Virus record (IMG/VR): IMGVR_UViG_3300025009_000162
Location: 1-47,408 of that record
Source: a virus
Reading direction: 5' to 3' (one strand)
Length of the DNA stretch: 47,408 bases
In this document: in pieces, positions 1-47,408 of the stretch
How the letters are laid out: each line of letters starts with the position of its first letter
How positions within the stretch are numbered: the first letter of the stretch is position 1
The notes under the pieces: generated by a model
Database searches by the model: none
The model's input: the letters and a program-made list of their open reading frames with translations, nothing else
What the model was told of the DNA's origin: nothing
Translations under genes and position numbers: made by a program

Positions 1-2
1 AT

Positions 3-527
3 AATAGTTCAACAACATCTGCAGCATATAACAATGCAGGATTATATTACAATATTGTGAGTGGATCAATTGCCGACGGAGTATATGATGATTCTGGAGA
101 AATAATTGTTGGAAGAGCTTATATGCAGCATGGTATTTTATTATTTGGTTCGACTCAATTAAATACGAGTGCTGGCATGGAAACTGATTTAACTGTAAAT
201 AGTGATCAAAATAATCAATTGACATTTTTTACTGCAATTTCAACAGGTGCATCATTTAAAGCAAGAAATAGCCAAAAAGTCAAATCTACTTATTATTTTG
301 TAAGAGTTAAAAATTCTAAATATAATTACAGTAATAATCCTTCATTTACAATTCAAAGTACCGGGGAATTAAGACATCCAGAAATGGAGCAAGATCCTCA
401 AGTATATATTACCACAATCGGATTATACAACAATAGTAATGAATTATTAGCAGTTGCAAAAATAAGTCAACCTCTATTGAAAAATGCGCAAAGAGAAGCA
501 TTAATAAAAGTTAAATTAGATTGGTAA
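3..527 (+). CDS. Virion structural protein, 5' partial
   Basis: The frame is open from the window edge (position 3), so the true start lies upstream; the GTG at 57 is only an internal candidate. The visible part is rich in Ser, Thr, Asn and Tyr, as in beta-rich virion proteins. The last ~45 residues (ITTIGLYNNSNELLAVAKIS and following) closely resemble the C-terminus of the next gene (ISTIGLYNDENELLAVGKLS). The two therefore share a C-terminal domain and were probably duplicated or recombined. It lies 25 bases upstream of the LamG-type gene on the same strand, in a structural block near the tail sheath. A fibre, baseplate or capsid decoration role is inferred; the exact role is unknown. Confidence 0.75.
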   Translation, partial: NSSTTSAAYNNAGLYYNIVSGSIADGVYDDSGEIIVGRAYMQHGILLFGSTQLNTSAGMETDLTVNSDQNNQLTFFTAISTGASFKARNSQKVKSTYYFVRVKNSKYNYSNNPSFTIQSTGELRHPEMEQDPQVYITTIGLYNNSNELLAVAKISQPLLKNAQREALIKVKLDW

Positions 528-552
528 AATAATTTTAAAATAAAATCATTTT

Positions 553-2202
553 GTGCCTATATACAAAGATATACCAACATCAAATATTAACATAACTCCA
601 TTTGAAAGTTATGCTGAAGTCATATCGACAAATGTTTCTCCAAACAATATAATTTTTTATCAGGCTTCTTTTGATAATTATTTATATAGCATATCAGATG
701 ATTCAGATCCAAACAACTCGAATTTAATTGTTGAATCAGATGGAAGGTATGGGCAAACTATTTATCATTCCATTAATCATTTATTTTATTTAGATTTTGA
801 TAAAAATTATTTACTCAAATTTGGTGAGAAGTATATTCAACAATATCGAGAAATAGATGAAAAGATAAATATATTTTCAATACCTAGAAGTATATTAGTT
901 GAAGGAATTAAACCAGAAACAATTGCTTTATCAATAACAGATTCTGGTTCTGGTTTTATCTGCCATGTAATAGATGATGAATATGGAAATTTAATTGATT
1001 CAGATAGACAATTTGTATCTGAAGAATTATACAATGATTTATTACCTAATATCAGAGCTAATTATAATTTTAATGAAGGATTTTATTATAATAATGAAAT
1101 TATAAATGGAGTTATACCAAACATCACATTAAGAAATAAAGTATTTTCATACAATGCAGAAATAAAAGATAAATCAAAATATCATAATCATGGTACAAGA
1201 TATGATATGTCTTTTATTAGAGGAACAAGAGGAATGTATGCTTCTTTTAATGGTACTTCTTCATATATAACAATTAAAGATAAAGCAAATGTTCTTAATT
1301 TTGGAATAGAACAAGAATATGCAATTAGTTTTTTTGTTAATACTTCTGATGATTCTACATATTTAATAACAAAAAATGGTCTTAATTCAATATATCAGAA
1401 AGAAAAAATAACAAATGCAGACGGCAAAATAGAAACAATATACAATATAAATTATGAAGAAATTAATTTATCTATTTATCCATATCAAATAAGTATTGAT
1501 TCATCTGGATATTTGAATTATAGTGTTTCTGATGGAAAGACAATTTTAACTGCTATTTCTACAACTGTAATAAATGATAATAATTGGCATCATATTATTT
1601 GTCAAAAAACTACAGACAGCATTCAACTTATTGTCGATGGAATTTTAGAATCTACAATATCTTCAACTAATTTAATCTATAGTATAAAGAATGATTCATT
1701 AGTCGTCTTTGGAAAATTATTAACTAATTATTTCGACGGAGCATTGGATGAAATAAAATTTTATAATAGAAGTTTAGATGCAGACGAATATTTAAGTTTA
1801 GCAACTCTTGAAATTAATAATACTTTTAATTATTATGTTGGAAATGTATTTTATGATCTTGGATTTATTGTCTTGACTTCACCTTATTATTATACATTAT
1901 CAGATTCTTTTGATTATACTCTTACTTTTAACAGTAAGAAGATGATATATGAGTATGAATTTTTATGTCAAGTAGAAAGAGGAGAATTAAATAATACCAC
2001 AAATCCTTCTACATTATTATATCATGATCAAAGAAGTATTGTTAATCCAACATTTGCATCGAGTTCATTTTCACCTTATATTTCTACAATTGGATTATAT
2101 AACGACGAAAATGAATTATTAGCAGTTGGAAAATTATCAAGACCAATTCAAAAATCACAAACTAATGATATGACATTTGTGGTTAAATTCGATGCAGGTT
2201 AA
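553..2202 (+). CDS. Virion protein with LamG/concanavalin-like domain
   Basis: 549 residues from a GTG start; the leader is A/T-rich with no Shine-Dalgarno sequence. Residues ~200-420 look like a LamG-type jelly-roll domain: FNGTSSYITI near the start, the NNWHHIICQKTTDSIQLIVD strand pair in the middle, and YFDGALDEIKFYNRSL at the end. Such domains in phage virion proteins commonly bind glycans. The C-terminal ~45 residues repeat the module of the upstream gene (STIGLYNDENELLAVGKL). It ends only 18 bases from the convergent minus-strand gene. Probably a tail fibre, baseplate or surface decoration protein that contacts host polysaccharide; the LamG call is fairly secure, the virion position is inferred. 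Confidence 0.8.
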   Translation: MPIYKDIPTSNINITPFESYAEVISTNVSPNNIIFYQASFDNYLYSISDDSDPNNSNLIVESDGRYGQTIYHSINHLFYLDFDKNYLLKFGEKYIQQYREIDEKINIFSIPRSILVEGIKPETIALSITDSGSGFICHVIDDEYGNLIDSDRQFVSEELYNDLLPNIRANYNFNEGFYYNNEIINGVIPNITLRNKVFSYNAEIKDKSKYHNHGTRYDMSFIRGTRGMYASFNGTSSYITIKDKANVLNFGIEQEYAISFFVNTSDDSTYLITKNGLNSIYQKEKITNADGKIETIYNINYEEINLSIYPYQISIDSSGYLNYSVSDGKTILTAISTTVINDNNWHHIICQKTTDSIQLIVDGILESTISSTNLIYSIKNDSLVVFGKLLTNYFDGALDEIKFYNRSLDADEYLSLATLEINNTFNYYVGNVFYDLGFIVLTSPYYYTLSDSFDYTLTFNSKKMIYEYEFLCQVERGELNNTTNPSTLLYHDQRSIVNPTFASSSFSPYISTIGLYNDENELLAVGKLSRPIQKSQTNDMTFVVKFDAG

Positions 2203-2220
2203 TATTTATAAAATATGGTA

Positions 2221-2415
2221 TTAAATATCTTTGTTTGCTTTAAACGCTTCTCGATACATTAAATCTAATTTTGCTCGAGTTCTTTTTAATAAGGTTTGTT
2301 TTTCAACAAGCTTTTTTATTTCATATTTATTCTCAAAGATATCAAAATTAATTTTTCTTAACTCTCCTTCAAAATGATATTTAATATTTTCTAACACTTG
2401 TTTTTTTATATTCAT
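2221..2415 (-). CDS. Small charged hypothetical protein
   Basis: 64 residues, highly charged and predicted mainly helical (rich in Lys, Glu, Leu and Ile). No known motif is recognised. It is the last gene of a minus-strand island of six and starts 4 bases after the Nudix gene ends, so it is probably co-transcribed with it. Its 3' end faces the LamG gene across an 18-base gap. Confidence 0.65.
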   Translation of the reverse strand: MNIKKQVLENIKYHFEGELRKINFDIFENKYEIKKLVEKQTLLKRTRAKLDLMYREAFKANKDI

Positions 2416-2419
2416 GACA

Positions 2420-2845
2420 TTATTTATTTTTCTTTAAATAATCTAAAATTAATTTTTGTTGAGCTTCGTGTAATAATTTAACTGCTTTATTAAATTCCAT
2501 GAATTTTACAACATCATTTTCAGGTAGAATTGTATCTTTAATTAATGATGTACATTTTAAATTGAAGGTTGTTTCTTCATTAAATTTGTAGATAAATCCA
2601 ATAATTACCTTATCTGATTTTTCGTATTTTTGTTTTCCTACTAATTTAATTTCATTTGTTTTAGAAATTAAATTAATATTTGATTCTTCAAATGTTTCTC
2701 TAATGGCGGCTCTTAATGCGGTTTCACTTTCTTCAAACTGTCCTTTAGGTATAGACCAATTTTTACTCCAAGATCCATTCGTTGGATGACAAATTAATAA
2801 TTCATTTTTATGATTGAATACAAATATTCCAGCTGTTAAATTCAT
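2420..2845 (-). CDS. Nudix hydrolase
   Basis: 141 residues, the usual size of a single-domain Nudix enzyme. The Nudix box is at residues 35-57: G35, E41, R49-E50 and E53-E54, in the pattern GX5EX7REUXEEXXU. The usual Gly near the end of the box is Asn. The upstream WSIPKGQ strand is also typical. Nudix enzymes hydrolyse nucleoside diphosphates linked to another group (damaged NTPs, NADH, ADP-ribose, capped RNA); the substrate cannot be read from sequence. T4 also encodes a Nudix protein (NudE), so this is a normal accessory function. Same-strand neighbours are small unknown genes. Confidence 0.85.
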   Translation of the reverse strand: MNLTAGIFVFNHKNELLICHPTNGSWSKNWSIPKGQFEESETALRAAIRETFEESNINLISKTNEIKLVGKQKYEKSDKVIIGFIYKFNEETTFNLKCTSLIKDTILPENDVVKFMEFNKAVKLLHEAQQKLILDYLKKNK

Positions 2846-2873
2846 AAATATTTCTTTAATAATAACTATAAAT

Positions 2874-3074
2874 TTAAAACCATTTTTCTTTAAGTCTGAT
2901 ATATTCTTCGTTTAATTCTGACAATTTTGTTTTTATTCTATTGCACTGTTCTTCATTATAATTTTTATCATGTATATTACTTGCAACATTATATATTTGA
3001 TCATACTTTCCAATATTATTTGCTAATTCAAGCATTTTTAGCATATCTGTTTTTAATTCATTTAATAAATTCAT
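2874..3074 (-). CDS. Small hypothetical protein
   Basis: 66 residues, acidic and basic residues alternating, probably helical. No family recognised. Its start overlaps the stop of the next upstream gene (3071-3352) by 4 bases, a sign of translational coupling within the minus-strand island. Confidence 0.65.
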   Translation of the reverse strand: MNLLNELKTDMLKMLELANNIGKYDQIYNVASNIHDKNYNEEQCNRIKTKLSELNEEYIRLKEKWF

Positions 3075-3352
3075 ATGGATTCTATTAGAGTTGACAACAA
3101 TTCACTTGCTATTTCATTAAAATGTGATTCCGTGGTCAAACTATTTTTTAAATAATGTTCTTCTATTATAAATTTATTTCCTTGAGTTATTTCCACACCA
3201 AACGCAGAATATTTTATTCTTAAAAAATAATTTTCTTCTACCTTTATTAATTCATCATTGCATAATTCATCTTGGAAATACAAATAAATAGGATATTCCA
3301 AATCTGATTCGTATTCTTCAATAATACGAGATGTTATTTTTACTTTTGACAT
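3071..3352 (-). CDS. Small hypothetical protein
   Basis: 93 residues, acidic, with an alternating hydrophobic pattern that suggests a small alpha/beta fold (SKVKITSRIIEEYESDLEYP at the N-terminus). No recognised motif. It lies 9 bases downstream of the first gene of this island and overlaps the following gene by 4 bases. Confidence 0.65.
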   Translation of the reverse strand: MSKVKITSRIIEEYESDLEYPIYLYFQDELCNDELIKVEENYFLRIKYSAFGVEITQGNKFIIEEHYLKNSLTTESHFNEIASELLSTLIESI

Positions 3353-3361
3353 ATTTTTTAA

Positions 3362-3577
3362 TTAACTTATTCTAACAACTTTAATATTTCCGTCGAAAAT
3401 TGAATACACTTCTTTTTCATATGTGTCTCCATCAAAAGCGTCTACAAATGTACGAATCTCTTTGGATCCTTCATTATATGGGTTGACAGAAGAAAGAGGT
3501 ATTAGAGAACCCATCAATTCAAAATTATCACTTGCTACAAGCACTTCTGCTTTTGGATCTAACCAACCGTCTTTCAT
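3362..3577 (-). CDS. Small hypothetical protein, first gene of minus-strand island
   Basis: 71 residues with no recognised family. It is the promoter-proximal gene of the 2221-3577 island: a TTTG-N20-TATATTTG promoter (minus strand, 3598-3629) lies about 20 bases upstream of its start. The overlapping plus-strand frame across the same DNA has no promoter or neighbours to support it, so the minus-strand reading is preferred. Confidence 0.65.
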   Translation of the reverse strand: MKDGWLDPKAEVLVASDNFELMGSLIPLSSVNPYNEGSKEIRTFVDAFDGDTYEKEVYSIFDGNIKVVRIS

Positions 3578-3597
3578 ATTCTATATTATTTCTACTA

Positions 3598-3629
3598 CAA
3601 ATATAAAAAAACAAAATGAAGTAACCAAA
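3598..3629 (-). promoter_or_regulatory. Host-type promoter, TTTG-N20-TATATTTG
   Basis: Read on the minus strand: TTTG (3629-3626), 20 bases, then TATATTTG (3605-3598). This matches the known Bacteroidota housekeeping promoter (-33 TTTG, -7 TAnnTTTG, about 19-21 apart). It sits 20 bases before the 3577 start and should allow the minus-strand island to be transcribed early by unmodified host RNA polymerase. Confidence 0.65.
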
Positions 3630-3640
3630 TCTTTTATCGT

Positions 3641-3666
3641 GTTCTTAAAAAAAATCTTATATTTAT
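3641..3666 (+). promoter_or_regulatory. Candidate late promoter for tail sheath
   Basis: GTTCTT (3641-3646), 11 bases, then TATATTTAT (3658-3666), 38 bases before the tail sheath start. The same two blocks with the same 11-base gap occur upstream of all three TnpB-like genes (one variant base in the second). T4 late promoters consist of a TATAAATA box read by gp55, and this phage encodes a gp55-like protein, so a late promoter is the natural reading. Activity is inferred. Confidence 0.5.
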
Positions 3667-3704
3667 ATTTAAAGTTTTATTAATTAAAAAATAATCAAGA
3701 AAAT

Positions 3705-6032
3705 ATGGAACAAAAATTTATTAGTCCAATGGTAGCAACAAATGAATATGACTTGTCTTATTTAGGACAAGGAATATCAGATATAGGTGCTGCTTTTGTA
3801 GGTCCTACCACAAAAGGTCCTGCATTTATTCCTACAAATGTGGCTTCAGCAAATGAATATTATAAAATATTTGGATATGCAGACGGATATTCTTATATGC
3901 CTTATTCTATAAAAGAATATTTAAAAAATTCAAGTGTTGCTACAATTATAAGAATATTAGGTTTAGATGGATATACTCACAATAGCGTAGCACATTTAAT
4001 TATGAGCGGATCGTTTGGCCAAAAGGTAGTGGGTGTTTTTCATAGATCAACATTAATTACTGGTCAAGATGAAGATGATACATTAGCTTCTTCTTCAGTT
4101 ACTTATGTAAGTAGTGGTTCATTTAATTTACATTTAGAAGCTCCGGCAACCGCAGAAAGTACAGATTATTCTGCAAGCTTTGATTCTACAGCCGCTAATT
4201 TTATTTCAAAAGTAGTAAAATCAACTGCAAACACCACAGATGCTGGTTATGCATATCAATTGTATAAAAATAATATTTCTACTTATTACACTGCAGATCC
4301 AAGTGCATCTGTTTCAATGCAATTTACTAATTTAGATATGACTCAAGAATATCAAAGTGCTACTACTCCTTGGATCACATCACAAACAGTTGGTGCATCA
4401 GTTGCCAATTTATTTAGATTTAAAACAATTAGCAATGGTAATTATGTAAATCAAGAAATAAAAGTTACTATTGAAAATGTAAAACTCGGTAGTGAAGTTC
4501 CTGGAACTGATTACGGTTCTTTTACTGTATTGGTTAGAGCAATAGATGACAATGATAGACAAATGAGTATTTTAGAACAGTTTGTCAATGTAAATTTAGA
4601 TCCAACTTCAACAAAATATATTGGTAGAGAAATAGGAACGAAAATAAATACTTATTCAGACGGAGATATAATTTCTGCAGGAGAATATGATAATAAGAGT
4701 CAATACATTGTTGTTGAAATTTCTTCAGAAGTTGAAAATGGTACTATTTCACCAAGTATGGTTCCATGGGGATTTAGAGCAATAAAGCAATCTTTATTAA
4801 TGCCTTCAAGTTTAACCTTACCAAGTGCATCCTTTGTAACTACTCAAGAATATAGCGGAGAATATAATTCAAAAATTTATTATGGGTTTAATTTTGATTT
4901 TGATACAACTGATAATAAACAATATTTAATGCCTTTAGAAGAAAATTCATTGGCAGGTGCTAATTTAGATTTTAGTTTAGATAATTATACCATACACGCC
5001 GATTCTACAGTAGATCCGGGCGAAAGCATTATTTCTGCAGATGTATTAACTGCAAGAAAATTCATTGTACCTTTCCAAGGTGGTTTTGATGGACAAGATC
5101 CAGCATTGGTTAAAAATATGGGTTCTGCAATTACAACTGCAAATAGCATGGGATTTAATTTTACTAATTCGACTTCAGGCGGTAGTGTTGCTTATAATAG
5201 AGCGGTAGAATTGTTAAGAAATACAGATATGTATGATTTTAATTTGGTTGTTACTCCTGGTTTAATTTATGATTTACATTCTTATCCAACTTCACAATTC
5301 ATAGATTTATGTGAAACAAGAGGAGATGCATTTTATATTCTAGATACAGTTCAAATGGCAACTGCTTATACTGCTGCAGGAACTGTGACAAATACTTTAG
5401 ACACCAGCTATGCAGGAACTTATTATCCTTGGATTAAAATATTAGATACTGATAATAATAGATATATGTGGGTGCCTCCGTCAGTAATGATGGCAGGAGC
5501 TTATAGTTACAATGATAGAATTTCAGCAGAATGGTATGCACCTGCAGGGTTAAATAGAGGCAATTTAGGTACGGTTACTGAAACATATTTTAAATTGAGT
5601 CAATCTAAACGAGATGATTTATATGAAAATAGAATTAATGCAATTGCAACTTTCCCGAAAGAAGGAATTACTTGTTGGGGACAAAAAACCTTACAGGTTA
5701 AATCAAGTGCATTAGATAGAATTAATGTAAGAAGATTGATGATTAAGATTAAAAAATATATTGCTTCTGTAGGCAAATATGTAATTTTTGAACCAAATAC
5801 AAGACGAACAAGAAATCAATTGTATAATCAAATTAATCCTTATTTGGAACAAATACAACAAAAGCAAGGTATTTATACTTTTAAATTGGTTTTAGATGAA
5901 ACAGTAAATACTTCAGATTTAATAGACAGAAATATTATGAAAGGTAAGCTGTGGATACAGCCGGCAAGAACCGTCGAATTTATCTCGATAGACCTAAACA
6001 TCACGCCCACGGGGGCAAGTTTTTCCGAATAA
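3705..6032 (+). CDS. Contractile tail sheath protein (gp18-like)
   Basis: 775 residues, somewhat longer than T4 gp18 (659). The N-terminus (SDIGAAFVGPTTKGPAFIPT, then a loading segment ending VATIIRILG) and the C-terminus are typical of phage sheaths. In the C-terminal ~130 residues, the core reads CWGQKTLQ, then RINVRRLMIKIKKYI, FEPNTRRTRNQ and finally GKLWIQPARTVEFISIDLNI. These C-terminal parts form the interlocking beta-sheet mesh in known sheaths; the variable middle is surface-exposed. The protein polymerises around the tail tube and contracts on infection. It has a candidate late promoter upstream and a strong terminator downstream. The last ~30 codons are markedly GC-rich compared with the rest of the gene. 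Confidence 0.95.
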   Translation: MEQKFISPMVATNEYDLSYLGQGISDIGAAFVGPTTKGPAFIPTNVASANEYYKIFGYADGYSYMPYSIKEYLKNSSVATIIRILGLDGYTHNSVAHLIMSGSFGQKVVGVFHRSTLITGQDEDDTLASSSVTYVSSGSFNLHLEAPATAESTDYSASFDSTAANFISKVVKSTANTTDAGYAYQLYKNNISTYYTADPSASVSMQFTNLDMTQEYQSATTPWITSQTVGASVANLFRFKTISNGNYVNQEIKVTIENVKLGSEVPGTDYGSFTVLVRAIDDNDRQMSILEQFVNVNLDPTSTKYIGREIGTKINTYSDGDIISAGEYDNKSQYIVVEISSEVENGTISPSMVPWGFRAIKQSLLMPSSLTLPSASFVTTQEYSGEYNSKIYYGFNFDFDTTDNKQYLMPLEENSLAGANLDFSLDNYTIHADSTVDPGESIISADVLTARKFIVPFQGGFDGQDPALVKNMGSAITTANSMGFNFTNSTSGGSVAYNRAVELLRNTDMYDFNLVVTPGLIYDLHSYPTSQFIDLCETRGDAFYILDTVQMATAYTAAGTVTNTLDTSYAGTYYPWIKILDTDNNRYMWVPPSVMMAGAYSYNDRISAEWYAPAGLNRGNLGTVTETYFKLSQSKRDDLYENRINAIATFPKEGITCWGQKTLQVKSSALDRINVRRLMIKIKKYIASVGKYVIFEPNTRRTRNQLYNQINPYLEQIQQKQGIYTFKLVLDETVNTSDLIDRNIMKGKLWIQPARTVEFISIDLNITPTGASFSE

Positions 6033-6050
6033 TTTTTTAATTTAAATTTT

Positions 6051-6085
6051 AAAAGGGTTAAATAATTTTAACCCTTTTCTTTTTT
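6051..6085 (+). terminator. Rho-independent terminator after tail sheath
   Basis: A perfect 12-bp stem (AAAAGGGTTAAA with TTTAACCCTTTT), a 4-base loop TAAT (6063-6066) and a CTTTTTT tract (6079-6085). It lies 18 bases after the sheath stop and between convergent genes; the A-rich left flank means it may also stop transcription arriving from the minus strand. Confidence 0.85.
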
Positions 6086-6127
6086 GCACTAATCGGAAAA
6101 TATATATTTGAAGGTTTTTACCTTATA

Positions 6128-6499
6128 TTAAAAAGCATAATGTTTAGATGGATATTTCTTTTCATTTACTGTAAAATTATTTAATTCGTTATTTATTCTA
6201 CCGTTTTCAAAAATACGAATCGGATTTAATTTTGTCCAGTGATTATAATATGCAGTATATAATTGTTCTTCTGATATTAGTTCTAATATTCTTTTATCTT
6301 TAGCATGGTTGCTTCTAAATTCAAAATGCCAATTTCTACAACCTTTTCCTTTTGTGCTTACATTACAATTATAATAGGTTCCTTGATTTGCAGATGTGCA
6401 TTCAGTAGTGAACCAAACTTCAATTCTTACATAATTACCGGTTTCTAATTTAAAATCTGTTTTAGTAGATAAACTTCCAACATGAGATATTTTTTCCAT
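6128..6499 (-). CDS. Hypothetical protein with three clustered Cys
   Basis: 123 residues, rich in aromatic residues (Trp, Tyr, Phe) and with Cys at three places in a short central stretch (TECTSANQ, YYNCNV, KGCRNW). No His/Cys spacing that matches a known zinc motif is clear. No family recognised. It is the last gene of the long minus-strand island and starts 26 bases after the previous gene ends. Confidence 0.65.
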   Translation of the reverse strand: MEKISHVGSLSTKTDFKLETGNYVRIEVWFTTECTSANQGTYYNCNVSTKGKGCRNWHFEFRSNHAKDKRILELISEEQLYTAYYNHWTKLNPIRIFENGRINNELNNFTVNEKKYPSKHYAF

Positions 6500-6525
6500 T
6501 TCTTTAATATTTAATTTTCATAATT

Positions 6526-6975
6526 TTAATCTTTAGAAGGAACATAATTACCATATTCATCTCTATCATTTCTAAATTGAATTCCTCCAGAATACACTTC
6601 ATATTTTCTAAATGGCAATCTTATTCCGTGCCATCCTGTATATCCTTTTAATAGAAATTCGATCTGTAATAATAATTTATTTAAATCTGTATCGTCAGGA
6701 ACATATATAGTAAATAATTTTTTACTTTGTTCATAATTAGAATAATTCAATCTTTTTTGAGTTGCTATTTTATGTGCAATATTTTTTATATCTAACCATT
6801 TATGTAATCTATCATACAGTTCATAAACATCTTCCATTTTTTTACCTGCAATAGATATTTTTAATCCTTTTTTAGATGGTTTGCCGTCAAAGTTTATATC
6901 AAAAACCTTTTCAGAATTTAATAATTCTTTTACCTTATCTTCAGATATTTCGTTAATTATATTTTGAAGTTTCAT
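6526..6975 (-). CDS. Hypothetical protein, possible capsid-targeted
   Basis: 149 residues. The N-terminus MKLQNIINEISEDK resembles the short amphipathic capsid-targeting peptides of T4 internal proteins (T4 internal protein III begins MKTYQEFIAEA), with IxE sites of the type cut by the T4 head protease gp21. The C-terminal half holds KLFTIYVPDDTDLNKLL and a TGWHGIRLPF motif, weakly like the N-terminal part of lanthionine-synthetase-type kinases; I do not rely on that. It overlaps the upstream gene by 4 bases. Function unknown; packaging into the head is an inference. Confidence 0.6.
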   Translation of the reverse strand: MKLQNIINEISEDKVKELLNSEKVFDINFDGKPSKKGLKISIAGKKMEDVYELYDRLHKWLDIKNIAHKIATQKRLNYSNYEQSKKLFTIYVPDDTDLNKLLLQIEFLLKGYTGWHGIRLPFRKYEVYSGGIQFRNDRDEYGNYVPSKD

Positions 6976-7370
6976 AAATTTACCAATGATATAAGATTTT
7001 TTAATTTATTTCCAACCTTAGTAATTATCTCATCTTTATAGAATTTAATCATTTCTTCATTTGTCTTAAAATATAAAATGTGAAACGAATTATCTTTAAA
7101 ATGAAATACTATTCTGGATCTTAAATAAGCATAATTATTCATTATGTTATATTGATGTAAAACATTTCCTTCTAACAAATGATTATAAAAATGTAATCCT
7201 TTTCTTTCTATTAAAACTGTATCCCACAATATCCTCATATCTTTTGCAATATAATGTATATGTTCTTCTGGAATTATGTTTTCTTTAGCGAGTTCTATTT
7301 TTTTAATGAAATCATAATTAATTATTACATTACTTTCTCCATACAATGACACATTCTTTAATTCTTCCAT
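6972..7370 (-). CDS. Hypothetical protein
   Basis: 132 residues, mixed alpha/beta composition, no recognised motif. It is tightly packed: 4-base overlap with the downstream gene and 4 bases from the upstream one, so it belongs to the same minus-strand transcript. Confidence 0.65.
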   Translation of the reverse strand: MEELKNVSLYGESNVIINYDFIKKIELAKENIIPEEHIHYIAKDMRILWDTVLIERKGLHFYNHLLEGNVLHQYNIMNNYAYLRSRIVFHFKDNSFHILYFKTNEEMIKFYKDEIITKVGNKLKNLISLVNL

Positions 7371-7374
7371 TTCT

Positions 7375-7731
7375 TTAAATTTTAATTATATTTTGAATCT
7401 GTTCTTGAATAATCCAGGTTTTAATATCTTTTATTTGTTTATCATCTAAAAGAAAATATAATTCAAAAAAATCAAGAGTAAATATTGCATTTATAAAAGA
7501 CTTATCAGCTTTTATTATTTCTTCTATTTTCTTTTTTAACTGATAAGCAGAATAAAATATTTTATGTGAAAATTTTTCTTTTTCTATTTCATCCTCGAAT
7601 AACAACTCATCAAAGATTTCATCTGCACTTGGAATAAAAGAATTAGTATATAAGGTAGTCATTTCGGATCTAAATATACTTGATAACTCTTCTATTTTCT
7701 TATTACAGTGAATTGTGATTTGTCGTTTCAT
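7375..7731 (-). CDS. Hypothetical acidic helical protein
   Basis: 118 residues, mainly helical, rich in Ile, Phe, Glu and Lys. No recognised motif. It is the first gene after the TnpB-like nuclease on the minus strand, 49 bases below its stop. No convincing promoter is visible in that gap, so read-through from the nuclease gene is likely. Confidence 0.65.
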   Translation of the reverse strand: MKRQITIHCNKKIEELSSIFRSEMTTLYTNSFIPSADEIFDELLFEDEIEKEKFSHKIFYSAYQLKKKIEEIIKADKSFINAIFTLDFFELYFLLDDKQIKDIKTWIIQEQIQNIIKI

Positions 7732-7780
7732 TTTTATAACACTTGTATTTCTTTATAAAGTAACTAATAAAATAAAAAAA

Positions 7781-9115
7781 TCATATAAAAGAGTATAAAT
7801 CTATATAACTCTTTCTATTATGATTTAATCTGAAAACACTCATTTGATGCAGTTTAATTGCATCCTCGAGTGAAACTCGATATTTAAATTTCAAGTTTTT
7901 TATAAGCACAAATAATTTCTTCCAGTCTTCAATCCATTCAATTCCCATTTCCTTCCATTGGTGTTGAATTGAACTTTTTAGACTGAAGACTGGGTAGAAA
8001 CCATTCTTGTTTTTTCTTACCTTCCATTCATAGCCTCTTCGGGCAATTTCTACGCTTGCATTTATTGAATCAGTGAAATCATATTGAAGATTTCCAATGA
8101 AGCTTGAATATGCCGGATTGACCGAATGAAGATTGATTTGAAAGATACTTAATCTTTTTTTAAGATTCTGAACGAATAATTCTCTCTTCCATAAATTTCT
8201 ATTTTTTCTGTTTCCAAGATGATTATATTTTTGATCTGAGCTTAATTTCATTTCGAATTTCAAGTCTTCGATGAAGACATTCTTACATTGAAAATGCTTA
8301 GCAAGGATTGAAATTGATTTTGAGATTTGGATAGTTTCGAATTGAAGCTTATGTTGAAAATATTTCATCTTTGATGAGTCTGAACTTAAATTAGAATCTA
8401 AAATTTTATCAAAGATAGATTGAAGTGAATATTCTTGAGTGTGAATAACTCTTCCATCTTCAAGGATTGAAACTCCAATGTTATCTGGATTAAGGTCAAT
8501 TCCGATATATCTTTCATTTTTCAAGTCTAAATTTTCTTCATCTTTGAATTCTTCAAAAGAAATAAAGATTTCTTTCTCTGTCAATCTGACAGAATAAGTA
8601 TAACCTTCATTTTCATTTATTGTTTCTAATTTTTCTAACACCTTTTTGTAATTATTTCTTAGATTTGGAAGTTTCAAAAAATAATGTTCTTTTCTATTTA
8701 CCTTGAATTCAATCATATTATCATTCAATAAATGCAAATCACACATTCTATTACCATGATAATTAGCTTCGCCTTGAATATTCAAAGGAAGCAATCTCTT
8801 TTCTTTCAATTCTTCCTTTGTCATCTTTCCTTTCATTCTTAAAATAAAATTTTTCTTTCCGCCAAAAACAATCTTCTTCTCTTTAAATCTTGAATGAAGC
8901 TGATTAGCTTCCATAATTGCACATTGCTGCAACCAAGAGTTTGCATTTTCAATTCCTTTCAATTCTTTCAGGCTATGTCTGATATCAATCTGTTTCATCT
9001 TTTCTTGATATCTATTAAAGGCATATCTCACAATAAAAGAATATTCTCTTCTTAATTCTTTCAATTTTTCTTGAAATTTTTCATTTGCAGTATATGGAAT
9101 TTTAATAGTTATCAT
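7781..9115 (-). CDS. TnpB-like RuvC nuclease, copy 1
   Basis: 444 residues, TnpB-sized. A RuvC-type active site is visible: D207 in YIGIDLNPDNIGVSIL, E283 in VFIEDLKF and D349 in FTDSINASVEIARRG. The zinc ribbon of classical TnpB (Cys pairs after the YTS motif) is absent; the segment reads SVNPAYSSFIGNLQYDF without Cys pairs. This resembles TnpB-related proteins that lack a zinc finger. No TnpA-type transposase is nearby. Known TnpB proteins are RNA-guided DNA nucleases, so a homing or target-cleaving role is plausible. Copies 2 and 3 share the RuvC part almost exactly. Codons are less AT-rich than in the neighbours (many AAG, CTT, ATC, TTC), suggesting transfer. It has its own promoter-like element at 9148-9173. 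Confidence 0.85.
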   Translation of the reverse strand: MITIKIPYTANEKFQEKLKELRREYSFIVRYAFNRYQEKMKQIDIRHSLKELKGIENANSWLQQCAIMEANQLHSRFKEKKIVFGGKKNFILRMKGKMTKEELKEKRLLPLNIQGEANYHGNRMCDLHLLNDNMIEFKVNRKEHYFLKLPNLRNNYKKVLEKLETINENEGYTYSVRLTEKEIFISFEEFKDEENLDLKNERYIGIDLNPDNIGVSILEDGRVIHTQEYSLQSIFDKILDSNLSSDSSKMKYFQHKLQFETIQISKSISILAKHFQCKNVFIEDLKFEMKLSSDQKYNHLGNRKNRNLWKRELFVQNLKKRLSIFQINLHSVNPAYSSFIGNLQYDFTDSINASVEIARRGYEWKVRKNKNGFYPVFSLKSSIQHQWKEMGIEWIEDWKKLFVLIKNLKFKYRVSLEDAIKLHQMSVFRLNHNRKSYIDLYSFI

Positions 9116-9147
9116 TTTTTATTTCTATACTATAATTATGTATAATT

Positions 9148-9173
9148 ATAAATATAAAAAATAAAAAAAGAAC
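9148..9173 (-). promoter_or_regulatory. Candidate late promoter, TnpB-like copy 1
   Basis: On the minus strand: GTTCTT (9173-9168), 11 bases, TATATTTAT (9156-9148), about 33 bases before the start at 9115. The identity with copies 2 and 3 extends upstream (TTTTGAAAAA...TAGGTTC), so the element moved with, or was kept with, the gene. The same core precedes the tail sheath gene. Confidence 0.5.
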
Positions 9174-9197
9174 CTATTTTTTTTCAAAATCACAAAT

Positions 9198-9644
9198 TTA
9201 TTTTGCTTCTTTCTTAAGAATATAATCAATGACATTCGGTTGTTCTTCACAGAAGGATTGCAATCTATTTAAAAACATTGGATCTTTTTTAAATCTTTTG
9301 ATGAGTTCTTTAAGTCCTACTCCTTTAATTGATTCAATATTAAATTTATAATTTTTTAATTCAATATCTTTATATGAATGAACATCTGTTAGATTTACAA
9401 ATTCAAAGTTTGGATATTTAAATAATTTTTTATCCACAATTATTGATATTACACATTGACCATAATTTCTAACTGATTCTTTATCTGTATTAAACCAGAT
9501 TACATTAGGTTCTCCATGAAATGAGTGCCTAATGATCTTTTCAATTGCAAGAATAGAATTAAGTTTTTCTAAGGATGTACCATGATTTGGTAAATCATTT
9601 AAATTAACACCATATTCAGATATTAGATTTTTAAGATTAATCAT
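9198..9644 (-). CDS. Possible ADP-ribosyltransferase-like protein
   Basis: 148 residues. After a short N-terminal segment (MINLKNLISEYG) comes NHGTSLEKLNSIL, like the H-G-T motif that starts many ADP-ribosyltransferase folds. VIWFNTDKESVRNYG follows, like the second (Y/S-x-S plus YG) element. A candidate third-motif Glu lies in DIELKN or NIES further on; which one is uncertain. The N-terminus also looks like a T4 capsid-targeting peptide with an ISE site. T4 packages an ADP-ribosyltransferase (Alt) in its head and injects it, so an Alt-like role is an attractive inference. The fold call is from pattern only. Gene spacing: 6 bases after the coiled-coil gene. Confidence 0.55.
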   Translation of the reverse strand: MINLKNLISEYGVNLNDLPNHGTSLEKLNSILAIEKIIRHSFHGEPNVIWFNTDKESVRNYGQCVISIIVDKKLFKYPNFEFVNLTDVHSYKDIELKNYKFNIESIKGVGLKELIKRFKKDPMFLNRLQSFCEEQPNVIDYILKKEAK

Positions 9645-9650
9645 AAGAAA

Positions 9651-10319
9651 TTATTTTAATCCTTTAATTTTTTTATTTATCTCATCTACTCTTTTAGAAT
9701 TAAGAGTAAATAATTTAGCTATCTTCATTTTAAATTTATCAAACACAGATTTAATCTTTGAAACAATATCATCAAATATTCCTTCTTTAACATTCATTCT
9801 TAAACTTCTTTCTGATTTAGATATAGTTGTTTCTAATGTAGTTGCATTTTTCTTTATTTCTTCTAATTGAGAGATTAAACCTTGATTATCTTTTAACAAA
9901 TTATAAATCTCATCATATATCTTAATATAATCTGTTTTTTCAATTTCTTTAGTAGTTTCTTGAGTTTCTTTGCTTAATGTTATTTGTGCTCCTTGACTTT
10001 CTACAATTATTGTCATGGTAGCTTCTTCAGCATCTACTAAATCAACAATATAAGGTCTTAAATTAGTTTTTAATTCTGTAGATTTTTCTTTATGAATATT
10101 TTCTAAATCATTTAATTTTCTTTTTTGTTCTTTTAAACTTTCTAATTCATTATCTAATTCAGTCCAAGCTTGAACATATTTAGTGAATGCAGCAGCTTTT
10201 TGATTTTTAAGTTCAACAAGAATTTTATCTTTTTTTACTTCATACTCTGCATATTTAGAATCTAATCTAGATTCTTTTAGAAATTGACGAACTTCTTCTT
10301 TTATTAATGTTAGTTTCAT
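9651..10319 (-). CDS. Coiled-coil protein, possible capsid-internal
   Basis: 222 residues. The N-terminus MKLTLIKEEVRQFLKES is an amphipathic helix with an LKE site, like T4 capsid-targeting peptides cut at (L/I)xE. Residues ~25-90 and ~125-175 are long charged heptad-type helices (coiled coil). The C-terminal ~50 residues are basic (KFKMKIAKLFTLNSKRVDEI). Lys-rich and Glu-rich, no Cys. No enzymatic motif. Composition fits a head core, internal or DNA-associated protein. A weak late-type element lies just upstream (10331-10356). Confidence 0.65.
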   Translation of the reverse strand: MKLTLIKEEVRQFLKESRLDSKYAEYEVKKDKILVELKNQKAAAFTKYVQAWTELDNELESLKEQKRKLNDLENIHKEKSTELKTNLRPYIVDLVDAEEATMTIIVESQGAQITLSKETQETTKEIEKTDYIKIYDEIYNLLKDNQGLISQLEEIKKNATTLETTISKSERSLRMNVKEGIFDDIVSKIKSVFDKFKMKIAKLFTLNSKRVDEINKKIKGLK

Positions 10320-10330
10320 ATTTTTTATTA

Positions 10331-10356
10331 ATAAATATAAAAAATAAAAAAATTAA
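10331..10356 (-). promoter_or_regulatory. Weak late-type promoter for coiled-coil gene
   Basis: On the minus strand a TATATTTAT box (10339-10331) lies 11 bases before the gene start, preceded by the same T-rich 11-base gap seen in the TnpB-like and sheath elements. The upstream block reads TTAATT instead of GTTCTT, so the match is partial. Confidence 0.3.
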
Positions 10357-10401
10357 GTTGTAATAATATGAAATGGAAGAGCTTGTTACTTCAAATTACA
10401 T

Positions 10402-10566
10402 TTACCAACCTTCACATACTTTAATACTTCTTGCTTCATCTTTTCCTAACTCGCCAAATTGTTCTAATACAGTTACAGTAATTTTAGAATCAATTTCGGC
10501 ATCTCATTCACCCAATCATTTGCTATTTTACTTAATTCGTGGGTCCGTAATAGTTTTGTTTTCCAT
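10402..10566 (-). pseudogene. Small gene broken by two frameshifts
   Basis: On the minus strand the DNA reads MENKTITDPRIK then a stop in frame 1. It continues in a second frame as ELSKIANDWVNEM, then returns to frame 1 as DAEIDSKITVTVLEQFGELG and on to a TAA at 10404-10402. Joined, this gives a convincing ~57-residue protein, so the gene appears to carry two compensating frameshifts with stops between them. It could be decay or a sequencing error. This fills the 252-base gap between 10319 and 10572; an opposing 73-codon plus-strand frame here is not credible. Confidence 0.55.
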
Positions 10567-10571
10567 ATTAT

Positions 10572-10880
10572 TTAAGTCTTATAATGAGAATTAATTTTCC
10601 GTTCAAATTTTTCTGCTACTTGTGAACTTGAGATATCTTTATATTCACCAGTATTATATTTAACCTGTTCAATCATTTTCATAAGTTCCTTTCTAAATTT
10701 TGATACTGAACTTATTTCTATTGAATAATTTTCACACTCATCGGATTGTAATTTTTCAATCTCACTTTTGAGGTTATTAATAATATTAAGACTTATTTCA
10801 ACCAATTTCATTTCTCTCTCACTTTCAAATAACGGTTCATCTATACCAGTTAATTTTTGTAATAATTCAATATGGTTCAT
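10572..10880 (-). CDS. Hypothetical acidic helical protein
   Basis: 102 residues, acidic and helical (ESEREMKLVEISLNIINNLK), no recognised motif. It is the first gene of the 6128-10880 minus-strand island and has a host-type promoter (10915-10945) 35 bases upstream. Its stop lies a few bases before the start of the frameshifted gene. Confidence 0.7.
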   Translation of the reverse strand: MNHIELLQKLTGIDEPLFESEREMKLVEISLNIINNLKSEIEKLQSDECENYSIEISSVSKFRKELMKMIEQVKYNTGEYKDISSSQVAEKFERKINSHYKT

Positions 10881-10914
10881 AAATTATATTGTGTTTAATT
10901 TATATTTCACCTTA

Positions 10915-10945
10915 CAAATATAAACAATAAATAATTAAAAACAAA
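10915..10945 (-). promoter_or_regulatory. Host-type promoter, TTTG-N19-TATATTTG
   Basis: Minus strand: TTTG (10945-10942), 19 bases, TATATTTG (10922-10915). This matches the Bacteroidota housekeeping consensus and is placed to drive the whole 10880-to-6128 island from the host polymerase. Confidence 0.65.
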
Positions 10946-11004
10946 TAAATAATTAAAATTCTTTAGAAAGCATACACATTTTTTTTGAATTTTCAAAAAA
11001 TTAA

Positions 11005-11030
11005 GTTCTTTTTTTATTTTTTATAGTTAT
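11005..11030 (+). promoter_or_regulatory. Candidate late promoter, TnpB-like copy 2
   Basis: GTTCTT (11005-11010), 11 bases, TATAGTTAT (11022-11030), 22 bases before the start of copy 2. One base differs from the TATATTTAT of the other copies. The conserved block extends upstream into CAAAAAATTAA. Confidence 0.45.
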
Positions 11031-11052
11031 ATTATATAAGAATATAACAAAA

Positions 11053-12393
11053 TTGATAACAATTAAACTTCCATATAAATCTACTGATAAATTTTATTTA
11101 AGACTGAATGAGATTAGAAAGCAATATTCTTCCGCTGTGAGATATTGTTACAATCAGATTTTTGACGAGAAGAAACAAGCGGAGCTGCTGGTTGAGATGA
11201 ACGAGAAATTAAATAATCTACAAGATCTTTCTGGGTTTATGAAACTTTGTGCTTTTTCAGAAGCCAAACAATTGAAGAAGAGATTTAAAGAGAAGAAGAT
11301 TGTTTTTGGCGGCAAGAAGAATTTTGTTTCAAGAATGAAAGGAAAGATGACAAAGGAAGAATTAAAAGAAAAGAGGTTGCTTCCTTTGAATATTCAAGGT
11401 GATAATGTGAAACAAGGAAATAGACATTTCAAATTAAATGTAATTGATGAGAATTTTATTGAATTTAAATTAAATCGAAAAGAACATTTCATCCTGCATC
11501 TTCCAAATCTAAAAAATAATTATAAAAAATTATTATTTAGATTGCAAGAATTAAATGAAAAGAAACAAGGTGAAGTAGGATATACTTATTCTGTCAGACT
11601 GACAGAGAAAGAACTTTATATTTCTTTCGAAGAATTTAAAGATGAAGAAAATTTAGACTTGAAAAATGAAAGATATCTTGGAATCGATCTAAATCCTGAT
11701 AATATTGGAGTTTCAATTCTTGAAGATGGGAATATAATTCTCACTCAAGAATATTCTCTTCGTCCTATCTTTAATAAAATTCTTTCAAACAACCTACCCG
11801 CAGATTCATCAAAGATGAAATATTTTCAAAACAAGCTTCAATTTGAAACAATTCAGATATCAAAATCAATTTCAATCCTTGCAAAACATTTTCAATGCAA
11901 GAATGTCTTCATTGAAGACTTGAAATTCAAGATGAAATTAAGCTTGAATCAAAAATATAATCATCTTGGAAATAGAAAAAATAGAAATTTGTGGAAGAGA
12001 GAATTATTCGTCTCAAATCTTAAGAAAAGATTAAATATTTATCAAATCAACCTTCATTCAGTCAATCCGGCATATTCATCGTTCATTGGAAATCTGCAAC
12101 ATGATTTTACAGATTCGGTAAATGCAAGCATTGAGATAGCCCGAAGAGGCTATGAATGGAAGGTAAAGAAAAACAAGAATGGTTTCTATCCAATCTTCAG
12201 TCTAAAAAGTTCAATTCAACACCAATGGAAGGAAATGGGAATTGAATGGATTGAAGATTGGAAGAAATTGTTCGTGCTTATAAAAAACTTGAAATTTAAA
12301 TATCGAGTTTCACTCGAAGAATGTCTTCATGCTTTCGGTGTTTTCAGCTTAAATAATAAAAAAAGCTTAATAAAAGTTTATTCTTTTTATTAG
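11053..12393 (+). CDS. TnpB-like RuvC nuclease, copy 2
   Basis: 446 residues, starting at TTG where copies 1 and 3 have ATG in the same ITIK context. The RuvC residues are kept (GIDLNPDNIGVSIL, FIEDLKF, DFTDSVNASIEIARRG) and the zinc ribbon is again missing (SVNPAYSSFIGNLQHDF). From about residue 155 to the end of the RuvC part it is nearly identical to copy 1. Residues ~15-72, ~115-150 and the last ~30 are clearly different. This mosaic suggests exchange of the nuclease part while the recognition parts diverged. It faces away from copy 1, with 1.9 kb of minus-strand genes between them, and lies just upstream of the recombination nuclease gene. Confidence 0.85.
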   Translation: MITIKLPYKSTDKFYLRLNEIRKQYSSAVRYCYNQIFDEKKQAELLVEMNEKLNNLQDLSGFMKLCAFSEAKQLKKRFKEKKIVFGGKKNFVSRMKGKMTKEELKEKRLLPLNIQGDNVKQGNRHFKLNVIDENFIEFKLNRKEHFILHLPNLKNNYKKLLFRLQELNEKKQGEVGYTYSVRLTEKELYISFEEFKDEENLDLKNERYLGIDLNPDNIGVSILEDGNIILTQEYSLRPIFNKILSNNLPADSSKMKYFQNKLQFETIQISKSISILAKHFQCKNVFIEDLKFKMKLSLNQKYNHLGNRKNRNLWKRELFVSNLKKRLNIYQINLHSVNPAYSSFIGNLQHDFTDSVNASIEIARRGYEWKVKKNKNGFYPIFSLKSSIQHQWKEMGIEWIEDWKKLFVLIKNLKFKYRVSLEECLHAFGVFSLNNKKSLIKVYSFY

Positions 12394-12527
12394 TTTTTAA
12401 TTATTTTAAGTATTTAATAAAAAATTGAAATAAACAAATTTTTAAAACATACCTAAAATAAATATAAAAAAGTTTTTTATAATAAAAAATATATTATATA
12501 TTTCTATTGTTGAATTTAAATACCTTT

Positions 12528-15500
12528 ATGAATAAAATCATCCTATCAAAAGGAAATCAAAAAGTAAAAACAATTTATCATTTAGCGGATATTCATATAA
12601 GATTATTACAAAGGCACAAAGAGTATAAAGAACAGTTTGATAAGTTATATACAGAAATAAAAAAAGATACTTCTGAAGCTATAATATGCGTTGCTGGAGA
12701 CATCGTGCACGCAAAAATAGAATTATCTCCCGAATTAGTTGATTTAACAGCTGAATTTTTAGAAAACTTATCTGAAATAGCTCCTACCTTTGTTATCTTA
12801 GGTAATCATGATTTAAATCTTAACAATCCAAGTAGATTAGATGCATTAAGTCCGATTATTAAAAGAGTAAATTCAAATCAATTATATTTTTTAAAAGACC
12901 CTGGAATTTATAAATATAACAATATTGATTTTTATAATTTCTCTATCTTAGATCCAGAAATTAATACATCATTAAATACTAATTATGAGTTAAATAAAAA
13001 TCAAATTAATATTGCTCTATATCACGGTGTGGTTCATGATAGTAAAACTGAAAAAGATCATACATTAAAATCTAATACAGTTACTTCTTCAACCTTTAAA
13101 CATTATGATGCTACTATATTAGGAGACATTCATAAATTTCAATCGTTAGGTTCAAAAAATAATATTGTATATCCAAGTTCGTTAATTCAACAAGATCATG
13201 GAGAAACATATGGAACGCACGGATTAGTAAAATGGAATATTTCAGATAAAAACAAAATAGAATATAATCAAATAATAATAGACAATGATTATGGATATCA
13301 CACAATTATTATCGATAACAACAAAATAATAGATAAAGATTTAGTAATATCAAAATATCCAAGAATTCAATTAGAAGTAAAGAATACAAAATTAAGTGAA
13401 TTAAAAAGATTAGAGGCAAAAATAAAAAAGAAATATAAAGTTTCTAATATCACTATCAATACAAACAATGTATTCAATGATATAGATACAAGTTCAAAAA
13501 TAGAACAAATAAATAATATTAATAATCCTTTATATCAAAATGAATTAATTGAAGAGTTCATTAAAAAATTAGATCCAAACATATCTACAGACATAATAGA
13601 AGAAATAAAACAAATAAATTCATTTTTAAATTATAATATTCAACAAGAAAATATTTTCCTGCAGAACAATGAAATAAAATTATTAGAGTTATGGTTTTCT
13701 AATTATTTTACTTATGGAGAACACAATCATATTAATTTTGAAAATCGACAAGGATTAATTGGTTTATTTGCTAATAATGCAAGAGGAAAATCTTCTTTAA
13801 TTCAAATAATATTATTCACTCTTTTTGATAAGACCACAAATGCAGTCAAATCATATGATATATTAAATACGACCTCAAAGTATTTTCATAGTAAAATAAA
13901 AATTGCTATAAATGGTAAAGAATATTTTATAGAAAAGTTAGGTGAAAAATTAGAAGGAAGAAAAAATTATGATGATACTGTGGTAGTGTCGACTGATTTT
14001 TATTATTATGAAGGCGAAGAAAAAATAGTGTTAAATGGAGAACAAAGAAGAGACACGCAAAAAATTATTAAGACTTATATAGGAAATTTAGATAGTGCAG
14101 TTTTAACAGCTATATCCCTTCAAGGTGAAAATGGTGGTTTAATATTAAAAAACCAAACAGAAAGAAAATTATTATTATCTAAGTTTTTAAATTTTGATAT
14201 ATTTGAAAAACTATTTAATCAAGCTAAAGAAGAATCTAAAGAAGAAGCAGTAACATTAAAAAACTTTCAATCAAAATCTACTCATCAAGAATTAATTAAT
14301 TACAAAGATAAATTAGACGATATAGTAGAACAGGAAGAACAAATATTAAATAAATTAGAAAGCATAAATATAAGAATAATTGAAATAGAAGAAATAATAA
14401 AAGAATTAAAAACAAATTTATTTCAGACGGATATTCAATTTAATATTGCAGATTTATTAAAGGAAAAAGAAAAATTAGAAAAAGAAAAAGAGAAATTAGA
14501 TTTAAACATAATAACGAACGAAAATAAAATAAAAAATATTGAAGAAAAAACAATTCAAATAAATGCAAATTTAATAAATTACAATTTAGAAGAATTAAAT
14601 AAAGAAGTGACAAATTTAAATAATACAGAAAAAGAAAAATCTCAAATCAATATAAAAATAAAATTATTAGAAAATGATTTAAAAAATCAAAATGATAAAT
14701 TATCAAAATTAAAAGATTTAAAGTATGATGAAAATTGTTCGTTTTGTATGAATAATATTTTTGTGAAAGATGCTATAGAAACTAAAGATAAATTTGAAAT
14801 TAATAAAACATCATATTTAAATTTAAATGTTGAATTAGAAGAATTAGAAGAAAAAATAAAACAATTATCTAAATCAGAACTTTCATTAAAAGAATATACA
14901 GAATTAGTTAAAACAAAAAATGAATTAAAACAAACATATTTGAGCACATTAAAAGATAAAGAAATATTTGAAGGCAATTTAAAATTATTTAACTTAAATA
15001 TAAATTCAAATTCAGAAAATATTAAAACGTATTATGAACAAGAGGAATTAATTTTAAATAATACATCTGTTCAAGAAAAAATAAAAGAAAATGAATTAAT
15101 ATTAAAAAAATACAAAGAAGAAAGAGAAACCTTAAATCAAGAAGAAAGACAAATATTTTCAAATAAAAATATTACTGAAAGTAAAATAGACGAATTAAAA
15201 CAAAAAATAGAAAAAATAAAAAAACATGAGCAAACTTTCTATGCTTATGAATTATATATGCAAGCTATAGGTAAGAATGGAATACCTTATAATTTATTAA
15301 AACAAATTATTCCAATATTAGAATTAGAAGTAAATAATATTTTAAATCAAATTGCTGATTTTAACTTAAAATTTATCTTTACAAATAACAACATTATAAT
15401 TCATATTAGATATGATGATCGACATTGGAATATTTCTTTAGCAAGTGGAATGGAAAAATTTATTTCTTCTATTGCTATGCGAGTAGTATTAGATAAATTT

Positions 15501-15713
15501 AGTTCCAGACCTTCAATTCGTACTTTGATAATAGATGAAGGATTTGATGTGTTAGATGCTGAAAATAAAGATAAGTTAGATAAACTATTTGTATTCTTAA
15601 AAGATTATTATGATTCAATTCTGATTATTTCACATTTAGAAATAATGAAAGATATAATGTCAGATTTTATTACAATTCAAAGAATAGGTAATTATTCATA
15701 TATCATAGAATAG
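12528..15713 (+). CDS. Fused gp47-gp46 (SbcD-SbcC / Mre11-Rad50-like) recombination nuclease
   Basis: About 1061 residues combining both subunits of the Mre11-Rad50 complex. N-terminal metallophosphoesterase motifs: LADIH (~19-23), VAGDIVH (~56), LGNHDL (~88), then YHGVVH and LGDIH. The Rad50-like part follows: Walker A NNARGKSS (~415), long Lys/Glu-rich coiled coils, a CSFC zinc hook (~735), the ABC signature LASGMEKF (~971) and Walker B TLIIDEGFD (~1000). In T4 these are two genes (47 and 46) needed for end resection in recombination-dependent replication. Here they are one chain with no break. The frame is open to a TTG at 12507, but the ATG at 12528 is better placed before the first motif. 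No clear promoter was found upstream. Confidence 0.93.
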   Translation: MNKIILSKGNQKVKTIYHLADIHIRLLQRHKEYKEQFDKLYTEIKKDTSEAIICVAGDIVHAKIELSPELVDLTAEFLENLSEIAPTFVILGNHDLNLNNPSRLDALSPIIKRVNSNQLYFLKDPGIYKYNNIDFYNFSILDPEINTSLNTNYELNKNQINIALYHGVVHDSKTEKDHTLKSNTVTSSTFKHYDATILGDIHKFQSLGSKNNIVYPSSLIQQDHGETYGTHGLVKWNISDKNKIEYNQIIIDNDYGYHTIIIDNNKIIDKDLVISKYPRIQLEVKNTKLSELKRLEAKIKKKYKVSNITINTNNVFNDIDTSSKIEQINNINNPLYQNELIEEFIKKLDPNISTDIIEEIKQINSFLNYNIQQENIFLQNNEIKLLELWFSNYFTYGEHNHINFENRQGLIGLFANNARGKSSLIQIILFTLFDKTTNAVKSYDILNTTSKYFHSKIKIAINGKEYFIEKLGEKLEGRKNYDDTVVVSTDFYYYEGEEKIVLNGEQRRDTQKIIKTYIGNLDSAVLTAISLQGENGGLILKNQTERKLLLSKFLNFDIFEKLFNQAKEESKEEAVTLKNFQSKSTHQELINYKDKLDDIVEQEEQILNKLESINIRIIEIEEIIKELKTNLFQTDIQFNIADLLKEKEKLEKEKEKLDLNIITNENKIKNIEEKTIQINANLINYNLEELNKEVTNLNNTEKEKSQINIKIKLLENDLKNQNDKLSKLKDLKYDENCSFCMNNIFVKDAIETKDKFEINKTSYLNLNVELEELEEKIKQLSKSELSLKEYTELVKTKNELKQTYLSTLKDKEIFEGNLKLFNLNINSNSENIKTYYEQEELILNNTSVQEKIKENELILKKYKEERETLNQEERQIFSNKNITESKIDELKQKIEKIKKHEQTFYAYELYMQAIGKNGIPYNLLKQIIPILELEVNNILNQIADFNLKFIFTNNNIIIHIRYDDRHWNISLASGMEKFISSIAMRVVLDKFSSRPSIRTLIIDEGFDVLDAENKDKLDKLFVFLKDYYDSILIISHLEIMKDIMSDFITIQRIGNYSYIIE

Positions 15714-15774
15714 ATTAAAAAAAAAATAATTAATAATTATATATTACATATGTGTAGGTTTTTTTATAGAATTA

Positions 15775-15804
15775 TTTGTTTTTTAGAAAAAAGTTTACTA
15801 TAAT
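15775..15804 (+). promoter_or_regulatory. Phage promoter, TTTG-N20-TATAAT
   Basis: TTTG (15775-15778), 20 bases, TATAAT (15799-15804) followed by ATCATT. The ATG of the next gene starts only 11 bases after the TATAAT box, so the mRNA would be nearly leaderless. The sequence is very like the element before the 45624 gene (GTTTTTTAGAA in the spacer and TATCATT after the box). Confidence 0.6.
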
Positions 15805-15815
15805 ATCATTGGATT

Positions 15816-16355
15816 ATGATACAATACAAATTAAATAACATAGACGAAATAACCGATTATTTCATAGATGATTTGTGGGATAATGAAGAAGTTATTGGAT
15901 ACCAAGCATATTATCAGGAATTGGATTATGCTTATGATATCTTAAAAAAACATAATTTAGATAAGACTGATTTATATACTGACAGAATAAGTTTTATGAA
16001 TTTTGTTGAATCAATTTCAAATGAAAATTATGATGAGCTGATTAATTTAATTCATATAGAAGATATACCAGTCTTAACATTATTCATTGAAAATTTAATA
16101 GCTGAGAAAAAAGGAAAGAAAACAGGAATGGAGTTTGAAACATTTGATGTATTATTTTTTAAATTTTTATCTAAAGCGAGTGAATTAAAAACTGTTTCAT
16201 TAAGAGTTGGAGATTATATTATGTTAGGAGGTAAAAATCGTAAAGCTATAAGAAAACAAAAAAAAGAATTAATAAATACAAAAGAATGTTTTTTAATTCA
16301 CACATTAAAAATGAATAGAAAATCTATTCATATATTTTACATTAAATCTAAATAA
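15816..16355 (+). CDS. Hypothetical protein
   Basis: 179 residues, acidic N-terminal half (IDDLWDNEEVIGYQ) and basic C-terminal third (GGKNRKAIRKQKKELI). No recognised family. It has its own promoter with the start codon close to the expected +1, and is followed within 1 base by a small gene, so it heads the run that leads to the late sigma factor. Confidence 0.75.
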   Translation: MIQYKLNNIDEITDYFIDDLWDNEEVIGYQAYYQELDYAYDILKKHNLDKTDLYTDRISFMNFVESISNENYDELINLIHIEDIPVLTLFIENLIAEKKGKKTGMEFETFDVLFFKFLSKASELKTVSLRVGDYIMLGGKNRKAIRKQKKELINTKECFLIHTLKMNRKSIHIFYIKSK

Positions 16356-16356
16356 A

Positions 16357-16527
16357 ATGAAATCAAAGCAAATGGTTGCCGAGTTGTTAGAAAAACAAAG
16401 AATTATATTCTATACTATTGATAGAGGATTAAATCAAAACATGCTGTCAGCGGCCCAAGTAATAGAAAAAATACAAGTGGCGAAAAATATAAATGATTCA
16501 ATTACCAAATATATAAATTTAGAATAA
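16357..16527 (+). CDS. Small helical hypothetical protein
   Basis: 56 residues starting MKSKQMVAELLEKQ, ending YINLE. Predicted helical. It sits 1 base after the preceding stop and 2 bases before the next start, and fills an otherwise empty gap, which supports it as a real gene. No family recognised. Confidence 0.65.
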   Translation: MKSKQMVAELLEKQRIIFYTIDRGLNQNMLSAAQVIEKIQVAKNINDSITKYINLE

Positions 16528-16529
16528 CT

Positions 16530-16880
16530 ATGAAACAAACTTTTAAATTAGAAACAAAACATTTTCTTTATGCAATTATTTTTTTATTATTATTAATTTT
16601 CTTGCAAACTTGTGGTGTTAATTCAAAACTCAAAAGAACTATGAAAAAGCAACAATCTTTAATTGAACAAGTAGATACAATGAATTATTATATAAATAAT
16701 AATTTAATGTCTAAAGAAGCTATATTAATTCAAAATGAAATTGTACGATACAATATTATTAATGATGTATTGTATGATCAAAATGCAATTGTAAGAACTG
16801 TTTATAGACCAGATGATAGAATGAGATATTATCAATTACAATTAGATTCATTGCAATCTAAATATAACAAATTAAAATAA
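16530..16880 (+). CDS. Membrane-anchored coiled-coil protein, possibly spanin-like
   Basis: 116 residues. One hydrophobic segment at ~12-28 ends in LQTCG, which is close to but not a strict lipobox. The rest is a charged helical region rich in Gln, Asn, Tyr and Lys. A short cytoplasmic tail, one membrane helix and a periplasmic helical domain is the plan of an inner-membrane spanin (Rz-like lysis protein), but no lysin or holin is visible next to it, so this is only one possibility. It lies 3 bases before the polytopic membrane protein gene. Confidence 0.6.
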   Translation: MKQTFKLETKHFLYAIIFLLLLIFLQTCGVNSKLKRTMKKQQSLIEQVDTMNYYINNNLMSKEAILIQNEIVRYNIINDVLYDQNAIVRTVYRPDDRMRYYQLQLDSLQSKYNKLK

Positions 16881-16883
16881 TTT

Positions 16884-17960
16884 ATGAAACCTATTGCAAA
16901 AGATAAAATAGTTAGAATTGGAATAATATTCATCTTTGTCGCTTTGTACCTTTTGGTATCGTTGATCAGCACGCTGCACAGCATTGAATTTTTTGCCCTG
17001 AGTAATCCGAGTAGGGCAATGTCAATTACATTAGCAGTTGCTTTTGAAATTGGTGCGGCCGCTTCGTTGGCATCTTTAATTATCTTACATAAGATGAATA
17101 AATTTTTAGTTTGGTCTTTATTCCTTGTTTTAACTTCAATGCAAGCAATGAGCAATGCTTATTTTGCATATGTTAATTTATCAGATTATCAAGGATGGAT
17201 TGAATTATTTAATTTAGTTGATTTAGAAATTATTTCACAAAAAAGAATTTTAGCTATTATTAGTGGAGCTATTTTACCTTTAGTTGCATTGGGATTTATT
17301 AAATCTTTAGTTGATTATATTAAACCAGATGAATATATAGATGATCATACTCCAAGATATAAGAGTAAAGAAGATGAAACAGATAAAGAAGTTATTCAAA
17401 TAAATGAAGAAATAGACAACGAACCAGAAACCAGAGATGTAGAAGATAATAAAAATATAATCATTGAAGAAATTAAAGAGCCAGTAAAAGATTTATTTGA
17501 ATCTACTATTGAAGAAATTAAAGAGCCGGTTAAAGATGAAATTATTGTACCAGAAAAAAAGAAACAAGTTCAAAAAAAGAAAGCTAAAAAAGTAAAGGTA
17601 GAAGTTGAAGTAAAACAAGAAAAAGAACCTGAAATAGACCCAGAAAAAGTAATAATTAGAGATCCAATATTAATTCGAGAAGATAAAGATAAACCAGAAA
17701 AAGTAAAGATAAAAAAAACGAACGGAGTAATCACTGAACCATATGATAAGATTTTAAAGACAATAGAAGAAAAATCAAATTTAATTAATTCGGATTCATC
17801 TGAAGAAGTTTTAAACGCCGAATTAGAAGCACAGTTAAATATGATAAAAAACGATAAAGGTGAAATTGATAGAGAATTATTAAAAAATATTTATGGTGAA
17901 GATATACCAAAAATATTAAAACATTATTTTAACACTATGGATAAAAAGAATAAGAAATAA
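16884..17960 (+). CDS. Polytopic membrane protein with charged cytoplasmic tail
   Basis: 358 residues. Residues ~8-150 hold about four membrane segments (IGIIFIFVALYLLVSLIS, a segment around FEIGAAASLASLIILH, LVWSLFLVLTSM, and ILAIISGAILPLVALGFI). The C-terminal ~200 residues are very rich in Glu, Lys, Asp and Val, with EEIKEPVKD repeated twice. No enzyme motif. It may anchor replication or virion assembly to the membrane, or alter the envelope; neither can be shown. The stretch 16938-17020, in the first membrane segment, is unusually GC-rich for this genome. The stop overlaps the next tiny gene (TAATG). Confidence 0.7.
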   Translation: MKPIAKDKIVRIGIIFIFVALYLLVSLISTLHSIEFFALSNPSRAMSITLAVAFEIGAAASLASLIILHKMNKFLVWSLFLVLTSMQAMSNAYFAYVNLSDYQGWIELFNLVDLEIISQKRILAIISGAILPLVALGFIKSLVDYIKPDEYIDDHTPRYKSKEDETDKEVIQINEEIDNEPETRDVEDNKNIIIEEIKEPVKDLFESTIEEIKEPVKDEIIVPEKKKQVQKKKAKKVKVEVEVKQEKEPEIDPEKVIIRDPILIREDKDKPEKVKIKKTNGVITEPYDKILKTIEEKSNLINSDSSEEVLNAELEAQLNMIKNDKGEIDRELLKNIYGEDIPKILKHYFNTMDKKNKK

Positions 17961-18031
17961 TGGATTTCAAAAATTTTAATAAATTATTTGATATTGAAGT
18001 AGAAAAATATTTAAAAAAAGAAAAATTATGA
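17960..18031 (+). CDS. Tiny coupled gene, 23 residues
   Basis: MDFKNFNKLFDIEVEKYLKK and three more residues. Its ATG overlaps the stop of the membrane protein gene (TAATG), and its TGA overlaps the start of the deformylase-like gene (ATGA). This perfect fit on both sides suggests translational coupling and a real, if very small, gene. It could also act only as a translational bridge. Confidence 0.45.
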   Translation: MDFKNFNKLFDIEVEKYLKKEKL

Positions 18032-18630
18032 TATTAGAATTTAAGGATATATTACCGGCAGTTCATACAAAGAAAAAATCTAAAGAACAGGTAGATATAT
18101 TAAATATGTTATTTAATGCATTGGCAGATAATCCTGCAGGAAATGCATTGGCTTGTAATCAAATAGGAATTAATGATTCAAGAATAGTAGTTACAATGAT
18201 AAGTGATGTTCTATATTTTATTAATCCTGAAATCACATCAAAGAGTAAAGAAATGTTCAGCATTCCAGAAACTTGTTTAAGTTTACCAAATAAAATGTTA
18301 AAGACTAAAAGATATAAATGGATAGAAGTGAAAGCAGAAAATTTTAAAGAACCAATTATTTTTGGTGATTATGATGGAGATGTAAAATTTAGAACTGTAA
18401 GACTAAATCAGACTTCTGCTTTACAAAAAGTTTTAGATGTGTTAGATGGAATATCAATTTTAGATAATCAAACTAAATATAATCAAATACCAATTATATT
18501 GAATAATAAAAAACTGGGTAGAAATGAAGTAGTGGCATTATTTAAAGGGAACGAAACAAAAAAAATCAAGTATAAATTTATTGAACCATTATTAGAAGAT
18601 GGTTGGGTTTTAATTGAAAACGAAAAATAA
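18028..18630 (+). CDS. Peptide deformylase-like protein without metal-binding HExxH
   Basis: 200 residues. Two of three peptide deformylase motifs are clear: GNALACNQIG (~38-47, usual GxGxAAxQxG) and ETCLSLP (~80, usual EGCLS with the metal-binding Cys). In the third, where active enzymes have QHExDH followed by hydrophobic residues and GV, this protein has QKVLDVLDGI (~133). Both zinc-binding His and the catalytic Glu are missing. It therefore looks like an inactive relative. An extra ~45-residue C-terminal part (NEVVALFKGNETKKIKYKF) is not in the family. Other phage deformylases are short but keep HExxH. It may have become a structural or binding protein. It sits in the cluster with gp55. 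Confidence 0.7.
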   Translation: MILEFKDILPAVHTKKKSKEQVDILNMLFNALADNPAGNALACNQIGINDSRIVVTMISDVLYFINPEITSKSKEMFSIPETCLSLPNKMLKTKRYKWIEVKAENFKEPIIFGDYDGDVKFRTVRLNQTSALQKVLDVLDGISILDNQTKYNQIPIILNNKKLGRNEVVALFKGNETKKIKYKFIEPLLEDGWVLIENEK

Positions 18631-18636
18631 TCAACA

Positions 18637-18936
18637 ATGATAACAGCAATTATAATTTTAAGTATTTTAGTTATAGGTTTATTATATCTTTCCTATAAAG
18701 CAATAAAAAAGAATTTCTATTTACAAGATGTAATAGACAATTCAGAAAAGATATTTAATTTTATTTCTTCGAAAATAAAAGAATCTAATGATAAGTTAAG
18801 CGTTATTGATGCCAATCAAGCATTTGAATCAGATGATGAAGTAGGGTATTTTTTTAAAGAATTAAAAAACATTCAAATAGCATTAAACGAATTTAATTTA
18901 TTGTATGATAGCAGAAAAAGAGAGAAACAAAACTAA
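18637..18936 (+). CDS. Small membrane-anchored protein
   Basis: 99 residues. An N-terminal membrane helix (AIIILSILVIGLLYLSYKAI, ~3-22) followed by a charged helical domain. No family recognised. Its end overlaps the start of the late sigma gene by 32 bases in another frame, so the two are probably translated in a coupled way. Confidence 0.75.
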   Translation: MITAIIILSILVIGLLYLSYKAIKKNFYLQDVIDNSEKIFNFISSKIKESNDKLSVIDANQAFESDDEVGYFFKELKNIQIALNEFNLLYDSRKREKQN

Positions 18937-19627
18937 AGATTATTTTACCGCAGACACAGAAATAAAACTTTTAGAATATGTAGCAGAATCAGATCCAGAT
19001 ATTAGAAATAATTTATATACAAATTATTTAACCTATCCGTTATTCAAATTAACAGAAAATATAATAAACACCTACAAATTTTATTATATTTCTGATAGTT
19101 TTCCTGAAATACAACAGATGGGGATCAAATTTGTTTTGGAAAAAATTGTAACGCATCCAATTAATCCTGAAAGAGGAAAAGCATTTTCGTATCTTACTAA
19201 AATGTTAATTAATTTTTATATTCAAGAAAATATAAAAGCATATAAAGAATTAAAAAGATCTAAACCTATCTGTGCAGATTTAAAGAATTTACCAGATGAA
19301 GGAGTAGATCACGATAAAATTTATTTCTTTGATTTTATTCAAGATTATTTAGTTCTGAATAGTCATATTATATTTAAAGATGATGAGTATGATATTGCAA
19401 ATGCAATTATAACAGTAATGAAACGAAGACACAATATTGATAACTTAAATAAAAAGAAAGTCTATATTTATATTAAAACAATGTTGGAATCGAGTTCGAA
19501 TTTTAAAATTACATTGGTAAGGAAGAAAATGGAAGTATTGTATAACCATTTATTTGAATTGTATATTACTAATAAATTATCATTGAACTATATTCCGGAA
19601 TCAACAATTTTTGATAACATAAAATAA
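18905..19627 (+). CDS. Late transcription sigma factor (gp55-like)
   Basis: 240 residues. The N-terminal half (YFTADTEIKLLEYVAESDPD, then a helix ending NTYKFYY, then ERGKAFSYLTKMLINFY) matches the gp55 family of T4-like phages, especially the cyanophage-like versions with YFTxDTE and GSKAFSYF. gp55 replaces the host sigma factor and directs RNA polymerase to simple TATA-type late promoters, helped by the sliding clamp. The C-terminus (ESTIFDNIK) could be a clamp-binding tail, as in T4 gp55, but this is less clear than for the polymerase. Its target here may be the TATATTTAT box. The internal starts are less likely because of the conserved N-terminus. Confidence 0.78.
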   Translation: MIAEKERNKTKDYFTADTEIKLLEYVAESDPDIRNNLYTNYLTYPLFKLTENIINTYKFYYISDSFPEIQQMGIKFVLEKIVTHPINPERGKAFSYLTKMLINFYIQENIKAYKELKRSKPICADLKNLPDEGVDHDKIYFFDFIQDYLVLNSHIIFKDDEYDIANAIITVMKRRHNIDNLNKKKVYIYIKTMLESSSNFKITLVRKKMEVLYNHLFELYITNKLSLNYIPESTIFDNIK

Positions 19628-19634
19628 AAATAAA

Positions 19635-19982
19635 ATGATAGATTTTGAAAATGCCGAATTATTTAAAGGCAAAAGCTTTGCAGATGTATTTAAAGAAATA
19701 CACGAAAATAATAGAGAGATAGATGAAAAGATAAATGATATTGTGGATGAGATGAAAGTAATGGTAAAAACCCCTTCAGACGTTGCAGTATTAGGGCCGG
19801 TTGTAAAAGATTATTTAGATACTAAAATTAAAAATAATGATATCTTAGTAAAATTAATGAAGGTTGTAGAAGGAATGATCACAAAAAATTCGAAGAACGA
19901 AGATGAAGACGAGGATGATATGTCAGAAGATGAAATGGCAGAATATTTAGAAATACAAAGAAATTCTAAGATTAATAATTAA
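19635..19982 (+). CDS. Hypothetical protein with acidic C-terminal tail
   Basis: 115 residues, helical, with a strongly acidic stretch near the end (NEDEDEDDMSEDEMAEYLE). No family recognised. It is 7 bases after gp55 and its stop overlaps the start of the baseplate gene by a base or two (TAATG), so it is part of the same late-type operon. An assembly scaffold or chaperone would fit, but this is a guess. Confidence 0.7.
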   Translation: MIDFENAELFKGKSFADVFKEIHENNREIDEKINDIVDEMKVMVKTPSDVAVLGPVVKDYLDTKIKNNDILVKLMKVVEGMITKNSKNEDEDEDDMSEDEMAEYLEIQRNSKINN

Positions 19983-21160
19983 TGGCAAAAAAACCACAAA
20001 TAAATGGTTCGTCTGTAAAACAGAATTTAAAAAATATCAAACCTAAAGAATTTGAATATGAGTATGAGCCTGCAGAAGTGGTTGATATTATATTAGATTC
20101 TAATCACCTACAATATATAGATGATAATGATATAGGAGTAATTCTTTTTAGAAGAGTAAAAAAAGATTTCAAAAAAAATGATACTCAATTATTAAAAGCT
20201 GCTCCACTAAATAAAAATGATATTTTATATCCATTATTACATGAAATTGTATTTGTGTATGTGGCTCCAAATGCTATAAATAGTATTCTTCCTCAAGCAT
20301 CATCTTATTATTATGATAATACGGTTAATATTTGGAATTATGTAAATCATAATGCTCTTCCATATTCTACTCAAACATATTCTGCTAATTCTGATGTATC
20401 TTCTTTTTCTGGTAATACTTCTTCAAATGAATCTGAAATATTGCTAGGTGAATATTTTCAAGAAAATATTAATATTCCAAGCTTAATGCCATTTGAAGGA
20501 GATAGAATTTTATCTGGAAGATATGGTAATTCAATTAGATTCGGAGCAACAACAGAAAAAGATATAAATAATTGGTCAGAAAAAGGAACTGTTGGAGAAC
20601 CAATATTAATTTTTCGTGTAGACAAAAAAACATCTAATACCAAATATATAATAGAAGATATAAATAATGATGATGCTTCAATATATATAACAGATGGACA
20701 AAGTATAAATTTTAAACCTAATTCAGTAATAGAAAATTCATTTGTAAAGAATGATAAACCACAATCAATTGTAGATTTTATAGATTCTCAAATTTTCTTA
20801 ACTGCAAGTAGAATTAATATTAATAGTAAAACAGATTCAATAAAATTAAGTTCTAAAAAATCTACTCATGTAACTGCGGATACTTCTATTAATTTAGATG
20901 CTAAAAATTATATTGCATTAGATAGTTCAAAACTATATTTTGGGAAAGGAGCAGCAAATGAAAAAGAACCAATGCTACTTGGTACTCAGACATTGGATAC
21001 TTTTACTAACATAATAGATGAATTAATCATTGCTACTTATACCACACCGAGCGGACCAAGCGGACCCATGTTACCTCCAAGCTCTTTAAAATTGACACAA
21101 TTAAATTTAAAATTGAAATCTTTAAAATATATATTAAGTAAAAAATCATTCGTAGAATAA
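19982..21160 (+). CDS. Baseplate hub/spike-like structural protein
   Basis: 392 residues. The middle holds MPFEGDRILSGRYGNSIRFG, which is typical of baseplate spike/hub proteins of gp5/VgrG type. After it comes a repetitive beta-rich part (ASRININSKTDSIKLSSKK, then TADTSINLDAKNYIALDSSK) as in a beta-helical spike. No lysozyme domain is present, unlike T4 gp5. The end (GPSGPMLPPSS) is Gly/Pro-rich. Such proteins form the cell-puncturing tip under the tail tube. The start overlaps the previous stop. Confidence 0.75.
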   Translation: MAKKPQINGSSVKQNLKNIKPKEFEYEYEPAEVVDIILDSNHLQYIDDNDIGVILFRRVKKDFKKNDTQLLKAAPLNKNDILYPLLHEIVFVYVAPNAINSILPQASSYYYDNTVNIWNYVNHNALPYSTQTYSANSDVSSFSGNTSSNESEILLGEYFQENINIPSLMPFEGDRILSGRYGNSIRFGATTEKDINNWSEKGTVGEPILIFRVDKKTSNTKYIIEDINNDDASIYITDGQSINFKPNSVIENSFVKNDKPQSIVDFIDSQIFLTASRININSKTDSIKLSSKKSTHVTADTSINLDAKNYIALDSSKLYFGKGAANEKEPMLLGTQTLDTFTNIIDELIIATYTTPSGPSGPMLPPSSLKLTQLNLKLKSLKYILSKKSFVE

Positions 21161-21177
21161 CATAAAAAACCAAACAT

Positions 21178-21750
21178 ATGAAAATGACAGCAAGAGAAAA
21201 AGAATTAGCTTCTTTTATACTCAAAACAATGAAAAAATATATAGATCAAAAATTTGAATCTGTTATTAAAGAAAATAGAGTATTACAAAATCAAAAAAAT
21301 GCTCAGCACACCACACAATCTTCTAAGTTGCAACAAGTTCAACAAAAAAAATTACCTACAAGATTGGCTAAAGATCCAATGTTAAATGAAGCATTGCAAC
21401 AAACTAAAGGATTTGATGGTACTAACACATCTAAACCAATTGACAGATTACCAAAAGCTTTGAATAGATATAAGCAACAAATGGATGAAGCATATTCAGA
21501 ATTTAATTCTGATTTTATGTATGAAGAAGATGTACCTGTAACAGCTAAACAATCTAATCAAAAAACAATTAGTGCTCCTGTAGAAATTGAAACTAATGAA
21601 TATGATGCATTGTTTGATTCTGAACCTTCTTCTGATGAATATTTAGATGCAAGCTTGAATGATATTAGTGTATTATTAAGCGGAAAAAACATGGCAGAGT
21701 TTGCTAAAAAACACCCGAGTAAAACTATGGTAAAAGATGAGAATATATAA
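21178..21750 (+). CDS. Hypothetical structural or assembly protein
   Basis: 190 residues, N-terminal helix (TAREKELASFILKTMKKYID), then a Gln-, Lys- and Ser-rich low-complexity middle, acidic C-terminal third. No recognised family. A second in-frame ATG at 21184 is possible. It is 17 bases after the spike gene on the same strand, so a head or baseplate assembly role is likely. Its 3' end overlaps the convergent GIY-YIG-like gene by 26 bases. Confidence 0.7.
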   Translation: MKMTAREKELASFILKTMKKYIDQKFESVIKENRVLQNQKNAQHTTQSSKLQQVQQKKLPTRLAKDPMLNEALQQTKGFDGTNTSKPIDRLPKALNRYKQQMDEAYSEFNSDFMYEEDVPVTAKQSNQKTISAPVEIETNEYDALFDSEPSSDEYLDASLNDISVLLSGKNMAEFAKKHPSKTMVKDENI

Positions 21751-22045
21751 AGGTGTTTGATTTTAATGCTTCTATATTCTTTAATTGAGTTTCACAAATT
21801 AAATTAAATTCAGATATATCTTGTTCTGTTAGATTAAACCACTCTCCTCTGATATGTCTATTACTGAATCTTTTATGTAGCATATACTCTAATTTTTTAT
21901 ATTCATAGGTTTGATAAAATTTAATTAAAGATAATTCATTTGGGTTTCCTATTTGAATTTCTTTTAATCTTTGTTCAATTGGTTTATTAGTGTGACCAAT
22001 TTTGTAAAATTGAGAATCAAAAATTAGATAAACATAACCATTCAT
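21725..22045 (-). CDS. GIY-YIG-type protein (T5orf172/MUG113-like)
   Basis: 106 residues. The pattern GYVYLIFDSQFYKIGHT, QRLKEIQIGNP, a Glu before LHKRF, and RGEWFNL is typical of the T5orf172/MUG113 family of the GIY-YIG nuclease superfamily. Members are common in phages, often as single genes with homing or unknown roles. It is the only minus-strand gene in a long plus-strand run and overlaps its convergent neighbour, which suggests insertion. Catalytic competence cannot be decided without alignment. Confidence 0.75.
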   Translation of the reverse strand: MNGYVYLIFDSQFYKIGHTNKPIEQRLKEIQIGNPNELSLIKFYQTYEYKKLEYMLHKRFSNRHIRGEWFNLTEQDISEFNLICETQLKNIEALKSNTFIYSHLLP

Positions 22046-22074
22046 GAAATATTTTATAAATAAATATATAAAAG

Positions 22075-22104
22075 TTTGGTTTTTAAATTTTTTTTGTGTA
22101 TAGT
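22075..22104 (+). promoter_or_regulatory. Phage promoter, TTTG-N20-TATAGT
   Basis: TTTG (22075-22078), 20 bases, TATAGTTC (22099-22106), 22 bases before the ATG at 22128. Same architecture and T-rich spacer as the sites at 15775, 22718, 30610, 35735, 38635 and 45585. It opens the long plus-strand run of small genes. Confidence 0.55.
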
Positions 22105-22127
22105 TCTTTTACATTTAAAATATTAAT

Positions 22128-22415
22128 ATGAAAAGAATATTCAATAAAGTATGGTTTTGTAGAATGTTTCATTCTGCGGTTGGAACGTCTGATAATAACT
22201 GGTATTGTAAAAAATGGTGTGATAAAATGCAAACATTTCGTTTTAATCTCGATAAAGCAGATACCTATACTGTGCATGTTATATGCTGGGACGGTGTAGA
22301 CTATTTAAGAGAAGCAACTAAAGATGAAATAGATACTCAACGAAAAAATGGTTATGTAAAAGAAGACGGTTATTTTGGTATTACTTTTAATTTTCGTTCT
22401 TCTCATGGTATATAA
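22128..22415 (+). CDS. Hypothetical Cys/Trp-rich protein
   Basis: 95 residues with four Cys and several Trp (FCRMFH, WYCKKWCDKM, VICWDG). The Cys and His could bind a metal but the spacing does not match a known ribbon. No family recognised. It is the first gene after promoter 22075. Confidence 0.7.
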   Translation: MKRIFNKVWFCRMFHSAVGTSDNNWYCKKWCDKMQTFRFNLDKADTYTVHVICWDGVDYLREATKDEIDTQRKNGYVKEDGYFGITFNFRSSHGI

Positions 22416-22464
22416 CATTAAATGTCTGCTAAAATTATTAAGCAATTCTCATTAAAATAAAAAT

Positions 22465-22695
22465 ATGAAACCAATTTTACTTATTGAAATTCCGGATAGC
22501 CTAAAGAAAGAAACTCTTTCAGAAAGTTTGTTTCAACTCAAAGAATATTTATTGGATTATTACATTTTAGCCATTTATCATAATGGAATAGAAGCAGTGA
22601 AAATAAGATTATTATCTCCTTTCACAAATTTGGAAACTGTACCAGAAGATAAATTAGAAAAAATAAAAGAAATTTTAAAAGAAGAAATTACATGA
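22465..22695 (+). CDS. Small hypothetical protein
   Basis: 76 residues with a beta-alpha-beta-like pattern (MKPILLIEIPDSLKKETLSE, then LDYYILAIYHNG). No recognised motif. Preceded by an A-rich leader. It is 49 bases after the previous gene and ends 77 bases before the next, which has its own promoter. Confidence 0.7.
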   Translation: MKPILLIEIPDSLKKETLSESLFQLKEYLLDYYILAIYHNGIEAVKIRLLSPFTNLETVPEDKLEKIKEILKEEIT

Positions 22696-22717
22696 TAAAA
22701 TATGTAGAAAAATAAAT

Positions 22718-22746
22718 TTTGTTTTTACAATAATTTTTACTATAAT
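22718..22746 (+). promoter_or_regulatory. Phage promoter, TTTG-N19-TATAAT
   Basis: TTTG (22718-22721), 19 bases, TATAATTCCTT (22741-22751), 26 bases before the ATG at 22773. One of the clearest members of this promoter class. Confidence 0.6.
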
Positions 22747-22772
22747 TCCTTAAACATTAAAATTAATCTATA

Positions 22773-23090
22773 ATGAAAATTCAAATCGATACAAATCTAA
22801 AAACCATTACAATAGAAGAAGAAATAACTCTTAAAGAATTATCTGATTTTTTGACTAAATTATTTTCAGATAGATCTTGGGAAAATTATAAATTAATTCC
22901 TAAAACTATTTCGACCTGGGATAATCCAATTATTATTACCTATCCGACATATCCAAGTTATCCATCTTATCCTAATCAACCAATTGTACCTGAATTTCCT
23001 AATTGGCCGATAATTACTTGCGATACAAATATGATGTCTTCTGGAACTTATAATATTGAAATAGAAAAACCAGGAACTTTTACTAATTAA
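22773..23090 (+). CDS. Protein with Tyr-Pro repeats
   Basis: 105 residues. After a small N-terminal domain (MKIQIDTNLKTITIEEEITL) comes a proline- and tyrosine-rich stretch (YPTYPSYPSYPNQP, then PEFPNWP), then a short beta-like end. The repeated YPxYPSYP unit is likely extended and exposed. No function recognised. It has its own promoter at 22718 and precedes the HD-domain gene by 10 bases. Confidence 0.7.
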   Translation: MKIQIDTNLKTITIEEEITLKELSDFLTKLFSDRSWENYKLIPKTISTWDNPIIITYPTYPSYPSYPNQPIVPEFPNWPIITCDTNMMSSGTYNIEIEKPGTFTN

Positions 23091-23100
23091 AAAATAAAAT

Positions 23101-23775
23101 ATGTTATATAACAAAGAATTGTCTTTAGATGAAATTAAATCTAATTATGAATCATTATTACAAATTATCGAATTATTTAAAGATAATAAGGATAGATATG
23201 AAAAAATAATTCAACTCTATACCGATTTAGAAGAACAAATTGCTATGGCTCCTGCTTCGTCATTAAAACAATTTCATGGGAGTTATCCCGGTGGTTATGT
23301 TGTTCATATTTTAAATGTTATAAAATTCAGTACAAAAATTTATGGATTTTGGGAAAGTATGGGAGGAAGAATAAATGATTTTACTCAAGAAGAATTAGTA
23401 TTCAGTGCTATGTTTCATGATTTAGGAAAAATAGGAGAAAAAGGAACCGACTATTATATTAAAAATGAAAGTGAATGGCATAGAGAAAATCAAGGTAAAT
23501 TATATAATATAAATCCAGCATTAAAAAATATGCCCCATTCAGAAAGAAGTTTATATATGCTGCAAAAATATGGTATTACTGTTTCTGATAATGAATACAT
23601 TGCTATTAGAAGCCATGATGGCCCGGGAGTAGATTTGAATAAAACTTATTGGGATCCTCACTTTGATAAGAGTAGAGATTTTAGAAATAATTTACCCATT
23701 ATTATTCATATGGCAGATTTTATGGCTTATAGAATTGAAATGGAACAAGAAGGAATTTTAGACTTTGAAAATTAA
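23101..23775 (+). CDS. HD-domain phosphohydrolase
   Basis: 224 residues. The HD-domain pattern is clear: H in VVHILNV (first His), MFHDLGK (the HD pair), a further conserved RSHDGPGVD, and D in IIHMADFMAY. The family hydrolyses phosphate esters in nucleotides, for example dNTPs, 5'-nucleotides or cyclic dinucleotides; the substrate here is not known. Phages use such enzymes to adjust nucleotide pools or counter signalling defences. It is followed within 5 bases by a small gene in the same operon. Confidence 0.82.
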   Translation: MLYNKELSLDEIKSNYESLLQIIELFKDNKDRYEKIIQLYTDLEEQIAMAPASSLKQFHGSYPGGYVVHILNVIKFSTKIYGFWESMGGRINDFTQEELVFSAMFHDLGKIGEKGTDYYIKNESEWHRENQGKLYNINPALKNMPHSERSLYMLQKYGITVSDNEYIAIRSHDGPGVDLNKTYWDPHFDKSRDFRNNLPIIIHMADFMAYRIEMEQEGILDFEN

Positions 23776-23780
23776 ATAAT

Positions 23781-23960
23781 ATGAAAAAAATTGAAATTAA
23801 TAAAAAAAATCTTCAAAAATTAGTAAACTATTTTTATGAAGCATGCTCACTTTGTGATGAAATGGATATATATGAATTCGAAGAAGGTGATAATAGTATG
23901 CAAGAAATGATTCAATGGGTAGACGAAAATTTTGGTAGAAAATTAGAAAAGCTAAATTAA
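23781..23960 (+). CDS. Small acidic hypothetical protein
   Basis: 59 residues starting MKKIEINKKNLQKLVNYF, with CSLCDEMD and a highly acidic second half. The start has an A-rich leader (AATAAT before ATG), and it ends 1 base before the next start. No family recognised. Packing and the start context support it as real. Confidence 0.7.
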   Translation: MKKIEINKKNLQKLVNYFYEACSLCDEMDIYEFEEGDNSMQEMIQWVDENFGRKLEKLN

Positions 23961-23961
23961 T

Positions 23962-24192
23962 ATGAATTCGATAAAAAAACTTCAATATGATAAATACATT
24001 GAAGCAATTAAACAATTAGAATTACAAGGTAAAGCAAGTAATTTACCAGAAAACATGAAAAACATTTCTTATGAAGAATGGCTAAAAGATGAATGGGAAA
24101 CGGAGTTAAACGGTAGAATTTATAGTAGAGTGACAATACGTAAAATGGCAGATCAAATGAGATTTAATATTAATAATGAAATCGAAGAATAA
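23962..24192 (+). CDS. Small hypothetical protein
   Basis: 76 residues, helical, charged, with an EEWLKDEWETELNGR motif. No family recognised. It is 1 base from the previous gene and 3 from the next. Confidence 0.7.
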   Translation: MNSIKKLQYDKYIEAIKQLELQGKASNLPENMKNISYEEWLKDEWETELNGRIYSRVTIRKMADQMRFNINNEIEE

Positions 24193-24195
24193 ATT

Positions 24196-24486
24196 ATGCT
24201 ATTAGAAGAAAAAATTATATATGTCTCAAGATATAATGATAATAGATATTTAAAACAAATATCTGAAAATGAATATTTGATATATGGAAAATCTATTTAT
24301 TATAGAATATCATTTGACTCTGAACAAAATAATAGAATTTTATTTATAGATTTTGAAGGAGGTCCTATGATAAATTTAGAAGATAATATAAAATATTTTT
24401 TAGAAGAAGTAGATAAAGAAATAATATCAATTGAAAGAGAAGATAACATAGATACTATGATTTGCTTTAAATTAATAACAAAATAA
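24196..24486 (+). CDS. Small hypothetical protein
   Basis: 96 residues, beta-rich N-terminal half (EKIIYVSRYNDNRYLKQ) and acidic C-terminal half. No family recognised. It is tightly packed in the plus-strand run. Confidence 0.7.
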   Translation: MLLEEKIIYVSRYNDNRYLKQISENEYLIYGKSIYYRISFDSEQNNRILFIDFEGGPMINLEDNIKYFLEEVDKEIISIEREDNIDTMICFKLITK

Positions 24487-24491
24487 AAATT

Positions 24492-24692
24492 ATGAAAAAT
24501 ATAACAATTTTTAGAAGCAGAAGACCTTACAAAGACACGGCTAAAGAAATATTACCAGCAATTAGTTTTTGGCAAACCTCGACATTTATTTCTTTAACTT
24601 TTAGTTGGTGGCATTTTTGGATTAGATTTGTATATGGCAAAATAGGCGAAACTTGTTCGTGTGATAATTGCAATTGTAACCTGGAGGAATAA
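24492..24692 (+). CDS. Small protein with aromatic membrane-like segment and Cys-rich end
   Basis: 66 residues. A hydrophobic, Trp/Phe-rich segment (LPAISFWQTSTFISLTFSWW and on, ~20-48) may sit in or on the membrane, and the C-terminus holds four Cys (CSCDNCNC). The Cys cluster could bind a metal. No family recognised. A GGAGG just before the stop is a rare Shine-Dalgarno-like sequence and could serve the interrupted frame that follows. Confidence 0.6.
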   Translation: MKNITIFRSRRPYKDTAKEILPAISFWQTSTFISLTFSWWHFWIRFVYGKIGETCSCDNCNCNLEE

Positions 24693-24695
24693 AAA

Positions 24696-24815
24696 ATGAA
24701 TGAAGAATTATTAATAGAGTTTGTGAGATGATATTGGAAAGAAATTCAAGGCAAACCATATGAGATATCATCAGAAGAAGTTGTAAAATATTTTATTGAG
24801 GATAAAAATGGATAA
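24696..24815 (+). pseudogene. Small gene interrupted by an in-frame TGA
   Basis: MNEELLIEFVR, then TGA at 24729-24731, then YWKEIQGKPYEISSEEVVKY and on to TAA at 24813-24815, all in one frame. The reading continues like a normal protein after the stop, and a GGAGG lies upstream. TGA is used as a normal stop elsewhere in the window (for example at 38637-38639), so recoding is unlikely and the gene is probably broken. The end overlaps the start of the next gene. Confidence 0.5.
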
Positions 24816-25167
24816 TTTAGAAATAATATTAGAAGAGTTTGAAAAATATAAAGGTCAATTTGTTATATCTGAACATAACAAAGTAGTAAGATTCATATCA
24901 TTGTTAGAAGATGATTATGATTATTATTATATGTTGTATAATGGCAAAAAAATTATACTCGAATCTTGTGTTGGTAGAATAATTCCATTAAAAGGATATT
25001 TGAAAGATGAAGATTATAAGTATTTAATTGACATTGCAAAACTTAATGACAATGATCAAATAATTGATAATGGAACAGAAATAATTAAAGAAGAAATTCA
25101 AAAACAAATATCAAACTATAAAGGAAAGAATATTTTTCTTACTGAAATTTGTTTAGATTTAAATTAA
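24808..25167 (+). CDS. Hypothetical protein
   Basis: 119 residues from the ATG at 24808, which overlaps the stop of the broken gene; an upstream TTG in frame (24796) is less likely. Acidic, with DDYDYYYMLYNGKKI. No family recognised. It ends 9 bases before the next gene. Confidence 0.7.
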   Translation: MDNLEIILEEFEKYKGQFVISEHNKVVRFISLLEDDYDYYYMLYNGKKIILESCVGRIIPLKGYLKDEDYKYLIDIAKLNDNDQIIDNGTEIIKEEIQKQISNYKGKNIFLTEICLDLN

Positions 25168-25176
25168 ATTAAAGAA

Positions 25177-25545
25177 ATGGAAAAAGAAATTTTAAAAGAA
25201 TTAAATGATGTCGGATTAAATATATCAAGATTAATATCCGCCAGTAAATCTTCATATCGAGAAAGAAAACCAAATAATTTGGTATATTTTAATGCAAATA
25301 TTTTTGTATATGATTATGGAAAAATTTGGTGGGGAGACATCGATATAACAGAAGATCATATAAAATTAAATGAAATAGCAAAAAAATTAAATGTTCATTT
25401 ATACATTTTATCTGAACAAGATGGAAGATTTGATAATGAAAATAGATCTGATTTTGAATTGGTATCTGTTTGGAATACCGAGACAGGATTATCAGATAGA
25501 TTAAAAGAATATGTAGATGAAATCACATTAAAATTAAAAAAATAA
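25177..25545 (+). CDS. Hypothetical protein
   Basis: 122 residues, mixed alpha/beta (YFNANIFVYDYGKIWWGDID, then KLNVHLYILSEQDGRFDNEN). No family recognised. It lies 18 bases upstream of the QueD-type gene on the same strand. Confidence 0.7.
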   Translation: MEKEILKELNDVGLNISRLISASKSSYRERKPNNLVYFNANIFVYDYGKIWWGDIDITEDHIKLNEIAKKLNVHLYILSEQDGRFDNENRSDFELVSVWNTETGLSDRLKEYVDEITLKLKK

Positions 25546-25563
25546 TAAATTAAAAAATATAAT

Positions 25564-26136
25564 ATGTGGAAAATAGCGAAAGAATTTGAATTTGATTATG
25601 GTCATCGAGTATGGAGCCAAACTCTAAATTGTGATTTTAGTTTAGATAATAAATGTGTATGTAGGCATCAGCATGGACATCGAGGCATGATAAGAGTATA
25701 TTTATCAAGTAAAGAATTAAAAGATGGAATGGTGACCGATTTCAAACATCTTAATTTTGTGAAAAAATTTATAGACGATGTATTGGATCATAAAATGATA
25801 TTAGATACTAATGATCCTGCATTTAATCATTTTTATCCTTTGCTTGCTTTTGATAAAAATTGTGGAGAACAATTTGATAAATTATTTGAATATCATAAAG
25901 AAGGATATTATACTCCGTGGATGGATAACATAATAAAAGAAGACATTCATATTCAAGATGTCTATAATGGATTGGTATTAGTTGAATTTGTCCCAACATC
26001 AGAAAATTTGAGTAAATGGTTATTTGATATTATTTCTGATAAATTATCTTCTTTAAATATAAGAGTAGATAGAATTCAATTTTATGAAACTCCAAAATCG
26101 CAGAGTAATTATTATAATCCCAACTCTTATGAATAA
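25564..26136 (+). CDS. queD: 6-carboxy-5,6,7,8-tetrahydropterin synthase (QueD)
   Basis: 190 residues, a T-fold (tunnelling-fold) enzyme. It converts 7,8-dihydroneopterin triphosphate to 6-carboxy-tetrahydropterin, the second step towards 7-deazaguanine. Zinc-binding His are in DYGHRVW and in RHQHGHRG (~34-41); DFKHL and LDHKMIL are the usual following elements; the late Glu is in PTSENLS and the end is YETP. It is longer than bacterial QueD (~120), mostly by an insertion around 85-125. It works with FolE (30669) and QueE (27016) in this window. Confidence 0.9.
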   Translation: MWKIAKEFEFDYGHRVWSQTLNCDFSLDNKCVCRHQHGHRGMIRVYLSSKELKDGMVTDFKHLNFVKKFIDDVLDHKMILDTNDPAFNHFYPLLAFDKNCGEQFDKLFEYHKEGYYTPWMDNIIKEDIHIQDVYNGLVLVEFVPTSENLSKWLFDIISDKLSSLNIRVDRIQFYETPKSQSNYYNPNSYE

Positions 26137-26425
26137 TAATATTCAAAAAAATGAAGATCATACAGAAGTTTTAATTTGTGCATGTAATTCATCTGAGCAT
26201 CAATTAGTAATTCATTTTTTAGATTATAATGGAGAAATCCCAAATTATAAAGAAGTTGTTATTTCTCCTCATTTGGTCACATATAGAAATATTTTTAAAA
26301 GAATTCGAGTAGCAATAAAATATATTTTTGGATATAAATCTAAATATGGTCATTGGGATAGTATTATTATAAACGATCAAAATTATTCTATATTAAAAGA
26401 AGCTATAAATTTTTTAGAAAAATAA
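26129..26425 (+). CDS. Small hypothetical protein
   Basis: 98 residues from the ATG at 26129, which overlaps the QueD stop (26134-26136) in another frame; the frame is open further upstream but that part is inside QueD. Contains LVTYRNIFKRIRVAIKYIFG. No family recognised. The overlap suggests coupling to QueD. Confidence 0.65.
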   Translation: MNNNIQKNEDHTEVLICACNSSEHQLVIHFLDYNGEIPNYKEVVISPHLVTYRNIFKRIRVAIKYIFGYKSKYGHWDSIIINDQNYSILKEAINFLEK

Positions 26426-26426
26426 T

Positions 26427-26654
26427 ATGGAAACAGTATTTGAATTTTTATATAATGATAGTGTATGTGAAAGTGCCGCTCATACAATGAGTATTCATAA
26501 AACAAGTAAAGGAGCAGAAATGGCTTTAGAATTTCATAAAGCAGAAGCATTAAAAGAATGGGAAAAAGATTGTAAAGAATATCCGTCTGAATATGAATTT
26601 CCTTTTGATTATGATCAATGGTGGGGAATTAGAGAAACAGAATTAAAAGAGTAA
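26427..26654 (+). CDS. Small hypothetical protein
   Basis: 75 residues, acidic, rich in Glu, Trp and Tyr (WEKDCKEYPSEYEFPFDYDQ). No family recognised. It is the last gene before a hairpin and promoter at 26661-26690. Confidence 0.7.
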   Translation: METVFEFLYNDSVCESAAHTMSIHKTSKGAEMALEFHKAEALKEWEKDCKEYPSEYEFPFDYDQWWGIRETELKE

Positions 26655-26660
26655 TAAAAA

Positions 26661-26690
26661 TTTGAATTATTGAAAATAATTCATTATATA
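26661..26690 (+). promoter_or_regulatory. Promoter-like TTTG-N20-TATATA overlapping a hairpin
   Basis: TTTG (26661-26664), 20 bases, TATATA (26685-26690), 31 bases before the ATG at 26722. The spacer also forms a perfect 9-bp hairpin TGAATTATT-GAA-AATAATTCA (26663-26683). With no clear T tract it is a poor terminator. It may stop or adjust transcription, or the match to the promoter pattern may be chance. Confidence 0.35.
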
Positions 26691-26721
26691 GATTAAATTA
26701 TTCACATAAATATATAAATAA

Positions 26722-27009
26722 ATGTACACATTAAGAACAATTAACAATGGAAAAGTAGGCGGGCCAATAACAAATTTATTTTTAGGAGATTGGTATTCAG
26801 TTGTAATGCGAGATAAATGCACATTACAGTTCAATGAAATTCACGAAGAATTTATGGGAGGAGAAGAATGTCAAGAAGATAATAGGATATATGCATATAT
26901 AATGTGCGATAAAAAGTTACCTTGGAAATATACTCCCTTATATCTTGGAACTTCTTATTTTATTATGACGTCTAACGGTTCTACATTTGAATCATTTCAA
27001 AAAAACTAA
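26722..27009 (+). CDS. Small hypothetical protein
   Basis: 95 residues, mixed beta-rich, with a run of Gly and Cys (FMGGEECQEDNR). No family recognised. It is 6 bases upstream of the QueE-type gene on the same strand. Confidence 0.7.
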   Translation: MYTLRTINNGKVGGPITNLFLGDWYSVVMRDKCTLQFNEIHEEFMGGEECQEDNRIYAYIMCDKKLPWKYTPLYLGTSYFIMTSNGSTFESFQKN

Positions 27010-27015
27010 ACTTAT

Positions 27016-27894
27016 ATGCATATAAATTTATCTACAGAGGGCATTTTCCCGATTATATACGACAGCAAAGGAGAAAAAATATTCGACATAAATCCTAATA
27101 CAAATTTATCTTATGAAGGTAGCGTACAAGGGGAGGGTGCTTTGATGGGTGTTCCGAGTTTATTCATTAGAACTTCCGGTTGCAATTTGAGGTGCTTGTG
27201 GCAAAATGACAAATTTTTAGAAACTTGTGATACACCTCATACTTCTTGGAATAATGAAAATTTAAGATATAGAATTGATGAAATCATATCAGTTATAAAA
27301 TATAATACTAAAAATATTAATCATATTGTTATTACTGGAGGCGAGCCATTAATTCAAGCCAAAGCATTAACTGAATTATGTGCGAGAATAAAAACAGAAT
27401 TTGGATATCATATTACTATTGAAACCAACGGAACAATTTTTTATGAACCATTATTAATGCATGTAGATTTGTTTTCAATCTCTCCTAAATTATCAAATTC
27501 AAATCCAACAAAAGAAAAAATTCAAGAATATAATTCTACATATAATAAGAATATTAAGACAGATGTAAAACATGAAGATAATAGATATAATTCATTATCT
27601 TTGTCATCGTATGTAAATTGGAATAAATTAGAAAAGCAACAAAATAAATGGAGAAGAAGATTACAATTAAAATTTGTTGTTTCTTCAGAATCAGATATTA
27701 AAGAAATAAAAGAAGATTATATAGATAAATTACCAAATATTTGTAATGAAGATATTTATTTAATGCCCCTTGGAATGACTCCAGAAACATTGAATATAAC
27801 TACAAATTTGGTATTGAATGAATGTATAAAAAATAATTGGAATTTTACTGGTAGATTACATATTAATCTATTTAAAAGTAATTTTGGAGTATAA
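27016..27894 (+). CDS. queE: 7-carboxy-7-deazaguanine synthase (QueE), variant cluster spacing
   Basis: 292 residues, a radical SAM enzyme. It turns 6-carboxy-tetrahydropterin into 7-carboxy-7-deazaguanine (CDG). EGSVQGEGALMGVPSLFIR and TSGCNLRCLW are the usual N-terminal signature, and VITGGEP the SAM-binding GGE motif. Cys56, Cys60 and Cys71 would hold the 4Fe-4S cluster. In the usual CX3CX2C form the third Cys comes just after the Trp; here eight residues (QNDKFLET) are inserted, giving CX3CX10C. Other QueE enzymes are known with long loops in this region, so function is likely kept. The C-terminal region is longer than in short bacterial forms. Confidence 0.88.
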   Translation: MHINLSTEGIFPIIYDSKGEKIFDINPNTNLSYEGSVQGEGALMGVPSLFIRTSGCNLRCLWQNDKFLETCDTPHTSWNNENLRYRIDEIISVIKYNTKNINHIVITGGEPLIQAKALTELCARIKTEFGYHITIETNGTIFYEPLLMHVDLFSISPKLSNSNPTKEKIQEYNSTYNKNIKTDVKHEDNRYNSLSLSSYVNWNKLEKQQNKWRRRLQLKFVVSSESDIKEIKEDYIDKLPNICNEDIYLMPLGMTPETLNITTNLVLNECIKNNWNFTGRLHINLFKSNFGV

Positions 27895-27910
27895 TTAATA
27901 ATAAATAAAT

Positions 27911-28159
27911 ATGGCAAATTTTGTGATGTGTTCGATAGACGAATACCTCCCAACCGGGCATAGTAATGATCCAATGAATTTAGATTTAATTGTTAGAGTA
28001 TGTAAATCTAATGGAAGCCATTCCGATCCTAAAATAGGAGAATATTATTCTATTCAGTTTGATGCAGTGAAATATACCTATCATTGGAGATATTCTACAA
28101 AAAAGGACAGAGATGAAGATTATATTAGATTGCTGACTATAGCTTGTCTCAAAAATTAA
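27911..28159 (+). CDS. Small hypothetical protein
   Basis: 82 residues with MANFVMCSIDEYLPTG at the start. No family recognised. It lies 16 bases after QueE and 3 before the next gene, in the same run. Confidence 0.7.
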   Translation: MANFVMCSIDEYLPTGHSNDPMNLDLIVRVCKSNGSHSDPKIGEYYSIQFDAVKYTYHWRYSTKKDRDEDYIRLLTIACLKN

Positions 28160-28162
28160 AAA

Positions 28163-28567
28163 ATGAAAACAATAATTTTTTATGTTAATACAGTAGATAA
28201 ACAAAGAAATTATTATCATGATTTTGCATTTGATTTAGAAGAATTAAATAAAAAACCTATTCAAGGATATTTAGATCACAATACAGGAGATAAAAAATTA
28301 GATTCTTATTTTCCTCCTACTCACGAAGTAAATGATTTTAAAATAGAAGAAGATACATTATTTGGAGAAGTAACATTTTTAGATAATGTCAAAGCTAAAA
28401 TATTAATGCTACTATTAAGAGATGGTAAAGTTGTATTAAGACCAAAAGGTAGTATCACTCGAATAAATAATAGTAATCAAGTATTTCATTTTTCAATTGA
28501 TTCAATAGATGTTGTATCACTTTCAAACGATTTTATATCCAAACCAATAAATTATGACGAAAGATAA
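28163..28567 (+). CDS. Hypothetical protein
   Basis: 134 residues, beta-rich, with YLDHNTGDKKLDSYFPP and FGEVTFLDNVKAKI. No family recognised. The stop overlaps the start of the following gene by 14 bases in another frame. Confidence 0.7.
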   Translation: MKTIIFYVNTVDKQRNYYHDFAFDLEELNKKPIQGYLDHNTGDKKLDSYFPPTHEVNDFKIEEDTLFGEVTFLDNVKAKILMLLLRDGKVVLRPKGSITRINNSNQVFHFSIDSIDVVSLSNDFISKPINYDER

Positions 28568-29003
28568 ATTAAAACAAATAGAACGATATAGATATTTAGG
28601 AAATGTGTATCCACAATGTAATGCTGGATGGTATAGTATTGTTCTATCAGCATTAAAGGAAATAGATAAAAGAATTTATCCTTGGTATGTGCCCAGATTT
28701 ATGAAATTGTTTTTTTATTGGTTGCATTTTCATTCTCCTTGGTGTATTAAAAAAAGAGTTCGAGGAAAATTTTATTATCATGGAATATCTCAAATAAAAG
28801 AAAAATTTGGAGCATTAAGAATTTATGATTGCGATGAAGATATTTATGAAAAAGCACATGAAGAATCTTGGAACACTTGTGAAATGTGCGGTTCAAAAGA
28901 AAATTTAGGTTCTACAATGGGTTGGATCAAAAGATTATGTGAAAATTGTGCTAAAAATCAAAATAATAAATGGAATATAGATAAATTAAATAAAAAGGCA
29001 TGA
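28554..29003 (+). CDS. Phage protein with zinc-ribbon-like Cys pairs
   Basis: 149 residues. The arrangement GWYSIVLSAL, QIKEKFGALRIY, then CEMCGS, MGWIKRLC and ENC matches a phage protein family seen in many genomes with no assigned function. Two CxxC pairs (near residues 112 and 135) should bind zinc. A nucleic-acid or protein contact is likely; nothing more specific can be said. It overlaps both neighbours by a few bases. Confidence 0.75.
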   Translation: MTKDKLKQIERYRYLGNVYPQCNAGWYSIVLSALKEIDKRIYPWYVPRFMKLFFYWLHFHSPWCIKKRVRGKFYYHGISQIKEKFGALRIYDCDEDIYEKAHEESWNTCEMCGSKENLGSTMGWIKRLCENCAKNQNNKWNIDKLNKKA

Positions 29004-29221
29004 AAGAAAAACTTTGGATTGATCACAGACTATTATTAAAACATGGTAATTCAGATGAAGATATACCATATTTGTGTCCACATTGCGACCACGAATTAGA
29101 TTTTGAAAGATTGTTAAGAAAATATGGTCCAGAAGGATTATATGATATAGCTAAAAAATTAATGAAGTTAGCAGATGAAGATATGTCAAATGCACTTTCA
29201 CAAATACATAAAGAACTATGA
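29000..29221 (+). CDS. Small protein with CPHC motif
   Basis: 73 residues with YLCPHCDHELDF, a possible half zinc site, followed by a helical domain. No family recognised. Overlaps both neighbours by 4 bases (ATGA-type junctions), so translation is coupled. Confidence 0.7.
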   Translation: MKEKLWIDHRLLLKHGNSDEDIPYLCPHCDHELDFERLLRKYGPEGLYDIAKKLMKLADEDMSNALSQIHKEL

Positions 29222-29514
29222 AACAACTATCAGAAGAATTAAAATTTAATGGATATACATATAAGCTAATCAAAAGAAATGATTTTAAAGCTTTATATGA
29301 ACAGCATTCAAAAAGAAGTGGTTTAATAGCATATGAATTATTTTATATTCCAAAACATAATGGATTTAATATAGGAGAAACAACAATAAATCCAACTGAA
29401 TATTTTCCTAAAGATGAATATTTCGGTAAATTTGCTTGGACATTAAAAGTTGATTTAGAATATGCTTTACAAAGATATGAACAGTTACCAAAAATAAATT
29501 TATTAAAATCATGA
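29218..29514 (+). CDS. Small hypothetical protein
   Basis: 98 residues, beta-rich centre (ELFYIPKHNGFNIGE). No family recognised. Four-base overlaps with both neighbours. Confidence 0.7.
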   Translation: MKQLSEELKFNGYTYKLIKRNDFKALYEQHSKRSGLIAYELFYIPKHNGFNIGETTINPTEYFPKDEYFGKFAWTLKVDLEYALQRYEQLPKINLLKS

Positions 29515-29762
29515 TAACAACAATTCAATCTAATTTGACAGTAAAGAATGAACTTCAACAAGTATTGAATAAATATAGTTGGCAAATTTTAAGTGATAGA
29601 GTAATTCATGAAATAGATAATGAATTACAAGAAATTCTTCATAGATATAAATTAGATGTACTGCAATATAATATTTCTTCTGTTGAAGGTGTATTATCTA
29701 TAGATCCGATACGAGAAATCGATAGATGGGCATTTAAAGGAATTTTTGAAACTAAAGATTAA
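29511..29762 (+). CDS. Small hypothetical protein
   Basis: 83 residues, helical first half (VKNELQQVLNKYSWQILSDR). No family recognised. Same run of overlapping genes. Confidence 0.7.
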   Translation: MITTIQSNLTVKNELQQVLNKYSWQILSDRVIHEIDNELQEILHRYKLDVLQYNISSVEGVLSIDPIREIDRWAFKGIFETKD

Positions 29763-29767
29763 TTTAT

Positions 29768-30112
29768 ATGAATATATTTTTTAAAACTTCTGAACTTTCT
29801 TTAGAACAAAAGAAAACCCTCTGTGAGCGAGCATATGAAATGAATACCAATTGGTGGGTAGATATCAAAGATGTGGCTGTTTCTTGGGCAAGAGAAAAAA
29901 TAGAAATGTCGTTTGAAGATATAATGCAAAAATTAACTTCTTCTTGTCATTTTGTTGTGATACATAGAATTCCAGAATGGAATGAAGAACCGTATGGAGA
30001 AATAGGATTCTCTACAATGAATCCGCATGACCCAGACTATTTTTTATGGATTTACATATCACCAAAAGACTTAGATAAAATAATAAAAGAATATAACTTG
30101 AAAATTTTATAA
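29768..30112 (+). CDS. Hypothetical protein
   Basis: 114 residues, with TNWWVDIKDVAVSWAREKI and FVVIHRIPEWNEEPYGEIGF. The mixed beta pattern suggests a compact domain. No family recognised. Followed by the next start after 3 bases. Confidence 0.7.
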   Translation: MNIFFKTSELSLEQKKTLCERAYEMNTNWWVDIKDVAVSWAREKIEMSFEDIMQKLTSSCHFVVIHRIPEWNEEPYGEIGFSTMNPHDPDYFLWIYISPKDLDKIIKEYNLKIL

Positions 30113-30115
30113 AAT

Positions 30116-30307
30116 ATGAAAGCAGATGATAAAATAAAAACAATGATTGGGTTAAGTATGAAAGATGAAAGAGAATTTTTAAAAGGTAAAATTCTTTCAA
30201 TTGAAAATCAAAAATGTTTAGACGGTAGTATTTTTGAAAAAATTATGATAGAATTAGAAGATGGAAGAATCTTACCTTCTATTAAAGAAGAACTTGAATT
30301 AATATAA
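30116..30307 (+). CDS. Small hypothetical protein
   Basis: 63 residues, charged, ending in a small beta-like unit (MIELEDGRILPSIKEELELI). No family recognised. Confidence 0.7.
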   Translation: MKADDKIKTMIGLSMKDEREFLKGKILSIENQKCLDGSIFEKIMIELEDGRILPSIKEELELI

Positions 30308-30321
30308 TTAAAAATTTTATA

Positions 30322-30609
30322 ATGACAATAGGAGAAAAAATTAGTCCAATACTTCAAGAAATTTGTTACACTTTGCTTGAATATGATGCATCACCAAAAG
30401 CTGGAAAGTATGGGTTTGATAATATGGATTTATTTGCAGCGACAAAAATCTTTGCATCTTGTATATTAGATAAGATGTATGAATTACAATTAAAAGAAAA
30501 AATGTCAATGGAAAATGCGTCTGATATGGCGGTTAAATTAGGAAACGAAATTAGAAATTTAGTTAAAATTTACACTGACATAGATCTCCATGAATTAGCA
30601 AAACAATAA
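30322..30609 (+). CDS. Small hypothetical helical protein
   Basis: 95 residues, helical, with LFAATKIFASCILDKMYELQ. No family recognised. Last gene before the promoter in front of folE. Confidence 0.7.
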   Translation: MTIGEKISPILQEICYTLLEYDASPKAGKYGFDNMDLFAATKIFASCILDKMYELQLKEKMSMENASDMAVKLGNEIRNLVKIYTDIDLHELAKQ

Positions 30610-30639
30610 TTTGTTTAATTCAATAAATTTTTATATACT
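30610..30639 (+). promoter_or_regulatory. Phage promoter, TTTG-N20-TATACT, upstream of folE
   Basis: TTTG (30610-30613), 20 bases, TATACTTC (30634-30641), 29 bases before the ATG at 30669. Shares the TATACTTCTT core with the site before 35788. Confidence 0.55.
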
Positions 30640-30668
30640 TCTTATAATAATAAATCAAAAAAATAAAT

Positions 30669-31310
30669 ATGGAATTATTAAAACATTCAAATGATAACAT
30701 TTTTCTATCCGAAAAAGAAAAAGAACAAAGAATTAAAAAAGTTGAAAAAGCTTATGGCAAGTTTTTAACTGAAATTGGATATGATTGGGAACAAGACCCA
30801 AATATGGCAGGAACACCGTTTAGAGTTGCCAAGATGTGGATAAAAGAAATTGCATCTGGGAATCATAGTGAAGAACCAAAAATTACTGCATTTGATAATA
30901 TAAACAAATACGACGGAATGGTTTTTGAGGGTGGGATAGATGTTAAATCATTATGTTCTCATCACAATTATCCATTTTATGGAAAAGCATATGTAGCATA
31001 TTTAGCTCATCCAGATGGAAAGATAATTGGGTTAAGTAAATTAAATAGAATTGTAGATTGGTTTAGTAGAAGACCACAAGTTCAAGAAAATCTAACAAAT
31101 CAAATTCATGAATATCTTGATAAAGTTTTAGAAAAACATGGTGGCATAGCAGTTCACATTCAAGCAGTTCATACTTGCGTTAGATTAAGAGGAGTTAATC
31201 AAAATGGAGACATGCAAACAACAAAGATGTCAGGTGCATTTTTAGAAAATGATTCACGAGCTCATACAGAATTTTTAGATAAGATACGAAATTCAATACA
31301 TTTAATTTAA
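30669..31310 (+). CDS. folE: GTP cyclohydrolase I (FolE)
   Basis: 213 residues, the normal size. It converts GTP to 7,8-dihydroneopterin triphosphate, the first step of both folate and 7-deazaguanine synthesis. Zinc ligands are visible: Cys and His in SLCSHHNYPF (~96) and Cys in HTCVRLRGV (~170). GLSKLNRIVDWFSRRPQVQE is a hallmark stretch. Because QueD and QueE are in the same window and DpdA lies downstream, DNA base modification is the likelier purpose than folate supply. It has its own promoter. Confidence 0.93.
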   Translation: MELLKHSNDNIFLSEKEKEQRIKKVEKAYGKFLTEIGYDWEQDPNMAGTPFRVAKMWIKEIASGNHSEEPKITAFDNINKYDGMVFEGGIDVKSLCSHHNYPFYGKAYVAYLAHPDGKIIGLSKLNRIVDWFSRRPQVQENLTNQIHEYLDKVLEKHGGIAVHIQAVHTCVRLRGVNQNGDMQTTKMSGAFLENDSRAHTEFLDKIRNSIHLI

Positions 31311-31313
31311 TAG

Positions 31314-31487
31314 ATGATACAATTTTTAGTACATTCTTGGTATAAATTTCTAATATATTTGACTCGGTTAAAATTAAATGATTTGGAAGTTGAATTATCT
31401 TTTCAATTTATTTCTTTAGAAGAATATTTAGAATATCAAAAAAAATTATTTACCAAATTAAATCACTATAAAACCAAAATTAAATGA
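31314..31487 (+). CDS. Small hypothetical protein
   Basis: 57 residues (MIQFLVHSWYKFLIYLTRLK, then a charged helical end). It starts 3 bases after FolE and its TGA overlaps the next ATG (ATGA), which supports it as a translated and coupled gene. No family recognised. Confidence 0.65.
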   Translation: MIQFLVHSWYKFLIYLTRLKLNDLEVELSFQFISLEEYLEYQKKLFTKLNHYKTKIK

Positions 31488-31825
31488 TAGTAGAATTAAA
31501 TACCATTCAAAATAATTTATTGTGCATAATACAAATTCAAGAATATTACCAACAAGATTGTTTAGGAATAACAGTTAGAATTGATATAAATAATTATTCT
31601 TATTATTTATTGGAACATAAAGAAAAACAATCTAAAATTATTACTATATTTGAGGGACTGAATAATTTAGCTGAAATAATATTTTCGGATGAAAACAAAT
31701 CTTATTCTACAGAAAAAGAAATTTGCGAAGAAGTTTTAACATTTATAAAAACTATATCAGAAGAACTTGAATTATTATATAATATTCGAGAAAATACTTT
31801 TGATGAATCATCTATTTTATTTTAA
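31484..31825 (+). CDS. Hypothetical protein
   Basis: 113 residues, acidic, mixed alpha/beta with NNYSYYLLEHKEKQSKI. No family recognised. Coupled to the previous small gene by ATGA and 9 bases from the HD gene. Confidence 0.7.
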   Translation: MIVELNTIQNNLLCIIQIQEYYQQDCLGITVRIDINNYSYYLLEHKEKQSKIITIFEGLNNLAEIIFSDENKSYSTEKEICEEVLTFIKTISEELELLYNIRENTFDESSILF

Positions 31826-31834
31826 ATAAACTCA

Positions 31835-32341
31835 ATGGAAAATTTATATGTTCCAAATTGTATCAGAACTTTTTCTGGTATTTATATGAATGTGTTTGAA
31901 CCAACATTAGATATGATTTGCATTGAAGATATAGCACATTCATTATCCCAACAATGTAGATTTGGTGGACATTTACCTACATTCTATTCAGTCGCCCAAC
32001 ATTCTATTTTATCTTCTTATTTGGTGCCAGATGAAAATAGATTGGCAGCATTGATGCATGATTCAAGCGAGGCCTATTTATTAGATATGCCAAAACCAAT
32101 AAAAGTTGGATTAGATAAATACAATGAATTAGAATATAATTTAATGTCATTAATTTCAACTAAATTTGGATTTAAATTTCCTCTGCATCCGCGGATAAAA
32201 CAAGCGGATAAGACAATGTTAGAAGTGGAATGGAATCAAATAATGTTGCAACAACAGGATGGAATTATTGAAATTTTAACTATAAAAGCAGCAAAAAAAG
32301 AATTTTTAAGATTATTTAAATTATACACTGAAAATAAATAA
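31835..32341 (+). CDS. HD-domain phosphohydrolase (YfbR-like)
   Basis: 168 residues. RTFSGIYMNVFEP at the start, IEDIAHSLSQQCRFGGH, YSVAQHS (first His), ALMHDSSEAYLLDMPKPIK (HD pair and following conserved part) and QADKTMLEVEW (last Asp) together match a phage family related to YfbR 5'-deoxynucleotidases. The enzyme would remove phosphate from deoxynucleotide monophosphates and so shape the pool before DNA synthesis. It ends exactly where the DNA polymerase gene begins. Confidence 0.82.
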   Translation: MENLYVPNCIRTFSGIYMNVFEPTLDMICIEDIAHSLSQQCRFGGHLPTFYSVAQHSILSSYLVPDENRLAALMHDSSEAYLLDMPKPIKVGLDKYNELEYNLMSLISTKFGFKFPLHPRIKQADKTMLEVEWNQIMLQQQDGIIEILTIKAAKKEFLRLFKLYTENK

Positions 32342-35065
32342 ATGTATCAGAACATATATTATAATAGAAATACTAAAATCGTTCATTTATGGGATGATGA
32401 GCAAGGTTATATAGAAATTCCTTATGAACCATATGCTTATAAGAAACATCCTAATGGTGAACATACTTCTTTATATGGAGACAAATTAAAAAAGATTTAT
32501 AATTCTGAAATTGAAAATACTTCTCCCGAATTATTATTTGAAAGTGATGTACACCCAGAAGATAGAATTTTAATTGATTTATACAAAGACAGTTTTGATA
32601 TTAGTAAAAATCATATAATATTATTTCTTGATATTGAAACAAGAACAGAAGGAGGCCCAAGTGAGCCGGAAGATGCTAATCAACCTATCATAGCCATTTC
32701 TTATTCTGTCAATGGTGGGCCAATGACTTGTCTACTATTAAATCAAACTAATTCAGAAACAACAAAATTTGAAGACGGAGAAAACAAGGTAATTTTATTT
32801 GACCACGAATCTGAATTATTAATTTATTTTGTAGATGCTTGGAAAAAAATAAAACCTACCATTATTACGCATTGGAATGGAGATGATTATGATGTACCAT
32901 ATATCATTAATAGAATTACAAAAGTATTATCTATTAATAAAGCTAAAGCATTAAGTCCAATAAATAAAATAGATTATAATAAAAGAGATGAAACTTATAC
33001 AATTGCGGGAGTTAGCAGTTTAGACTATATGAGATTATATAAGAAATATACATTTATTGGTAAACCTTCATATTCACTTGATGCAATTAGTAAAGAAGAA
33101 ATAGGAAGAGGAAAGATAAAATTTACAGGCGGATTTACTGAATTATTTAAAGATCAAAAGAAAACTGTAGAATATGTTAATGAAGACGTTCAATTATTAA
33201 TTGATTTAGATAAAAAATTAAAATTAATTGAATTAACATTATTTATTTGTCACGATGCTCATACTGCATATGATAATGTTTATTCAAATAGTAGAATATT
33301 AGATAATGCTTCAATATTATTTTTAAATTCAAATGGAATAATTGCTCCTAATAGAAAACCAAAACCATCATTAAAATTACAAAGAAATCATTCTACAGGT
33401 GAAGATAAAATATATGTAGATAAAATTATAGATAGAAAAGTAGTTCCATTAAAAGGAGTAATTCAATTAAGAAAATCTAAAACCGCCAAAATATCATTTG
33501 AATATTCTTCATTTGAAGAAAATTATTTTATTTTAGAGTCTTCTCTTGATGAACCATTAAAGAAAGAATGGGAGATGAAAATAGAATTACCCGGTGCATA
33601 TGTTAATTTAGAAGAATCTGGATTGTATGATGATACTTCTTCGATTGACCTTGTGAGTTTGTATCCTTCTATTATTATGACATTAAACATGAGTCCAGAA
33701 ACAAAAATTGGAAGAGTGTTAAATTGGGAATGGGAAATAGAAAAATTATCCGAAATTAAAATTTTTCAAATTGAGTTTGTTGGTGGGATGTTAGAAGAAT
33801 TTTCTTTAGAAAATTTTAATAAATTTATAGAAGAAAGAAAAGTAAAAATTTCTGCGACTGGTATTATGTATGATGGAACTAAAAAAGGATTTATTCCAAG
33901 TATTCTTGAAAAGTGGTTTAATCATAGAGTAGAATCAAAAAATTTAATGAAAAAATATAAGAAAGAAGGAAATGAATATTTAACTCAATTATATTATACA
34001 AAACAATTGACTGAAAAAGTAAAATTAAATTCTTTTTATGGAGTATTAGCATTATCAGTATTTAGGTTTTATGATTTAGATAATGCAGAATCTGTTACTG
34101 CAACTGGCCAAGCTATTATTAAATTTTCTAAAAAATATATAAATATTTCACACGGTGAAAAAACAGCTATATACGAGGATACGGATAGCGTATATTTTAA
34201 ATTACAAAACATTATTAAAGAACAAGATTTATCAAAATTATCAATAGATGAATTTTTAAATTATACCGTTCCGTTCAGTAATAATATAAATGAAAAATTA
34301 AAATTATTTTCTAAATTAATTTTAAAATCTGACAATAATTGGTTAGAATTTAAATCAGAAAAAATTATTAGAACTGCATTTCATCATGCTAAAAAACGAT
34401 ATGCTCTTTGTGTTAAATGGAATGAAGGATTTACCTATACTGAAGAAAATACAAAAGAAGCAGATAAAATATATGATAAAGAAGGAAACTTTTTGGGAGC
34501 ATTAGCAGTAACTGGATTAGATATTGTTCGTTCAGATTTTCCAGAAAGATTTAAAGAATTCATGACTAATATAGTTAAAAAAATATTAGCTAAATTTCCA
34601 AAAGAAGATGTAGATGATTATGTAATAGATTTTAAAACTAATCTCCATAAAGAAAAAATAGAAGATATTTTATTCCCGACAGGTGTTTCAGATGTAGAAA
34701 AATATAAATATGGAAGAAGTAGATTTCATGTAATTACCGGAACTCCTATTCATGTTAAATCTGCTTTATATTATAATGATATGTTAGAATATTTTAATAT
34801 TACTAATTTATCTCCTGTAGGTAATTGGGATAAAATTAAATGGTGTTATTTAAAAGAAAATCCTTTGCAATTAGAAGTAATGGCAATAAAAAATAATAAT
34901 GATAATCCTAAAGAAATTGAAGAGTATATTTTAAATTATATTGATTATGATGCTATGTTTCAAAGTAAATTGCAAGGAAAATTACAAGATTTTTATGAAT
35001 CATTACATTGGGGAATATTACCAGATAGAAATACAAAGAAAATAAATAGTTTGTTTAAATTTTAA
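32342..35065 (+). CDS. DNA polymerase, family B (gp43-like)
   Basis: 907 residues, close to T4 gp43 (898). 3'-5' exonuclease motifs: Exo I LFLDIETRTEGG (~95), Exo II HWNGDDYDVPYI, Exo III YVNEDVQLLIDL. Polymerase motifs: A in SIDLVSLYPS (~435), B in KLNSFYGVLA (~561), C in YEDTDSVYF (~608). The C-terminus reads KKINSLFKF; in T4 and RB69 the polymerase C-terminal peptide binds the sliding clamp, so this tail should do the same with the clamp encoded at 43433. The LicD-like and DpdA-like proteins share this tail. Contiguous with the HD gene upstream. Confidence 0.95.
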   Translation: MYQNIYYNRNTKIVHLWDDEQGYIEIPYEPYAYKKHPNGEHTSLYGDKLKKIYNSEIENTSPELLFESDVHPEDRILIDLYKDSFDISKNHIILFLDIETRTEGGPSEPEDANQPIIAISYSVNGGPMTCLLLNQTNSETTKFEDGENKVILFDHESELLIYFVDAWKKIKPTIITHWNGDDYDVPYIINRITKVLSINKAKALSPINKIDYNKRDETYTIAGVSSLDYMRLYKKYTFIGKPSYSLDAISKEEIGRGKIKFTGGFTELFKDQKKTVEYVNEDVQLLIDLDKKLKLIELTLFICHDAHTAYDNVYSNSRILDNASILFLNSNGIIAPNRKPKPSLKLQRNHSTGEDKIYVDKIIDRKVVPLKGVIQLRKSKTAKISFEYSSFEENYFILESSLDEPLKKEWEMKIELPGAYVNLEESGLYDDTSSIDLVSLYPSIIMTLNMSPETKIGRVLNWEWEIEKLSEIKIFQIEFVGGMLEEFSLENFNKFIEERKVKISATGIMYDGTKKGFIPSILEKWFNHRVESKNLMKKYKKEGNEYLTQLYYTKQLTEKVKLNSFYGVLALSVFRFYDLDNAESVTATGQAIIKFSKKYINISHGEKTAIYEDTDSVYFKLQNIIKEQDLSKLSIDEFLNYTVPFSNNINEKLKLFSKLILKSDNNWLEFKSEKIIRTAFHHAKKRYALCVKWNEGFTYTEENTKEADKIYDKEGNFLGALAVTGLDIVRSDFPERFKEFMTNIVKKILAKFPKEDVDDYVIDFKTNLHKEKIEDILFPTGVSDVEKYKYGRSRFHVITGTPIHVKSALYYNDMLEYFNITNLSPVGNWDKIKWCYLKENPLQLEVMAIKNNNDNPKEIEEYILNYIDYDAMFQSKLQGKLQDFYESLHWGILPDRNTKKINSLFKF

Positions 35066-35088
35066 CTTTTATTTTTTTTTATATTTAT
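35063..35088 (+). promoter_or_regulatory. Weak late-type promoter for LRR gene
   Basis: TATATTTAT (35080-35088) 13 bases before the ATG, with a T-rich 11-base gap and TAACTT (35063-35068) in place of GTTCTT. The box and the following AATAAAAAAT are like those before the third TnpB-like gene and the coiled-coil gene. Confidence 0.35.
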
Positions 35089-35101
35089 AATAAAAAATAT
35101 A

Positions 35102-35728
35102 ATGTATATGAAATCAAATTTAAAAATTAAATTGCAAGAGCTTATTCGAGAAGAATATGCACAATTATTAAAAGAAGAGAGTTTAACATTGGGAAGAAAA
35201 GTTGTAATGACACCTGACAACTCTTTTTCTGCTTATAAGCAAAATATTTCAAATTTACCCATCGAAATAGGAAATTTTGTTAATTTACGCAGATTAGATT
35301 TAAGTTATAATAAATTAATAACCCTTCCTCCTGAAATTGGAAATTTAACAAAATTAAAAAAAGTGTGGATAACTGATAATAAATTAAAATCGCTTCCGAA
35401 AGAAATTGGTAATTTAATAAATTTGGAAGAATTATATGTATCCAGAAATGAAATACAAATAATACCTAAAGAAATACAAAAATTAAAAAAATTAGAGTTT
35501 CTACATTTTACGAAAAATAATATTAAAGTAATTCCCAAAGAATTATTTGAATTAGAAAAGTTAGTTAATTTATATATATCTGAAAACGAATTGACCGACA
35601 TTCCAAATGAAATACAAAAATTAAAAAAATTAGAGGTTTTATATATTACTGGGAATAATATACCAAAAAATAGATTGCAAGAAATTAAAAAATTACTACC
35701 CAATGTAAGCATTTATGCCGACTTTTAA
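35102..35728 (+). CDS. Leucine-rich repeat protein, possible capsid-targeted
   Basis: 208 residues. From ~45 to ~195 there are about six leucine-rich repeats of ~23 residues of the type LPxEIGNLxxLxxLxxxxNxL (bacterial or plant-like). They should form a curved protein-binding surface. The N-terminal ~27 residues (IKLQELIREEYAQLLKEE) are an amphipathic helix with LxE-type sites, like T4 capsid-targeting peptides. LRR proteins in phages are unusual; it may be injected and bind a host protein. The start ATG at 35102 is followed by a second at 35108. Confidence 0.8.
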   Translation: MYMKSNLKIKLQELIREEYAQLLKEESLTLGRKVVMTPDNSFSAYKQNISNLPIEIGNFVNLRRLDLSYNKLITLPPEIGNLTKLKKVWITDNKLKSLPKEIGNLINLEELYVSRNEIQIIPKEIQKLKKLEFLHFTKNNIKVIPKELFELEKLVNLYISENELTDIPNEIQKLKKLEVLYITGNNIPKNRLQEIKKLLPNVSIYADF

Positions 35729-35734
35729 AAATTT

Positions 35735-35764
35735 TTTGTTTCTTTGAATTATTTTTATTATACT
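35735..35764 (+). promoter_or_regulatory. Phage promoter, TTTG-N20-TATACT
   Basis: TTTG (35735-35738), 20 bases, TATACTTCTTCC (35759-35770), 23 bases before the ATG at 35788. It would drive the T-fold-like gene, the methyltransferase and the following genes. Confidence 0.6.
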
Positions 35765-35787
35765 TCTTCCAAATAAAACTATAAGTT

Positions 35788-36135
35788 ATGCAAACAAATA
35801 TAATAATCAATCTTCAAGTTGAAGGGCTTCATTCCTGGCCAGATGCAACTAAAATCGAACCCATTGTTGGATTTTTAGATTTAATTCATAGGCACATCTT
35901 TCATATCGAATGCAAAAAGAAAGTAAATCACGACAATAGAGATATAGAATTTATCAAATTTAAAAGAGAAGTAAAATCTTATTTAGAAGAAAAATTTTAT
36001 TCTAAGCCATTCGATTGCCTTTTATTTGAATCTATGAGTTGTGAAATGATTGCAAAAAAATTATTAGAAAAATTCGATTTAGAATATTGCAAAGTATTAG
36101 AAGACAATGAAAACGGCGCAGAAATAATTAAATAA
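35788..36135 (+). CDS. Possible T-fold (QueD-like) protein
   Basis: 115 residues. The order of elements follows QueD: HSWPDA near the N-terminus, a His pair in IHRHIFHIEC, DIEFIKFKREVKSYL, SCEMIAKKLL, and EDNENGAEI at the end. QueD-family enzymes have HGH, DF..L, TSEN(L/I)A and ET..n.A in the same order. The protein belongs to a set of phage proteins of unknown function as far as I can tell. The likeness suggests the T-fold, but the key zinc ligands differ. A pterin or 7-deazaguanine role is only a suggestion. Downstream of a good promoter. Confidence 0.6.
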   Translation: MQTNIIINLQVEGLHSWPDATKIEPIVGFLDLIHRHIFHIECKKKVNHDNRDIEFIKFKREVKSYLEEKFYSKPFDCLLFESMSCEMIAKKLLEKFDLEYCKVLEDNENGAEIIK

Positions 36136-36140
36136 AAAAT

Positions 36141-36812
36141 ATGAATTGGAAAGAAGTATATAATAATCGAAAAAATAATTATGATTTTTCGGATGTTTCG
36201 GTTGAAAATTTATTAAAGATAAGTGGATATGATAATAAAAACAGTTTTATATCATATAAAGAATTATTATCTTGGATAAATAATCTAAAAAAAGAAATAA
36301 ACTTCAATGAAAAGAACGACACTGTATTAGAATTGTGCTGCGGTGCTGGAGCATTTATAAAAACTTTCAATCCTTTATGGGGCACTGGATTAGATTTTTC
36401 TGAAGATATGTGCAAAATATTTTCTAAAGCAAATCCTTCTTATAATATAATTAATTCAGAAGCATTATTAATTGATGAAACTTTTGATCATATATTCACT
36501 TTTACTGGATTTAATTATTTTCCAAGCAAGGAATACTCAGAAAAAGTATTAAGAAAAATAATTTCATTATCAAGTAAAACCATTTCTATTTTAGATATTT
36601 TAGATGTAGAAAAGGAAAAAGATGAAAAAGAATTTCGTAAAGAAACAATAGAAAATTATGAAGAAAATTATTCAACAATTTCACATCTTTATTATTCAAA
36701 AGATTGGTTTGAAAAAATATTAAAAGAATCAAATGTTACTTGGAAATATATTCCTGGAATAAAATCTTATCATAATAGTCAATTCAGATTTAATTTAGTG
36801 ATTTATAAATAA
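36141..36812 (+). CDS. SAM-dependent methyltransferase, class I
   Basis: 223 residues. Motif I is VLELCCGAGAF (~61-71), followed by an acidic second strand (GLDFSEDM) and IFTFTGFNYF as the fourth strand. No DNA-methylase DPPY/NPPF or cytosine motif is visible; it looks more like a small-molecule or protein methyltransferase. It sits 5 bases after the T-fold-like gene and 12 before the nucleotidyltransferase fusion, so it may belong to the same pathway. Confidence 0.78.
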   Translation: MNWKEVYNNRKNNYDFSDVSVENLLKISGYDNKNSFISYKELLSWINNLKKEINFNEKNDTVLELCCGAGAFIKTFNPLWGTGLDFSEDMCKIFSKANPSYNIINSEALLIDETFDHIFTFTGFNYFPSKEYSEKVLRKIISLSSKTISILDILDVEKEKDEKEFRKETIENYEENYSTISHLYYSKDWFEKILKESNVTWKYIPGIKSYHNSQFRFNLVIYK

Positions 36813-36824
36813 AAAGAAAAGAAT

Positions 36825-38639
36825 ATGCAAGCAATTATTTTAGCAGCAGGAATGGGTAAAAGATTAGGAAAGTTTACTCAAGAAAATACTAAATGCATGG
36901 TAAAGGTGAATGATATAACCATTATCGAAAGAATAATTAATAATCTATTATATGTTGATATTAAAGACATAAAAATTGTAATAGGATATAAAGGTGATAT
37001 TTTAAAAGAATTTATATCAGAAAAATATCCAGAATTAAATATCACCTATATCTATAATAATGTATATGATAAAACCAATAATATTTATTCTTTATTTTTA
37101 GCTAAAGAATATTTAAAATCTGATGATACAATACTATTAGAATCTGATTTAGTTTTTGAGCCAAAATTATTAGTAGATTTAATTGAAAATAAAAATAAAA
37201 ATTTAGTTGCTGTTTCAAAGTTTGAACAATGGATGGATGGAACGGTAGTCACATTAGATGAAAAAACCACAACTATTCTAAATTTTATTCCAAAAAAGAA
37301 ATTTGATTTTAATGATATAAATGATTATTATAAGACAATTAACATTTATAAATTTAGTAAAGAATTTAGTGAGAAGTATTATATTCCATTTCTGTTAGCT
37401 TATTGTGAATCATATGGAAATAATGAATACTATGAAGAAGTTTTAAGAGTAATAGCTTTTTTAGAAAGATCTGATTTAAATGCTCTAATAGTTAATAAAA
37501 ATCAAAAATGGTATGAAATAGATGACATACAAGATTTAAATATAGCGGAAACATTATTTGCAGAAAAAGATAATTTATTATCTAAATATAATAGAAGATA
37601 TGGCGGATATTGGAGATTTGAACAATTATTAGATTTTTGTTATTTGATTAATCCATACTTCCCAACAGAAAAATTTTATAAAGAAATTGAATTAAATCTT
37701 AAAACTTTAATTTCTCAATATCCTTCCGGTTTTTCTACTCTACAAGTTTTAGCTTCAAAAATGTTTAATATTCCTAAAGATAATATTTTAATAGGAAATG
37801 GAGCAGCTGAATTAATAAACGCATTATTACCTGGTATCAAAAGAAGAACTGGAATAGTTATACCTACATTCGAAGAATATTCAAATAGAATTCCTTCTGA
37901 TTTGTTATTTACGTTTAAACCAAAAACATCTGATTTTAAATGTGGAGTAGACGATTTAATCGAATTTGTCGAAAAATCTAAGCTAAGAATATTAATATTA
38001 ATAAATCCAGATAATCCGAGTGGCAATTTCATATCAAGAAAAGAAGTATTGAGATTATTAGATTATCTTTTAAAAGATGATATCAGTTTAGTTTTAGATG
38101 AATCATTTATTGATTTTGCTGATGTCAATGAATCATTGTTGGATTCTGATATTTTAGATAAATATCCAAATTTAGTGATAATTAAAAGCATATCAAAATC
38201 TTATGGTGTTCCAGGATTAAGATTAGGAATATTGGCTTCTGGAGATGATGAATTTATATCTAATTTAAAACCAAAATTGCCTATTTGGAATATAAACTCG
38301 ATTGCAGAATTCTTTTTACAAAATATTTCAAAATATAAAACTGAATACGAATTAGCATGTGATAAATTAAAAGAAGAAAGAAATAGATTTTTTAAGGAAT
38401 TATCGGAGATTCATTATTTACGAGTTATACCGTCTAATTCAAATTATTTTTTATGTGAAATATTAACCGAGATAACGGCGACTGAATTAGCTTCTTATCT
38501 ATTATCAGAAAAATATTATATAAAAGATTGTTCAAAAAAACTCGGTTTATCAGATAAATATATTCGAATAGCTATCAGAAATAAAGAAGATAATGATTTA
38601 TTATTACATGCATTAACATATTGCTCAGAAATATTTTGA
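36825..38639 (+). CDS. Nucleotidyltransferase-aminotransferase fusion
   Basis: 604 residues, two domains. Residues 1-~240: sugar-phosphate/choline-phosphate nucleotidyltransferase (QAIILAAGMGKRLGKFTQEN, TKCMVKVND, LLESDLVF), the LicC-like type that makes a CDP- or NDP-activated compound. Residues ~255-600: PLP-dependent fold type I, HisC/CobD-like (IGNGAAELINALLPG, INPDNPSGN, LDESFIDFAD, SISKSYGVPGLRLGIL with the PLP Lys at ~456). CobD-like enzymes decarboxylate phospho-amino acids, HisC-like ones transaminate; the sequence does not decide. A fused enzyme that makes and then activates an amino-alcohol phosphate would fit the LicD-like transferase downstream. Substrate unknown. Confidence 0.85.
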   Translation: MQAIILAAGMGKRLGKFTQENTKCMVKVNDITIIERIINNLLYVDIKDIKIVIGYKGDILKEFISEKYPELNITYIYNNVYDKTNNIYSLFLAKEYLKSDDTILLESDLVFEPKLLVDLIENKNKNLVAVSKFEQWMDGTVVTLDEKTTTILNFIPKKKFDFNDINDYYKTINIYKFSKEFSEKYYIPFLLAYCESYGNNEYYEEVLRVIAFLERSDLNALIVNKNQKWYEIDDIQDLNIAETLFAEKDNLLSKYNRRYGGYWRFEQLLDFCYLINPYFPTEKFYKEIELNLKTLISQYPSGFSTLQVLASKMFNIPKDNILIGNGAAELINALLPGIKRRTGIVIPTFEEYSNRIPSDLLFTFKPKTSDFKCGVDDLIEFVEKSKLRILILINPDNPSGNFISRKEVLRLLDYLLKDDISLVLDESFIDFADVNESLLDSDILDKYPNLVIIKSISKSYGVPGLRLGILASGDDEFISNLKPKLPIWNINSIAEFFLQNISKYKTEYELACDKLKEERNRFFKELSEIHYLRVIPSNSNYFLCEILTEITATELASYLLSEKYYIKDCSKKLGLSDKYIRIAIRNKEDNDLLLHALTYCSEIF

Positions 38640-38663
38640 AATTAGAAATATTTTTTGTATAAT
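38635..38663 (+). promoter_or_regulatory. Phage promoter, TTTG-N19-TATAAT
   Basis: TTTG (38635-38638) lies in the last codons of the previous gene; 19 bases later TATAATTC (38658-38665), 28 bases before the ATG at 38691. It would drive the dehydrogenase, LicD, glycosyltransferase, DpdA, clamp and clamp-loader genes as one unit. Confidence 0.55.
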
Positions 38664-38690
38664 TCTGTTATAAAGTTTAAATAAAAATAT

Positions 38691-39566
38691 ATGAAAGGAT
38701 TAATAGTGGGTCTTGGAATAGGATCTGTATATTTAGAACAATTGAATTTATTAGGATTCAATGTAACGACAGTAGATATAGATAAAACAAAAAATCCAAC
38801 CTTTTTAAATATAGAGGATGCATTGAAAGAAAAATATGATTTGTCTATTATTTGCACTCCAAATTATTTGCATTTCGAACAAGCCAAATTATTACAACCT
38901 GCTTCTAAAAATATTTTAATAGAAAAGCCTGGGTTTGAGTCGTTGGATATTTATAATCATTTTATAAATACTTTTAAAGACACAAAATTTTTCATTGTCA
39001 AAAATAATATATATCGTCCAGAATTAACTTACATAAAAAGTATTATAGATTTATTTGAAAATTCTATAGAATATGTAAGTATTAATTGGTTAAATTCAAA
39101 TAGAACTCCTTATCCGGGAGGATGGTTTACAAATAAAGAAAAAAGTTTTGGTGGAGTGTGTCATGATTTGATGCCACATTTATTACATCTTTTTTATTCT
39201 TTAAATGGAAATAAATTATTAGAGCCAAAAAAAATAAACAAATTTCAGCGTTGGAATTATACTGATGTATTAACAACTGAATATGGAAATGTTAATTCTA
39301 TAAATCCAGTGTATGATGTAGACGATACTTGCCAAATTACTTTTGAAGACAAATTCTTATATAAATTAAATGCTGCTTGGAAAACAGATAAAGAGAATGA
39401 TATCAGTATAAATATTAATTTGAAAGATGGAAGAAAATTTAGATATGAATTTGGATTGTGTCCAAATGAAATGTATGGTAAAATGATTTCTGAAATTATG
39501 TCGGACAATAATTATTCAAAACATATCTTATTAGACACTTGGTTACATAAAATAATAAATTCTTAA
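38691..39566 (+). CDS. Gfo/Idh/MocA-type oxidoreductase
   Basis: 291 residues. The N-terminal Rossmann fold is seen in GLIVGLGIGSVYLEQL (GxGxxS type), TVDID, and IICTPNYLHFEQA. EKPGFESL is the conserved EKP loop with the catalytic Lys, and GGVCHDLMPHLLHLF the catalytic D/H stretch. Members use NAD(P) to oxidise or reduce sugars and related alcohols. It lies 3 bases before the zinc-dehydrogenase-like gene, so the two may act in turn on one substrate. Confidence 0.85.
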   Translation: MKGLIVGLGIGSVYLEQLNLLGFNVTTVDIDKTKNPTFLNIEDALKEKYDLSIICTPNYLHFEQAKLLQPASKNILIEKPGFESLDIYNHFINTFKDTKFFIVKNNIYRPELTYIKSIIDLFENSIEYVSINWLNSNRTPYPGGWFTNKEKSFGGVCHDLMPHLLHLFYSLNGNKLLEPKKINKFQRWNYTDVLTTEYGNVNSINPVYDVDDTCQITFEDKFLYKLNAAWKTDKENDISININLKDGRKFRYEFGLCPNEMYGKMISEIMSDNNYSKHILLDTWLHKIINS

Positions 39567-39569
39567 AAA

Positions 39570-40487
39570 ATGGAAATAAAATTAATGCACAGTTATGGTT
39601 CAAAGGATATAAACAATTATTTTTTGGATAAACCAGAACCAACAGACAATCAAATAGAAGTAGAAACAAAAATGACAGGCATTTGCAGAAGTGATATAGC
39701 TGCGTATAATGGGTGGGAAAATGCAATGCCTCTTGGAATGTTTGGACATGAAGGAATTGGAATTGTATCTAAAATAGGCAAAAATATTAAAGATGTAGAA
39801 GTTGGGGATTATGTTGCAACATGGAGCGATCCGGCATATGGAAAATATTATAATGCAAATTCAAATCAATATGTTAAAATTCCAGAAATAAGTTCAAAAT
39901 ACATTATGCAGCCGGTGGCATCTGCAATAAATATATTTGATAAAACCTTAAAATATATGGAATTTTTAAATTATATAGGAGAACCGATATTATTAATTGG
40001 AACAGGTTTTATGAGTTTAGTTATTGCACAGTTGTATGATAATATTCATGTATTAGGTAATTCAAATAAATCGAAATGGGAAGAAATAAAAATAAAAACA
40101 TATAGTTCTTTTAAAGAATTACCACAGACAAAATATAAAGTCATTATAGATTTAAGTAGCAAGGCAGATAATTATTATAAAATATCAGAAGAACTTGGAG
40201 AAGTAGAAGCATTAATTACATATGCATCTACACCATTTACACCTGTTACCACAAATTTTTTCAATAATAATTGGAATTGTCATACATTTATTATGCCGAG
40301 TCCAAGAAATAAAGATTTTAATTCTATAATGAAACTTGGAGTTGATTACATTATAGAAAACAAATTAAAAACAGATTTTTTATGGTCTGAATCATATAAA
40401 GCTTTTGATTTAGATGATATGAAAAAAGCTTTTGAGGACGGATCTATAAGAAATGATAAATATCTTAGGGGTTATTTTATATTTTAA
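39570..40487 (+). CDS. Zinc-type alcohol dehydrogenase-like (MDR) protein
   Basis: 305 residues, shorter than the usual ~340-350. TGICRSDIAAYNG (Cys and Asp zinc ligands), FGHEGIGIVSKIGKNIKDVE with GDYV are standard MDR elements, and ILLIGTGFMSLVIAQLY the NAD(P)-binding GxGxxx region. The structural-zinc four-Cys loop of many alcohol dehydrogenases is not present. Probably oxidises or reduces a hydroxyl on the same compound as the neighbouring oxidoreductase. Confidence 0.83.
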   Translation: MEIKLMHSYGSKDINNYFLDKPEPTDNQIEVETKMTGICRSDIAAYNGWENAMPLGMFGHEGIGIVSKIGKNIKDVEVGDYVATWSDPAYGKYYNANSNQYVKIPEISSKYIMQPVASAINIFDKTLKYMEFLNYIGEPILLIGTGFMSLVIAQLYDNIHVLGNSNKSKWEEIKIKTYSSFKELPQTKYKVIIDLSSKADNYYKISEELGEVEALITYASTPFTPVTTNFFNNNWNCHTFIMPSPRNKDFNSIMKLGVDYIIENKLKTDFLWSESYKAFDLDDMKKAFEDGSIRNDKYLRGYFIF

Positions 40488-40490
40488 TGT

Positions 40491-41183
40491 ATGGCTACAA
40501 TCACAGATAAAACACTTGCAAAATATGGATCAGAAGAATTATTTCATGATGTGCATCGAGACATGTTGAAAAGATTTTTTCTTTGGGTAAAAGATAATAA
40601 TATTCCGATTTGTTTGATGTTCGGAGGATTTTTAGGATATTGTAGAGAAAATCGAATAATTCTATGGGATCATGACATCGATGTTGGGATATTACAAGAT
40701 GATTTTCATTTATTGACAGACGAAGTATTATCAAAATTACCTGAATATGGATTTGATAAACCAGATTTTTCTAATAAAAAATATCATTATGTAGAAGATA
40801 ATTTTAATGGTGAATATTTTAGAATATATAATTCTAATTTAAAAACTAAATATGAATTGATTGAAATTTTTCCTTTAAAAAATTATGAAAATACGGATAA
40901 TATTTTTTATAAATTCTGGTTTCAATATAAGCAAGGAAAAAAGAAAATATATCAAGATCTAATGTGGGTGGATTTTTATGATTTTAAAATACAAATTCCT
41001 CAAGATTTAGAGGCCGCATTAATGCATCAATATGGAGAAAAATGGCACATGCCAAAGAAAAGTAAACAATATTTAAAAAACATTGATTCTGAATATCAAT
41101 CTTTAATTGTAAATAGATTAAAAGAATTGAAAATTGGACCTTATGAACACTATGAAAAGATAAATAATTTTTTTAAATTTTAA
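40491..41183 (+). CDS. LicD-like transferase with clamp-binding-type C-terminus
   Basis: 230 residues. CLMFGGFLGYCRENRIILWD followed by HDIDVGI (~40-66) is the LicD/fukutin-type nucleotidyltransferase-fold signature (GTLLGxxR...WDDDxD). LicD enzymes transfer phosphocholine or similar groups from a CDP carrier. The C-terminus is EKINNFFKF, almost the same as the polymerase (KKINSLFKF) and DpdA (KKINNLFKF) tails. This points to clamp binding and hence action on DNA, unlike surface-acting LicD. The start used is at 40491; a short A-rich leader follows the previous stop. No acceptor is known. Confidence 0.82.
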   Translation: MATITDKTLAKYGSEELFHDVHRDMLKRFFLWVKDNNIPICLMFGGFLGYCRENRIILWDHDIDVGILQDDFHLLTDEVLSKLPEYGFDKPDFSNKKYHYVEDNFNGEYFRIYNSNLKTKYELIEIFPLKNYENTDNIFYKFWFQYKQGKKKIYQDLMWVDFYDFKIQIPQDLEAALMHQYGEKWHMPKKSKQYLKNIDSEYQSLIVNRLKELKIGPYEHYEKINNFFKF

Positions 41184-41187
41184 TTTT

Positions 41188-42249
41188 ATGGTATATATAG
41201 TAGACATTGAACCTGTAGAAACAAGATATACATCACAATGGAAAAAATATTTCCCTGAAATATTATATGGGAGATATAATTGTGAAGTAACAAATATTGG
41301 AGCAGAAGTCGAAGAATCAAAACAAACTTCAAAAGGAGCCTTCTTAAATTTCGGAGCAACAAATATTTATAAAAGTATTCAAACTCAAAAAATATCTGAG
41401 TTATTTGTAAATAATATCATCCAAGATAACGATCATATTATTTTTACAGATGCATGGCACCCTGGAATAATCAATACCAGATATATGGTAGACTTGTTAA
41501 AGAAAAGAGTAACATTACATGGATTGTGGCATGCTGGTTCATATGATCCATATGATTTTTTAGGAAGAGAAATAGAAAATAAGGAATGGTCATATAATTT
41601 TGAAAGAGCTATATTTTGTTCTTTAGATTATAATTATTTTGCCACACGATTTCATATAGATTTATTTAAAAAAGAAATATTTGCCAATTCGTATGAAAAT
41701 ACGTATATAGATAAAAAAATAGTTTTGACAGGCTGGCCGATGGAATATATGAAGGAAGAATTAAAAGAATATAAAAATATACCTAAAGAAAATATTATTT
41801 TATTTCCTCATAGATTGTCATCAGAAAAACAGGTAGGTATATTTAAAGATTTAGAAAAAAGTTTACCAGAATATAAATTTGTAGTTTGTCAAGAAAAACA
41901 ATTAACAAAGCATGAATATCATACTTTATTAGCTAAATCTAAAATGGTATTTTCTGCAAGTTTACAAGAAACCCTTGGAATAAGTATGTATGAAGGAGTT
42001 ATTTTAAAATCAATTCCTCTTGTTCCAAATAGGTTGAGTTATGCTGAAATGTATCCTTCATTTTTTAAATATGATTCAAATTGGACTTTGAATTTTGAAA
42101 ATTATGTATTATATAAATCACAATTAATAGATTTGATTCGAACCAAAATGGAGAATTATGACAGAAAAGAAGTTCAATCATATTTACAATCATTAGAACA
42201 ATATTTAGAAGTAGATTATTTTAATTTCAACAATTTCAAATATGAATAA
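41188..42249 (+). CDS. GT-B type glycosyltransferase
   Basis: 353 residues. The C-terminal half has the GT4-like layout: IILFPHRLSSEKQVGIFKDL, FVVCQEKQ, YHTLLAKSKMVFSASLQETL and GISMYEGV with the sugar-nucleotide-binding Glu. The N-terminal half (FTDAWHPG, LHGLWHAGSYDPYDF) would form the acceptor domain. The stop overlaps the DpdA start by 8 bases, so the two are translated together. This may glycosylate DNA (as T4 does) or a surface glycan; the neighbourhood favours DNA but does not prove it. Confidence 0.8.
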   Translation: MVYIVDIEPVETRYTSQWKKYFPEILYGRYNCEVTNIGAEVEESKQTSKGAFLNFGATNIYKSIQTQKISELFVNNIIQDNDHIIFTDAWHPGIINTRYMVDLLKKRVTLHGLWHAGSYDPYDFLGREIENKEWSYNFERAIFCSLDYNYFATRFHIDLFKKEIFANSYENTYIDKKIVLTGWPMEYMKEELKEYKNIPKENIILFPHRLSSEKQVGIFKDLEKSLPEYKFVVCQEKQLTKHEYHTLLAKSKMVFSASLQETLGISMYEGVILKSIPLVPNRLSYAEMYPSFFKYDSNWTLNFENYVLYKSQLIDLIRTKMENYDRKEVQSYLQSLEQYLEVDYFNFNNFKYE

Positions 42250-43426
42250 AAATTTTATTTATTTTCCGTCTTTATCTTCTGGAGCGTCTGCTTCTTGGTT
42301 ATTAAAAAATGAATATTTAACTGAAACAGTTTCTTCAAGATTTTATGACAAAGAACATACTCCTCCACAATTTTATCATCCTTATTTTTTGTTAAGTGCT
42401 GGACACAATTATAAAGAATTTGAGTTAAGAAAAAAATATGGATTGGAAGATTCTTTTGTAATAGGAGATAGCGGCGGGTATCAAATTGCTACAGGTGCAA
42501 TTAAATGGGAGAAATCTGTAAGAGAAACAATTTTTAAATGGCTTGAAAACAATAGTGATATAGCATTAAATTTAGATATTCCTCCAAGAAAAGAATATGA
42601 CGGTAAGTTTCAGGAATGTTTTGATATTAGTTTAGATAATTTTAAATATTTTGAACAAAATCAATCTGGTAAAACTAAATTTTTAACGGTATTGCAAGGA
42701 AATTCATTAGAACAATATAAATTTTGGTATAATGCAGTAAAGGATTTTGAATTTGGAGGATTAGCAATTGGTGGTTGCATGCACAATCTTGGAAGATTAA
42801 TTATGGTATTTGCAATGTTGTTAGAAGAAAAAGAATTAGAAAAAAAGAGAAATAATTATATTCATATTTTAGGAATGTCTGGATTAAATGATTTTCTTGT
42901 TATAGAAATGATTCAGAAATTTTTAAATAAGAAATTTGGAAACAAATTACAATTGAGTACAGATAGTTCTTCTCCGAATCTTGCAACTGTTTTTGGACAA
43001 TATTATTATGATGTAAATTGGGATAAATATTCTTTTAAAAGTTTACATATTCATAGAGAATTAAATGATGAAATAGAATTAGCATGTAAATTTCATTCTT
43101 GTCCCGCATGTGAAGGAAGAACATACAAAGATTTTCAAGAATGGAAGACAAAAGATTATATGCATATGACTCATCATAATATGTTTGTTTATATAACTGC
43201 AGTAAAACAGATATATTCTTTAATTGATTCTCCAAAAGATGTATTAAAAGATTTATTACCAAATGATTATTATAATCTATATAATATAATAGAACAAATA
43301 TTTGAAAGTGATTCACCGCTTGCCACATATAAAAAATATGTTAATCAAATAGAAAAAGTAACAAGATTAACATACGCAATAGAAACAACAGATTCAAAAA
43401 AAATCAATAATTTATTTAAATTTTAA
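42242..43426 (+). CDS. dpdA: DpdA-like DNA 7-deazaguanine transglycosylase
   Basis: 394 residues, a relative of tRNA-guanine transglycosylase. Motifs: VIGDSGGYQIATG (general acid Asp ~77), LNLDIPPR, LTVLQGN, GLAIGGC (base-binding GGxAxGG), and STDSSSP (nucleophile Asp ~241). A partial zinc site follows (HSCPACEGR then a His-rich stretch). Phage DpdA enzymes exchange guanine in DNA for a 7-deazaguanine; a tRNA enzyme would be less likely in this operon with FolE, QueD and QueE. The C-terminus KKINNLFKF equals the polymerase tail but for one residue, which suggests tethering to the clamp encoded 6 bases downstream. Confidence 0.85.
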   Translation: MNKNFIYFPSLSSGASASWLLKNEYLTETVSSRFYDKEHTPPQFYHPYFLLSAGHNYKEFELRKKYGLEDSFVIGDSGGYQIATGAIKWEKSVRETIFKWLENNSDIALNLDIPPRKEYDGKFQECFDISLDNFKYFEQNQSGKTKFLTVLQGNSLEQYKFWYNAVKDFEFGGLAIGGCMHNLGRLIMVFAMLLEEKELEKKRNNYIHILGMSGLNDFLVIEMIQKFLNKKFGNKLQLSTDSSSPNLATVFGQYYYDVNWDKYSFKSLHIHRELNDEIELACKFHSCPACEGRTYKDFQEWKTKDYMHMTHHNMFVYITAVKQIYSLIDSPKDVLKDLLPNDYYNLYNIIEQIFESDSPLATYKKYVNQIEKVTRLTYAIETTDSKKINNLFKF

Positions 43427-43432
43427 AAGAAT

Positions 43433-44152
43433 ATGAAAAAATCAAAAATCAGTAACTTTTTATCAAAGTATAATTTAGGAGGAATTGTAGAAGAAACAAT
43501 TTGGACAATAGAAGACAAAAATCTTTTGGTAAAATTTAGAACAGAAGACAAATCTGTAATGGGAGTCGGACTATTAAAAGGTATGGATATACCTAATAGC
43601 GAATTTGGTGTATATAGCACAAGCAAAATGATAAATGCTATAAGTCCATTAGATGAAGAAATTAAGGTAGAGTTAATATCAGAAGGAAATACTTTTACTA
43701 ATTTAATTTATTCTGATAATGATGTTATTAATAAAAGAACTTTAACCGCTACTTCAGTCATTGAAAATACATTTCAAGGGTTTGATATGCCAGAAGATGT
43801 ATTTGATACAGTAATAAAAATAGATGCTAATTTTTTAACAAAGTTTAATAAGATTAAAAATTTAGAATCTGATAATATTGGGATTAAAATTAATAACAAT
43901 AATACTGCTACCTTTATTTTAAATTATAGCGAAAATAATGTTGATACAGGTAAGTTTGATATTAATATTGAAAAAGGAAATACAACGATTAAACCAGTAT
44001 TATTTAAATTAGATGTAATTACCAGAATTTTATCTGCAAATAAAGATTTTACTTCTGGAGTGATTAAATTTTGTGGAGAACACGGAGTTTTAAAATTTGT
44101 GTTTGGTTCTGAAGATATTAATTTTATGTATTTTACAGTTGCATTGCAATAA
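43433..44152 (+). CDS. DNA polymerase sliding clamp (gp45-like)
   Basis: 239 residues, near T4 gp45 (228). Two similar halves (residues ~1-115 and ~120-239) with alternating beta strands, as in trimeric T4-type clamps. Position right before the gp44-like clamp loader supports the call. It ties the polymerase to DNA and, in T4, also activates late transcription with gp55. In this phage it may also hold DpdA and the LicD-like protein by their shared C-terminal peptide. Confidence 0.85.
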   Translation: MKKSKISNFLSKYNLGGIVEETIWTIEDKNLLVKFRTEDKSVMGVGLLKGMDIPNSEFGVYSTSKMINAISPLDEEIKVELISEGNTFTNLIYSDNDVINKRTLTATSVIENTFQGFDMPEDVFDTVIKIDANFLTKFNKIKNLESDNIGIKINNNNTATFILNYSENNVDTGKFDINIEKGNTTIKPVLFKLDVITRILSANKDFTSGVIKFCGEHGVLKFVFGSEDINFMYFTVALQ

Positions 44153-44161
44153 AAATAAATT

Positions 44162-45112
44162 ATGGCAGAAATAAAAAATAGTTTGATATGGGACGTAAAA
44201 TATCGTCCAAAATCGTTCGATGATTATATTCAAAGTAATGAACAATCAGTAGAAAAATTCAAAGAATATATTAAAGACGGCAGCATGCCACATATTCTTC
44301 TACATGGGCCGGCAGGTGTGGGCAAATCAGTTTTGGCAGAATTATTGGTCAATGCAATCGATTGTGATTTATTGAGAATAAATGCAAGTGATGAAAATAA
44401 TGTAGAAACAATTAGGACAAAGATCAAAAATTTTGTTACCACGATTAGTGTGGGCAATAAAATAAAGGTTGTTCTATTAGAGGAAGGAGATCATATCAGT
44501 ATGCAAGCTCAAGGTATATTGAGAGATATATTAGAAAAATATATAGAACATTCAAGATTCATTTTAACTTGTAATTATTATGATAAAATCATTCCTGCAA
44601 TAAAGAGTAGATTTAAAAAAGGAACATATGAAATTAAATCTCCAGGTAAACCAGAAATAGCTAAATTTGTAACTGCTATTATGGACAAAGAAGGAATTGC
44701 TTATGATTTAAATGATGTTGTAAAAATAATAAATAATGAATATCCTGATATTAGATCGATTTTAGGTACTCTTCAAGTAAACATATTAGATAATAAATTA
44801 ACATTAAGTGATTCTATTCTTATTGAATCTGATTATATGAGTAAGATATTATCTATAATGAAAGATAGCAAGGTTAAAAAATATGACGCATATGTAGAAA
44901 TAAGAAAAGTAATATCTGGGTCAAGAGTAAGTAATTTTCAACCGTTTATAGATTATTTATTTAAGAATATAGATGATGTTACAGATCAAATAGAATTGAA
45001 AGCCGGAATCATATTGATATTAGCTGAAACTCAAGTACAGGATTCTTTTAGTATAAATAAGGAATTGAATATTATGTCGGCAATTATTAAAATTTTAGGT
45101 GAAATAAAATAA
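44162..45112 (+). CDS. Clamp loader large subunit (gp44-like)
   Basis: 316 residues, near T4 gp44 (319). AAA+ ATPase: WDVKYRPKSFDDYI at the start, Walker A HGPAGVGKSVLAE (~48), then VVLLEEGDHISMQ (~104) at Walker B, FILTCNYYDKIIPAIKSRF with the sensor Asn and the arginine-finger SRF motif. Walker B reads LLEEGD where T4 has IDEFD, so the usual first Asp is Glu. It opens and loads the gp45 clamp together with gp62. Confidence 0.92.
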   Translation: MAEIKNSLIWDVKYRPKSFDDYIQSNEQSVEKFKEYIKDGSMPHILLHGPAGVGKSVLAELLVNAIDCDLLRINASDENNVETIRTKIKNFVTTISVGNKIKVVLLEEGDHISMQAQGILRDILEKYIEHSRFILTCNYYDKIIPAIKSRFKKGTYEIKSPGKPEIAKFVTAIMDKEGIAYDLNDVVKIINNEYPDIRSILGTLQVNILDNKLTLSDSILIESDYMSKILSIMKDSKVKKYDAYVEIRKVISGSRVSNFQPFIDYLFKNIDDVTDQIELKAGIILILAETQVQDSFSINKELNIMSAIIKILGEIK

Positions 45113-45127
45113 TAAAATAAAAAAAAT

Positions 45128-45331
45128 ATGCAAATAGATGAGTTAAATTTGAATGATTTAGATTTATCTAATTATTCGATCGAATTAAATGTTATAGATA
45201 TAAAAAATGATAGAAAAGTTGTTTCTAAAACCAATTTAGAATCTTTGCAAGAATTAAAAAAACTTTATGATATAGATGGAATGTGGGAAATTTTGGCTCG
45301 CGCGTTATCTGAATTAAATCAAGCAAAATAA
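45128..45331 (+). CDS. Small acidic hypothetical protein
   Basis: 67 residues, starting MQIDELNLNDLDLSNYSIEL, rich in Leu, Asp and Asn. No family recognised. It follows gp44 by 15 bases, where T4-like phages often have gp62, but it is far too short for that. Confidence 0.7.
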   Translation: MQIDELNLNDLDLSNYSIELNVIDIKNDRKVVSKTNLESLQELKKLYDIDGMWEILARALSELNQAK

Positions 45332-45335
45332 AAGT

Positions 45336-45542
45336 ATGGCATTAAATGTAACAAAGTTAGAATCAGATTTATTAGATTTATATACCAAGTTAAATAAATA
45401 TGATAATACTCCAGGTAAAAAACCAGAGGATGCAAGAAGAGTATTATCAGAAGAATTATCTGCAGCAATAAATTCTTTTATTAAATCTGGAAGAGTAAAA
45501 ATAACTATAGGTGATAATACCTATTATGGAACTATTGAATAA
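45336..45542 (+). CDS. Small hypothetical phage protein
   Basis: 68 residues (MALNVTKLESDLLDLYTKLN, then ARRVLSEELSAAINSFIKSG and VKITIGDNTYYG). The layout is like short phage proteins encoded near baseplate genes, but no function can be given. Four bases after the previous gene. Confidence 0.7.
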   Translation: MALNVTKLESDLLDLYTKLNKYDNTPGKKPEDARRVLSEELSAAINSFIKSGRVKITIGDNTYYGTIE

Positions 45543-45590
45543 ATATTAAAGTTAAAAGCTCGAACAAGAGTTACCTAATATTTATTTGTT
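45541..45590 (+). terminator. Two-part hairpin, probable terminator
   Basis: An outer stem AAATATTA (45541-45548) with TAATATTT (45576-45583), an inner stem AGCTC (45557-45561) with GAGTT (45568-45572), then a T-rich tract. It begins at the stop codon of the preceding gene and ends just where the next promoter's TTTG lies (45585), a compact terminator/promoter junction. Confidence 0.45.
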
Positions 45591-45614
45591 TTTTAGAATT
45601 TTTTTTATTATATT
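45585..45614 (+). promoter_or_regulatory. Phage promoter, TTTG-N20-TATATT
   Basis: TTTG (45585-45588), 20 bases, TATATT (45609-45614) followed by ATCATT. The ATG at 45624 comes only 9 bases later, so the transcript would be nearly leaderless, as with the site at 15775, which shares GTTTTTTAGAA and TATCATT. Confidence 0.55.
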
Positions 45615-45623
45615 ATCATTAAG

Positions 45624-46067
45624 ATGGGAAAGTCAATATTTGATCATATCAAAAACATGAGTATAGATAAGGTAGATCCAAGTGAATATACCGAAGAGGA
45701 TTGGAAAAGCTTTTCTCCGTATATGATTGCACAATGGCTATCAATGGATTTAAGTCTTATTGAATTTGTCAATCAAATACAAAGACATACTATTGGTCAA
45801 TTATCAAACGAATTAGTATATAAAATTTATTTAGGATTTTTAGAAAAGAAACAATATTGGATAAAATACATTAGAGGAGATAAAGAAGATAAATATTCTC
45901 CAGAATTAGTAGATTATTTATCCAGATATTGGAAAACATCAAAACGAATAGTCAATACATATTTACCAATATATTTTAATACAAATGGTGGAACTGAGGA
46001 AATTAGAAATATATTGAAAGAATATGGAGTAGAGGAAAAAGATATAAAGAAATATATCTCACATTAA
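45624..46067 (+). CDS. Clamp loader small subunit (gp62-like)
   Basis: 147 residues; T4 gp62 is 187. SPYMIAQWLSMDLSLIEFVN, a middle stretch YLGFLEKKQYWIKYIRG, then a helix pair ending KEYGVEEKDIKKYI follow the layout of gp62-type proteins in T4-like and cyanophage genomes (a P(Y/F)xI..(C/W)LS start, a K-K-x-(R/Y)-x-K-(W/Y) centre and a repeated-Lys end). Position two genes after gp44 fits. It has its own near-leaderless promoter and a palindromic terminator at its stop. Confidence 0.65.
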   Translation: MGKSIFDHIKNMSIDKVDPSEYTEEDWKSFSPYMIAQWLSMDLSLIEFVNQIQRHTIGQLSNELVYKIYLGFLEKKQYWIKYIRGDKEDKYSPELVDYLSRYWKTSKRIVNTYLPIYFNTNGGTEEIRNILKEYGVEEKDIKKYISH

Positions 46068-46086
46068 AAAATAATTATTTTTTAAT
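46063..46086 (+). terminator. Perfect palindrome at gp62 stop, probable terminator
   Basis: A 24-base perfect inverted repeat, ATTAAAAAATAA joined to TTATTTTTTAAT without spacer, overlapping the stop codon (46065-46067). The T tract within the right arm makes it terminator-like on either strand, and it separates the clamp region from the third TnpB-like gene. Confidence 0.5.
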
Positions 46087-46144
46087 CTTACAAAATATAT
46101 AAAAATATATAAATTTTTACAAATTTATGGTTTTGAAAAATTAG

Positions 46145-46170
46145 GTTCTTTTTTTATTTTTTATATTTAT
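46145..46170 (+). promoter_or_regulatory. Candidate late promoter, TnpB-like copy 3
   Basis: GTTCTT (46145-46150), 11 bases, TATATTTAT (46162-46170), 19 bases before the ATG at 46190. Identical core to copy 1, with a similar upstream TTTTGAAAAATTAG. Confidence 0.5.
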
Positions 46171-46189
46171 AATAAAGAATATTAAAAGA

Positions 46190-47408
46190 ATGATAACGAT
46201 TAAAATTCCATATACTGCAAATGAACGATTTCATATGAAGCTGAAAGAGCTTCGAAGAGAATATTCATTGATTGTTAGATACGCTTTTAATAGATACCAA
46301 GAAAAGATGAAACAGATTGATATTAGACATAGCCTGAAAGAATTGAATGGAATCGAAAATGCTAACTCTTGGTTGCAACAATGTGCAATTATGGAAGCTA
46401 ATCAGCTTCATTCAAGATTTAAAGAGAAGAAGATTATTTTCGGTGGTAAGAAAAATTTCATCTTAAGAATGAAAGGAAAGATGACAAAAGAAGAATTGAA
46501 AGAAAAAAGATTGCTTCCATTGAACATTCAAGGTGAAAAATTAAAAGGTGGCAACCGCCAATTTATTTTAGATATTATTGAAAATAATCAAATAATTTTC
46601 AAATTAAATCTAAAATATAGATTTGAAATGAATCTTCCGAATTTAAGAAATAATTATAAGAAGGCGTTAGAAAGATTAGAAATGTTAAATGAAAATAAAA
46701 ATGGAGAAATTGGATATACTTATTCTGTCAGATTGACAGAAAAAGAAATTTATATTTCTTTTGAAGAATTTAAAGATGAAGAGAATTTGAATTTGAAGAA
46801 TGAGAGATATCTTGGAATTGATCTTAATCCTGATAACATCGGAATTTCAATCCTTGAAGATGGAGGAGTAATTCGCACTCAAGAATATTCTCTTCGACCT
46901 ATCTTTGATAAAATTTTAGATTCAAATTTAAGCTCGGATTCATTGAAGATGAAATATTTTCAAAATAAGCTTCAATTTGAAACAATTCAAATCTCAAAAT
47001 CAATTTCAATTCTGGCAAAGCATTTTCGATGTAAAAATGTCTTCATCGAAGACCTGAAATTCAAGATGAAATTAAGCTCAAATCAAAAATATAATCATCT
47101 TGGAAATAGGAAGAATAGAAATTTATGGAAAAGAGAATTATTCGTCTCCAATCTTAGAAAAAGATTAAACGTCTTTCAAATCAATCTTCATTCAGTCAAT
47201 CCTGCATATTCGAGCTTCATTGGAAATCTACAATATGATTTCACTGATTCAGTAAATGCAAGTATAGAAATTGCCCGAAGGGGATATGAATGGAAAGTAA
47301 AGAAAAACAAGAATGGTTTCTATCCAGTCTTCAGTCTAAAAAGTTCAGTTCAACACCAATGGAAGGAAATGGGAATTGAATGGATCGAAGATTGGAAGAA
47401 ATTGTTTT
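46190..47408 (+). CDS. TnpB-like RuvC nuclease, copy 3, 3' partial
   Basis: The frame is open from the ATG at 46190 to the window edge (about 406 residues seen; the end is outside). N-terminal ~115 residues are almost the same as copy 1 (IKIPYTANERFHMKLKELRR and on). Residues ~116-150 differ from both other copies (EKLKGGNRQFILDII), and the RuvC part is again nearly identical (GIDLNPDNIGISIL, FIEDLKF, DFTDSVNASIEIARRG). No zinc ribbon. Its codons are also less AT-rich than in the replication genes beside it. Confidence 0.85.
   Translation, partial: MITIKIPYTANERFHMKLKELRREYSLIVRYAFNRYQEKMKQIDIRHSLKELNGIENANSWLQQCAIMEANQLHSRFKEKKIIFGGKKNFILRMKGKMTKEELKEKRLLPLNIQGEKLKGGNRQFILDIIENNQIIFKLNLKYRFEMNLPNLRNNYKKALERLEMLNENKNGEIGYTYSVRLTEKEIYISFEEFKDEENLNLKNERYLGIDLNPDNIGISILEDGGVIRTQEYSLRPIFDKILDSNLSSDSLKMKYFQNKLQFETIQISKSISILAKHFRCKNVFIEDLKFKMKLSSNQKYNHLGNRKNRNLWKRELFVSNLRKRLNVFQINLHSVNPAYSSFIGNLQYDFTDSVNASIEIARRGYEWKVKKNKNGFYPVFSLKSSVQHQWKEMGIEWIEDWKKLF

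Follow-up and report, generated by a model that had tools for sequence, protein, structure and literature searches.

A virus genome fragment (IMG/VR record IMGVR_UViG_3300025009_000162, analysed over its whole 47,408 nucleotides and referred to here as the window) probably encodes a replication-coupled system for the hypermodification of phage DNA, working by the steps proposed below. The block of sugar- and phospho-alcohol-handling enzymes most likely acts on the phage's own DNA, decorating guanine during copying, because two of its members end in the clamp tail of the phage's polymerase. No DNA chemistry or binding has been measured, and the full product, a glycosylated 7-deazaguanine with a phosphodiester-linked amino-alcohol (phosphoethanolamine or phosphocholine type) built at the fork by a clamp-riding transglycosylase and a LicD protein, is offered only tentatively. 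An earlier note had suggested a single 7-deazaguanine pathway rather than surface-glycan genes beside a stray DNA enzyme, and this is supported by FolE, QueD and QueE in the genome, by linkage to dpdA in tens of phage loci and by clamp tails, with the product inferred and not shown.

Organization of the locus

The genes that carry the argument are as follows, with the evidence for each assignment.

25564..26136, +, canonical QueD (6-carboxytetrahydropterin synthase); TIGR03367 E 2.3e-15, PTPS E 2e-27 and 7e-29
27016..27894, +, QueE-like radical SAM protein (7-carboxy-7-deazaguanine synthase); PHROG 2076 QueE-like 9e-50, Radical_SAM above cut-off
30669..31310, +, FolE (GTP cyclohydrolase I); PF01227 1.4e-50, above cut-off, PHROG 2197 3.5e-59
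32342..35065, +, family-B DNA polymerase (PolB); PHROG 262 E 5e-158, clamp-type tail in the last 9 codons
35788..36135, +, second, divergent QueD-like T-fold protein; AlphaFold, Foldseek, synteny beside GT-DpdA
36141..36812, +, class I SAM methyltransferase (MTase); Methyltransf_25 8.6e-7
36825..38639, +, NT-AT, a LicC-like cytidylyltransferase fused to a CobD-like PLP phospho-amino-acid decarboxylase/aminotransferase; NTP_transferase and aminotransferase I/II
38691..39566, +, Gfo/Idh/MocA oxidoreductase (Gfo); Pfam 7e-7, phage orthologues adjoin MDR
39570..40487, +, MDR oxidoreductase (zinc alcohol-dehydrogenase type); ADH_N 3e-11
40491..41183, +, LicD-family phosphotransferase; Pfam LicD at aa 34-221, E 6e-12, tail in the last 9 codons
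41188..42249, +, GT-B (GT4-type) glycosyltransferase (GT) of a family found next to DpdA; fold prediction, synteny
42242..43426, +, DpdA (DNA guanine transglycosylase); TGT Pfam 4e-4, below cut-off, tail in the last 9 codons
43433..44152, +, sliding clamp (gp45-type); family members against PHROG 223 'DNA polymerase processivity factor', best 2.6e-13, adjoins gp44/gp62-like clamp loader
44162..45112, +, clamp loader large subunit (gp44-like); Walker-type AAA sequence, synteny
45624..46067, +, clamp loader small subunit (gp62-like); PHROG 225 E 6.7e-11

The block at 36141-43426 contains every gene that the earlier note had marked, and the positions, the strand, the gaps of 3-12 bases, the single 51-base gap and the 8-base overlap of the GT and dpdA genes were exactly as claimed; the spacings run 12, 51, 3, 3 and 4 bases from MTase through NT-AT, Gfo, MDR and LicD to GT. 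The pathway itself is larger, the note having overlooked FolE, QueD and QueE upstream and the QueD-like gene at 35788. The 51-base gap, between NT-AT and Gfo, contains TTGAAA-16-TATAAT (11/12 match), among the two best sites of the region, and promoter-like sites across the region do not outnumber those in shuffled sequence. The neighbours are polB, the clamp, the clamp loader and dpdA, and the glycan-export, O-antigen or receptor genes by which a surface-glycan locus would be recognized are not among them. The sliding-clamp family has no PDB sequence match and was identified through PHROGs, PADLOC gave no matches, and Rfam and tRNA scans found nothing.

The 7-deazaguanine core and its proposed sugar arm

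FolE, QueD and QueE are encoded in the same genome as DpdA, and with them the phage is predicted to make 7-carboxy-7-deazaguanine or a derivative, a product that we infer from the genes. FolE is present in 19 of 19 records, PTPS/QueD in 20 of 21 and a radical SAM protein in 13 of 19, the QueE type being assigned for the window protein. The QueE-like ORF matches TIGR04322 (9e-22) and the FolE ORF matches NCBIfam FolE (2.4e-53), each under the cut-off of the model. QueC was found neither in the window, itself a fragment, nor in 16 environmental relatives; Vibrio phage 2.275.O alone has it in that first set, and partial matches occur in 3/10 of a second set. A complete preQ0 pathway, which requires QueC, is thus not established for the window, and the inserted base is uncertain. 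DpdA is a TGT-type sequence that keeps both catalytic aspartates, D76 (in DSGGxQ) and D241, invariant in nine divergent homologues, and as expected of a DpdA it shares its genome with 7-deazaguanine synthesis genes, the base in virion DNA being inferred. The PolB and DpdA genes of Vibrio phage 2.275.O have neighbours whose annotations are 7-cyano-7-deazaguanine reductase, queuosine biosynthesis and FolE.

Of 78 loci with the MDR family in viral contigs, 70 have a linked DpdA and 74 a linked Gfo gene, and these loci usually also carry the same glycosyltransferase and second QueD-like protein, with the order PolB-(QueD-like)-GT-DpdA-clamp recurring in dozens of loci. Sugar genes without dpdA and beside receptor or O-antigen genes would, according to the earlier note, have spoken against its proposal; for Gfo and MDR, the genes examined, that situation is mostly not what the loci show, 70 of the 78 having dpdA. 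The GT, which is the immediate neighbour of DpdA in nearly all loci, that of Pseudomonas phage PA5oct among them, matches the group 1 family weakly by sequence and has a clear GT-B/GT4 fold (AlphaFold pLDDT 93.6; Foldseek match to BshA, 6n1x, E 1.2e-9). The second QueD-like protein (pLDDT 96) has E. coli QueD as its best Foldseek match (4ntk, E 4.8e-6, TM 0.73). The whole core (FolE, QueD, QueE, DpdA, GT, QueD-like, Gfo and MDR) is present in PA5oct, and Paride and its relatives have matching DpdA, MDR and QueD-like genes.

It is conceivable, and in our view unlikely, that the base carries no sugar: DpdA would insert 7-carboxy-7-deazaguanine or plain 7-deazaguanine, and Gfo, MDR and GT would produce a small molecule or have a protein or a different nucleotide as their target. 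QueC is missing though FolE, QueD and QueE are retained, the QueD-like protein also adjoins QueD-QueE-FolE in Cellulophaga phage phiST, and Cui et al. 2023 reportedly described phage dCDG and dDG together with a 7-carboxy-7-deazaguanine decarboxylase, DpdL, all of which count for an unglycosylated base; plain 7-deazaguanine would have no obvious handle for sugar attachment. However, Gfo and MDR co-occur with DpdA, and a GT kept so tightly beside DpdA most simply acts on the DpdA product, so that a glycosylated base remains the reading that we prefer.

Polymerase-like tails on presumed DNA-modifying enzymes

The window's PolB, LicD and DpdA end in KKINSLFKF, EKINNFFKF and KKINNLFKF, and a C-terminal KIN[SN][LF]FKF would be expected 3e-7 times among 71 ORFs at the residue frequencies of the window. 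The tail on LicD had been recognized in the earlier note and is confirmed, while the same tail on DpdA had been missed. Across 165 loci, the tail regex matches 81 of 98 DpdA and 60 of 65 PolB proteins but 3 of 2135 other ORFs (background 0.24%). Within a phage, the PolB and DpdA tails have a mean similarity of 17.7, against 4-10 for other families (only those with more than two members), and for 63 distinct tail pairs the value is 16.8 against 13.9 +/- 0.49 in permutations (maximum 15.4), a covariation that is explained in part by shared ancestry. Vibrio phage 2.275.O has a different pair of matching ends (PolB ...NNTDLFDW, DpdA ...NNNDLFGW). The MDR end RGYFIF also fits the regex and was rejected because relatives conserve it as the end of their MDR domain; the GT end FNFNNFKYE, weighed as a degenerate tail, was rejected since relatives do not have it in common. 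At the DNA level, the [LF]FKF-stop pattern occurs 4 times in the window against 0.9 expected, with one of the four not at a gene end, so we relied on protein-level statistics; a broad DNA-level scan for tails in long contigs gave no information beyond its control.

Interchangeable clamp-binding C-termini are common to gp43, gp55 and gp33 of T4 (PMC2988020). LicD and DpdA resemble these in having a hydrophobic extreme C-terminus like that of their own phage's polymerase, and by this analogy both may be tethered to the sliding clamp, an inference with no binding measurement behind it. The DpdA tail is absent or only degenerate in PA5oct and many jumbo-phage loci, which indicates that tethering is not essential to the DpdA family.

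The LicD branch

The N-terminal part of NT-AT (about aa 1-245) resembles CTP:phosphocholine cytidylyltransferase (1jyk, 3e-12), and its C-terminal part (about aa 255-598) a threonine-phosphate decarboxylase-like protein (6oux, 4e-45). Its bacterial homologues adjoin CDP-glycerol-type phosphotransferases and a choline-kinase/cytidylyltransferase gene, which counts for the CDP-alcohol branch proposed below. For this second domain, CobD-type models score best (NCBIfam CobD, 8e-54, under cut-off) with HisC close behind and every score below curated cut-offs, and the domain could be a transaminase instead of a decarboxylase. LicD has the family motif GG-x-LG...R...WD-x-D-ID, with GGFLGYCRENRIILWDHDIDVG aligned with the FKRP motif, and its closest functional model is the Mf1 cholinephosphotransferase (7e-16, under cut-off); the LicC-like domain is encoded three genes upstream, and use of a CDP-alcohol donor by LicD is inferred without biochemistry. 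The MTase has no PDB sequence match and its substrate is unknown, N-methylation of the amino-alcohol being possible.

One test suggested in the earlier note, whether this DpdA is always accompanied by the LicD-like gene, has a negative outcome: in relatives, Gfo, MDR, GT and QueD-like genes are linked to dpdA in tens of loci, but LicD and NT-AT are absent. No close relative of LicD was found in the phages, plasmids and viral contigs searched, bacterial relatives are distant only, and NT-AT was not found in viral contigs outside this genome; the branch therefore has no comparative support beyond its tail. This leaves room for two unrelated modules, a reading that we hold to be improbable, in which the DpdA/GT/QueD-like core modifies DNA and NT-AT, LicD and MTase form a host-derived cassette that masks receptors by putting a phospho-amino-alcohol on a glycan or lipid of the host surface. 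Recombination with the 3' end of polB or dpdA would then have left LicD its tail incidentally. Full-length bacterial NT-AT homologues (45-51% identity) would fit such an origin, lying in exopolysaccharide-type clusters with Glyphos_transf genes, as would the lipid-directed activity of the nearest LicD model. Yet the LicD tail is in frame, lies beyond the Pfam domain match and scores 28 in the within-phage tail comparison, where none of 1392 other ORFs reaches 26. A motif scan found a few other viral LicDs, none with such a tail or with DpdA nearby (a stricter scan found nothing), and the cassette genes stand among the MTase, Gfo, MDR, GT and DpdA genes at gaps of 3-51 bases. An ordinary surface-glycan or receptor-modification operon lying beside dpdA by chance, which the LicD, Gfo, ADH and GT4 annotations typical of capsule and lipopolysaccharide clusters might suggest, is very improbable, being already disfavoured by the synteny that sugar genes in many phages show with polB, dpdA, clamp and QueD-like genes, and by the LicD tail.

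Proposed mechanism and relation to known systems

In the replication-coupled pathway that we favour, FolE, QueD and QueE would supply 7-carboxy-7-deazaguanine or a derivative, and DpdA, held on the clamp by its C-terminal tail, which either was copied from that of the polymerase or converged on it (tethering being inferred from T4), would exchange guanine for the 7-deazaguanine in new DNA at the fork. Gfo and MDR may provide an unusual sugar or its precursor, which the GT would place on the modified base, a role assumed from conserved synteny with an inferred acceptor. In this phage only, the CobD-like domain would act as a decarboxylase on a phospho-amino acid, with its LicC-like fusion partner adding CMP, possibly with involvement of the MTase, giving a CDP-activated amino-alcohol, probably CDP-ethanolamine or CDP-aminopropanol. 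The clamp-tethered LicD is then presumed to move the phospho-amino-alcohol onto the DNA-borne sugar, and the resulting zwitterionic, phosphodiester-decorated guanine might protect against restriction or other DNA-targeting defence.

Phage 7-deazaguanine modification, as in phage 9g, CAjan and Vibrio nt-1, combines FolE, QueD, QueE and QueC with DpdA or DpdA2, with no mention of glycosyltransferases or clamps (Hutinet et al., 2019, PMC6884629). The window has FolE, QueD and QueE in common with it, as well as a TGT-type transglycosylase in which the two catalytic aspartates are retained, whereas it lacks QueC and any visible amidotransferase and adds a GT-B and a second QueD-like gene beside DpdA, Gfo and MDR, a clamp tail on DpdA and the CDP-amino-alcohol and LicD branch. 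T4 alpha-glucosyltransferase is a clamp-binding DNA glucosyltransferase (Sommer, 2004; confirmed in PMC13216743) that co-purifies with gp45, clamp binding not being the main determinant of its share of glucosylation (PMC13216743). It offers a precedent for a DNA-modification enzyme on the gp45 sliding clamp and for a GT acting on a modified base, as inferred here, but its base is hmC and the enzymes differ, those presumably tethered in the window being the transglycosylase and LicD with polymerase-like tails. Unlike in T4 gp43, gp55 and gp33, the tails of interest in the window sit on presumed DNA-modifying enzymes and not on a polymerase or transcription factors. With bacterial LicC/LicD phosphocholine decoration and the Mf1 enzyme, the window has in common a cytidylyltransferase and a LicD-fold transferase, for which use of a CDP-alcohol is presumed by homology alone, yet its cytidylyltransferase is fused to a CobD-like domain, a putative decarboxylase, and its LicD is encoded among replication genes and ends in a clamp-type tail.

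Significance

The 7-deazaguanine core is of a kind already known; what would be new is the obligate sugar arm, the presumed tethering of DpdA to the clamp and, in this genome only, the LicD branch, with the chemistry unproven. PA5oct, which has the core genes, and Paride, in neither of which a LicD was seen, are in culture, so the core chemistry is directly testable. If the proposal holds, phage DNA modification would gain two principles: 7-deazaguanine would serve as a platform for sugars and phospho-alcohols, and enzymes of base exchange and decoration would be brought to the sliding clamp by a tail like that of the polymerase. It would also give a general sequence test, by which an enzyme annotated as 'surface' whose C-terminus matches the tail of its own phage's polymerase probably acts on DNA.

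Gene content of the window

The window (47,408 bases of a virus record, G+C 25%) has genes for a tail sheath, a family-B DNA polymerase (PolB) and a sliding clamp, along with clamp loaders resembling gp44 and gp62. The gene positions, gaps and 8-base overlap given in the earlier note for a candidate DNA hypermodification operon were all reproduced. Domain searches recognised a methyltransferase, a nucleotidyltransferase-PLP enzyme fusion (NT-AT, 604 aa), a Gfo/Idh/MocA oxidoreductase (Gfo), an alcohol-dehydrogenase-type oxidoreductase (MDR) and LicD; matches of the glycosyltransferase (GT) and of DpdA to its Pfam domain, TGT, were only weak. A 208-aa leucine-rich-repeat protein (35102-35728), between the polymerase and a QueD-like gene, was not found in the related loci. 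Three TnpB-like ORFs of the IS200/IS605 accessory type (mutual identity 73-86%) are scattered in the fragment:

7781-9115, minus strand, TnpB-like ORF 1
11053-12393, plus strand, TnpB-like ORF 2
46190-47407, plus strand, TnpB-like ORF 3, running off the window end; weak TnpB match (only this copy tested)

The 7-deazaguanine base and its insertion

Three genes for the base had been overlooked by the earlier note:

25564-26136, canonical QueD
27016-27894, QueE-like radical SAM protein
30669-31310, FolE

Among the related records examined, FolE was found in 19/19, QueD in 20/21 and the radical SAM protein in 13/19, while QueC occurred only in Vibrio phage 2.275.O in the first set and as partial matches in 3/10 of the second. 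With FolE, QueD and a QueE-like protein encoded and QueC mostly missing, the predicted base pathway extends at least to 7-carboxy-7-deazaguanine, the genes being seen and the product inferred. The inserted base would be either 7-carboxy-7-deazaguanine or a derivative, or else preQ0 via host QueC. DpdA aspartates D76 (in DSGGYQ) and D241 (in TDSSSP) are invariant in nine divergent phage homologues, and the homologue of Vibrio phage 2.275.O adjoins genes annotated as 7-cyano-7-deazaguanine reductase, queuosine biosynthesis and GTP cyclohydrolase I.

A second small protein is conserved beside GT and DpdA:

35788-36135, QueD-like protein

It has a predicted QueD-type T-fold (AlphaFold pLDDT 96), with E. 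coli QueD as top Foldseek match (E 4.8e-6, TM 0.73, identity 17%), and its homologue in Cellulophaga phage phiST lies one gene (MazG-like) downstream of QueD-QueE-FolE. The DpdL family is reportedly, according to Cui et al. in 2023, a 7-carboxy-7-deazaguanine decarboxylase; that the QueD-like protein may belong to it is our assumption, a lead only and without test. In one related locus, a small ATPase/kinase-like ORF (L095, 10320-10805) overlaps the 3' end of the QueD-like gene, and phiST has an ATPase-annotated gene in the same place, possibly an extra pathway step.

A conserved sugar arm

Dozens of environmental phages share the order PolB - QueD-like - GT - DpdA - clamp - gp44, and in PA5oct the order DpdA-GT-QueD-like is found; the GT family fold is GT-B/GT4 (AlphaFold and Foldseek). 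A scan with the MDR family gave 426 relatives, and in the 78 loci analysed from the best 80 of these, DpdA was present in 70 and Gfo in 74, frequently in the order clamp-DpdA-Gfo-MDR-(172 aa)-QueD-like-GT. P. aeruginosa phages, Paride among them, also gave matches for MDR, DpdA and QueD-like. In the isolated phage PA5oct, Gfo-MDR-172 aa forms a single gene run, separate from DpdA. Such genes would ordinarily be read as surface-glycan genes; the conserved linkage with DpdA argues against that role and ties Gfo and MDR to DNA modification, the exact product being unknown. The ~172-aa family, whose gene in jumbo DpdA phages stands between those for MDR and the QueD-like protein, has no Pfam match and is not in the window; examples are:

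L250, 8885-9397
PA5oct EST35_0364 (L302, 5879-6385)

Predicted clamp tethering

T4 gp43, gp55 and gp33 attach to the gp45 clamp through highly similar, interchangeable C-termini, and crystals of the clamp carrying the last 11 residues of RB69 polymerase have been obtained (PMC2988020). In the window, PolB ends in KKINSLFKF, LicD in EKINNFFKF and DpdA in KKINNLFKF. The related loci yielded 2848 ORFs of 80 or more residues, a set that takes in the window's own copy and near-duplicates; in it the generic tail pattern was found in 81/98 DpdA and 60/65 PolB proteins, and elsewhere in the window LicD, one MDR and 3/2135 ORFs outside the labelled families (background at shifted positions, 0.24%). The MDR match was ruled out as a clamp tail, being the normal end of the MDR domain. 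The LicD tail has a similarity score of 28, and all 1392 other ORFs stay below 26; the LicD-like proteins found in other viral contigs lack both the tail and a nearby DpdA.

Tails vary by lineage (DpdA/PolB pairs FNKFFKF/KFFSFG, TQFGNLFEEV/TFNNLFDFGG and NNNDLFGW/NNTDLFDW), but within a phage the PolB and DpdA tails are alike, with a mean score of 17.7 against 4-10 for the remaining families of three or more members. The 63 distinct pairs score 16.8 versus 13.9 +/- 0.49 when permuted (500 permutations, largest 15.4), a resemblance to which shared descent contributes. Many jumbo-group DpdAs have a degenerate tail or none, and that of PA5oct has none, so the tail is an adaptation and not a requirement. 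T4 alpha-glucosyltransferase, which co-purifies with gp45, is a precedent for a clamp-bound DNA-modification enzyme, although in T4 it is not chiefly gp45 binding that sets the enzyme's share of glucosylation (PMC13216743). The sequences strongly suggest, without binding data, that both DpdA and LicD are tethered to the clamp.

In Vibrio phage 2.275.O (349 kb), the tail DNA pattern matches the PolB end, the DpdA end and three other places, one being a 74-aa ORF without known function (MG592671, 118713-118937) whose polymerase-like end, LFEW, possibly marks a small clamp-binding protein. GT-like ORFs of ~460 aa also occur near polB in DpdA phages:

L300, 155-1537
L274, 3-386 (cut copy)
L227, 4640-6025

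Two have polymerase-like ends (ETDNPGSLFDFD and EKSDPSSLFTFE) and the third ends NNSITDLFS; these are possible further clamp-tethered DNA glycosyltransferases.

A putative phospho-amino-alcohol arm

The N-terminal part of NT-AT is closest to the CTP:phosphocholine cytidylyltransferase LicC (1jyk, 3e-12), then to a cytidylyltransferase-transaminase fusion (6pd1, 3e-11), and the C-terminal part to threonine-phosphate decarboxylase-like 6oux (4e-45) and CobD (1lc5, 2e-36), with HisC behind. Full-length bacterial homologues (45-51% identity) come from gut-type bacteria, and some adjoin CDP-glycerol-type phosphotransferases or a choline-kinase/cytidylyltransferase gene. Given these parts and neighbours, a CDP-amino-alcohol would be the natural reading of the LicD donor. 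The CobD-like part would decarboxylate a phospho-amino acid to ethanolamine- or aminopropanol-phosphate, which would then be activated with CMP, and LicD would transfer the phospho-amino-alcohol group; that the upstream methyltransferase may methylate the amino-alcohol is speculation. Because the window's NT-AT and LicD were not found in any other phage searched, this arm rests on anatomy, clamp tail and position.

Significance

Neither arm, nor the tethering, was found in the literature searched, whose coverage was incomplete and did not include Cui et al. 2023. There is good support for a 7-deazaguanine DNA-modification pathway that includes a conserved sugar arm, and a phospho-amino-alcohol on phage DNA is a specific, testable inference. 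The DpdA core is already known; the sugar arm, the phospho-amino-alcohol arm and clamp tethering appear, within that literature, to be the new parts.

Follow-up and report, generated by a model that had tools for sequence, protein, structure and literature searches.

The DNA polymerase, a DpdA-like enzyme and a LicD-like protein of one virus end in nearly the same nine residues, and these tails are probably polymerase-type PIP motifs by which DNA-modifying enzymes, namely DpdA and most likely the LicD-like transferase, are tethered to the sliding clamp. The sequence comparisons and structural models make a strong case for DpdA; for the LicD-like protein, judged from its sequence, the same reading is likely. 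The three genes, the clamp gene and their neighbours lie in the window, the whole stretch of 47,408 nucleotides that was analysed (IMG/VR record IMGVR_UViG_3300025009_000162), as follows.

32342 to 35065, + strand: family B DNA polymerase of the T4/RB69 gp43 type (Pfam DNA_pol_B; RB69 gp43 is the best PDB relative by profile)
35036 to 35062, + strand: putative C-terminal clamp peptide of the polymerase, KKINSLFKF, from its likeness to the RB69 gp43 end KKASLFDMFDF
40491 to 41183, + strand: LicD-family phosphotransferase-like protein, ending EKINNFFKF (Pfam LicD, 46.5 bits; cut-off 22.6)
41154 to 41180, + strand: tail EKINNFFKF of the LicD-like protein, residues 222-230, directly past the Pfam domain match
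41188 to 42249, + strand: GT-B-like glycosyltransferase (weak Pfam match), a conserved dpdA neighbour without the tail
42242 to 43426, + strand: DpdA-like DNA transglycosylase of the TGT fold (best fold matches are TGT structures; PHROG, Pfam)
43397 to 43423, + strand: putative clamp peptide of DpdA, KKINNLFKF (F392 invariant in 35 of 35 non-redundant relatives)
43433 to 44152, + strand: sliding clamp (gp45-like) with a predicted PCNA fold (AlphaFold2 model; PCNA is the best PDB match, E 3e-12)
44162 to 45112, + strand: clamp loader large subunit, gp44-like (PHROG clamp loader, E 2e-65)

The tails and gene coordinates given by a preceding sequence-only reading were confirmed, as was its statement that the clamp gene begins 6 bases after dpdA (clamp ATG at 43433, counted from the dpdA stop). 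That the three proteins have unrelated folds was also borne out by Pfam and fold matches (family B polymerase, TGT and LicD).

The likeness of the three tails is not due to chance. Over nine residues the polymerase and DpdA share 8 identities, DpdA and the LicD-like protein 7, and the polymerase and the LicD-like protein 6; the next-best pair of C-termini among the 71 window genes shares 5. None of the 14,001 internal 9-mers in the window reached the score of the LicD tail, and the random probability of at least 7 identities in 9 is about 1e-6 per gene. The C-termini of 1,771 genes from nine genomes were scored with a position matrix whose training set consisted solely of polymerase tails from other phages. 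Ranks 1-8 were polymerases, and ranks 9-16 were the DpdAs and the LicD-like protein together, followed by a drop. The LicD tail stood at rank 12 of 1,771, after eight polymerases and three DpdAs, where the background rate per gene is about 1.6e-4; the polymerase of the window, which has LF in place of FF, was at rank 30. With a second matrix built from polymerase, DpdA and window tails, the LicD tail came first of 5,189 other ORFs, a ranking with some circularity, since this matrix had been trained on window tails as well. Within the window and eight near-complete relatives, the strict tail occurs in most members of only the polymerase (9/9) and DpdA (6/8) families. A general C-terminal habit of an AT-rich genome was rejected, the match rate of other ORFs being close to background. 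The tail was also looked for on the dpdA-adjacent glycosyltransferase and on a gp55-like protein, and was not seen on either.

The shared peptide fits both the h-x-x-a-a core of the PIP box and the tail of RB69 gp43, whose end KKASLFDMFDF is the end of an 11-residue peptide co-crystallised with gp45; the RB69 residues LFDMFDF align with INSLFKF of the window. The hydrophobic and aromatic positions of the PIP core are kept in the polymerase tails as in DpdA. The Gln of Qxxhxxaa is absent: its place is taken by Ser, Thr or Tyr in the window and often by Asn in polymerase relatives, and RB69 gp43 also lacks it. The tail pattern was matched by 127 of 131 polymerase ORFs of relatives, and in the nearest relatives the DpdA tail reads FNKFFKF and the polymerase tail NKFFKF. 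The clamp gene has no Pfam or PHROG match, and the sequence profiles of clamp and DpdA gave no match in the PDB, so fold comparison was used instead. The AlphaFold2 model of the clamp, built from 59 sequences, has a pLDDT of 94. The gp43 match and the modelled PCNA fold lend good support to the earlier proposal that this tail serves the polymerase for binding the clamp, and three further observations point the same way: the universality of the motif in the DpdA family, its place in a predicted disordered segment, and its change in step with the polymerase tails of jumbo phages.

Tails of DpdA and polymerase relatives were read by script from IMG/VR scans comprising 80 DpdA loci and 80 polymerase loci. 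Tailless DpdA homologues, which the sequence-only reading had held to speak against it, were checked for, and the motif was kept in 119/119 DpdA relatives examined, either at the C-terminus or just ahead of a Lys-rich extension. A first count under the strict pattern had given 59/124; tailless DpdAs were rejected after 25 close relatives seemingly without the tail were found to carry the motif internally, for example as VATEFFDF or VIDNFFDF followed by the Lys-rich extension. The loci L031, L038, L040 and others form a DpdA branch with a Lys-rich extension after the FF motif. Across 35 non-redundant DpdA sequences, column 388 is 91% hydrophobic, column 391 is 97% aromatic and column 392 is 100% Phe. 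The DpdA model (pLDDT 89) has archaeosine and queuine TGTs as its best PDB matches, with E-values down to 7e-10. The last 18 residues lie beyond the well-folded TGT body, with pLDDT mostly below 50 (residues 377-388 and 392-394). A conserved core within a tail that is predicted to be disordered has the look of a short linear motif.

The clamp gene adjoins dpdA in most loci of relatives, and in 97 of the 119 loci a homologue of the glycosyltransferase precedes dpdA by no more than 100 bases. With a glycosyltransferase-like gene as the immediate upstream neighbour in most cases, glycosylation of the inserted base is possible. The window also encodes candidates for the preQ0 pathway, a gene set that was read from the window only, which may be a fragment.

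25564 to 26136, + strand: QueD-like protein, preQ0 pathway (NCBIfam QueD, E 2e-15, below its cut-off)
27016 to 27894, + strand: QueE-like radical SAM enzyme, preQ0 pathway (NCBIfam QueE, E 9e-22, below its cut-off)
30669 to 31310, + strand: GTP cyclohydrolase I (FolE), preQ0 pathway (NCBIfam FolE, E 2e-53, below its cut-off)

Two distant jumbo phages carry tails of another sequence, and in each of them the phage's own polymerase and DpdA again share it; the two tails appear to have changed in step. The polymerase of Vibrio phage 2.275.O ends NNTDLFDW and its DpdA NNNDLFGW; the polymerase of PA5oct ends HFDSLFGW and its DpdA carries FNSLFDVD. When the jumbo-phage pattern was searched in the last 60 residues of ORFs longer than 150 aa, only the polymerase and DpdA matched in each genome. 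In 2.275.O, pol and dpdA flank a gene with a match to a processivity factor family (E 7e-5).

Similar tails were found on other proteins. A DNA methyltransferase of Microcystis phage Mel-JY01 (L231:15373-16677) ends VSENIAKFFNMDKKEN, a polymerase-like tail; alignments with methyltransferases of other phages break off at about residue 418 of its 434, and these relatives lack the tail. A blastp search of Mel-JY01 gave no DpdA, QueE or FolE homologue. An HNH endonuclease of L098 (14065-14784) ends ASKFFNI, the same kind of tail. The gp32-like SSB (L182:4076-4849 and relatives) has AFDDLFN or a near variant of it at the C-terminus in 8/8 near-complete relatives.

The DpdA and DpdA2 enzymes of phage 9g and the T4-type phage nt-1 (PMC6884629) are likewise TGT-type enzymes, resembling the DpdA of the window phage, which has candidate FolE, QueD and QueE genes as well; however, they do not have the tail. 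The motif is absent from the 9g DpdA, although its gene adjoins a clamp gene, and from the nt-1 DpdA2. Up to 27% of dG is modified in 9g, and about 0.11% of G is present as dPreQ0 in nt-1. Because 9g modifies its DNA with a motif-free DpdA, and the DpdA2 of nt-1 is also motif-free, modification in general does not depend on tethering; clamp tethering would seem to be a trait of some lineages.

The Pfam LicD match covers residues 34-221 of 230 in the LicD-like protein and contains WDHDIDVG. The protein also has a match to NCBIfam cholinephosphotransferase Mf1, below the cut-off, and a weak sequence match to FKRP. It thus resembles the LicD/FKRP phosphotransferases in its Pfam domain; here, it is encoded by a phage near dpdA and the clamp gene and bears a polymerase-like tail. 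Its gene ends 4 bases ahead of the glycosyltransferase gene that precedes dpdA. Searches of phage records, viral contigs, 53 related records and genome contigs turned up no relative of it. The comparison of tails across homologues that had been proposed earlier turned out favourably for the polymerase and DpdA families, which carry the tail, and had no relatives to draw on for the LicD-like protein. Its upstream neighbours are the following four genes.

36141 to 36812, + strand: SAM methyltransferase of the inserted cluster (Pfam)
36825 to 38639, + strand: NTP transferase fused to a CobD/HisC-like PLP enzyme (Pfam; TIGR01140 below its cut-off)
38691 to 39566, + strand: GFO/IDH/MocA oxidoreductase (Pfam; homologue in G034)
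39570 to 40487, + strand: zinc alcohol dehydrogenase-like protein (Pfam; homologue in G034)

The NTP transferase/CobD-like fusion is a possible maker of a nucleotide-activated amino-alcohol phosphate, and the four genes together (the fusion, two oxidoreductases and the methyltransferase) could supply such a compound. From the neighbouring fusion alone we infer that the LicD-like enzyme might transfer a phosphate group from a CDP-linked donor. It is fairly probable that the LicD-like enzyme acts on DNA, as its tail, its operon and the analogy with the tailed DNA methyltransferase suggest for this one sequence.

In one alternative, DpdA is clamp-tethered and the LicD-like protein acts on a glycan or surface structure, its tail being coincidental or serving another purpose. 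Known LicD proteins do decorate glycans, often alongside cytidylyltransferases in surface pathways (PMC6697681), and the lack of LicD-like relatives for tail comparison leaves room for this role. However, the LicD tail match lies far above background, the gene directly precedes the glycosyltransferase–dpdA pair, and the scan picked out a DNA methyltransferase and an HNH endonuclease as the other proteins with such a tail, all of which makes the glycan role rather unlikely. The three tails might also stem from a recent duplication of about 30 bases of DNA without any selected function, in view of the 25-26 identical bases in the last 30 of the three genes and the abrupt drop in identity upstream. 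Independent codon choice in an AT-rich genome predicts 23.4-25.5 identical bases, so the observed identity gives no sign of a recent duplication and likeness at the protein level suffices, as the sequence-only reading had maintained. The conservation of the motif across the DpdA family contradicts a duplication for DpdA, and such an origin is hardly credible.

The motif could instead belong to the DpdA fold as an aromatic C-terminal cap that resembles the polymerase tail by convergence. Its constant alignment position in all members, with or without the Lys-rich extension, would agree with a cap; but the predicted disorder, the occurrence of the motif on the unrelated folds of LicD, methyltransferase and polymerases, and the in-step change in jumbo phages make it very improbable. 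It is improbable that the tails bind some other partner in the replisome or in transcription instead of the clamp: T4-type phages do possess further hubs that take acidic or hydrophobic C-termini, and the gp32 of relatives ends AFDDLFN, but the tail of the RB69 polymerase is a clamp peptide, the tails have the PIP core, h-x-x-aromatic-aromatic, and the clamp is modelled with the PCNA fold.

In the preferred reading, tethering to the clamp, the shared tail would be a polymerase-type, PIP-box-like linear motif, h-x-x-[LF]-F-x-F, borne by DpdA and most likely by the LicD-like transferase on a flexible C-terminal tether (disorder was modelled for DpdA). The tail would dock in the ligand groove of the PCNA-fold clamp and hold the enzymes on newly made or otherwise clamp-loaded phage DNA during modification. 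The substrate of the LicD-like enzyme would then be DNA; for example, an activated amino-alcohol phosphate might be placed on a base made by DpdA or the glycosyltransferase.

The clamp epitopes of gp43, gp55 and gp33 in T4/RB69 are similar, each being a short hydrophobic C-terminal peptide on a flexible linker of otherwise unrelated proteins, and the C-terminal motifs are interchangeable in T4. In contrast to T4/RB69, the proteins that share the tail here are DNA-modifying enzymes, and the window tail is basic rather than acidic. Eukaryotic DNMT1 binds PCNA via a PIP box (Qxxhxxaa). The window motif has the same h-x-x-a-a core and is accompanied by a clamp with a predicted PCNA fold; it differs in the missing Gln, the C-terminal position and the x-F that follows. 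T4 alpha-glucosyltransferase, which binds gp45 (Sommer 2004; PMC13216743), is a precedent for a clamp-binding phage DNA-modifying enzyme, although the enzyme and its chemistry are different. Its expression, and not gp45 binding, mainly set the share of alpha-glucosylation (PMC13216743). Because clamp binding did not set the modification level in T4, and clamps serve other ligands too, modification directly behind the fork is here something that we infer.

What directs base-modifying enzymes to the DNA of the phage and not to that of the host is a standing question, to which a conserved clamp address on DpdA would be a direct answer for a large group of environmental phages. In the library that was searched, no paper connects DpdA with a sliding clamp. 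The tail could also be used for spotting unrecognised DNA-modifying enzymes, such as the LicD-like protein. As a broader and tentative proposal, somewhat more doubtful than not, the polymerase tail of PCNA-clamp phages might be a modular address gained by any acquired DNA-modifying enzyme (DpdA, LicD-like or N6/N4 methyltransferase), with deazaguanine or glycosylated bases in the DNA of this phage receiving a nucleotide-activated amino-alcohol phosphate from the LicD-like enzyme. No description of an amino-alcohol phosphate placed on such DNA bases was found.

Other genes of the window include two related ORFs (7781-9115, - strand, and 11053-12393, + strand) that resemble TnpB-type proteins by eye and have no Pfam match. 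A single ORF (12507-15713) contains both a metallophosphatase (SbcD/gp47-like) and an AAA (SbcC/gp46-like) domain; it is homologous over most of its length to ORFs in seven relatives, and partly in an eighth, where the ORF is cut.
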